Source: Verrucomicrobiota bacterium (GTDB taxonomy: Bacteria; Verrucomicrobiota; Kiritimatiellia; SS1-B-03-39; UBA6053). Taken from it: DNA of 37,252 nt. The notes beneath the pieces were generated by a model. That model saw only the letters and a list, made by a program, of their open reading frames with translations. It ran no database searches and was not told where the DNA came from. The DNA lies in assembly GCA_020831635.1 (NCBI GenBank), contig JAFIGC010000042.1, positions 1-37,252 of the forward strand, written 5' to 3'. Of the stretch, positions 1 to 37,252 are shown one piece after another. Numbering within the stretch: the stretch's first letter is position 1; every line of letters starts with the position of its first letter. The position numbers were made by a program, and so were the translations under genes.

Positions 1-93
1 AACTCCACTCGGAATCTCACGGTCCTATGCGAAGATTTATGGTTTACAGAGTACTGGTTTTTCTCGGGTCCGGATCGGTGAAGGCGCGCAATT

Positions 94-114
94 CCACGGA
101 TTGAAATCCCGTGG
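94..114. other. Short inverted repeat in the left-edge leader
   Basis: The arms CCACGG and CCGTGG flank 9 bases, about 40 bases upstream of the first gene. There is no T-run after it, so it is not a convincing terminator. Otherwise bases 1-151 hold no reading frame or promoter that I can support. The stretch has a faint tRNA-Ser/Leu look but lacks a T-arm. Confidence 0.2.
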
Positions 115-151
115 TCTTGGACGTGCCCGCTGGGTGGGGTAAGGTCAAGGG

Positions 152-1816
152 ATGTTGTACACGAACATCATACACCGGCTGGATGTCAAACCGGAGTCTC
201 AAGCGTCATTGCGTTTCCAATGGGAGGCGGCAAGGCAACGAGGTCTGGCGAGCACCACGCTTTTCAGCTATCCGGCGCTCTGGGATGCCAATGCCGTCTC
301 CTTGGCGCGGGAGTTGGCTGTCGATCCTTCTCAGGAACTGGGTTTGCACCTGCACGGATACAATGGGGAGCGGGTTCTGAAGCGGTACGGGGTCACCGAC
401 CCGGGTTTCTGGCTTTTGTCGCGGAAGATCCAGTTTGACATGATCGCGGAGATGGTGGCGCGATTCATCGAATTGTTCGGTCGTCCGCCCGCATCCATCG
501 GCGGCTATGTCATGGACGCCACGCTGTTGTCCCATCTTCAGAAAAAGTATCCCTCGATTCGCACCGCCATCACCTCCTGTTTTGAAGAAGGCGCGCGCAT
601 GTACCAAGGCAACAACCGTAATTGGATGCTTTTTTCCGACGGCGGGCCCTGGGCCCCGCACTGGCCCGCGCGCGCCAACGCGCTTGTTCCTGCGAAAAAT
701 GCGGAAGAGGCTATCGACATCGTCGCCTTGCCTCATCTGAACCGGGACATGATGATGGCACTGCTCAGCCGGGACGACTTGTTCGCCTCCCACCCGGGTA
801 ATATCGTGCGGGCAAGGGTGAACCAGGGAAAAGAATGTCCCTATTTTTTTCGTTTTTTGGAGGCCTGGCGTCAGCAAACGCAGCACAACGGTTGGAGTTA
901 TCTCAGTTTTTTTATCAGCGCCCCTTGGCTGAGCGCCGGACACTGGATCAGCGATCACCCCGAGCACACGAGGGAACTGTATTTGAAGTCGCTTGACTGG
1001 ATGCGGGACCTGGACGATGTGGAGGTCCTCACCCTGTCCGAATTCGGGGAATTTTTCAGGAGACGGGTGCCCGCGGGCACACCCCACATTTGCCACTGGC
1101 GAGACGAATTGCGTGAGAGCAAACGCGAATTTGTCTGGTTCATCAACCCCCATTACCGCGCCGCGTTTGATTTTGGACTGGGCGGCACGCTGGTTGATTT
1201 TCGGCCCTATGCCGGGAGAGTCGATGGCGATGTCGGCCCTGAGACCGTATGCCAGTGGAACGGTAGCCACCCTTTTGTGATCAGCGCCGGGTTGCGTGGC
1301 GGTTATTGGAACAACGGCTGGAGCGCGGGAATCGAGGCCAACGGAGTCCGCGTGGCTTTGCATAACGACCGGGTTCGATGCCGGGTGGAGCGGGACGGTA
1401 ATTTTTGGCGTATCATCGCAGATTCGCAAACCCTACACCTTGGGGAGGGAGCGTTGACCTTGCGGCAGACCTGGGTACTCGATCAGAGTCCGAAAATCCG
1501 GTTGATCCGCGAAATATTGAGTATCGAAAATGTGGACGGTTCCATCCACATCCACGATCAATTTCACGGGAGCATTGGCACCACCGAATACCCAGAGGAT
1601 CTGCGCACCGTGCACTTGAAAACCCTCGGGGGAGGGGCGGAGGCCGACCTCCCGCCTTTGCGCGCGCGTCTCGAACTGCGAGGAGAGGGGTCCGAAGCTT
1701 CTGTAACCCCTCCCAGCCTTTTCAAACCCCGATTCACACTCTCTCTCCTCACGCCGCTATCCACTGCCAAACCGGTGACCGTATGTCTGACGACCTCCCC
1801 TCTGACTCCAAATTGA
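152..1816 (+). CDS. Polysaccharide-deacetylase-like (glycoside hydrolase/deacetylase fold) protein
   Basis: A 554-residue protein with no signal peptide, so probably cytoplasmic. The first ~300 residues read like the (beta/alpha) barrel of polysaccharide-deacetylase-like proteins: an opening HRLDV strand, then QWEAARQRGLASTTLFSY, and GLHLHGYNGE near residue 70, where this superfamily often keeps metal or active-site histidines. From about residue 310 the chain is rich in beta strands (HPFVISAGLRGGYWNNGW and following), suggesting a C-terminal beta-sandwich. ATG 152 is the only good start, because an in-frame stop lies at 140-142; the AAGG upstream is a weak ribosome site. Its last 34 bases overlap the start of the zinc-ribbon gene, so the two are probably co-transcribed. 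The substrate is unknown. I am fairly sure of the fold class and unsure of the enzymatic activity. Confidence 0.7.
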   Translation: MLYTNIIHRLDVKPESQASLRFQWEAARQRGLASTTLFSYPALWDANAVSLARELAVDPSQELGLHLHGYNGERVLKRYGVTDPGFWLLSRKIQFDMIAEMVARFIELFGRPPASIGGYVMDATLLSHLQKKYPSIRTAITSCFEEGARMYQGNNRNWMLFSDGGPWAPHWPARANALVPAKNAEEAIDIVALPHLNRDMMMALLSRDDLFASHPGNIVRARVNQGKECPYFFRFLEAWRQQTQHNGWSYLSFFISAPWLSAGHWISDHPEHTRELYLKSLDWMRDLDDVEVLTLSEFGEFFRRRVPAGTPHICHWRDELRESKREFVWFINPHYRAAFDFGLGGTLVDFRPYAGRVDGDVGPETVCQWNGSHPFVISAGLRGGYWNNGWSAGIEANGVRVALHNDRVRCRVERDGNFWRIIADSQTLHLGEGALTLRQTWVLDQSPKIRLIREILSIENVDGSIHIHDQFHGSIGTTEYPEDLRTVHLKTLGGGAEADLPPLRARLELRGEGSEASVTPPSLFKPRFTLSLLTPLSTAKPVTVCLTTSPLTPN

Positions 1817-1992
1817 TCTGTCCCTCCTGTTTCGCCCGGGATGTTGATCCCGTTATGTTGCGCCGGGATGCGGCCAACGGCGAATACTACTGCGTGTTCT
1901 GTGCCTATATCGCCAAAGGCAAACCGGATGTGGTGCGTTTCATGCAGGATGTTGTACGGCACAAATACGGAATCGAGCGAGCCGGGTTTTAA
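1783..1992 (+). CDS. Small zinc-ribbon protein (69 aa)
   Basis: A 69-residue protein with two knuckles, CPSC near residue 13 and CVFC near residue 37, a typical spacing for a four-cysteine zinc ribbon. The ending is helical and basic (VVRFMQDVVRHKYGIERAGF). It starts at ATG 1783 in a different frame from the upstream gene and overlaps its last 34 bases, an arrangement that suggests translational coupling. A longer reading frame runs upstream, but that part is only the shadow of the deacetylase gene, so the internal ATG is preferred. It may bind nucleic acid or a protein partner; nothing in the sequence says which. It ends 12 bases before the convergent stop codon at 2005, and no hairpin terminator is visible between them. 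Confidence 0.65.
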   Translation: MSDDLPSDSKLICPSCFARDVDPVMLRRDAANGEYYCVFCAYIAKGKPDVVRFMQDVVRHKYGIERAGF

Positions 1993-2004
1993 CTTTCACT
2001 TTAG

Positions 2005-5000
2005 TTATTCCCGCCAGACCCGCAAATGAAGGAATAACTGATTTGCAAGGGGTTCTATCTCCACCACAACCGGGCCCCCGCCCTCCCCTGACCATGCCGG
2101 TGCTTCACCCCAGTCGAGCAGATTTTCGGTGGCCCACACTTCGTAGGTCAGGCGGGGGTCTTCGATACGGGTGATGCTGAGGCTCATGCCGTTGTCGCTG
2201 ATCTGTGGAACCAGTCGAAAAGCCTCTGCGGGGGTGTCGGCGGTACCTCCAAGCGCATAACGCAACAGGTTGGGCACTCCGTCGGTTTCGTCCGTCGCCC
2301 CGCCGCTGATCTCATTGGCGGAAGCCCAAACCGCATAAGGATCCTGCGGCGGCGAGGTGATGGTGCCCAAAACCTCCACAAGGTCAACCTGGGTGCGGTG
2401 CCAAGGATCGGTGGTGTTAGGACTGCGCGTATAAATGCGGAAAGTCACCGCCTGTTCGTCCGGATTCAAGTTGTTGAGATCGATCAATTGTTCCGCGAAG
2501 GCGTCCGCGTTGCCGGCGACAAACACCGCTCCGATGTTGGCGGAATAGTTGTCCAGACTGCTGCGGACGGAGATCTCCGCTTGTCGGTTGGCTGCATGGG
2601 CAATAAACGCCCCGGCGTTGTTCCATTGGGAACCCGAACGGGCGACGATGCGCAGGGTGTCCAAAGATTGGGCGCCCTCCAGCGTGAACTCGAAATAGGG
2701 ATTGCCGGATCCGCCGGCTTCCCATTGGAAAAGGGGGCTTTCGATCCCGGCGATTTGCGCGGCTCCGGCGATGTTGTGAGCGCCATCGGTGGCGATGAGG
2801 CGCGCGGGGCTTTCGTCATGATGGCGTATGAGGAAATCCGAGGCGGTGATCTCCGGGGCGACCGCTTCCGCCGTCGCCTGGCGCACGAACGTCCCGTCGC
2901 CGTGTTGCGTGCCGATGTCGGAAACATGTTCAAATGTATATCGCACCAACACGAAAGGATCCAACGGCCCCTCCACGTTCACAAATTCAAAGGCGCCGAG
3001 GTCGGGCCCGCTACCCTGCCGCTCCGTGCCGAGGGCATCCGCGGGCACTGCCGCGAACACCAGCCCGTGGTCGATGGCGGGACTGCTGGACTGCAAGGTG
3101 AAATCCAAATTTGCCGCGTTCACGAATTGCGGATCGGTGTTTGGCAGGTTATCCGCATCCACGCCATGCGCCGGGGCGTGGGGACTGTTGGCGATGTTGC
3201 GGGTGAAGTGCCAGTTGGCGGTGTTCGCGATGTTGTAGGCGCGACGGTCGGCGCGGGCGATGGCGATGTTGTTGTGGAAGTTGATGGATTCGTTTGTTTC
3301 GCCTCCGGGCGCGTCACTGCTGAGTTCGCCGGACCATTGGAGATCGGTGCTGGCGAGGTTGTGGTAGGCGGTGTTGTGGAGGATATCCACGTTGCGCCCG
3401 TTGTACACGTGGAAGGCGCGGCCACCGTTGTGGTAAGCGAGGTTGTTGGCGATGAGGATGCGGTCCTCCGTATAATTTTGGCAGTAGTCGATGATGACCC
3501 CGTTGCCGTCGGTGATGTAGCCCACCCATTTGAAGGCGACCATGTTGCGGTTGTTGTGTAGGATGTTGTTGCGGACCACCACGCCGTATCCGTTGGAGGG
3601 ATGAATGTTGGAATTGAGTTCCACAAAGGAAATGGCGCTGTTGCCGGCGTCGGAACGGTGGGTGCTGGAATGTACGGTGTTGCCCTCCACCAGAATCATG
3701 TTGCCGCCGCGGAAGCCGATGCCGTTGCCGCCGACCCGGTGCACGAGGTTGTTGCGGATGCGGATGTGATGGGGCTCGGTGCCATTGTGGGTGACGGTGA
3801 TGCCGCCGCCGAAGAAATGGCGATCTTCAGCCAAATCCTTTCGCGCCTGACTGTTTTCCGGTTCGTCAGCCAGCCATTCCGGGTCCGGCAGGCCAATGAC
3901 TTCCAGCCCGTCAATCTCGATGTATGAGACATTCCAAAGCTGGATCCCGTTCCAGGTGTCCACATGGAAACGAGGACGTTCGCCGGGATAGGCACGATAG
4001 GTGATGTACTGGCCTGGGGTGCCGGAGGTGGTGATGTCCCAGTTTTTGTATTCGTCGTTTCCCTCCGAGTGGTAGTCGCCCTCGCGAATGAGCACGGTGT
4101 CGCCGGGCTGTAGCGTGTGGATGGCGTGCTGGAAGGTCTGCCAGGCCTGCGCCTCGCTGAGCCCGCTGTTGCTGTCGTTGCCGTTCACGGCGTCCAGATA
4201 GTAGGTGTCCCCCGTTCCGCCGCCGGGGTTTTCAGGCTGGGCGGGATCATCGGATAGTGGCGGAGCCGCCTCAAAATGCGCGGTTACCGTCAGATCCTCT
4301 GTCACATAGGCGATGCTGAGCGGATTTTCGGTGGAGGAACCGCCGCCGGTCCAGGTCCAGTTGACAAACGCGTAATCCTCATCCGGCGTCGCGGTCACTT
4401 CTGTGGTCGCATCGCCCTGAGAAATGTTCTGATGCAGGTCGCCGGAAAGGCTTCCGCCATTGCCGGCGGTGAAGGTGACGGTGTGGGCCGGCGTAGGCTC
4501 GTCCATCTCCTCCACAATCAACGCCATCGCATTGACGACCGCCACCCAGTTACCGTCCTCGGCGGCACTGCTCAGGCGGAGGGTATATGTGTCGGAGCCG
4601 CTGGTGGTGTGGTTGACGTATTGGGTTTGGCCCGTGTCGGCATTGCTCAACAGGGAGGTCTCGTTGCTTTCTCCGGGATGCAGAACAAGATTGATATTCC
4701 GGTTCTCCCCGGTGCGGCGGATGACCATCTGAAAGGTGACATCCGCCTCCGGATCCAGTCCAGTGAAGGTGTAATCCCAATAGGCACCGGGCTCGTCAAA
4801 GCTTCCGGTTTCGCGCTGGGCCGCCTCGGAGGGCGTGAACCAGTCGAACGGATTGGCGGCAAAGTGCGACTCCAAGACCTGAGAACCGGTCTGCCGTCCC
4901 ATGTTTGTGGTCACGTTTGAGGTGAGACTGACGTGGATCCCCGCGTCGTTTCCGTCTTCGGTATCGCTCAGAAGAACATTGGAATGCTCCAGTTTGGGCG

Positions 5001-8000
5001 AGGCGGTGCCGAGCGTCTGCTGCAGGCGGAAGCTCTGCCACTGGCGGGTGCCGTCGGTGGTGTAGACGGTATCCCCGAAATTGAGCAGATAGGTGCGCAC
5101 CGGCGGGGGCGGCTCTTGAATGGTGATGCTGACGGAACTTGTCGCGGTCACGCCGCCGCTGCCCTGGGCGGACGCGGTGAGGGTATGGGTGCCGAGGGAC
5201 AGGGTACTCAGGGACAGGCTGGCTCCGGTGCCGAGTGCTCCGTCGATGGAGGAGGTCCAGACGACCTGGGAGGAGATGTCTCCGTCCTCGGGATCGGAGG
5301 CCTCGGCGGTCAGGAGAACCGGTTCACCCACCAGATGGGCGCTGCCGTTGGCCGGAGAAAGAATGGTGACACCGGGCAGATCGGGCAGGGCCTCGAGTTG
5401 CACATTGGTGGCAATACTGAGATTGTTGAGCACCCAATTGCCCCGGGTGGCGATGGCAAAGCCGTTGAAGGCCTCGGGACCGTCCGCGACCGTAAAGGTG
5501 CTGCTCACGGTGGCGACGCCGGACACGGTGGAGAAATTCCACGCGATCCCGTTGTCGTTGCCACTGCCGTTCCGGTTGCTGTCGGGGGTGTTGTAGACGG
5601 TCCGCAGCCGAATTTGGGTGGAGCTGGTCCGCTCCAGACGCAGGGTCACGGCTGTCAGCGCGTTCTGATTGAAGCAGCTCATGTTGTGCGCGTGATTTGC
5701 TCCGTTGAGGTTTTCAGCTCCGTCCGCGAAGGCCATCAGTCCCGCCGGTCCCGCGCCCTGACGGGCCAGGCTGTAGGGTCTGCTCCCGTTGTCACTGCGG
5801 CTGCCCGGCTGGTGAACGTAGCCCTGCCAGAGGTCGGTGACGGCCGTCTGGGCGTTTTCGGTCACATTGGGGCCGTGAAAAAAGCCGAAGCTGATGGCGC
5901 GTCCGGCATTGTTGTCGGTGTTGGAGCGCAGCGAAAAACTCAGTTCGATGTAATCGCCGACCTCCAGCAGGGGGACCTCCTGGAAGTTGGAGACCACCCC
6001 CTGAAACACGTCGCTTCCGGAACGGGTCATGGTGAAAGTCCCGCTGTTTTCGCTGACGGCTCCGCCGTGGATGACATAGAGCGGATTGATGGCGAAGGGG
6101 ACGGGTTCCGTCACCACAATCAGCGCGGGATTGGACACGGCCTCGCTTTGCATGTTGGACACCCGCGCGGTGTAGGCGCCGTTATCGGCCAGGCTGGCGC
6201 TTTCGATCGTGAAGGTGGCGGCGTTGGCTCCGGGAATGTCCTCGCCGTCTTTGCGCCATTGCACGTCCGGAGCCGGATACCCGGTGGCGGCGACGGTCAG
6301 GCTCACGGGCTGTCCGACGATGGCGCCGGTGGTCACGGGGTGAAGGGTGATGGCCACGTCCTCCGGCGATGTCAGCGTGGTTTCGGAGGCGATGTTGCTG
6401 GGATTGCTCTCGCCTTTGTCGTTCAGGGCGCTGACGTAATAATAAAAGGTGGTGGTTTCCGGCAGGTTGCTGTCGACGTATTCGGTGACATCCGCTTCGG
6501 TGGTGTGGATGAGGGACCAGGGGCCGCCGGGGGAGGCGGCACGGTAAATGAGATAACCGTCCTCGTCGGTGGCATTGTCGGTCCAGGTGAGTCCGATTTC
6601 CGAAGTGCTGACCGCCGAGGCCGCCAAACCGGTGGGAGCGGCGGCGGGCGGGTCGGTGACGATAAGCGCGGCGAAAACACTGGTGTCGCTGCCTTCGCTG
6701 TTGGTGACCACGGCATAGTAGTCTCCGGCATCGGCGGGGCCGATGTCTTCCAGGACCAGGGTGTCCGCCGTACTCAGCACCTCTCCCGATCCCGATTTGT
6801 ACCAGGCCACGGCCGGCTCCGGGAATCCGACGTACTGCACGCTGAATTCAACGGTGCGGGTGGCGGGCAGACTCCGCGACTGAGGCTGAACGTAAATCAT
6901 CGGCACGGTCGGGTTTTGCGCGGTGCTGACAATCTGAACCGCGTTGATGGCGGACCCCGGATTGTTTGCGGTCAAGCGGAATCCGGAGGCGCTGATGTCG
7001 CGAAAGATTAAATAATTCCCGAGTCGTTCGGCCACCGGGGCACTGGCGCTGGTGGCGGTGGATTCTTTGAACCCCACCCAGGTGTCGTAGTTGGGGTAGT
7101 CGCCCACGCCGTCTCCGCGCACAAGGGAGTTGTGGCCCCAAATGGACGGCAGCGGATTTTGCCCGTCGGGGGTCAAGACATATTCATTGGGAAGGGTGTC
7201 TTCGGCGCCGCCCTCATGGTGGTCGAAATACACATAGACATCATAGTTGGCGAAGGGGATGTCCTTAACGTCCACCACCGGACCCGCGGTGTCATCCCGC
7301 ACGCGCAGACCGCCATACATGAGCCGCCCGTTGGCGGTGTCGGGATTCACCAGCATGGAGCCGTCGGGGCTGTGATTCTGATGGGTCCGGCTGCGGTAGC
7401 GGGTCCAGGCGGCGGTCGTCGCGCCGTCACGGTCTTTCAGGTGATTTACGGTGTGATCCCAGGTTTGACCGAGGGTTCCCTGCGGCGCGTTGTTCCAGTT
7501 GGCCTGCATGAAGAAGGCCCCGGCCTGGTCAGATGCCGCCAGGGAGCCGTTCGATCCGTAGGTGCCGAGGAAATTGATGCCGATGGAGTCGCGCTGGATG
7601 GGCGAGGTGACATCCAGGAGGGCCGTTTCCGACACGGTCAGGTTTCCCAGGGTGTCATACGCGACCGCGCTGAGGAAGAAGGATCCGACCGGCAGGTTGC
7701 TCCAGTTGAAGGTGTACGGCATGGAGCTGTCTTCACCCAGATATGCGGATCCGATAAAGAACACCACCCGGTCGATGCCGTTCGGGGACGACGCATCGGC
7801 GGAGATTTCGAGGTTGCTGCCGACAATGGCCAGCATGCCGGTGGTCGGATAGGTGATTGACACCGCGGGTGGAGTCACACTGGCCGGATCGGTCCGCGAG
7901 AGGGCGGACGCGGGGATCAGGGCGGACGGGGAACTCAGGGTGCTCCATTCCACGTTCAGGAGGCCGTTGCCGTCCCGGTTGAACATCTCCACACGGATGC

Positions 8001-9870
8001 GGTGCCTGCCGGCGTTGAGGGGAATGTTGCCGGAGGCGGGGGATGCCTGACTTTGCAGGCCGTCATTGTTGACCACCCGTGTGTCACCGATGTAGAGGCT
8101 GGAACCGTCCCGCGAACGCAGGGTAAAGGTGTACACGTCATTGGCGGGAACCTCCAGATATCCCTCGTAAACCAAGCCGTAGTTGCTGTCCCGGTCGCGC
8201 GGGGCCACACTGAACGTATCAACGGCCCCTTGTTTTACGGGAAGTTGGCTGCCCCATTCGGGCAGTTGGTTATAGACCCCTTCATAATAGGTGTAGCTCA
8301 GCCCGGATACGGTTTGGGCGGGGTTTTCCGGGCTGCGGAAGGGCACATCGCCGACGTTCACCCACATTTGTGCCATGGCCAGCCCGCCCTTCATGTCGGA
8401 CACGGTCACGGAGACCAGATACACCCCGGGGGTGTTCCAGGTGACGGTTTGGGTGGGGCTGCTGACGAGGTTGTAGGTGTTGTTGCCGAAATCCCAGTCG
8501 AAGGCCAGCGCATCTCCGTCGGGATCGCCGGCGGTGACGGTGAGGGTGTAAGGAACGCCCGGGTCAACGCCGGTGAGCAGGGTCTGGGGAAAGGAAGCCG
8601 TCGGCGGCTGATTGTTGTTTATATCATTCTGATAATTGACCACCACGTCGATATACTCATGGTCGACCCCTCCGTGGGTCTCGCTGCCGCGGGCCAGGGC
8701 GGTGATGTGGACGCCTCCATACATGTGGGTGCCGTTGACGTTGGGGCCTTCGGAGAAGGTGCGGCCGATTTTGATGGCCGAGTCGATGCGGTCGTCGTCG
8801 AGGCGGGAATTCGGGGTGGTGTCGAGCAGGTGACTGCCGTTGCGTCCAAAGCCGGTGGCGTGGACCTGCACCGCGTTGCGGTCCCAGCTGGCGCGGGTGT
8901 GGAGTCCGTCCGGGGCATCGGTAAAGCGGAACCCGAGAATGTGACTTCGGTTCCATCGGTTCATTCCGTCCACGGGCAGATGGAGCCCGCGGGTGTTGGT
9001 TTCGGGGCGGCGCGATTCGCGGTTGGTGTGGGCAAAGAGCCGGTAGGTGCCGCTGGAGGTGACGGTCCGCATTTCATCGCGTCCGCGCTCCAGAAAATTG
9101 AGCTGATCTTTCATCTGGGCGTTGAAGAGGGTGCTGCCACCGCCCATGGTGTCGCCGCCGTCGCCGTATTCCACATGGGTGCCGCTGGCGTTGCGGGGAA
9201 TGCCGTTGTCGCCGATCCAGAAGTTGGCGTGGTACACGCCCCAGTTGTGTCCCAGCTCATGAATGGCCACGCCGGCATCCAGCCGGTCCCCGCTCCAGGA
9301 GAAGGCCGCGCCCACATAGGCCATGCCGGTGGAACTGATGAGCTTGGGATTTCCGAAGGCCATCACCCGGTCGAAACGCGCCGGGTCCTTTGCGCCGCCG
9401 TTCCACTCGCCGCCCTGGGCGCGGACCGCCGCATACGTGTGGTTCATCAGCATCCAGAAATTTCCGCGGTAGTACGCCACCGTTTCCGGAAGATCCAGGA
9501 CCTCTGTCACCACCAGCCGGTCAACGTCGAAACCGTTTCGCCGTTTGGGTCCGAACCAGGTCTGTTTGAAAGACGCGTTATAGTAGGCCTGCGAAAGATT
9601 ATCCATTTCCGCATTGAACTGCGCCATGGATTTCACGTTGGGTGTCTGACCATCCACCGGACGAATGTACACAAACAGGAGCGTTTTCGGACCCTTCTGA
9701 TGGGCGTCCACGCCGGTGTAGTGGTGATAGCGCTGCGTCGGCGGGATGGCCGAGGTGGGCGGGCTGTCCGGGTGAAAGGTTAGGACTTGCGCATACAACG
9801 TGATGCCAAACAGGGTCGGCAAAAAGGACGATAAAAGCAAATAACGGTGTCTCGAATTCATGGTATTCAT
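2005..9870 (-). CDS. Giant secreted metzincin-type metalloprotease with PKD/PA14/Ig/FN3 modules and C-terminal beta-helix
   Basis: 2621 residues, exported by an N-terminal signal (hydrophobic core YLLLSSFLPTLFGITLYAQ). A zinc protease domain follows: HELGHNWGVYH at residues 204-214 is the metzincin HExxHxxGxxH signature, and EYGDGGDTMG downstream fits the Met-turn of M11/gametolysin-like enzymes. Approximate order after that: PKD 424-500, PA14-like 517-657, Ig-like 667-756, an unknown 'NF(L/G)G' beta domain 762-990, Ig 993-1070, FN3 1074-1167, Ig 1170-1254, a jelly-roll-like domain 1257-1494, Ig 1499-1587, a second 'NFG' domain 1592-1790, an InlB-like repeat 1797-1869, a right-handed beta-helix 1886-2290 opening YYLDAVNGNDSNSG, a galactose-binding-like domain 2294-2497, and the shared C-terminal domain 2510-2621 ending LFLHLRVWRE. 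It is last in a minus-strand run from 12707. ATG 9870 has no clear Shine-Dalgarno; a second ATG lies three codons in. It probably cuts or binds glycoprotein or polysaccharide outside the cell. Confidence 0.85.
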   Translation of the reverse strand: MNTMNSRHRYLLLSSFLPTLFGITLYAQVLTFHPDSPPTSAIPPTQRYHHYTGVDAHQKGPKTLLFVYIRPVDGQTPNVKSMAQFNAEMDNLSQAYYNASFKQTWFGPKRRNGFDVDRLVVTEVLDLPETVAYYRGNFWMLMNHTYAAVRAQGGEWNGGAKDPARFDRVMAFGNPKLISSTGMAYVGAAFSWSGDRLDAGVAIHELGHNWGVYHANFWIGDNGIPRNASGTHVEYGDGGDTMGGGSTLFNAQMKDQLNFLERGRDEMRTVTSSGTYRLFAHTNRESRRPETNTRGLHLPVDGMNRWNRSHILGFRFTDAPDGLHTRASWDRNAVQVHATGFGRNGSHLLDTTPNSRLDDDRIDSAIKIGRTFSEGPNVNGTHMYGGVHITALARGSETHGGVDHEYIDVVVNYQNDINNNQPPTASFPQTLLTGVDPGVPYTLTVTAGDPDGDALAFDWDFGNNTYNLVSSPTQTVTWNTPGVYLVSVTVSDMKGGLAMAQMWVNVGDVPFRSPENPAQTVSGLSYTYYEGVYNQLPEWGSQLPVKQGAVDTFSVAPRDRDSNYGLVYEGYLEVPANDVYTFTLRSRDGSSLYIGDTRVVNNDGLQSQASPASGNIPLNAGRHRIRVEMFNRDGNGLLNVEWSTLSSPSALIPASALSRTDPASVTPPAVSITYPTTGMLAIVGSNLEISADASSPNGIDRVVFFIGSAYLGEDSSMPYTFNWSNLPVGSFFLSAVAYDTLGNLTVSETALLDVTSPIQRDSIGINFLGTYGSNGSLAASDQAGAFFMQANWNNAPQGTLGQTWDHTVNHLKDRDGATTAAWTRYRSRTHQNHSPDGSMLVNPDTANGRLMYGGLRVRDDTAGPVVDVKDIPFANYDVYVYFDHHEGGAEDTLPNEYVLTPDGQNPLPSIWGHNSLVRGDGVGDYPNYDTWVGFKESTATSASAPVAERLGNYLIFRDISASGFRLTANNPGSAINAVQIVSTAQNPTVPMIYVQPQSRSLPATRTVEFSVQYVGFPEPAVAWYKSGSGEVLSTADTLVLEDIGPADAGDYYAVVTNSEGSDTSVFAALIVTDPPAAAPTGLAASAVSTSEIGLTWTDNATDEDGYLIYRAASPGGPWSLIHTTEADVTEYVDSNLPETTTFYYYVSALNDKGESNPSNIASETTLTSPEDVAITLHPVTTGAIVGQPVSLTVAATGYPAPDVQWRKDGEDIPGANAATFTIESASLADNGAYTARVSNMQSEAVSNPALIVVTEPVPFAINPLYVIHGGAVSENSGTFTMTRSGSDVFQGVVSNFQEVPLLEVGDYIELSFSLRSNTDNNAGRAISFGFFHGPNVTENAQTAVTDLWQGYVHQPGSRSDNGSRPYSLARQGAGPAGLMAFADGAENLNGANHAHNMSCFNQNALTAVTLRLERTSSTQIRLRTVYNTPDSNRNGSGNDNGIAWNFSTVSGVATVSSTFTVADGPEAFNGFAIATRGNWVLNNLSIATNVQLEALPDLPGVTILSPANGSAHLVGEPVLLTAEASDPEDGDISSQVVWTSSIDGALGTGASLSLSTLSLGTHTLTASAQGSGGVTATSSVSITIQEPPPPVRTYLLNFGDTVYTTDGTRQWQSFRLQQTLGTASPKLEHSNVLLSDTEDGNDAGIHVSLTSNVTTNMGRQTGSQVLESHFAANPFDWFTPSEAAQRETGSFDEPGAYWDYTFTGLDPEADVTFQMVIRRTGENRNINLVLHPGESNETSLLSNADTGQTQYVNHTTSGSDTYTLRLSSAAEDGNWVAVVNAMALIVEEMDEPTPAHTVTFTAGNGGSLSGDLHQNISQGDATTEVTATPDEDYAFVNWTWTGGGSSTENPLSIAYVTEDLTVTAHFEAAPPLSDDPAQPENPGGGTGDTYYLDAVNGNDSNSGLSEAQAWQTFQHAIHTLQPGDTVLIREGDYHSEGNDEYKNWDITTSGTPGQYITYRAYPGERPRFHVDTWNGIQLWNVSYIEIDGLEVIGLPDPEWLADEPENSQARKDLAEDRHFFGGGITVTHNGTEPHHIRIRNNLVHRVGGNGIGFRGGNMILVEGNTVHSSTHRSDAGNSAISFVELNSNIHPSNGYGVVVRNNILHNNRNMVAFKWVGYITDGNGVIIDYCQNYTEDRILIANNLAYHNGGRAFHVYNGRNVDILHNTAYHNLASTDLQWSGELSSDAPGGETNESINFHNNIAIARADRRAYNIANTANWHFTRNIANSPHAPAHGVDADNLPNTDPQFVNAANLDFTLQSSSPAIDHGLVFAAVPADALGTERQGSGPDLGAFEFVNVEGPLDPFVLVRYTFEHVSDIGTQHGDGTFVRQATAEAVAPEITASDFLIRHHDESPARLIATDGAHNIAGAAQIAGIESPLFQWEAGGSGNPYFEFTLEGAQSLDTLRIVARSGSQWNNAGAFIAHAANRQAEISVRSSLDNYSANIGAVFVAGNADAFAEQLIDLNNLNPDEQAVTFRIYTRSPNTTDPWHRTQVDLVEVLGTITSPPQDPYAVWASANEISGGATDETDGVPNLLRYALGGTADTPAEAFRLVPQISDNGMSLSITRIEDPRLTYEVWATENLLDWGEAPAWSGEGGGPVVVEIEPLANQLFLHLRVWRE

Positions 9871-9887
9871 ATCTTACCCATTGGGCG

Positions 9888-10118
9888 TTATCTTGTTTTG
9901 GTACTTTCGCGTAAATAGAAGGCCGGCCCCTTGGGAGTTGTCCGGTACAAAGGAGCGGTTCTGATTTCCACGCGGGTGATGCGTCCGTTTTGCCATTCGC
10001 CCCCGACCCGCAGCAGCGACCATGCCTTGACGGTGCCGGAGACGGTGTAGGTGCCGGACGGGAAACAACAGACCATGGCGTACGCGAATACAACTGGAAT
10101 CAGCATCAGATATTTCAT
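9888..10118 (-). CDS. Small secreted protein (76 aa), possibly a remnant of a glycosidase C-terminal domain
   Basis: A 76-residue product with a hydrophobic N-terminus (YLMLIPVVFAYAMVCC) that could be a signal peptide or lipoprotein signal; the usual +1 cysteine context is poor. The rest contains VKAWSLLRVGGEWQNGRI, which resembles the C-terminal beta domain of GH95-type alpha-fucosidases (pattern VKGLRARGGFEV..W..GK). That resemblance is from memory and weak. It sits 17 bases upstream of the 2621-aa gene and about 40 bases downstream of the frameshifted pectate-lyase-like gene, all on the same strand, so it is likely in the same transcript. It may be a short true gene or the stitched-together ends of a deleted glycosidase. 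Confidence 0.45.
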   Translation of the reverse strand: MKYLMLIPVVFAYAMVCCFPSGTYTVSGTVKAWSLLRVGGEWQNGRITRVEIRTAPLYRTTPKGPAFYLRESTKTR

Positions 10119-10459
10119 GTTTTCAGGTTACCCTTTTGCCGCCATGATGTTGAGGCTTTAAGATTTCAATCTGTTGAACTCTATAAACCGCTTTGGAGGG
10201 GCGGCGTTCCAGCCGCCAACGCCCTGGAGTATGAGAGGTCGGGTGGAGGCATGTTCGAACTGATAGCCGACCTGGCTGTATTCATCGTGGAGAAGTTCGA
10301 TGATCACGGTGCGGGCTCCGGCGTCAATCGCGCGCTGCACATCGGCGCTCACATTCGGAGTCGCATCCAGGATCACCGATTCTGAGGCCGGTTCGTAGTC
10401 GGGGATCTGCGGGCGTTTGACCGGCATATTCGGAATCCCGCCTCCGTGAAAGAGGGTGC

Positions 10460-10467
10460 GGGGGGGG
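10460..10467. repeat. G8 homopolymer at a frameshift point
   Basis: Eight consecutive G on the plus strand (C on the coding strand). The coding frame changes exactly here; a ninth base would restore the pectate-lyase-like frame (SGAPPRTLFHGGG...). Confidence 0.8.
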
Positions 10468-11233
10468 CGCCACTGACATAGCCGGCCACATGCGGACCCG
10501 CCACGGTCTGCTCCCCGTCCTGAATGGCCTTTTCGAATCCGGTCACCCGCAGGTCCCCCACGAGAAGCACAATGTTGTCGTGGACGGTCACCGCTGTTTC
10601 CAAAGGTGTATTGGCGCGGGTGTTCACGTTGGTCAAGAGCACGTAGGCGCGTTTCTTCTTGTCCAGCAAAGGGACGCGTCCCTCGAAATCCAGTTCACTG
10701 ATAAAGAGGGACTGCCATATTGAGGGCCATCCCCACGGCGCTGGCCTTTTGCGGATCGGAGGAGCGGATACGCAGATTGAAAAGTCCGCCGAACTTGTTG
10801 GCGTGGTAATCCAGCGCGATGGCACCGGGATTGCCCGCGCCGATGTCGATGGTGAGATCGCAAATGCACTGCAGAAAGTTCTGAGCGTAGTGAATGCGTC
10901 TCCTGGTGTTCAACCACACCCGCGGCTGGTCCAGGTTCCCGAAGTCCGGGCTGTTGTCCGCGAGCCGGAGGATGGTTCGGTCCACACCGTCCCCACGGAT
11001 GAATTTCTTTTTGTCGCCCCAGACAATGGGCTCGCGAATCAGGTAGGTGCCGGGCGGGATGTAAATAAAGCGCGCCTCGCCAAAGCGGCCGGGATTGTCT
11101 TTGCCGGATTCAAAGACCTCTTTGAAGGCGGCGGTGTCGTCGGTGACCCCGTCCCCCGCAGCCCCCGCGTCCGTTTTCATGTTCACGATACCGGAGCTTG
11201 CGAAATTCAGGCATGCCAGGAGCAGGCACTGCT

Positions 11234-11253
11234 CCTCCCCGGTGCCGGGGAGG
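11234..11253. repeat. Perfect GC-rich palindrome inside the signal-peptide region
   Basis: CCTCCCCGG, two bases, then CCGGGGAGG, a perfect 9-bp stem. A second small inverted repeat, GAGCA/TGCTC, lies just to its left (about 11219-11233). Together they encode the odd residues PLPGTGEEQC, which interrupt an otherwise ordinary signal peptide. This looks like a small palindromic insertion of about 36 bases that kept the reading frame. Confidence 0.55.
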
Positions 11254-11321
11254 GGCAATGAGCAGAAAAGGATGATTTTGAGCCGTTTCACGAGACGGAT
11301 CATGATCATCCCGAAGACACC

Positions 11322-12707
11322 TTACCGCCGGGATTTCCGGCGGGCGGTGTAGAGAGCGGAAAACCCGAAAAGCCCCACCAGAATGAGGGTGGAGGGTTCG
11401 GGAATGACGGTCCAGGTGGCGCCTTCGTTGAATTGGGCGCCAAAGTCGAAGCCGTTGATGGTGCCGCTGGCAGCTGTGTAATCGCCGGCCGCCAGATCAA
11501 AGCCGTCAATGGTCCAGCCGGACAGAATGCGATTAAAGCCGCCGGTATTGATCACGGTTTCCGCGCTGTTGAGCGTGAAGTGAATGTTGTCGGCAAAAGC
11601 ATTGTCGACGTTGATGTCTAAAACCCCCAAATTGTCGATCGTGACATCACCGGTGCCGAGGGCTCCGGCTTTGCTGAGCGCCAGGGTTGCGCCGGTCATG
11701 TCGACCAGGGTTCCGCCGCTGTAGGTGTTGGCGGCGGAGCCGGCCATGGTATAGGTTTCGGTCGAGGAAGTCCCGTCAATCGTCAGCCAGAGACGGTTGT
11801 TGGCGGCCGTGGAGCCCGTGCCATCGCTGATGGTGCTTTGAATCGCATACGACGAACTGTTGCGGTTGTGCAGGTTGACCACCCCGTGCATTTCGATGTC
11901 GAGTCCAAAGCTGCCTCTGGCATTGAGATGGATGCGCTGGCGTTCGGCGAGTTGATCGCTGTTTCCCGCGATGATTTTCACGCCGGAGTCCGCGGTCGTC
12001 GGCACCGCCCAACTTCCACTGAAGTTGATGACTTCGTCCTGGGCATGGCCACCGGTGTGGGTCGATCCGCGCACATCCAGCGTCAGATCTTTGATCGGAT
12101 TGGCATTGAACCCGGATTGACCGATGTTGACCCGGGTGTTTCCCTCAAGTGTCAGCGTATGTCCGCCGCCGTTGAAGGCGTTGGCGGCATTCCCGGCCCG
12201 GAATTGAATGATGCCGACATTGCCGCCATTTTGGCGGACGAGAAGGTTGTTTTCCAACACAAATTGATCCGCTTTGGTCGGTTCAAATACAAAGCCCCGG
12301 CCATTTTGCAGCTCTGATCCCAAATCGAACACAGAGGTGTTGCCGTTGTTGTTGATGCGGAAGCTTCCGAGATCGGGTAAATCCGTGCCGGTGACCCGTC
12401 CGAAAAAATAGCTTCGGTTGTCGGTGATGTTCATATTTCCGAAGCGAATGGTGCTGGCGGCGGCGGTGTCGGCCACGATCCGGGTTTCGTTGCTGTTCGT
12501 GGTGGAAAATGTGGCGGTGGTTCCGTTGGCATTGGGGATGCCGCCAACAGACCAGTTTGCCGCGTCGTTCCAGCTGAATTGTCCCGGAGAGGAGGCCGGG
12601 TTCCACTCCGATTGTGCGGAGACAACGGATACAGATCCAAAAAGGATCAGGGCGGCGGCGATGAACGGGATCGTGTTCCCGGTTAGGTATTTTTTCTTAG
12701 TGCTCAT
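11322..12707 (-). CDS. PEP-CTERM sorting-domain protein with beta-strand repeats
   Basis: 461 residues. It has an N-terminal signal (IPFIAAALILFGSVSVVSAQ), a long Gly/Asn/Thr-rich body opening W.....FSWNDAANWSVGG, like the autotransporter-associated beta-strand repeat proteins common in Verrucomicrobiota, and a classic PEP-CTERM tail: IPEPSTLILVGLFG, a hydrophobic helix, then the basic ARRKSRR end. In this class an exosortase removes the tail and the protein is retained at or released from the cell surface; no exosortase gene is in the window. ATG 12707 follows AGGAA with a 7-base gap, so the start is well supported. It is the first gene after a promoter at 12781-12809 and a palindromic operator, and leads a four-gene minus-strand run. 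It may help present the neighbouring enzymes or bind the polymer; that part is inference. Confidence 0.9.
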   Translation of the reverse strand: MSTKKKYLTGNTIPFIAAALILFGSVSVVSAQSEWNPASSPGQFSWNDAANWSVGGIPNANGTTATFSTTNSNETRIVADTAAASTIRFGNMNITDNRSYFFGRVTGTDLPDLGSFRINNNGNTSVFDLGSELQNGRGFVFEPTKADQFVLENNLLVRQNGGNVGIIQFRAGNAANAFNGGGHTLTLEGNTRVNIGQSGFNANPIKDLTLDVRGSTHTGGHAQDEVINFSGSWAVPTTADSGVKIIAGNSDQLAERQRIHLNARGSFGLDIEMHGVVNLHNRNSSSYAIQSTISDGTGSTAANNRLWLTIDGTSSTETYTMAGSAANTYSGGTLVDMTGATLALSKAGALGTGDVTIDNLGVLDINVDNAFADNIHFTLNSAETVINTGGFNRILSGWTIDGFDLAAGDYTAASGTINGFDFGAQFNEGATWTVIPEPSTLILVGLFGFSALYTARRKSRR

Positions 12708-12720
12708 GGTTTTGTTCCTG

Positions 12721-12745
12721 GGGTTGTCATTGGGTTGTCATTGGG
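12721..12745. repeat. 11-bp tandem duplication in the leader of the PEP-CTERM gene
   Basis: Two exact copies of GGGTTGTCATT followed by GGG, in the untranslated leader between the promoter and the AGGAA ribosome site. It is probably a slippage duplication, with no function I can argue for. Confidence 0.6.
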
Positions 12746-12770
12746 CGGAGGGAGATCGAATACAATATGA

Positions 12771-12782
12771 ATTATCGATAAA
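12771..12782 (-). promoter_or_regulatory. Palindromic operator, site 1 (PEP-CTERM operon)
   Basis: Reads TTTATCGATAAT on the coding strand, with a perfect 10-bp core palindrome TTATCGATAA. It overlaps the downstream end of the -10 box (12781-12786) and lies about 65 bases before the start codon. It belongs to the TTTAYCGRTAWW family found in front of five transcription units here, and the central CG is typical of LacI-family operators. Binding by the regulator at 28205 is inferred. Confidence 0.7.
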
Positions 12783-12809
12783 CTAACATGGTTCATTTAA
12801 AGGATGCAA
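12781..12809 (-). promoter_or_regulatory. Promoter of the PEP-CTERM operon
   Basis: On the coding strand there is TTGCAT (12804-12809), a 17-base spacer, and TTAGTT (12781-12786). The -10 box runs straight into operator site 1, so a bound repressor would cover the transcription start. Confidence 0.5.
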
Positions 12810-12823
12810 TATAAAAAACATGA

Positions 12824-12835
12824 TTTACCGATATT
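12824..12835. promoter_or_regulatory. Palindromic operator, site 2 (upstream copy)
   Basis: Reads TTTACCGATATT on the plus strand, matching the operator consensus. It lies between the end of the hydrolase gene and the PEP-CTERM promoter. Its centre is 53 bp from the centre of site 1, close to five helical turns, so both copies face the same side of the DNA. It could be an auxiliary site for looping. Confidence 0.5.
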
Positions 12836-12843
12836 TTTTTTAC

Positions 12844-13989
12844 TTAGTCAGTTTGGTCGTCTTCAATGGGCGGGGCGGGAAAGCCGGGATCTTCCGGAAG
12901 CAGAGGGTTGCCTTTTGGATATCCGCTGCTCCAGGTTTCGTTGTGGTGCTGCCAGGCGCGGGCGAGCGCTTCGGTGGGGAAAAACACCTGCGCATCGGCG
13001 GGGCGCTCGGCCTCGGTTGCAAAATAGCGGATGTCGGAACGCAGGACGGTTTGCCGGTCGTCGGTGGCCTGATGGAGTTCAAAAGTCCCGGCCCAGCCGG
13101 GGGCGGGAGGAATTTCGCGCGGGGGTTGCGGCTCTCCGGGCACGATGTGCTCCGGCACGCGCAGTTCGATGTGCTGTTCGAGCCAGCGGATCACGTAATC
13201 GATGTCCACGCGGAATCCGTCCCCCGCCGGCTGAAAAATGTCGGCGTGGCCGGCGGCGGGAGTGACGTGAAAGGCCCAGGGGGCGCCTTTGGAGACGGGT
13301 TCGTTCATAGCCGGGGCGGAATCCATGGGGCGGTAGTGGTTGAAGGTTTCGCGTCCGGCGGGAATGTGGAGAATGGGCACGCGCCGGGCCTCCGGCCGGG
13401 TCACGGCATTCATATCGCGGGCGGTGCCGCGCCAGGGCAGCGCGGCGATGACCCGTTCCGGGATGGCGTTGACGTAGTGGAAGGTCTGCATGGCCCCCCA
13501 GGAGACGCCCTGAAGCACCAAACCGCTTTGGGCCAGTTCCGGTCGGCCGGTCTCCTCCGCAAAAACCTCCAGGATGCGGAGGATGCAGGCGGCGCCGGCG
13601 GCGGAGGTGTCGAGTTTGTCCTCCACGGTTCTGATGTGGTAGCGCATGACGGCCATGTCCTGCCGCATGGCCAGTTGGCGGATACGCGGGTCGGTGAATC
13701 CGCGCGACGTGGTCTCATACGAACTGCTGGCGATTACGCCGCGGACGGGACGCTCCGGGGGGAGGTTCTCCGGGATCCACAGGTCAAAGACCGCCGTGCC
13801 GATGCCTGCGGGGCGGTCCGGTGCGGACAGGTGGATTCCCTGCCACTCCTGTGCGGCGGACCGGGCGCACAGCAGGATCGCGATCAGGAGGGGGCGGGTC
13901 CGGTTTCCGGGCGCGGAGGTCATTTTCCGAGTTTCGGAAACGGCTTGAACGGGTTTTCCGAAGTTCGGAAACGGGAAGGAATGTTTCAC
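12844..13989 (-). CDS. Secreted alpha/beta hydrolase (esterase-like)
   Basis: 381 residues counted from GTG 13989, which has AAGGTGA four bases upstream, the best ribosome site nearby. A second candidate, ATG 13923, would put the signal peptide (RPLLIAILLCARSAAQ) right at the N-terminus, as expected for an exported protein; the 22 extra residues would then be untranslated. The fold is alpha/beta hydrolase: LQGVSWGAMQTF carries the nucleophile elbow with serine 163, and a late AAGHADIF could supply the histidine. The stretch GVSWG...VNAIPERVI aligns with GISAG...VNKIPEKMI in the N-terminal domain of the 3292-aa protein encoded two genes upstream, so the two are paralogous. It is third in the block after the giant and GH31, 61 bases downstream of the latter. 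It probably removes ester groups from the polysaccharide outside the cell; the ester is unknown. Confidence 0.75.
   Translation of the reverse strand: MKHSFPFPNFGKPVQAVSETRKMTSAPGNRTRPLLIAILLCARSAAQEWQGIHLSAPDRPAGIGTAVFDLWIPENLPPERPVRGVIASSSYETTSRGFTDPRIRQLAMRQDMAVMRYHIRTVEDKLDTSAAGAACILRILEVFAEETGRPELAQSGLVLQGVSWGAMQTFHYVNAIPERVIAALPWRGTARDMNAVTRPEARRVPILHIPAGRETFNHYRPMDSAPAMNEPVSKGAPWAFHVTPAAGHADIFQPAGDGFRVDIDYVIRWLEQHIELRVPEHIVPGEPQPPREIPPAPGWAGTFELHQATDDRQTVLRSDIRYFATEAERPADAQVFFPTEALARAWQHHNETWSSGYPKGNPLLPEDPGFPAPPIEDDQTD
13924..13971. repeat. Two copies of the inverted repeat TTTCCGA-N3-TCGGAAA, 31 bp apart
   Basis: Copy one is 13924-13940 (loop GTT) and copy two 13955-13971 (loop AGT); both are followed by CGG. 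The 31-bp period is about three helical turns. They lie between the two candidate starts of the hydrolase, just before ATG 13923 as read on the minus strand. They may be a tandem protein-binding site or RNA hairpins at the ribosome site. The motif differs from the TTTAYCGRTAWW operators. Confidence 0.6.
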
Positions 13990-14050
13990 GGGGTCACCTT
14001 TTCATGGAGTGGAGGCCGAGATCCAACCGGGTTGTCTTGCCAACAGGGGA

Positions 14051-16654
14051 TCAGGGTTTCAGGAGCCGGCGGGCGGCGTTGACGAGTTTGCGGGCGCGGT
14101 CGACGGTGGGGGCGCGGTCGTGGATGTCGGGGTGGGCGGCGAGTCGGTCCCTGTACTCCCGAAGCACGCGGGGGAGCCCCCGGAGATCGGCGGCGAATGC
14201 CCCGAGTTCTTCGCGGAGGGTTTCCGGCCGGCGCCGGATGCGGTTTCCGGTTTGCGACACGCTGGCGCAGAGGCGTTCCCGGGGGTGCATGACTTTGTAA
14301 AAGCTCACTTCGGCGCAGAGGGACTGCGCCTGCCGCAGGCGCCGGAGTGCGCCCGGCCAGGCGTCGGGAATGTCCGGGGCGTCTTTGGCGCAGGTGATGT
14401 CGATGCGGGTGTCTTCGCGGTGGTCGATCCGCGGCACGTCCACCGTGAGCAGGGCCAGATCGCCGTCGTAGCTCCAGCAGCCCGGTTGGGGGCGCAGGCT
14501 CCAGGGAAAGAGGGTGCCGCCGACCCTGACTTCGAGGGGGGGAGGGGTGAGATGCACCTGAAGGCGGAGGGGGCGGTGGCGGAGGAAGCCGTCGAAGTCC
14601 CCTTTGGCGCGGTGGAGGGTGAGACTGCGGCGGTGTTTCCGCTCCCGGTGGCGGACGCGCAGGGTCACTTCCCGGCCGTGCATGAAGCCGGTGCTTTCCC
14701 CGTCGTCCTCATAGAAGATTTCTTCTCCGTCGCCGCCCGCCCACAGGTCCAGCAGCAGATGACGGAAGGGGCCGGCCGGCAGCCGTTTCGCGTTCCACTG
14801 TCCCACAATGACCGTGCCGGGGCGGACAAACACGGGCGTCTCCTCCAGCAGCATGTCGAGGGTGTGCTTCCCGCCGGAGTATCGTTTGCCGGTGGCGGTT
14901 TCGATCCATTCCCCCTCCGGAAGCCAGACGGAGATCCGGGCCAGGCCGTCGGCGGCGCGTGCGGGGGTCACCACGGGCGCGACCAGCATGTGGCTGCCGA
15001 AATAGAACTGTTGGGGACAGTGGTAGGCCTCTTCGCACTCCGGATGGACGTGGTACATGGGCCGCAGGAGGGACCGGCCCTCCGGGAGAGCTTTGCGCCA
15101 TTCCGAAGCGATCATGGGCACCAACTCATATCGGCGGCGCAGTGTGCGGACCATGATGCCGCGGAAGGGTTCGGGCAGGTTGTAGACCCGCCGGTCGTTG
15201 GCGGGCTCCTTGGTGCTGTGGGCGCGCAGGATGGGGGCGTACACGCCCCACTGCATCCACCGGGTCAGCAGTTCCGGCGAGGGCGGTTTCAGCATGTGGC
15301 CGCCGATGTCATGGCTCCAGTGACCAAAGAGCACGTTGGCGGCCTGGGCGGTCATGCGGGGTTGGAAGGCGAGACTGCGCCAGGTGGACATGGTGTCGCC
15401 GCTGAACCCGATCGGCTGGCGGCCGGAGCCCAGCCCCCCGTAGCGCGTGAACACCAGCGGGCGTTTTTCGGGATGGCGTCTGGCCAGGTCGCGCCAGTGC
15501 AGGGCGTTGATCCAGGTGTGGGGATCCAGTCCGGGAATGGCGCATTGGGTTCCCTGCTGCCAGTCCATCCACCAGAAATCCACGCCTTCGTCCTCCAGCG
15601 GATGGTGAAGCGCCTCGAAGTAGGCTTTCATGTAGTGCGGATCCGCACAGTCGAAGGGGATGCGTCCGTCCGCGCCGGCGCGTTCGCGGGCGCGGGATTC
15701 GCCCATGATCCGGATGAAATCCCGATGGCGCTCCTCTTCGGGAGACACGCCGTCGGCGGGATGAAGATTGAGGGAGATTTTCAGGCCGCGTCCGCGGAGA
15801 TGCTGGAGCAGTTCGCGGTGATCGGGGAAAAACTCGCGGGACCAGGTGTAGCCGGTCCAGCCCAGCTGATGCCAGTCCATATCGACGACCAGCACATCCA
15901 GGGGGAGGTCATAGCGGTCATGCTCATTGACCAGTTCCTCCAGTTCGATGTCGGTATAGGCCCAGTACCGGCAATACCAGTAGCCGAAGGCCCAGCGGGG
16001 GGGCAGGGGCTGGGGTCCGAGCAGCCGTGCCCCGTCGCGCAGGGCGGCCTCATACTCCAGCCCGTGCAGAAAGAGGTAGAGATCCTGGCGTGTTCCGGCG
16101 GGACGCGGACAGGGCCAGGATTCTCCGAGGCCCGCGGAGGGATCGAGCAGCAGGCTGGGGCTGTCATCCACCACTGCCCATCCGTCCCGGGAGCAAAGTC
16201 CCTGGCCGATGTCCACCCGTTTGTTGGGATCGGCCACCATTTGGGGCCGTTTGATGTGACAGTCTCCGTCGCAGGCGTCGAGCGTGCAGGGCGTTCCGCC
16301 AAGGTTGCCCGCCGGGTCATCCCCGAACCGCCAGACTCCGCGCCGGTCTCCGGCGGGGAAACGCGCGGAGAGGGTTTGACGGGAAAACGCTTTGCCGCAG
16401 TCTCCGCATTCGAGCGTCACCTGGGTTGTCTCGATGCGGATTCCCCGTTTGGTTTGGGTGGTTGTGAACGGGGTTTTTGGAAATCGGCGGTTGCAGACGG
16501 AAAGGCTGGGGCGGTCTTCGAAGATTCCGTCTTCGGCATATTCACACCGGATCAGCCATGGACTGAGCACGGTAAACCGGCAGGAGCCCGCCCGCAGCAT
16601 GGCCGTGGGCCGGGCGGCGGGATCGGGCGCCGGAAAGAGGGATGTTTTGTTCAT
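14051..16654 (-). CDS. GH31-family alpha-glycosidase
   Basis: 867 residues with no signal peptide, so probably acting on imported oligosaccharides. The GH31 hallmarks are clear. DFWWMDWQQG has the catalytic aspartate at residue 364. GFSGDTMSTW holds the likely acid/base aspartate at about residue 420, followed by GHWSHDIGGHM. LPLDVLVVDMDWHQ forms an early barrel strand, and HSTKEPANDRRVYN sits where the family keeps its late active-site loop. A beta-sandwich N-terminus (residues 1-200) and C-terminal beta domains complete the usual plan; the last ~120 residues are helical and basic and are not typical. ATG 16654 is chosen because it lies 7 bases after the stop of the giant gene; the reading frame extends upstream only as a shadow of that gene. 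Substrates in this family include alpha-glucosides, alpha-xylosides and alpha-galactosides; the sequence does not tell me which. Confidence 0.9.
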   Translation of the reverse strand: MNKTSLFPAPDPAARPTAMLRAGSCRFTVLSPWLIRCEYAEDGIFEDRPSLSVCNRRFPKTPFTTTQTKRGIRIETTQVTLECGDCGKAFSRQTLSARFPAGDRRGVWRFGDDPAGNLGGTPCTLDACDGDCHIKRPQMVADPNKRVDIGQGLCSRDGWAVVDDSPSLLLDPSAGLGESWPCPRPAGTRQDLYLFLHGLEYEAALRDGARLLGPQPLPPRWAFGYWYCRYWAYTDIELEELVNEHDRYDLPLDVLVVDMDWHQLGWTGYTWSREFFPDHRELLQHLRGRGLKISLNLHPADGVSPEEERHRDFIRIMGESRARERAGADGRIPFDCADPHYMKAYFEALHHPLEDEGVDFWWMDWQQGTQCAIPGLDPHTWINALHWRDLARRHPEKRPLVFTRYGGLGSGRQPIGFSGDTMSTWRSLAFQPRMTAQAANVLFGHWSHDIGGHMLKPPSPELLTRWMQWGVYAPILRAHSTKEPANDRRVYNLPEPFRGIMVRTLRRRYELVPMIASEWRKALPEGRSLLRPMYHVHPECEEAYHCPQQFYFGSHMLVAPVVTPARAADGLARISVWLPEGEWIETATGKRYSGGKHTLDMLLEETPVFVRPGTVIVGQWNAKRLPAGPFRHLLLDLWAGGDGEEIFYEDDGESTGFMHGREVTLRVRHRERKHRRSLTLHRAKGDFDGFLRHRPLRLQVHLTPPPLEVRVGGTLFPWSLRPQPGCWSYDGDLALLTVDVPRIDHREDTRIDITCAKDAPDIPDAWPGALRRLRQAQSLCAEVSFYKVMHPRERLCASVSQTGNRIRRRPETLREELGAFAADLRGLPRVLREYRDRLAAHPDIHDRAPTVDRARKLVNAARRLLKP

Positions 16655-16661
16655 ACGAGTT

Positions 16662-19600
16662 TCATTCAAACACCCGCACGCGGAGGAAGAGCGGAGTGGT
16701 TTCGGGGAGAACGGGAATTTCGCGGACCCACCAGCCATTTTCGCCGGGGGTGGAGGCTCCGGGCGCGGGTTGCCAGTCGGCGGGGGCCAGCGAGGGGCTT
16801 TGTTCGACGGTGTAGCTGAGGTCGCCGGCGTCTCGGCGGTAGCGGAGCACCGGCGGAACGCCGTTTTGGAGGTAGGGGAGCTGCGCGGTGCCCGCGTGGA
16901 GCGGGTGGCCGCCAAAGGCGCGTTCGAGGCGGTTGGGGATGCCGTCTCCGTCCGGGTCGGCGAGCTGGCCGGGAGTGAAGACGCTTGCGGCCCAGACGGC
17001 GTAGGCGTCCGGCGCCTGAGCCTCGTTGCCGTGAAGGTAGTATTCGAGGTCATACTCGGAGGCCACGCTCCAGGTGCCGAGGGTGCTCCCTCTTCCGCTG
17101 AGTCCGCTGCCGTTGTTGGCGCTGCGGCTGATCATAATCCCGTGCGGATTCTTGCCGCCACCCTGATCCTGGCGGGTATGGCGGTGGGCGTTGAAGTTGA
17201 TGAAACTGTCATTGCCGGCCGGTTCGTCGAGGCCCAGGAGAATGAGATAGGTGTGGCCGGAGCGGAGAGTCAATTCCTCCCCGAAATGAAAGGTGACAAA
17301 CTGTCCGTCCACCGCCGTGGCGGCGGGCCAGACCACCGGTTCCCTGGAAAGGATCAGGGCCTCCGTGTTTGCCGGGGCGGCCGCGTTGGCGTCGGGCAGT
17401 TGCCAGACATCCACAAACACCCGCATGCCTTCGTGGGAGGCCGGGGAGCTGATCACCCGCAGGGTGACGGCGCTGACGTGGAGGTCCGGGCCCTCCGGGA
17501 TGGTGATGCGCTGGCCTTTGTGGTCGTTTTTGTCATGGGGGGCCACCATGCGGATGCCGCCGGGGTACTGTCCGACCCAGGCGCCGGCGGTGTCGGCCCA
17601 GGCCATGACGATGCCGCTGTCCGGCGCGGTGGCCGCGATCGCCAATCCGCTGTCGGGAATCACGGGAATGTCGATGGCGATGGCGCTGTCCGGTGCGATG
17701 ACGTTGGGTTCGGAGGCGAAATCGGTGACGTTGTTGACGGTGAGACTGTAGCTTGTGCCCTGGGAGAACGGATCTGTGTCGATCTGCACGCTGGAAGGCG
17801 AAACCGGGGTGACCGCGTGAATGGCGACCGCAGGCAGGATTTGGTAGTTGGCCGGATCCAGAGCGGTGTCGGGATGAACGGGTTCGCTGTAGGTGAGGAG
17901 AATGCCGCCGGCGACGGATCCTGCCGCCGACACGAGGGTGGGCGGGGTCTCGTCTTCCGGCGAAGTGGTGATGACATCCACCCTGGCCTGGTCCCAGCCG
18001 GATCTGCCGTCATGGATCTGATAATAAAAGGCGTCGGTGCCCAGGTGGTCTGGATCCGGCGTGTACACGGCCAGCCCGTTTTCGATTCGAACCCGCCCGT
18101 GGGCGGGGACGGTGTAACCGATCAATCGAAGGGTGTCGCCATCGGCATCGGTGTCGTTTGCGAGAACGGGAATGCCCACGGAGGTTCCCTGGGCCACGGT
18201 GGCGGAGTCGCCAACCGCAACGGGCGGGTTGGGTGATGTCACGGCGGGATAGGCGGTGTGGAGAAGCCCGGCGGACTCGCGGGGGGTGTCCAGGGTGATT
18301 CCGCCACGGGTTTCACGGACAAAGGTTTGAAAATCGGGTGTGCCGAAATTCCGGATGGTGGTTCCGGAGAAACTGGCGGCGGAATCAACCACATGGAAAA
18401 TCGGATCGTTTTTTTGCACGTGGGTGTTGGCCAGAATGTAGGCCCCCAGCAGTTCGACCCTGCTGTTGTTGACGGCCTTGATTACGGTGCCGGCGCGTTC
18501 GGTTTTCAGTCCCAGTACCCAAAGGTCGGCGTTGTCCGCGAGAACGCGGGCCTCGTGTTCGGGTGAGGACTGGGTGTCGGTTTCGACATTGAGCTGCCTG
18601 GCCCAGACGCGCTGGTTGCGGAAGGTCACCGGCGCCCCGAAGTTGACATCCTCAAGATACAGATCGCCGGGGGAGCCGACCGGGACATAGCGAATATCCA
18701 GAAGAGCGGACAACACCACGGGGCGGTCGCCCCCGTGCTCGATCACGACCCCGCTGGCGAGATCCGCCTGAAAGCGTTCGAAAATCACAGGGTCGCTTCC
18801 GCCGCTGTTGACGACAAAACGTCCGGATCCTTGTATCCTGGCCTCACAGCCGATGATTCGCCGGACGGTGGGGGGGACGGTGACGGTGCCTTCGAGGATC
18901 CAGGAACCGTTTGGGAGGTATATGGTGGAGGCTCCCGAGTTCATGGCGGCCTGGAGCGCGGCGGTGTCGTCGTGCGGATCGTTTGCGGTTCCGCCATGCT
19001 GGTGAGGACCCTGCCATGCGGAAAGAGGATCCCATGGGATTGACGGGGTGTCTCGAATCTCCAATCCGAGAGAGCGGTCTCCGTGGTCCGCAAAGGCGGA
19101 CTGGGCGGAGCCGTGGGAGAGAAATTCGGCCCCGTAGGGTCCGGGGACACCCCCGGTGTTTCCGCGGTTTTTGTCGTCGTGCTCCAGGGTCGCCTGATAT
19201 CCGCTGGAGCGGATGTTCCGGAAGTATCCGGTTTTGTCGCTGAAGATCGCGGGGCGGGTGGATGCGGAACCTGTTCCTTCCATGTGCGCGTCAATGAGAG
19301 TCAGGAATGCCTGGGTGTCGCGCTGGGTGTGGGCCACGGTCCGCTCGCCGCGGCTGTGGAGCCCCCGAATAAACAGAGCCTGGTTTCGGACCCAAATCCC
19401 GGTGACATTCTGCTCGCGGAGCCGAATGTGTTCGAGGGTTTGGCTGACGACGGTGTTGGCGGCGTGGATACCGATATCGAACCCGATCACCTCGACCCCG
19501 TGAATGAGGAGGGGACCGTTTTCACCCATGGCGAGTTCGAGCCCGTGGCGCCCGGCGCGGTCCGAGGATTCGATACGGACATTGCGCAGGGTGCCCTGAT

Positions 19601-22600
19601 TGTTGGACACAAAGGCGACGCCGTCAAGGTTCGCGCTGTTGCCCGGGGCGATGCGCACGGTGAGATCGCGGATGCCGTTTCGGAAATTCTGTGCGGCCCC
19701 GCCGCCGGTGAGCAGCACGGGTCCGGCGGTGACGGCGGGATTGTGGAAGAGCAGAACGGTGCTGTCTTTCCCCTCGCCCTGCAGGATGGTCCGTTTGCGG
19801 ACATCGGGTTCGCCCGGTGTCTCCGGCCAGGTGAGGGGCTGAGAGATGTTGTACACGCCGGCGGGCAGGTAAATGATCCGGTTTCCGTTTGGATACGCGT
19901 CCAGTGCGGCCTGAATGGCGGATGTGTCGTCGTTGCCGTCGTTCGGGACGGCATTGTAGGGCGGCTGGGTGACATCAATCACCCCGGAGTCGGGCGGGAA
20001 CCGGGTTCCCACGCCGGGCACAACCGGTGGCGGGCCGGGGTCGAGCTGTGTGTCGCTATCGATCACACTCTGAATTTCCTCCAGACTCAGCACCGTGTTG
20101 TGGAGACGGACTTCATCGATGCGGCCCCGGAAAGGTTTGGCATTTCCGGCATCGCGCTCTGCGCCAAGAATAAGAGGCGAGATGGAACTGCCCAGGGTAA
20201 AGACCCGGTTGCCGGTATAGGCAAGGGCTCCGTCGTAATAGGCGCGGCCGGACGCGCCGTCATACGTGAAAGCGAAGTGCATCCATTCTCCGGTGACACC
20301 GGGGCGGGGAAATTGAAACCATGCCCCGTTTCCGTTGTCGTAAAAGGTGACGCGAAGGTCGTTGCCTGTGACCGAGATATTGATGAATCCGGGTTTATTG
20401 AGAATGAAGTCCGCCCAGGAATCGGCTTTGAGCCACATGGACACCGAGAAGGTGTTGTCGGTGGGGGCGAGGTAGGGGTTGTTGGGAATCACCGCGTAGT
20501 TGTTGACGGTGCCGCCGCCGACCTGATAGCGGGTCATGAGGGAATGCCCGGTGCCTGCGGGCGTGTCCGTGGACCAGCCGTCGGACCTTGCGGTGGTTCC
20601 GGTGAGATTTTGGCCGGTGGTGTCGGCCAACAGGGTTCCCTGGCCTTCATCAAAGTGCCAGTGGGCCAGAAGGTCGGGAAGCGCGCCGGATGCGGTGGAC
20701 ACGGTGACGATGACCTCCTGATGAACGGTCTGTTCCATATCGTCGGCCGCCAGTCGGAGCACATAGGTGCCGGTCTTGGGGAAGGTGATGGTGGGGGTGG
20801 CGCTGTTGAGCGGCACAAAGGAGGGACGGCCCGGGCCGGATTTGATATCCCAGAACAGGGAGAGATCCGCGGCGGGGGCGTCGGAGCTGACGCCGGACGC
20901 CGGGTCATAGCTGAAAAGCGGGAGCGTGAGTTCCGTATCCGCGCCCGGATCAATCTGCGGGGCGGCGTGGGTGGGATCGGGCGCGTTCCTGCGCTGGCGC
21001 AACAGCCATTCCAGATGCGCGGGATCGGAAAAGGTCGGGGTCCATGCATCGTGGCCGACTCCGGGGAATTCGGTGTAACGAACGCGTCCTCCGGCATCGA
21101 GCAGGGCGGTGACCGCGTTGCGGCTTCCGGATACCGGGACGATGTTGTCCTGGTCTCCGTGGGTCAGCCAAACAGGGGTGTTTCCGGTCACGCCGGTGGC
21201 AAGCTGGGGGGCGGGCGCGCCGCCGCAAACCACCAGGGCGCCGGCCCAAAGATCGGGGCGGCGGGTGAGCGCGTCCATGCTGCCGTATCCGCCCATGGAG
21301 ACACCGGTCACCAGCACCCGGTCCGGGTCTATACCCTCATAGGTGGCAATGACCTGGTCAACGATGGCGAGCACGGCGGTCATCTGCGGCGTGACGGCGA
21401 CGTTGTTCTGGTCATAGGTGCCGCTGCCGAACCCGGTGTTGACCCACTGCTGTCCGACGGGACACCAGGGGTGGAGAATAAAGTGCGGCTGGTAGCTCTG
21501 GACCGCCTCCGTCACCAGCGCAACGGTGGGATACCCTCCGGTGAGCGGATCCGGATTTTCGTTGGTGCGGCTGCCTGCACCGTGGAGGCTGAGGATCAAC
21601 GGATACGACAGGGCCGGGTCGTAATCTGCGGGAATCCAGAGTTGATAATACAGCGTGTTGCCGTTGCCGTCGTCGTACTGGAAGGGATGGAAGGCCCCTT
21701 CACCGCCGGCGGAGTCCAGGGTTTGTGCGGAGGCGACCTGGGTATATTCGGAGGAGCCCCCGGCATTGACACCCCGCACGCGGTAAAAAACGGTGGTGCC
21801 GGACGCGAGCCCCGTATGGGTGTATCCGGTGACACTGGCGGCGGTGGTGTGCAGCAGGGACCAGCCGCTTTCCCCGTCGGACGAGGTTTGAATTTCAAAC
21901 CCGGTTTCGTCCTGGCTGTTGTCGGTCCAGGCCAGCTGAATGTTTCCGTTGGGCAGGGCGACGGCACTGAGGCTGCCCGGGGCTTCGGGGGGATCCGGCA
22001 TATAAATGGTGAGCTGGCCCTGAACCGACCCTTCATAGAACTCGTGATCCACGGTGGCGGTCCATTGATATTGGCCGACATTCACGGGTGCGGAACCGCT
22101 GCTCCAGACGAAGGTCAGCGGCAGTCCAACCGGGTTGGTGCCCACGCTGACGGTCTTGGGCGTGCCAGTGTATGGCTGGGTGTCATCCGGCGGATGAAAC
22201 AGGTCCGCGAGCGCCTTGAGCACGGTCAATTCGAGGTCCATGTCCACGGTGTTGTACGCCGAGGGGTTGGACGGAACGAAGCGGACCTGCACGGGGAGGC
22301 TGCCGGGTGACTCGGGGGTGAAAGAGGGATTGAGAACGGTGAAGGTTCCGGAGACAGATGCTCCGGTGTTCGGATCGAGCATGAGCCCCCCCTGCGGGAC
22401 GGCATCCCCGAGGGACATGCCCCAGCGGATGGACGTCAATGCGGGCGTCGTGTCCAAGACCGGGGTGCTCAGCGTCACCTGGCTTTCCACCACGGACACG
22501 GCAACCGAGCTGGCGGAGGTCAGGCCGTCGTTGTCGGTGACGGTGAGCGACAGGGTGTAGTTGCCCGGTGCGGTGTAGGTGTGGGTCCGCGCGGCGGGGC

Positions 22601-25600
22601 TGTCGGTGGTGACCAAGGCAGAGCCGTCGCCGAAATTCCAGACATACTGGACGATGTTTCCGTCCGGGTCATAGGAGTCCAGCGCGTCCGCGGTGACGGT
22701 CAGCGGGGCGGATCCGCCGGTGTTTTGGGCGTTGATGACCGCAGCGGGGCCCTGGGCTCCGGCGGGTCCTTCGGTGACATGCACGGTGAGATGCAGGGTG
22801 GAGGCGGCGTTCGGGTTCTCGGTGTTGGCGCGGAGGGTGACGGTGGCCGTGTGGGTGCCCACCGGCAGATGTGCGGTATCAATTTCCAGCGGCACGGTGA
22901 TCCTTTCGCCGGCGGGCAGGTTGCCGCCGCGGACTCCGGGGCGCAGCCACTCCGGCTCGCCCGTGTCCACCAAGGCTATGGCGGCGCCGCTGCCTCCCCA
23001 GTACATCCATGCGGTATGGTGGGGACCGGCCGCGGCATAATGCGGCGTGGTCGTGCCAAACGTCACCCCGAACCCGCCCTCACCACTGCCGGTGCGGGGA
23101 TTGGCTTTGTAGATTTGCCGCGGCGATGTGTTCGACCCGCGGAATGCGATCAGCTTGTCGTTGACCAGCGCGATGCCGTAACGTCCGTTGGTGCTGCTGT
23201 TGGTTCCTTCTGTTTGCGGCAGATTGAACACCCCAAGTTCAGCTCCACTCACCGGATCGAGAATAAAGATCCGCCGGTCGGTATGTTGATTGCCTTTGCG
23301 CACATACCAGAGCCCGTTGCCCGCAGCGAGGGAGCTTACGGGAAGGGCCGTTTGAGAGCTGTCATCCGGATCCCTTTGCACGGGAATCCGCCGCAGGACC
23401 TGCGCTTCCGCGCCAGTGATGTCAAATTCCACAATCTCCGCCGTGTTTGCGGTGGCGAGCAGGATATGACCGCTGTCCGGATCCCAGGTCATGGCCTGAA
23501 CTTGCTGTTGGTTGACCTGGGTGGAAATATCCAACTGGCGCAGGAGAGCGCCCGTAACGGCATCCCGCTCGGTCAGGTAGATATACTCCGTAATGTTGGT
23601 GTCTTGGTTGCGGAGGATATACACCTGCCAGAGCCGCTCCTGCCGGTAGTCGTATCCGGCAAATAACATCGATATGAAGAATGAACCCGCCGGTCTGTAG
23701 ATATCGGTGGGGATGAGCGCGAGCGAACGCAGGATGTGTCCGGCCACCGAATCGCCGGGCTGATCGCTCTGCACCCGCAGTCCCCAGCGGGCCCTCGCGT
23801 TCATGCCGGTTTCGGATACAAAGGTGTCCACGGTCAGGTTTTGTCCCTGCTGGATCGAGACGCTGAGGGTTCCGGGCTGGAGGCTGGTGCGGGCGTAGGC
23901 GGAACGGAGATATATGATGAGATTCTCCTGCTGGACCGGGACCGGGTACTCCACGGCGTCCCCGAGCAAATGGGTCTGGCTGGCGATCAGGCTGATCGAC
24001 CCGGTGATGCCTGAAAGCCTCTCAATGGAAAACGTCCCGTCCGGCCCCGCCTGGAAGGTATCCTCAAAGAGTCCCGTCGTGCTGAGAACGGCGTCTGGAA
24101 CCGGCAAGCCGGTCTCCTCGTGCAGGACGGTGCCGGAGAGACTCAATCTGTGGATCTCCATATCCACGTTTTCGATTACTTGCCCGGCCTGCGTCGGCTC
24201 CACCGCCTGCAGGGGAGTGTGCCGTCCGGGTGAAACCTCCACCCACAGCTCGTGTTTGCCCAGTCCGATTTCGACCTCATAGGTGCCGTCGGCCCGGGTG
24301 TACACTTTGGTCGGAGTCCAGCCGCCAATCCAGACGGCGGTATTTGCGAGAGGTTCGCCGCCCAGGGTCACACGCCCGCGCACGGTGGCGGCGGGATAAA
24401 TATGGATGTCCACCACATTGGTGTGGGTCAGACCGTCGTTGTCGGTCACCGTCAGAAAGAGTTCGTAGGCGCCCGGCTCATCAAAGTGCAATTCCATGAC
24501 CGGGCCGGTGCCAAGCACGTCATCGCCCATCCGCCACTCGTAGCCGACGATCTGCCCGTCCTCATCCCAGCTTCGGGAGCCGTCGACTTCAAACACCGTG
24601 TTGGGCGTGCCGCTGACCCGGTTGCTGCGGATGTAGGCGTAAGGTTTCTTGAGGGTGGGGTTGGCGCCCACGGTGACGACCCAGGCGGCACTGTTGCGCG
24701 CGCCCTGATCGTCGGTCACCGTCACCGTGGCCACAAACTGGCCTTCCCGCGTGTAGGTGTGGCTTCGGGACGTGCCGCCGCTGGCGGTGGCGCCGTCGCC
24801 GAAATCCCATTCGTAGGAGACAATATTTCCATCCGGGTCGCTGGACCCGGAGGCGTTGAAGGTCAATGCCAGCGGGGCGTTCCCCTGTATCGTATTGTTA
24901 CTGACCGTCAGGTCCGCCAGGGGGGGCTGGTTGTTCAGCGCGAGGCCTTGGGGGTTATAGATCAGCCGCAGCCGCCGGTTGTCACTGCTGGACACCATGG
25001 TGAACTTGTGGCCATCCGGACCACCCGCCGTCACGCCCGCCGCCACAGAAACAGCACCCGAGCCGCGGAGAATATCAAATGCGTCCCCCACCTGCGGAGT
25101 GAATCCATCGGCCAGCGTCACCTCAATGCTGCTGCCATCCTCCATTCGGGGCCCCTGGATGCCCCAGGTGCCGCGCAGTTGATCGTGGCGGTGGATGTCG
25201 GCAATGCCGATGGCCAGGGTCGCTCCACTTTGCAACACAGTCTGGTTTTGTCGCGCCGGGCCGAATCTTTCCGGTCCGAGCGGCGTGAGGCGGGCCCCCG
25301 TGCTGACGAACGAGGCGGCTTTGTTATAGGGCGGCATGTAGACATCGCCGCCGCTGAGGGTCAGGGCCCCCGCATAGTTCAGTTCGGCAATGCCGGATAA
25401 ATCCAGGACACCCCCGGACACCGTGAGCGAGGCGGTTTCGCCGGAGACCTGGCTGAGACCCGCCAGCTTTGCCACCCCTTCGCTTAGGGTCAGATCATGG
25501 GCAAGTTGAACGTGGAAATCCTTCGGTGGAACAAATCCGTAAGGAGGAAAGGATGCGGAAGGATCATTTGCATTTTCGCGGTTGTTAAGGGTGCCGAAAT

Positions 25601-26540
25601 TCCAGACGGCATCCTCACCCCAGTTCCCATCCTGCCCGGACCGGAGGGTCCGGTGACGTTTTTGCTGAAAGTCCGCCCTCCTAACCCACTCACGGGCCGA
25701 TCGTTCGGTGGGAAACCACCAATAGGAACGCGCAAAGCCGCCGGGAAAATCCTGGGCCGGCCCGATTTCAAAGTTTGCCATGCCGTAATTCACCGGCAGA
25801 TAATCCGCCATCAACACCCTGTCTGCCCGGGCCAGCCAGCCACCCCGGCGTATTTCCTGACGGCGCAGCTCCGGTGCGCTTCCATCGTCGGGCAGGGATT
25901 CCGGCAGCCGCACTTTCAGCAGTTCCTCCAGCCAGTGGCCGATATACTCCTGGTCCTGGACATCGGTGTGGTGGCCGTTGATATAAAAGAAGGAGTGGGG
26001 ACTGAAAAACATGCCCGTGCCGGACTGGCCGCCAGTCGTATACATTTTCCACCCCATGGCAATGTCGAAGATGTTGTCGGCGGCACCGGCGCCGATCAGC
26101 ACGGGGATAGAGCTGTCTGGCGTGGTCCCGTCCCCGTGCGTCATGATCCCAATCATTTTTTCAGGAATTTTGTTCACCTCACTCACCACATTGAAGGAGC
26201 CTGCGGAGATTCCCCACGAAATGCGTCCGGCATTGCGCAGCTCGGGATGTCCGGAGGCCAGCGCCTCGGCGGCGAAATCGTTGCGGGTCAACCCTGAGGA
26301 CATGACGGCCATCCGGTTGCGGTGCGCGAACGCCTCCGCGTGAATGCTGGGCGGGTTTTGGATGTAGATGCCGCGGATCAACTCCCCGGGCTCCATGTCC
26401 GCCGGAATGCGGAACCAGGCCGAGCCGTCCGGGTGCGTGAAATGGGTCCAGGCCATGGTTTGGGCGTGCAGCCCGCCGCAGGCGCACAAGGTCAGACTCA
26501 ACAGCAGAAATTGGCGGAAACGGGTTGATCTAAACATCAT
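16662..26540 (-). CDS. Giant secreted protein: two alpha/beta-hydrolase domains, PKD/FN3/LamG modules and a pectate-lyase-type beta-helix
   Basis: 3292 residues. ATG 26540 (an ATG ATG pair) opens a good signal peptide, FRQFLLLSLTLCACGGLHAQ; the frame extends 42 codons further but through the promoter. Approximate order: hydrolase domain 30-290 with GISAG, beta-rich linker 300-530, PKD 538-623, PKD-like 627-713, carboxypeptidase-regulatory-like repeats 717-850, beta-propeller-like region 913-1213, PKD 1265-1350, MBG-like repeats 1360-1510, FN3 1518-1608, CE1-type esterase 1620-1860 (GVSMGGYGSMDAL with serine 1748, THGDQDNIV, GVGHDAW), LamG-like 1953-2163, double pectate-lyase-type beta-helix 2182-2767, cadherin-like and Ig-like domains 2770-2960, and the shared C-terminal domain 3180-3292 ending LFLRVRVFE. 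It is first in an operon with GH31 and the hydrolase, behind a promoter and operator at 26574-26612. It is likely surface-bound, de-esterifying and perhaps cutting one polymer; activities are inferred from the folds. Confidence 0.85.
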   Translation of the reverse strand: MMFRSTRFRQFLLLSLTLCACGGLHAQTMAWTHFTHPDGSAWFRIPADMEPGELIRGIYIQNPPSIHAEAFAHRNRMAVMSSGLTRNDFAAEALASGHPELRNAGRISWGISAGSFNVVSEVNKIPEKMIGIMTHGDGTTPDSSIPVLIGAGAADNIFDIAMGWKMYTTGGQSGTGMFFSPHSFFYINGHHTDVQDQEYIGHWLEELLKVRLPESLPDDGSAPELRRQEIRRGGWLARADRVLMADYLPVNYGMANFEIGPAQDFPGGFARSYWWFPTERSAREWVRRADFQQKRHRTLRSGQDGNWGEDAVWNFGTLNNRENANDPSASFPPYGFVPPKDFHVQLAHDLTLSEGVAKLAGLSQVSGETASLTVSGGVLDLSGIAELNYAGALTLSGGDVYMPPYNKAASFVSTGARLTPLGPERFGPARQNQTVLQSGATLAIGIADIHRHDQLRGTWGIQGPRMEDGSSIEVTLADGFTPQVGDAFDILRGSGAVSVAAGVTAGGPDGHKFTMVSSSDNRRLRLIYNPQGLALNNQPPLADLTVSNNTIQGNAPLALTFNASGSSDPDGNIVSYEWDFGDGATASGGTSRSHTYTREGQFVATVTVTDDQGARNSAAWVVTVGANPTLKKPYAYIRSNRVSGTPNTVFEVDGSRSWDEDGQIVGYEWRMGDDVLGTGPVMELHFDEPGAYELFLTVTDNDGLTHTNVVDIHIYPAATVRGRVTLGGEPLANTAVWIGGWTPTKVYTRADGTYEVEIGLGKHELWVEVSPGRHTPLQAVEPTQAGQVIENVDMEIHRLSLSGTVLHEETGLPVPDAVLSTTGLFEDTFQAGPDGTFSIERLSGITGSISLIASQTHLLGDAVEYPVPVQQENLIIYLRSAYARTSLQPGTLSVSIQQGQNLTVDTFVSETGMNARARWGLRVQSDQPGDSVAGHILRSLALIPTDIYRPAGSFFISMLFAGYDYRQERLWQVYILRNQDTNITEYIYLTERDAVTGALLRQLDISTQVNQQQVQAMTWDPDSGHILLATANTAEIVEFDITGAEAQVLRRIPVQRDPDDSSQTALPVSSLAAGNGLWYVRKGNQHTDRRIFILDPVSGAELGVFNLPQTEGTNSSTNGRYGIALVNDKLIAFRGSNTSPRQIYKANPRTGSGEGGFGVTFGTTTPHYAAAGPHHTAWMYWGGSGAAIALVDTGEPEWLRPGVRGGNLPAGERITVPLEIDTAHLPVGTHTATVTLRANTENPNAASTLHLTVHVTEGPAGAQGPAAVINAQNTGGSAPLTVTADALDSYDPDGNIVQYVWNFGDGSALVTTDSPAARTHTYTAPGNYTLSLTVTDNDGLTSASSVAVSVVESQVTLSTPVLDTTPALTSIRWGMSLGDAVPQGGLMLDPNTGASVSGTFTVLNPSFTPESPGSLPVQVRFVPSNPSAYNTVDMDLELTVLKALADLFHPPDDTQPYTGTPKTVSVGTNPVGLPLTFVWSSGSAPVNVGQYQWTATVDHEFYEGSVQGQLTIYMPDPPEAPGSLSAVALPNGNIQLAWTDNSQDETGFEIQTSSDGESGWSLLHTTAASVTGYTHTGLASGTTVFYRVRGVNAGGSSEYTQVASAQTLDSAGGEGAFHPFQYDDGNGNTLYYQLWIPADYDPALSYPLILSLHGAGSRTNENPDPLTGGYPTVALVTEAVQSYQPHFILHPWCPVGQQWVNTGFGSGTYDQNNVAVTPQMTAVLAIVDQVIATYEGIDPDRVLVTGVSMGGYGSMDALTRRPDLWAGALVVCGGAPAPQLATGVTGNTPVWLTHGDQDNIVPVSGSRNAVTALLDAGGRVRYTEFPGVGHDAWTPTFSDPAHLEWLLRQRRNAPDPTHAAPQIDPGADTELTLPLFSYDPASGVSSDAPAADLSLFWDIKSGPGRPSFVPLNSATPTITFPKTGTYVLRLAADDMEQTVHQEVIVTVSTASGALPDLLAHWHFDEGQGTLLADTTGQNLTGTTARSDGWSTDTPAGTGHSLMTRYQVGGGTVNNYAVIPNNPYLAPTDNTFSVSMWLKADSWADFILNKPGFINISVTGNDLRVTFYDNGNGAWFQFPRPGVTGEWMHFAFTYDGASGRAYYDGALAYTGNRVFTLGSSISPLILGAERDAGNAKPFRGRIDEVRLHNTVLSLEEIQSVIDSDTQLDPGPPPVVPGVGTRFPPDSGVIDVTQPPYNAVPNDGNDDTSAIQAALDAYPNGNRIIYLPAGVYNISQPLTWPETPGEPDVRKRTILQGEGKDSTVLLFHNPAVTAGPVLLTGGGAAQNFRNGIRDLTVRIAPGNSANLDGVAFVSNNQGTLRNVRIESSDRAGRHGLELAMGENGPLLIHGVEVIGFDIGIHAANTVVSQTLEHIRLREQNVTGIWVRNQALFIRGLHSRGERTVAHTQRDTQAFLTLIDAHMEGTGSASTRPAIFSDKTGYFRNIRSSGYQATLEHDDKNRGNTGGVPGPYGAEFLSHGSAQSAFADHGDRSLGLEIRDTPSIPWDPLSAWQGPHQHGGTANDPHDDTAALQAAMNSGASTIYLPNGSWILEGTVTVPPTVRRIIGCEARIQGSGRFVVNSGGSDPVIFERFQADLASGVVIEHGGDRPVVLSALLDIRYVPVGSPGDLYLEDVNFGAPVTFRNQRVWARQLNVETDTQSSPEHEARVLADNADLWVLGLKTERAGTVIKAVNNSRVELLGAYILANTHVQKNDPIFHVVDSAASFSGTTIRNFGTPDFQTFVRETRGGITLDTPRESAGLLHTAYPAVTSPNPPVAVGDSATVAQGTSVGIPVLANDTDADGDTLRLIGYTVPAHGRVRIENGLAVYTPDPDHLGTDAFYYQIHDGRSGWDQARVDVITTSPEDETPPTLVSAAGSVAGGILLTYSEPVHPDTALDPANYQILPAVAIHAVTPVSPSSVQIDTDPFSQGTSYSLTVNNVTDFASEPNVIAPDSAIAIDIPVIPDSGLAIAATAPDSGIVMAWADTAGAWVGQYPGGIRMVAPHDKNDHKGQRITIPEGPDLHVSAVTLRVISSPASHEGMRVFVDVWQLPDANAAAPANTEALILSREPVVWPAATAVDGQFVTFHFGEELTLRSGHTYLILLGLDEPAGNDSFINFNAHRHTRQDQGGGKNPHGIMISRSANNGSGLSGRGSTLGTWSVASEYDLEYYLHGNEAQAPDAYAVWAASVFTPGQLADPDGDGIPNRLERAFGGHPLHAGTAQLPYLQNGVPPVLRYRRDAGDLSYTVEQSPSLAPADWQPAPGASTPGENGWWVREIPVLPETTPLFLRVRVFE

Positions 26541-26573
26541 AAGGCGGGGTCTTTCGAAGAAGGTTGAATAAGG

Positions 26574-26585
26574 TATACCGATAAA
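26574..26585 (-). promoter_or_regulatory. Palindromic operator, site 3 (giant-GH31-hydrolase operon)
   Basis: Reads TTTATCGGTATA on the coding strand and overlaps the -10 box at 26584-26589. It is about 34 bases upstream of the start codon. Apart from the promoter, the 146 bases between the giant gene and the GH63-like gene hold only a loose TCCCGA/TCGGGA inverted repeat without a T-run. Confidence 0.7.
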
Positions 26586-26612
26586 CCTAACCAAATAAAT
26601 GATTTTTGTTAA
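26584..26612 (-). promoter_or_regulatory. Promoter of the giant-GH31-hydrolase operon
   Basis: On the coding strand there is TTAACA (26607-26612), a 17-base spacer, and TAGGTT (26584-26589), in an AT-rich stretch. The -10 box continues directly into operator site 3. Confidence 0.5.
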
Positions 26613-26686
26613 GAAAAATATTTTTGCAAAGCGTGAAGGTCCCGATTTTACAGGGCAACAATCCATCTGTCGGGATCAAAAGAATC

Positions 26687-27907
26687 CTACATACAGTTGC
26701 CCCAGAGTCTGGCCATGGCGGCGAGGGGGTTGTGGCCGAGGTAGTCGGCGTGTGGCTGGTTCCATGCGGTCCAGGGTTTGCGCTGAAGCTCCAGGGGACT
26801 TCCGCCGAGCGGATGATAAAACTCCCAGATCCTGCCGGTCTGATCGAAGACCCGGGCGGTGGCGTCCAGAGCGGCCTCCAGGATACGGGCGGCGGCGTCG
26901 AGGCGGCCGTAGCGCAGGCATCCCCGGGCGGCCCAATACGCCATGCTGTTCCAAGTGGGGCCCCGCCACATGGTCAGGGAAAATTTCGGATCGGCCCGAC
27001 CGACGGACGCCAGCGGATGTGGGGTGAAAAACCGGTCATGATTCATGAGATTTTCGTCGATGACGCGGGAGGCCTGTTCCGGGGAGGCGGCGCCGGTGAC
27101 CAAGGGCCAGATGCCTTCGATGGCGAGTCCGCGCAGTTCGGGATGGCCCACCCACCGGGGATCGTGGAAAAATCCGGTTTCGGCATCGAAACAGCTTTCC
27201 CGGAGAAAATCGGCGAAGCGTTCCGCGCGTTGCCTCCAATGGTCCTGTTCCAGCGGGAGCCCAAGGGTTGCCGCCCAGTCCCGCGCATGCGTGAACAGCA
27301 TGTGTCCCCATGCGGTCGAGTCCACGGCGGGTGTGGGCTCTTCGGAGGCGGTGTCGTAGCGGATGCCGAAATCCACCCCGCTGTCCCAGAAGGTGTTTTC
27401 CATCATGCCGATGTCAAAATAGGCGGAAACTGCCGGCAGGGAGCGGTTCAAATCGTACCAGGAGATTTGACGGCAGAGCACCCGGTATGCGGTGTCGAGA
27501 AGCGAACCATCCCTGGTTTGCTGCCATAGATCCTGGACGGCGACCACCCAAACCGGAGGGGAGGCCCCGTGAGGATGCCAACCGGGAGGGGTTCGGTTCA
27601 TATATACCAGGCTGGGAATGAACCCGGCCGGCTGTTGCAGACCGAAGAGATGGTCCAACTGATTGCGCGCGTGGTCGGGATGCTCCTCCAAAACGTCCAG
27701 GGTGGCGTGGATCAGATCCCAATGCCCGAACGCGGGATGGTTGTGGTACCCTGTCCCCAGGGTGATCCATGGCGATCGGAACGGCGGCGTGGCGGGAAGT
27801 GTGCTGCGCTGATGCAGCTCCCTGTGTCCGCACAGGCAGGGCAGCCAGTTCCGCCTGGGGTTCCGGGGAAACGAGAGGGGCTGGCTGCGAACGGGGTTTT
27901 GCTTCAT
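26687..27907 (-). CDS. (alpha/alpha)6-barrel glycosidase, GH63/MGH1-like
   Basis: 406 residues from ATG 27907. The frame stays open 77 codons further, but that part runs through the operator and looks non-coding. There is no signal peptide, so it is probably cytoplasmic. The chain shows the helical-toroid pattern of clan GH-G and MGH1-like enzymes: GTGYHNHPAFGHWD at the start, LFGLQQPAGFIPS, ENTFWDSGVDFG with aspartate 175 where these enzymes keep the general acid, LTMWRGPTWNSMAYW (the conserved WRGPxW motif), and IWEFYHPLGGSPLE near the C-terminus. Members hydrolyse alpha-glucosides, alpha-mannosides or glucosylglycerate. No Shine-Dalgarno is visible; the operator lies only 20 bases upstream, so the leader must be short. 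It is divergent from the LacI gene, the classic arrangement for a regulator and its target. Confidence 0.85.
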   Translation of the reverse strand: MKQNPVRSQPLSFPRNPRRNWLPCLCGHRELHQRSTLPATPPFRSPWITLGTGYHNHPAFGHWDLIHATLDVLEEHPDHARNQLDHLFGLQQPAGFIPSLVYMNRTPPGWHPHGASPPVWVVAVQDLWQQTRDGSLLDTAYRVLCRQISWYDLNRSLPAVSAYFDIGMMENTFWDSGVDFGIRYDTASEEPTPAVDSTAWGHMLFTHARDWAATLGLPLEQDHWRQRAERFADFLRESCFDAETGFFHDPRWVGHPELRGLAIEGIWPLVTGAASPEQASRVIDENLMNHDRFFTPHPLASVGRADPKFSLTMWRGPTWNSMAYWAARGCLRYGRLDAAARILEAALDATARVFDQTGRIWEFYHPLGGSPLELQRKPWTAWNQPHADYLGHNPLAAMARLWGNCM

Positions 27908-27926
27908 GGTGCGGATTTTAAAAGGA

Positions 27927-27938
27927 TATATCGATAAA
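27927..27938 (-). promoter_or_regulatory. Palindromic operator, site 4 (GH63-like gene)
   Basis: Reads TTTATCGATATA on the coding strand, identical to site 5 in front of the beta-helix gene 1.3 kb away. The start codon is 20 bases downstream. The -10 equivalent would be TTGGTT (27937-27942); I see no good -35. The rest of the 297-base divergent region (27908-28204) holds nothing else I recognise apart from the palindrome at 28184. Confidence 0.7.
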
Positions 27939-28183
27939 CCAAGGATAAAATTCGATGATTTCGGATTCCCCCCTGGTTCCCGCACGATTCGCGCCGGAGG
28001 AAATGTTTTCAATCCGGTGAAATTCATCGTCCATCTCTGCTCCGCGATTTTCCATTTGGCACTTACAAGATCTTCAACACGACCCGGCATGAAAACTGGA
28101 TTATCTTCGGATTCCTGAACATTTGGCCGCTTAGGCACCCTCTAATCCCTGACCCGGCACCTTTTTGGGATGACATTTTTTGA

Positions 28184-28195
28184 TTTACGCGTAAA
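28184..28195 (+). promoter_or_regulatory. Perfect palindrome TTTACGCGTAAA before the LacI gene (putative autoregulatory site)
   Basis: A perfect 12-bp palindrome ending 9 bases before the ATG. It shares the TTTA/TAAA arms of the other operators but has CGCG instead of TCGA at the centre. A loose promoter, ATGACA near 28170 and TAAACT at 28192-28197, would overlap it, so a bound repressor could shut off its own gene. Confidence 0.5.
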
Positions 28196-28204
28196 CTAAT
28201 CTGT

Positions 28205-29221
28205 ATGAAACAAAAAACAACCCTACAAGACATTGCCGACGCCTGCGGGGTCACCCGGATGACCGTTTCCAGCGCGCTGCGGGGCACCGGAAGGATGCGG
28301 GAGGATCTCCGGGAGAAAATCGTGGAGCAGGCGGCCCTTCTCGGGTACCGTCCCAACAAAGCCGCGAAAATTATCGGCACCGGCTGGTTCGACACCGTTA
28401 CGCTTCTCAACAGTGTGAATATTGAGCGCAGCAATCTCTTTCACGATATCCTTTTAGGCCTCAGCTTGGAACTGCAGGAAAAAGCCTGTCATTTGCATGT
28501 CGCCACCTTTACAGACGCAGACCTCAGCGGAGAAGGGCTTTTGCCTCTGTTTATGCGGGAGTCAAATTCAGACGGACTGATTATCAACTACACCCACGAT
28601 GTGCCCAAAGCGTTTCTGGATCAGTTGGCGCTCTGCAATATTCCCTATGTATGGTTTAATAACAAACGACGGGTTGACGCCGTCTATGCCGACGATCTTC
28701 AAGGCGGAAAGGAAAGCGTGCGCGTGCTGACGGAACTGGGACACAAACGCATCCTTTATTTGGACCATCCGATTTCTCATCATTACAGTGTCACTGATCG
28801 CCGCAAGGGCTATGTGCGGGAAATGGAGGCCCGATGCCTTAAGCCCGAGGTCAATTCAACCTTGATCGAACTGAGCGACAGAGAACAGTATCTGGCCTGC
28901 CGTAAGATTCTGGAAAAGAAAAACCGGCCCACGGCGGTGATCACCTACAGCTCATCCAAGGGGGTGGACATGATGCTCGTGGCGGCGCTTGCCCTGGGCA
29001 TGGAAATTCCCCGTGATCTCTCACTCCTCTGCTTCGGGGATGTCTATCCCACGCTGCTCGGACGCCCGATCAGCACCATCATTCGTCCGACGTTTATCAT
29101 GGGGCAGGAGGCCGCGCGCATGTTTCTCGCTAAACGCTCGGACCCCGAAAAAAACATTCCCAGCGTCAAAGTTCCCCTGCGTCCCCTTTGCGACGCCACC
29201 CTGGCCCCGCCGTCGGCCTGA
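28205..29221 (+). CDS. LacI-family transcriptional regulator
   Basis: 338 residues, the usual length. The helix-turn-helix is textbook LacI: TTLQDIADACGVTRMTVSSAL at residues 5-25, followed by a third helix and GYRPNKAAK. The rest is a periplasmic-binding-protein-like sensor domain with a sugar-binding fold (SDGLIINYTHDV, GHKRILYLDHP, PTAVITYSSSKGVDMM, LSLLCFGD). The hinge segment reads NKAAKIIG; most members have N..AR.L, whose leucine inserts at the central CG of the operator, so this one may use an isoleucine. It sits at the centre of the locus, divergent from the GH63-like gene, with a palindrome in its own promoter. The probable role is to repress the five transcription units carrying TTTAYCGRTAWW operators until a breakdown sugar binds. 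The inducer cannot be told from the sequence. Confidence 0.95.
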   Translation: MKQKTTLQDIADACGVTRMTVSSALRGTGRMREDLREKIVEQAALLGYRPNKAAKIIGTGWFDTVTLLNSVNIERSNLFHDILLGLSLELQEKACHLHVATFTDADLSGEGLLPLFMRESNSDGLIINYTHDVPKAFLDQLALCNIPYVWFNNKRRVDAVYADDLQGGKESVRVLTELGHKRILYLDHPISHHYSVTDRRKGYVREMEARCLKPEVNSTLIELSDREQYLACRKILEKKNRPTAVITYSSSKGVDMMLVAALALGMEIPRDLSLLCFGDVYPTLLGRPISTIIRPTFIMGQEAARMFLAKRSDPEKNIPSVKVPLRPLCDATLAPPSA

Positions 29222-29243
29222 CGGCCCCCGTAAAAAGCCTTTT

Positions 29244-29272
29244 TTGATATTTTTTTGTTTTCACGATAGATT
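29244..29272 (+). promoter_or_regulatory. Promoter of the beta-helix gene
   Basis: TTGATA (29244-29249), a 17-base spacer, and TAGATT (29267-29272). The -10 box runs into operator site 5, and transcription would start about 14 bases before the ATG. Confidence 0.55.
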
Positions 29273-29282
29273 TATCGATATA
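29271..29282 (+). promoter_or_regulatory. Palindromic operator, site 5 (beta-helix gene)
   Basis: TTTATCGATATA, overlapping the -10 box and ending 10 bases before the ATG at 29293. It is identical to site 4. Confidence 0.7.
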
Positions 29283-29292
29283 TCATTCCAGC

Positions 29293-31317
29293 ATGGCCAC
29301 TTTAATACCTTCTTCAGATTCCGTTACACAATCAGGCACCCGATACCGCCGTATTCTCCGGGTGTCCGCCTCCGCACCGGAGGAGAACCCAGTTGCGGGT
29401 GCATCGGATGGCCCGGTTTTTTCCTCCATCCAGGCGGCAGCGGAGGTTGCGGAGCCCGGGGATGTGATTCGGATCCGTGCAGGCATCTACCGGGAGTGGG
29501 TGCGCCCGCGCCGCGGCGGAACGGAAGACGCGCCCGTCGTCTATCAGGCTGAGGCGGGGGCCCGGGTGTCGATCCGGGGTTCCGAGCAAATCACAGGCTG
29601 GTTTCCCGCCGCCGATGCCGTCAATCTCTGGTGTCTGGATGTCGCCTCGCTGCCGTGCGCGGAGGGGCTCAACCCTTTTCTCCTGGATGTGCGCAGGTAC
29701 AATCTCCCCGTGCGGCCATTCGAGGAGACAGACGAAGGCGTCCTGGCACCCACCCGCGGACAGGTGTTCTGGGAGGGAGCATTGCTGCGACAGGTGACTC
29801 GCGAGACGCATTTACACCGCTTCCCGGGTTCCTGGATGGTGGATGCGGCGGGCCAACAGCTTTTTCTGCATCCCCCCGCGCATGTCAGGGAAGCGGATCC
29901 CAACCGTGCGCTGGTGGAGCTGAGTGTGCGTCACCGGATTTTTGCGCCCGACGCCCGCGGTCTCGGCCATGTTCATCTGCGGGGACTGACCTTTGAGCAC
30001 TGCGCCAACCCCCATCCCACTCCGCAAATCGCGGCGGTGAGCACCCGCGGGGGGCACGACTGGGTGATCGAGGACTGCGTGATCCGCCACGCCAACACCA
30101 TTGGACTGGATCTGGGTTGCGAATGGGGCATCGAAGAAACCCCCGAAGCCGGAGACCTGGATCTGGACCATGGCCGCTTTGAAGAAATTCGGGGGCGGCG
30201 GCTGGGACACCATCTCGTGCGCCGCAACCACATTTGCGACAACGGCCTCGGCGGCGTGATGGGAATGGTTCAATTCGGCACCCGTTTTGTGGAGAACGTG
30301 GTGGAGCGAAACAACACCCAGGGCTTCCGCACCTTTGAAATGGGGGCGGTGAAATTCCACTTCTTTTTTGACGGGGTGATCGAGCGAAACCTGATCCGGG
30401 ACAACGACTGCTACGGCGTGTGGCTGGACAACCGCTATGCGGGCAGCCGCGTGTCGCGCAATCTCATCGTCAACAATCTCATCGCCGGCGTCTTCATGGA
30501 GATGGGTCTGGGACCCGCGCAGATTGATCACAACGTCATTGCCCACACCCGCAACGGGGACGGTGTGTACGCGCACGACGCCTCCGGGATCACCATCGCC
30601 CACAATCTCCTCTATGCCAACTCCCATGCGGGGGTGACGCTGACCCTGGCCACGGACCGAACCCTGCGGGACGGGAAGCCTTCTCGCTGCTCCGGCAACC
30701 TCGTGGCCAACAACATCATTGCCGCCTCCAAGCGCTGCGCCCTGAGTTTTCCGGTGCCCTGGGAACTGGCGGAAAACAACCGGTCAGAGGGAAACCTGCT
30801 GATGGGCGGCGGAAATCCCATGGACGAGGGCTCCGGACCGGATGTGCCGCTGTTTCACATCAACGGCTGTCACAACCGCTTTACCCCGGAGCAAATCCGC
30901 AGCCGTCTGGGTCTGGTCCCGGATGACAGTCTGGCCGGTGCGGCGGGGGGAAGCCTGGAGGCGTGGCGGCGGGTTACGGGCCGGGATCTGCGGTCCGAGA
31001 TTTTCCAGTTGCGCCGGGACATGCTGGGGGTCTACAGTCTCAGTCTGGACGCGAGCTGGCCGGAGGAGGTCCTGCGTCATTCCTGTGAGCCTGTGACCCT
31101 GTGGGAGGGCGACACCGATTACTTCGGCGACCGGATGGCTCCCGGCGAACCGTATTTGCCGGGGCCGTTCCGTATCCTTCCGCCCGAAATCAAAAGCCGT
31201 CTGCCGCTTTGGCCGCCCCCGGCGAACCCCGGAAATTCCGTCTTTGTTTCCTCCTGTTCCATCCCCGCCCGGCCGCGGGATGCGGGGCTGTCCCCCCTGT
31301 CCGGGAACGGACTGTAG
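29293..31317 (+). CDS. Right-handed parallel beta-helix protein, putative glycosidase or lyase
   Basis: 674 residues with no signal peptide. The start of the fold is the usual one for this superfamily: FSSIQAAAEVAEPGDVIRI then AGIYREWVRP, followed by an inserted beta domain (residues 100-220). A long ladder of beta-helix turns follows, such as VIEDCVIRHANTIGLDLG, VRRNHICDNGLGGVMG, VVERNNTQGFRTFEMG and VIERNLIRDNDCYGVWLDN. Such proteins include GH28-, GH141- and PL-type enzymes; I cannot pick a family. The last ~30 residues (after RILPPEIKSRLPLWPPP) look unstructured and may be read-through beyond an older stop. ATG 29293 has no Shine-Dalgarno and a leader of about 14 bases. Lacking export, it probably works on imported oligosaccharides, unlike the other beta-helix proteins here. 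It has its own promoter and operator. Confidence 0.75.
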   Translation: MATLIPSSDSVTQSGTRYRRILRVSASAPEENPVAGASDGPVFSSIQAAAEVAEPGDVIRIRAGIYREWVRPRRGGTEDAPVVYQAEAGARVSIRGSEQITGWFPAADAVNLWCLDVASLPCAEGLNPFLLDVRRYNLPVRPFEETDEGVLAPTRGQVFWEGALLRQVTRETHLHRFPGSWMVDAAGQQLFLHPPAHVREADPNRALVELSVRHRIFAPDARGLGHVHLRGLTFEHCANPHPTPQIAAVSTRGGHDWVIEDCVIRHANTIGLDLGCEWGIEETPEAGDLDLDHGRFEEIRGRRLGHHLVRRNHICDNGLGGVMGMVQFGTRFVENVVERNNTQGFRTFEMGAVKFHFFFDGVIERNLIRDNDCYGVWLDNRYAGSRVSRNLIVNNLIAGVFMEMGLGPAQIDHNVIAHTRNGDGVYAHDASGITIAHNLLYANSHAGVTLTLATDRTLRDGKPSRCSGNLVANNIIAASKRCALSFPVPWELAENNRSEGNLLMGGGNPMDEGSGPDVPLFHINGCHNRFTPEQIRSRLGLVPDDSLAGAAGGSLEAWRRVTGRDLRSEIFQLRRDMLGVYSLSLDASWPEEVLRHSCEPVTLWEGDTDYFGDRMAPGEPYLPGPFRILPPEIKSRLPLWPPPANPGNSVFVSSCSIPARPRDAGLSPLSGNGL

Positions 31318-31399
31318 TCAGGAGGGAGCGTCCTTTCAAATGAACGCAAAGCCCTGTCCTGCTTGTTTCAGATTAGACATCCCATTTCGAAAGAAATAC

Positions 31400-31915
31400 A
31401 TGATTACGTATCAACATCTTCCTGAGGAGCCTGCGTTTCAGGTGCGGCATGTGTATGTGGGAAGCGGCGCCCGCTTTGACAGCGGCTTCGGACCCTGCCG
31501 CTGCACGCGGCTGTGGAGCGTGCACATCGACCACGACACCCCACTGGGCGTGCACGGCAATGTGCATGTTCAGGCTGGCGGCGACATCTACGGCTGTCTA
31601 TTGTTCCGTGGAAATCGCCACACCTTCTTCCGCATCGACGGCGCCCCGGAATCCCTCGGCCACAGCCTGAACGTGGAGAAAGATCCGCAGGCGTCGGTGC
31701 TTTTTGTGGGCGAGCGCCATGAACTCGTCCGGGGGGGGGGGCGCGAAAGCAGAAGGTTCATCGTGGGGGTCAACAGCACCCTCGGACTGCACGCCATCTT
31801 TGACCCGCGTCTGGCTGCGGAGTATTTGGAAAACTGCAAAGTGATCCTCGGACACTGGATGCGGGTTGAGGCGGGTGAAAACGCCCTTCATATACTGTCT
31901 GGAGCGTTCGTGTGA
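31400..31915 (+). CDS. Unrecognised protein (171 aa) with an internal G11 tract
   Basis: A 171-residue reading frame opening MITYQHLPEEPAFQVRHV. ATG 31340, with GGAGG about 14 bases upstream, is an alternative that would add 20 residues. I do not recognise the family: the strands (GNVHVQAGGDIYGCLLFRGN, ASVLFVGERHELV, FIVGVNSTLGLHAIFDP) suggest a beta-rich domain, perhaps a piece of a propeller or cupin-like protein. A run of eleven G at 31731-31741 encodes the glycines of VRGGGRES; a change of one base there would cut the protein short. The last ~10 codons overlap, antisense, a fragment that looks like a PQQ-type propeller repeat, so the C-terminus may be accidental. It lies 82 bases after the beta-helix gene and may share its transcript. 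It could be a fragment of a larger gene. Confidence 0.4.
   Translation: MITYQHLPEEPAFQVRHVYVGSGARFDSGFGPCRCTRLWSVHIDHDTPLGVHGNVHVQAGGDIYGCLLFRGNRHTFFRIDGAPESLGHSLNVEKDPQASVLFVGERHELVRGGGRESRRFIVGVNSTLGLHAIFDPRLAAEYLENCKVILGHWMRVEAGENALHILSGAFV
31731..31741. repeat. G11 homopolymer inside a reading frame
   Basis: Eleven consecutive G, the longest homopolymer I noticed in the window. In-frame reading is kept at this length. It is either a slippage-prone contingency tract or a sequencing weak point. Confidence 0.8.
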
Positions 31916-31982
31916 ACCTCCGTATGCCAGAGCACTCGAGCGGTGTCGGCCTCCAGCGCGTAGACCGAGCCATAGGTCGCTC
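31888..31982 (-). pseudogene. Fragment of a PQQ-type beta-propeller repeat protein
   Basis: On the minus strand about 30 codons before a stop at 31888-31890 read ATYGSVYALEADTARVLWHT, the typical PQQ-like repeat signature (GxVYALDAxTGxxLW). No start or upstream coding sequence accompanies it. It lies antisense to the end of the 171-aa reading frame. It looks like the leftover 3' end of a lost gene, unless the match is chance. Confidence 0.35.
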
Positions 31983-32034
31983 GAAGGCATGGGCGAACTT
32001 ATGGACTGGCGGGCAAAAATAAGAACAAACAAGA

Positions 32035-32046
32035 TATACCCATAAC
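32035..32046. promoter_or_regulatory. Worn operator copy
   Basis: TATACCCATAAC, in the orientation of sites 3 and 4 and with similar flanks (ATAACCCAAAGGAT against ATAAACCAAGGAT at site 4). The central CG is lost. No intact gene starts downstream on the minus strand, so this may mark a lost transcription unit. Apart from this copy, the PQQ-like fragment and the promoter region, bases 31916-32219 show nothing. Confidence 0.3.
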
Positions 32047-32100
32047 CCAAAGGATATCCCGGTGAATAGGAAGTTGGTCAGTTTTTTTCCTGAAAAATGA

Positions 32101-32113
32101 CGGTTGACAACCG
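32101..32113. promoter_or_regulatory. Palindrome CGGTTG-A-CAACCG over a -35 box
   Basis: A perfect 6-bp inverted repeat with one central base that contains the TTGACA of the promoter below. It could be a second protein site, independent of the TTTAYCGRTAWW operator, or coincidence. Confidence 0.35.
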
Positions 32114-32130
32114 GGAAGGTTTTTTATAGT
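32104..32130 (+). promoter_or_regulatory. Promoter of the 614-aa pectate-lyase-type gene
   Basis: TTGACA (32104-32109) and TATAGT (32125-32130) with a 15-base spacer; TAGTGA at 32127 would give 17. The operator begins three bases after TATAGT. Confidence 0.55.
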
Positions 32131-32132
32131 GA

Positions 32133-32144
32133 TTTACCGATAAA
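32133..32144 (+). promoter_or_regulatory. Palindromic operator, site 6 (614-aa gene operon)
   Basis: TTTACCGATAAA, one mismatch from a perfect 12-bp palindrome. It sits right after the -10 box and so over the likely transcription start, about 75 bases before the ATG. Confidence 0.7.
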
Positions 32145-32219
32145 TTCATATGATTTTTTAGAGCTGTCCTGCCAACACGGCGGGTATTTTTTAAAACCGT
32201 TTCCAATGGAGGTTCCGAA

Positions 32220-34064
32220 ATGAAAGTGATTTGGTTATTCATCAGCATGGCAGGTCTTGCGGCGGCAGACGGGATCCGGTTTCCCGGGGATGCGGGGGTT
32301 TTGGATGTGACGCGTGCGCCCTTCAACGCCAAGGGTGACGGGGTGGCGGATGACACGCTGGCAATTCAGGCGGCACTGAATTTTGAACCCAACGGAAACC
32401 GGATTGTGTATTTGCCGAACGGGATCTATCGGGTGAGGGACACGCTGCGCTGGCCGGACGGGGCCCACGGGCACGACCACAAACGCACCATCCTGCAGGG
32501 GCAAAGCCGGGAGGGGGTTGTGATCCGTCTGGATGACGCCAGTCCGGGGTTCAACCTTCATGCCGGGGGGATTCGGGCGGTGATCTGGACCGGTCCGGGC
32601 CCGGCGCAGCGGTTTCGGAACGCGGTGCGGGATCTCACGGTGGACACCGGGCGCAACAACCCCTGGGCGGCCGGAATCCAGTTTATGGCCAACAACCAGG
32701 GCACGCTTCGGAACGTGACCATCCGCAGCGGCGACGGGTCCGGGAAGGCTGGGCTGGATCTGCGCTTCACCACGGAAATTGGACCGATGTATGTGCGGGA
32801 TGTGGAGATCATCGGGTTTGAACGCGGGATCTGGACCAACTACGACACCGCATCCATTACGTTTGAAAACATTGAGTTGCGGGGGCAGACCCTGTTCGGG
32901 TTTCATAACCGCGCCCAGAAGTGTTTTATTCGGAATCTTGTGAGCCGCAACGCGGTGACCGCCGTCTACAACGAGAAAGATTCCCGGGCGCACATGGTGA
33001 TCGACGGGGCGGAACTGCATGGGGAGGGGGGCGCCGCCGGCCTGCCGGCCATTCTGAATGAAAAAAACATGGTGGTGCGCAATCTACGCACCCGGGGATA
33101 CGCCATGGCGATTCGGCATGACGACAAAGGGCGGGGCAATCAGCCGGGTGCGAATGGTCCTGAGGTGGGACTCTGGATCTCGCACGGACAGCCACACAGC
33201 CTCTTTTCCGGTCAAAATCTTCCGCCGGCCATGGCGGTGCGAGACGCCCCGGCTCCCGAATGGCATCCTCTGGAGCAGTGGGCCTCCCCGCTGGATTTTG
33301 GCGGCAGACCCAACGACGGACAGGACGACACCGCGGCGATCCAGCGGGCTGTCGACAGCGGCGCCTCCACGGTTTACCTGCCCAACGGCACCTGGCAGAT
33401 TGACGGCGAAGTGGTGCTCCGGGGAGCTGTCACCCGTTTCCTCGGCACCGAGGCCCGGTTGAACGGATCCGGCACCCTGCGTGTGGAACGCGGGACGGGA
33501 GACCACCTGATTCTGGAGCGGCTCGCGATTGGACACCGCGAACCCCTGACCCTCCTCCAGGACGGGGATCGGACCCTGGTGGTCTCCTCGGTCTCGGGCG
33601 GACGCTATGCCCGCGCACCCGGAGCGACGGGCGATTTGTTTATCGAAGACTGGGTGGTGGATGCGCCGCTTCATTTTGCGGGTGATTTTCATATCTGGGC
33701 CCGTCAGCTAAATCAGGAGACCGATACCCAGGGAAATCCGGATCATCCCGCCAAAGTGGTGAATGACGGAGCCCGTCTCTGGGTGCTGGGGTATAAAACC
33801 GAACGCGCCGGCACGGTGCTGCTCACCCGCAACGGTGGACATTCGGAAATCGTGGGGGCGTTTATTTATGCCACCGGAGCGCCCAAAACCGAACCCATGA
33901 TCCGCACCGAGAACGCCGTCACCCTGTTGCTGGGTGTGAACCAGCTGAGTTTCAACAACAGGCCCTTCCCTGTCTTTTTGGAAGAAACGCAAGGCCCTGA
34001 GACCCGAACCCTGTCGGGAGAGGACGAGCGGAACATCCTCTTTGTGGGTGGCCGGAACCCGTGA
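32220..34064 (+). CDS. Secreted pectate-lyase-superfamily beta-helix protein
   Basis: 614 residues from ATG 32220, with GGAGG seven bases upstream, a strong start. The signal peptide is short (MKVIWLFISMAGLAAADG). The mature protein carries two Pectate_lyase_3 openings: DDTLAIQAALNFEPNGNRIVYLPNG near residue 40, and DDTAAIQRAVDSGASTVYLPNG near residue 369, so it is built of two beta-helix halves. It matches residues ~2182-2767 of the 3292-aa protein over its whole length: RFPPDSGVIDVT/RFPGDAGVLDVT, KRTILQG in both, NNQGTLRNV in both, and HDDK.RGN in both. It is therefore the stand-alone version of that domain. It probably binds or cuts the target polysaccharide outside the cell; no catalytic residues can be assigned. 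It is first in an operon with the GHL6-like gene, 33 bases downstream. Confidence 0.85.
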   Translation: MKVIWLFISMAGLAAADGIRFPGDAGVLDVTRAPFNAKGDGVADDTLAIQAALNFEPNGNRIVYLPNGIYRVRDTLRWPDGAHGHDHKRTILQGQSREGVVIRLDDASPGFNLHAGGIRAVIWTGPGPAQRFRNAVRDLTVDTGRNNPWAAGIQFMANNQGTLRNVTIRSGDGSGKAGLDLRFTTEIGPMYVRDVEIIGFERGIWTNYDTASITFENIELRGQTLFGFHNRAQKCFIRNLVSRNAVTAVYNEKDSRAHMVIDGAELHGEGGAAGLPAILNEKNMVVRNLRTRGYAMAIRHDDKGRGNQPGANGPEVGLWISHGQPHSLFSGQNLPPAMAVRDAPAPEWHPLEQWASPLDFGGRPNDGQDDTAAIQRAVDSGASTVYLPNGTWQIDGEVVLRGAVTRFLGTEARLNGSGTLRVERGTGDHLILERLAIGHREPLTLLQDGDRTLVVSSVSGGRYARAPGATGDLFIEDWVVDAPLHFAGDFHIWARQLNQETDTQGNPDHPAKVVNDGARLWVLGYKTERAGTVLLTRNGGHSEIVGAFIYATGAPKTEPMIRTENAVTLLLGVNQLSFNNRPFPVFLEETQGPETRTLSGEDERNILFVGGRNP

Positions 34065-34097
34065 GGGCTGTCTGAGCCGTCAAAATAACAAGGACGC

Positions 34098-36104
34098 ATG
34101 AATCCCCTGATTACCCACCAGCGCCAGGTCCACCTCGACTTCCACACGTCCCCGCACATCCCCGGCATCGCCGCCGCTTTTGACGCGGAAGCCTTTGCAG
34201 ACACGTATGCACGCGCCCATGTGAACAGTGTCACCCTCTTCGCCAAGTGTCACCACGGTTATACCTACTATCCCTCTCGCGTGTGTGAACCACACCCCGA
34301 ACTGGTTCCCAAAGAGCGCGATCTCCTGGGAGAACAGATTCAGTCTCTGCACCGCCGCGGGATCCGCGCCCCCATTTACATCACCGTGGGCTGGGACGAG
34401 CTGGCCTCGCAAACCCATCCCGACTGGCGGGCCATGACCCGGGACGGACGTTTTGCCGACTGGCCGGGACAACCTGGAATGTGGCGTTTTATGAACTGGC
34501 TGCATCCCGAATACCAGCAACACATCGAGGACATTACCCTCGAGGTGATGGCGCGGTATGGCGACGAGGTGGACGGCTTCTTCTACGACATCTGCTTCTT
34601 TCCCAAAAACGCCTGTTGGTCCCCGGAAAGTCTGGCCTTTCGCGCCAAGCACGGTTTGATGGAGGACAGCCTGGCCGGATTCGAACGCTTTCAGGCCAAA
34701 GCCCAGGCGTGCTTCTCCAAGCGGTATGCCGATCTCATCCGGGCCGCGCGTCCCCAGGCCACGGTCTTCTTCAACGCCGGCTCCGACTCCTTCCTTGAGC
34801 CCGGTCTCGGCGCCCGCGCCCGCTATGAACACATGACCCACATGGAGATCGAATCCCTGCCCTCAGGATTCTGGGGCTATTTCCATTTCCCCCGCCTCGC
34901 CCGCTCCACCGGTCACTGGGGAAAACCCTGGCTGGGCATGACCGGACGATTCCAAACCATGTGGGGGGATTTTGGCGGACTCAAACCGCAGGCAGCCCTC
35001 GAATTTGAATGCTTCCGCTCCCAGGCCATGGGGGGGGCAAACTCCATTGGCGATCAATTGCCGCCTTGCGGAGTTCCCGACAACGGCGCCTACGAACTCA
35101 TAGGCGCTGTCTACGAACAGGTCGCCGCCGCCGAGCCGTTTTACGCCGGCTCCGAACCCCTCACATCCATCGGCATCACTACCAGCGGCACCCCCGGACT
35201 CGACGGCAACGTTTCCGCCCTTTCCGATGAGGGGGCCATTCAGATGTGCGAAGAGGCTCATTACGACTGCAGGCTGCTGGATGCCATGGACACCTTTGAA
35301 GGCCTGGAATTGATCATTCTCGGGGACAACTCTACGCTCACCCCGGAAGTCGTCGACCGCCTCCGCATATTCTATGCGGGCGGAGGGAAGCTCATGGTGT
35401 CTTACAAAGGCGGCTGCAACGCACAGGGCGAATGGGTGCTGGATTTTCTGCCCGTGCGCCTGCTGGGCGAATGCGCCTTTGAACCCGCGTACTGGCGGAC
35501 CCAGGAGGATTTTTCTCCGGCACTTTCCATGTCAGACCGGGTGGTTTACCAGAGAGGTCTCCGCTTCGCCGCATGCGGCGCCGAGGTGCTGGCAGAGCGC
35601 GTTCACCCTTATTTTAACAGAGACGCGGTGCGTTATTGCTCCCACCGCCAAACCCCGCCCAGGCCGGAGGCGTCCGGCGAACCGGTCCTCATGGCCGGGG
35701 AGCGCTTTGTGGTGTTTGCCGACCCCGTTTTCCGCGAGTACCGCGAATATGGCAACATTGCAGTTCGCGACGCCTGGCGTCTGGCCATGCACCGTTTGGT
35801 GGGATCGGCGCCCTTCGGAGACGGTCTTCCCGGCACCATACAGATTTATCCCCGCCGGCGCGGGCAGGACTTGCTGCTCACCCTGCTGCATTACATTCCC
35901 GTCCGCAAAGCGGTTCAAATCGACATGATCGAGGAGCGGGGGCGCTTTGCCGGGGAAATACTGGCTTTGCCGCCGAAGATCGCCGAGGTCCATCTTTTTG
36001 GAGGACCGATCCTGGAGCAGATCGGGGAAGGGCAATGGAAACTGCCTGATTTCAGCCGTGGGCGTCTGCTCCTGGAGGTGCCCGGGTATTTACGAGAGTC
36101 CTGA
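34098..36104 (+). CDS. Hypothetical glycosyl hydrolase 6 (GHL6)-like glycosidase
   Basis: 668 residues, no signal peptide, with AAGGA three bases before ATG 34098. The N-terminal two thirds is a (beta/alpha)8 barrel: VHLDFHTSPHIPGIAAAFD, VNSVTLFAKCHHGYTYYP, GIRAPIYITVGWDELA and DGFFYDICFF, where the aspartates after strand ends are the likely catalytic site. From about residue 373 a class-I glutamine-amidotransferase-like fold follows (LELIILGDNSTLTPEVVDRL, GGGKLMVSY), the type seen as the trimerisation domain of GH42 beta-galactosidases; a beta-sandwich ends the protein. This matches the plan of GHL6 proteins, which are often found near fucose- or galactose-related genes. It likely acts in the cytoplasm on oligosaccharides released by the secreted enzymes. 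An 8-G run (35030-35037) lies in frame. Confidence 0.75.
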   Translation: MNPLITHQRQVHLDFHTSPHIPGIAAAFDAEAFADTYARAHVNSVTLFAKCHHGYTYYPSRVCEPHPELVPKERDLLGEQIQSLHRRGIRAPIYITVGWDELASQTHPDWRAMTRDGRFADWPGQPGMWRFMNWLHPEYQQHIEDITLEVMARYGDEVDGFFYDICFFPKNACWSPESLAFRAKHGLMEDSLAGFERFQAKAQACFSKRYADLIRAARPQATVFFNAGSDSFLEPGLGARARYEHMTHMEIESLPSGFWGYFHFPRLARSTGHWGKPWLGMTGRFQTMWGDFGGLKPQAALEFECFRSQAMGGANSIGDQLPPCGVPDNGAYELIGAVYEQVAAAEPFYAGSEPLTSIGITTSGTPGLDGNVSALSDEGAIQMCEEAHYDCRLLDAMDTFEGLELIILGDNSTLTPEVVDRLRIFYAGGGKLMVSYKGGCNAQGEWVLDFLPVRLLGECAFEPAYWRTQEDFSPALSMSDRVVYQRGLRFAACGAEVLAERVHPYFNRDAVRYCSHRQTPPRPEASGEPVLMAGERFVVFADPVFREYREYGNIAVRDAWRLAMHRLVGSAPFGDGLPGTIQIYPRRRGQDLLLTLLHYIPVRKAVQIDMIEERGRFAGEILALPPKIAEVHLFGGPILEQIGEGQWKLPDFSRGRLLLEVPGYLRES

Positions 36105-36401
36105 AAAATATCGAACCACCCGAATCCGTCCGCCATTTATTCCAATGTCATGCCCACCGGCCCACGATTATATGACATGGACGTGGTGCGCCGGTACCCG
36201 GAAGGCAGCCTGGCGTTCCAATGGCATCAGGTGGACAAAGTCTATGACGCGCTCTTGTCCTTGGGACTTCACCCCTTCGTGGAGCTGAACCCCATGCCGG
36301 GGGTGATGGCCTCGGGGCCTCAAACCATTTGCAGCGCATGCGAGGAGAGCGTCTCGATATCAGCGGAGAGGGTTCCGTCCCGGGGTGGAGCGACGCCCTG
36401 A
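36105..36401 (+). pseudogene. Fragment of a GH39-type beta-xylosidase-like gene
   Basis: The reading frame through ATG 36150 includes VDKVYDALLSLGLHPFVEL and then NPMPGVMASGPQT, which strongly recalls the GH39 core (YDxLLxxGxxPFVELxFMPxxLASG). About 60 codons match; then the similarity stops at about 36325 and a stop follows at 36399. There is no N-terminal barrel start and no catalytic acid region, so this is an internal piece of a lost enzyme. It directly follows the GHL6-like gene and shares its strand. Confidence 0.55.
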
Positions 36402-36778
36402 CAACCCGTGACGCCTGCTCTTCGCGTGTTCTCCTGTCGGTAGACCGCGCGGAGGAGGCGGGGGCGGACTGGGCCGACACCCTGAGTCAGGAGTGGGAAA
36501 GAGCGACACCGCCGATCATGGTGTGCTGCCGCATCGCTCCCGGCCGCGGCAGTACCTATGAGGCCTTTGTCGCGCCAAAACCTGAGCCCGGCACGTCGTG
36601 TTTCCTGGAGGCCAACAGCGTGCCGGAAATGTTGCTGGAGCTTGCCGAACGTTTGGAAGGTATGGCGCACGTGCCGTTTGTTCTCCAAGCGAATGAGGTG
36701 TTGCTGTTTGAAACCGAGGAAACCATTTCTCATCACGGCCCCGGCGGCTTTCCAGCAGCCCCTACTGAGGTCTGCCTC
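36329..36778 (+). other. Unrecognised open stretch between the GH39 fragment and the right-edge gene
   Basis: One plus-strand frame stays open through here and into the antisense of the next gene. Part of it looks protein-like (PEMLLELAERLEGMAHVPFV), but I recognise no family and no ribosome site. It may be leftover coding sequence from a deletion that also truncated the GH39 gene. No promoter or terminator is evident. Confidence 0.25.
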
Positions 36779-37252
36779 TTATTCCCGCCGCACACGGAGG
36801 TGGAGGAAGAGTCGGCCGTTGACCGGCGGGATTTCTTCAGGGAAAGGCGTGTTCCATTGACCTTCCCATTCCGGTTCTTCGCCCCAATCATTCAGATCGT
36901 CCGTGGCCCAGATCTCGTAGGTGAGCGTATCATCTTCCACACGGGGGAAGAACAGACTCATCCCGCTGCCGCTCAGGGTCGGCACCAGCAGGAAGGCGGA
37001 GGCGGGCGTTTCAGCGTCTCCCCCGAGCGCGTAACGCAACAGGTTGGGCACGCCGTCCGTCAGATCAGTCGGAGAGCCGCCGATGTCATTTTCCAGGGCC
37101 CAGGTTTCGTAGGGGTCTGAAGATCCTTCCGTGAAATTGGAAACGGTGCGGATGGTGACTTCGCCGATCTCGTAGTAACCGTTGAATACAGACCCGGTCT
37201 CATAGCCCTGGGCGGTGCCACTGCCGGTGCTGAAGGAAACATTGACGATTTC
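36779..37252 (-). CDS. C-terminal part of a secreted protein (runs off the right edge)
   Basis: 157 codons remain; the frame is open to the window edge, so the start lies outside. The last ~110 residues (DPYETWALENDIGG..., then VPNLLRYALGG, LTYEIWATDDLNDWGEEP, ending LFLHLRVRRE) match the C-terminal domain of the 2621-aa protein residue for residue in many places. The DNA is close too: both share the stop region GGCGGGAATAA and a run of about 25 nearly identical bases around NLLRYALG. The residues upstream (VSFSTGSGTAQGYETG) suggest a beta-sandwich, presumably the end of another giant multidomain enzyme. The domain is probably a surface-attachment or sorting module. Confidence 0.8.
   Translation of the reverse strand, partial: EIVNVSFSTGSGTAQGYETGSVFNGYYEIGEVTIRTVSNFTEGSSDPYETWALENDIGGSPTDLTDGVPNLLRYALGGDAETPASAFLLVPTLSGSGMSLFFPRVEDDTLTYEIWATDDLNDWGEEPEWEGQWNTPFPEEIPPVNGRLFLHLRVRRE

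Follow-up and report, generated by a model that had tools for sequence, protein, structure and literature searches.

Three proteins encoded in the 37,252-nucleotide stretch of Verrucomicrobiota DNA analysed here (the window, which is the entire contig C98 of a 6.0 Mb assembly, 96.5% complete) end in one and the same tail domain of 110-130 residues, hereafter the CTD, and a profile count indicates that dozens of proteins of this genome do so as well. Given where the domain sits and on which proteins, we lean towards reading it as a signal for outer-membrane export or surface retention of Sec-exported proteins, which would be used in the mode of the C-terminal domain of the T9SS while belonging to a separate family.

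The first carrier, a 2621-aa protein read from the reverse strand (2005-9870), leads in its translation and domain scan from a signal peptide and a metalloprotease-like start (HELGHNWG) through PKD, PA14, Big_7, Ig, FN3, an InlB-type repeat and a beta-helix to a CTD of about 113 aa (2008-2346, reverse strand; profile E 1.4e-26 and 2.8e-22), which runs to the last residue, the profile matches ending 0 or 1 residue from the stop. The translation of 2005-2340 on this strand reads PYAVWASANEISGG...LFLHLRVWRE*, and its terminal strand LFLHLRV (2017-2037, reverse strand), for which sequence, column conservation and a strand of the structural model speak, lies three residues before the stop codon. 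The second carrier, also on the reverse strand, lies in an open frame of 3334 aa (16662-26666), where a start at MMFRST, with a signal peptide, gives a protein of 3292 aa (16662-26540) that contains PKD repeats, an esterase/PHB-depolymerase-like domain, LamG, pectate-lyase-like regions, Big_9 and, at its end, the CTD (16665-17012, reverse strand; profile E 1.0e-24). Because the window is a whole contig, the third, right-edge protein (36779-37252, reverse strand) is truncated at the contig end, so that its N-terminus lies beyond it and only the C-terminal 157 aa are present, with the CTD at 36782-37120 (reverse strand; profile E 5.8e-28 and 1.6e-20). The first and third copies are 60% identical; that of carrier 2 is a distant one (36% identity, E 6e-6 in a single-sequence search), yet, judged by sequence comparison, it is certainly a member of the family, as a profile built with it among its rows matches it at E 6.5e-33. 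The original prediction of a common tail on these three proteins is therefore confirmed, and its description of the carriers as large secreted proteins is correct for the first two, the right-edge protein being without its N-terminus in this assembly. That the carriers are unrelated is true of their enzyme parts, which differ, while carriers 1 and 2 do have generic PKD/FN3 repeats in common; the proposed ending LFLxxRVxxE, in turn, is a local form of the broader F(L/F/Y)RLxV, after which the stop follows within 0-9 residues.

Two other parts of the window are worth recording. At about 10000-11309 (reverse strand) there is a pectate-lyase/rhamnogalacturonase-like frame that ends at 10695, with similar coding sequence apparently resuming in a different frame, so that either the gene is broken or the sequence contains an error. 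At 28205-36101 (forward strand) a LacI regulator, a beta-helix protein, a rhamnogalacturonase/epimerase-like and a GHL6/fucosidase-like protein stand in a row, likely forming a plant or algal polysaccharide utilisation locus.

The CTD is laid out as a Y..W segment, an EF-hand-like loop (DPDGDGxxNLxEYAxGxDP) and a predicted Ig/FN3-like beta-sandwich with FxR and LxYxVxxSxDLxxW. In an alignment of 95 copies, the Trp of the N-terminal part is conserved in 98%, the loop reads D-P-D-x-D-G-x-x-N (Asn 88%) and is followed by L, E/R, Y/F, A, G and Pro (85%), then by F/Y-x-R; the stretch L-x-Y-x-V-x-x-S-x-D-L-x-x-W has its Trp in 100% of copies, with Pro (66%) after it, and the final strand F-x-R-L-x-V has F in 81%, R in 83% and neighbours that are hydrophobic in 94-100%. 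The full EF-hand ligand pattern is present in 29 of the 95, the loop being degenerate in the remainder; in the window it is canonical in carrier 2 (DPDGDGIPNRLE, 16923-16958, reverse strand) and degenerate in carriers 1 and 3. AlphaFold2 models built from 5 and 6 sequences had a mean pLDDT of 64 and 73, and in the better one the loop and a short helix precede six strands, the last of which reaches the C-terminus (this strand spans residues 123-130 of 131 in one model and 107-114 of 115 in another). The fold is thus predicted to be an Ig/FN3-like beta-sandwich, and comparison of the models with known structures returned common sandwiches of this type, none of them significant (Z about 6 or less), several of these weak matches being accessory domains of glycoside hydrolases.

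Such features bring up a second explanation, which we regard as possible if on the unlikely side, namely that the CTD is a generic accessory domain, an FN3-like sandwich stabilised by calcium whose ligand would be a polysaccharide, exopolymer of the cell itself or a mineral, and that its use as a terminal cap is incidental. The canonical loops, the two near-invariant Trp residues and the fold matches just mentioned are compatible with this, as is the fact that polysaccharide is the substrate of many carriers. The FN3/Ig-like accessory domains of glycoside hydrolases do belong to the same predicted fold class; the CTD, however, differs from them in position and copy number and matches none of their sequence families, nor any of the CBM families in Pfam. 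The original prediction had considered that the domain might turn out to be an already described carbohydrate-binding domain, a result that Pfam and NCBIfam did not give, as none of their models covers the CTD beyond its EF-like loop. Within this loop, in the N-terminal third, the CTD does share D-x-D-x-D-G-x-x-N-x-x-E with the TSP3 repeat (PF18884), other EF-hand-like loops and dockerins, and single members match TSP3_bac weakly (E 0.006); in contrast to TSP3 repeats and dockerins, the CTD has a single loop, which is degenerate in two of every three copies and precedes the predicted beta-sandwich. Over the same stretch, single members match the Amuc_1099 family (E 7e-4), a kinship that we rejected because this weak match involves the EF-hand-like loop only. 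Several partial matches to the loop were also seen in a giant 4111-aa frame (G000:C95), where they probably represent TSP3-type repeats. A search of PDB sequences with the 95-row profile gave two chance-level matches, and no PDB sequence contains the CTD. No description of the domain was found in the literature covered, which lay mostly outside subscription journals; studies of Kiritimatiellales and of the outer membrane of Akkermansia name PEP-CTERM or signal peptides, but not the CTD (PMC4960237, PMC7356697, PMC10880615).

The extent of the family was followed with profiles built successively from 8 (A1), 22 (A2) and 95 rows (A5). Searching with a 3-row alignment found only two relatives, in a PVC-group MAG and in a Verrucomicrobia MAG. 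Beyond the 8 sequences of its own alignment, profile A1 matched another 15 at E<1e-3, and the domain is therefore far beyond chance. In this genome there were 28 matches with A1 (E<=1), 35 with A2 (E<=1e-3) and 49 with A5 (E<=0.01), part of the latter covering the EF-like loop alone. When 38 relatives were added, the CTD was present in 35 of the 39 genomes, in up to 37 copies. Among 241 genomes sampled evenly across the phylum, with about 17 candidates at most scored in each, at least 168 had a match at E<=1e-3 and at least 105 had a strong one (best E<1e-12), the counts per genome being lower bounds and the absences soft. The family reaches genus g57 (many genomes, 2.2-3.3 Mb), which looks Akkermansia-like to us and belongs to another class than the window bacterium, itself perhaps one of the Kiritimatiellia; there the CTD is found on a sulfatase with PA14/BACON and on a GH18 protein with LamG/BACON. 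Plasmids and phages (tblastn) and viral contigs (scan) gave no CTD match. The nearest named relative of the window CTD is L039 (5242-6291, forward strand), in which the upstream part of the frame is not secreted-looking, a frameshift or misassembly in that MAG being probable.

Position and copy number are where the CTD sets itself apart. Among 132 non-redundant copies with the downstream DNA read, which were picked by match strength and not randomly, 129 were terminal (125 of them ending no more than 10 residues from the stop) and three internal, and never were there two in one protein; mid-protein copies as frequent as terminal ones, which the original prediction had named as evidence against a sorting role, were thus not obtained. 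The internal copies are followed by 172 (L112, in G016), 836 (L081, 2913-7022, forward strand) and 2173 residues. The last of these, in a reverse frame of L010 (G000:C75), is one of the copies most closely related to the window's CTD, and with Ig and other domains in the ~2170 residues after it, the protein looks like a carrier 1-like end fused to another large protein. A near-constant tail position, once per protein, is what one might expect if the domain addressed its carriers to export or to attachment at the surface. An Ig-like accessory domain at the terminus could be positioned similarly, and three internal copies do exist; the PKD, FN3, Ig, PA14, LamG and BACON domains of the very same carriers, however, are internal and often repeated, whereas the CTD is terminal in nearly all copies and never repeated, and it is not obvious what its conserved last strand, right at the stop codon, would contribute to binding. 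Compared with a generic accessory domain, an export or surface-retention signal is, in our view, the somewhat likelier reading.

Carriers of this genome that have a complete N-terminus start with a Sec signal peptide, recognised by eye from its charge and hydrophobic stretch. After removal of the CTD, 29 carriers of this genome fell into 15 groups (BLASTP at 1e-5), the largest of which is held together partly by common Ig/PKD repeats, and their architectures include sulfatases, GH115_C, BNR repeats, CEMIP/G8, LamG, PA14, beta-helix, esterase and metalloprotease domains. Carrier 1 shares 68% identity with its paralogue in L088 over 1496 N-terminal residues and 30% within the CTD, and the corresponding values for L086 are 48% outside the CTD and 25% within it; close paralogues being far more divergent in this domain than elsewhere, a CTD is therefore kept while its sequence drifts or is exchanged. 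The carriers are also long, with a median open frame of 1215 aa compared to about 310 aa for the PEP-CTERM proteins listed in this genome, as would suit a domain that acts like a chaperone or a folding cap, either shielding very large multi-domain proteins or flagging finished translation for quality control. Carriers of only about 325-560 aa bear the CTD too, however, and we know of no precedent for a family of this kind, which makes such a function very unlikely.

Last in its protein, single and promiscuous on Sec-exported carriers, the CTD resembles the T9SS CTD (TIGR04183/PF18962, type A), which is a terminal Ig-like sandwich, a fold class that is predicted for the CTD too, on many unrelated Sec-exported proteins, with a last strand conserved at the very C-terminus, as here, and with its signal in the last two strands (PMC4804311). 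With the first model, Foldseek did return a T9SS CTD structure (PDB 5hfs), as a weak match (rank 26, E 0.46). The likeness is one of mode of use and not of membership, because the T9SS models miss the CTD: PF18962, TIGR04183 and TIGR04131 gave no match at E<=1 among 22 members searched with Pfam and NCBIfam, and PF18962 had 0 matches in this genome while the control genome was positive. Compared to its T9SS counterpart, the CTD is longer and has an N-terminal Trp segment and the EF-hand-like loop. The T9SS is described from Bacteroidota (PMC10202324), and SprA was matched in 0 of our 39 genomes with a search that gave no match in control genomes either. GspK (PF03934) was considered as a partner and rejected, as it had no match in the CTD-bearing, apparently Akkermansia-like genus; its profile is moreover unspecific, because it matches in Bacillus subtilis and Lactococcus, both without type II secretion.

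PEP-CTERM tails, stretches of about 24 residues made of a PEP motif, a membrane helix and a basic cluster, are also C-terminal sorting signals, paired with exosortase (TIGR02595, PF09721) and found by the dozens per genome in the same organisms. There are about 124 PEP-CTERM matches in this genome, together with two exosortases, and both kinds of signal occur as neighbours within the window, where a 461-aa protein without a Pfam match (11322-12707, reverse strand) ends in WTVIPEPSTLILVGLFGFSALYTARRKSRR, a classic PEP-CTERM tail (VIPEPSTLILVGLFGFSALYTARRKSRR). Exosortase was found in 104 of 105 genomes with a strong CTD compared to 76 of 136 others, which could mean that the CTD is an exosortase substrate tag, serving in globular form in place of the PEP-CTERM tail, even though this overlap is confounded by shared descent. 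We consider such a tag highly improbable. The CTD, predicted to be a folded domain, has no PEP motif, membrane helix or basic tail, and the PEP-CTERM models had no match among 22 CTD members, in agreement with the original prediction that the tail was neither PEP-CTERM nor a recognised T9SS one. PEP-CTERM and CTD counts, moreover, are correlated with rho 0.42 over all 39 genomes, where both rise with genome size, and with rho 0.01 in the 28 genomes outside the window's family (f1). Lastly, one complete, single-contig genome of genus g57 (G136) has three CTD matches (best E 4.7e-28), with one fully read carrier ending RRFLRLKVTRE; neither the Pfam profile nor tblastn with the protein of a congener detected an exosortase in it, while the gene was found, as a control, in the congener. 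As this genome has strong CTDs without an exosortase, the CTD does not need one, which speaks against strict dependence. Most g57 congeners of G136 have an exosortase.

The original prediction had proposed to see whether the domain co-occurs with one export or sortase-like gene, and such a link could not be established, as G136 is without exosortase and GspK does not track the CTD. Its broader proposal, a sorting or anchoring module, finds backing in the tail position and the many secreted carriers and none in partner co-occurrence, and it is from the former that we infer this role. If the CTD is an export or surface-retention signal, a carrier would cross the inner membrane via Sec and then fold in the periplasm, where a translocation or attachment machine of the outer membrane may recognise the beta-sandwich, and above all its last strand, so that the carrier would cross this membrane or be held on its outside; in the copies that keep the ligands, the EF-hand-like loop might stabilise the fold with calcium.

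More tentatively, and with slightly less than even confidence, we propose that the Verrucomicrobiota have an unrecognised pathway of outer-membrane export or surface anchoring, independent of exosortase and T9SS, whose substrates bear the CTD as their mark and would include the sulfatase and GH18 of genus g57. The papers we found say little about how these bacteria export large polysaccharide-degrading enzymes, and where they name a C-terminal signal, it is PEP-CTERM. One uncatalogued tail on dozens of secreted proteins per genome would predict which of them travel together, and could serve as bait for the machine, in a test that is feasible in cultivable members. Should the CTD turn out to be a module for binding, a family that occurs across the phylum and is missing from Pfam and NCBIfam would still merit a model of its own.
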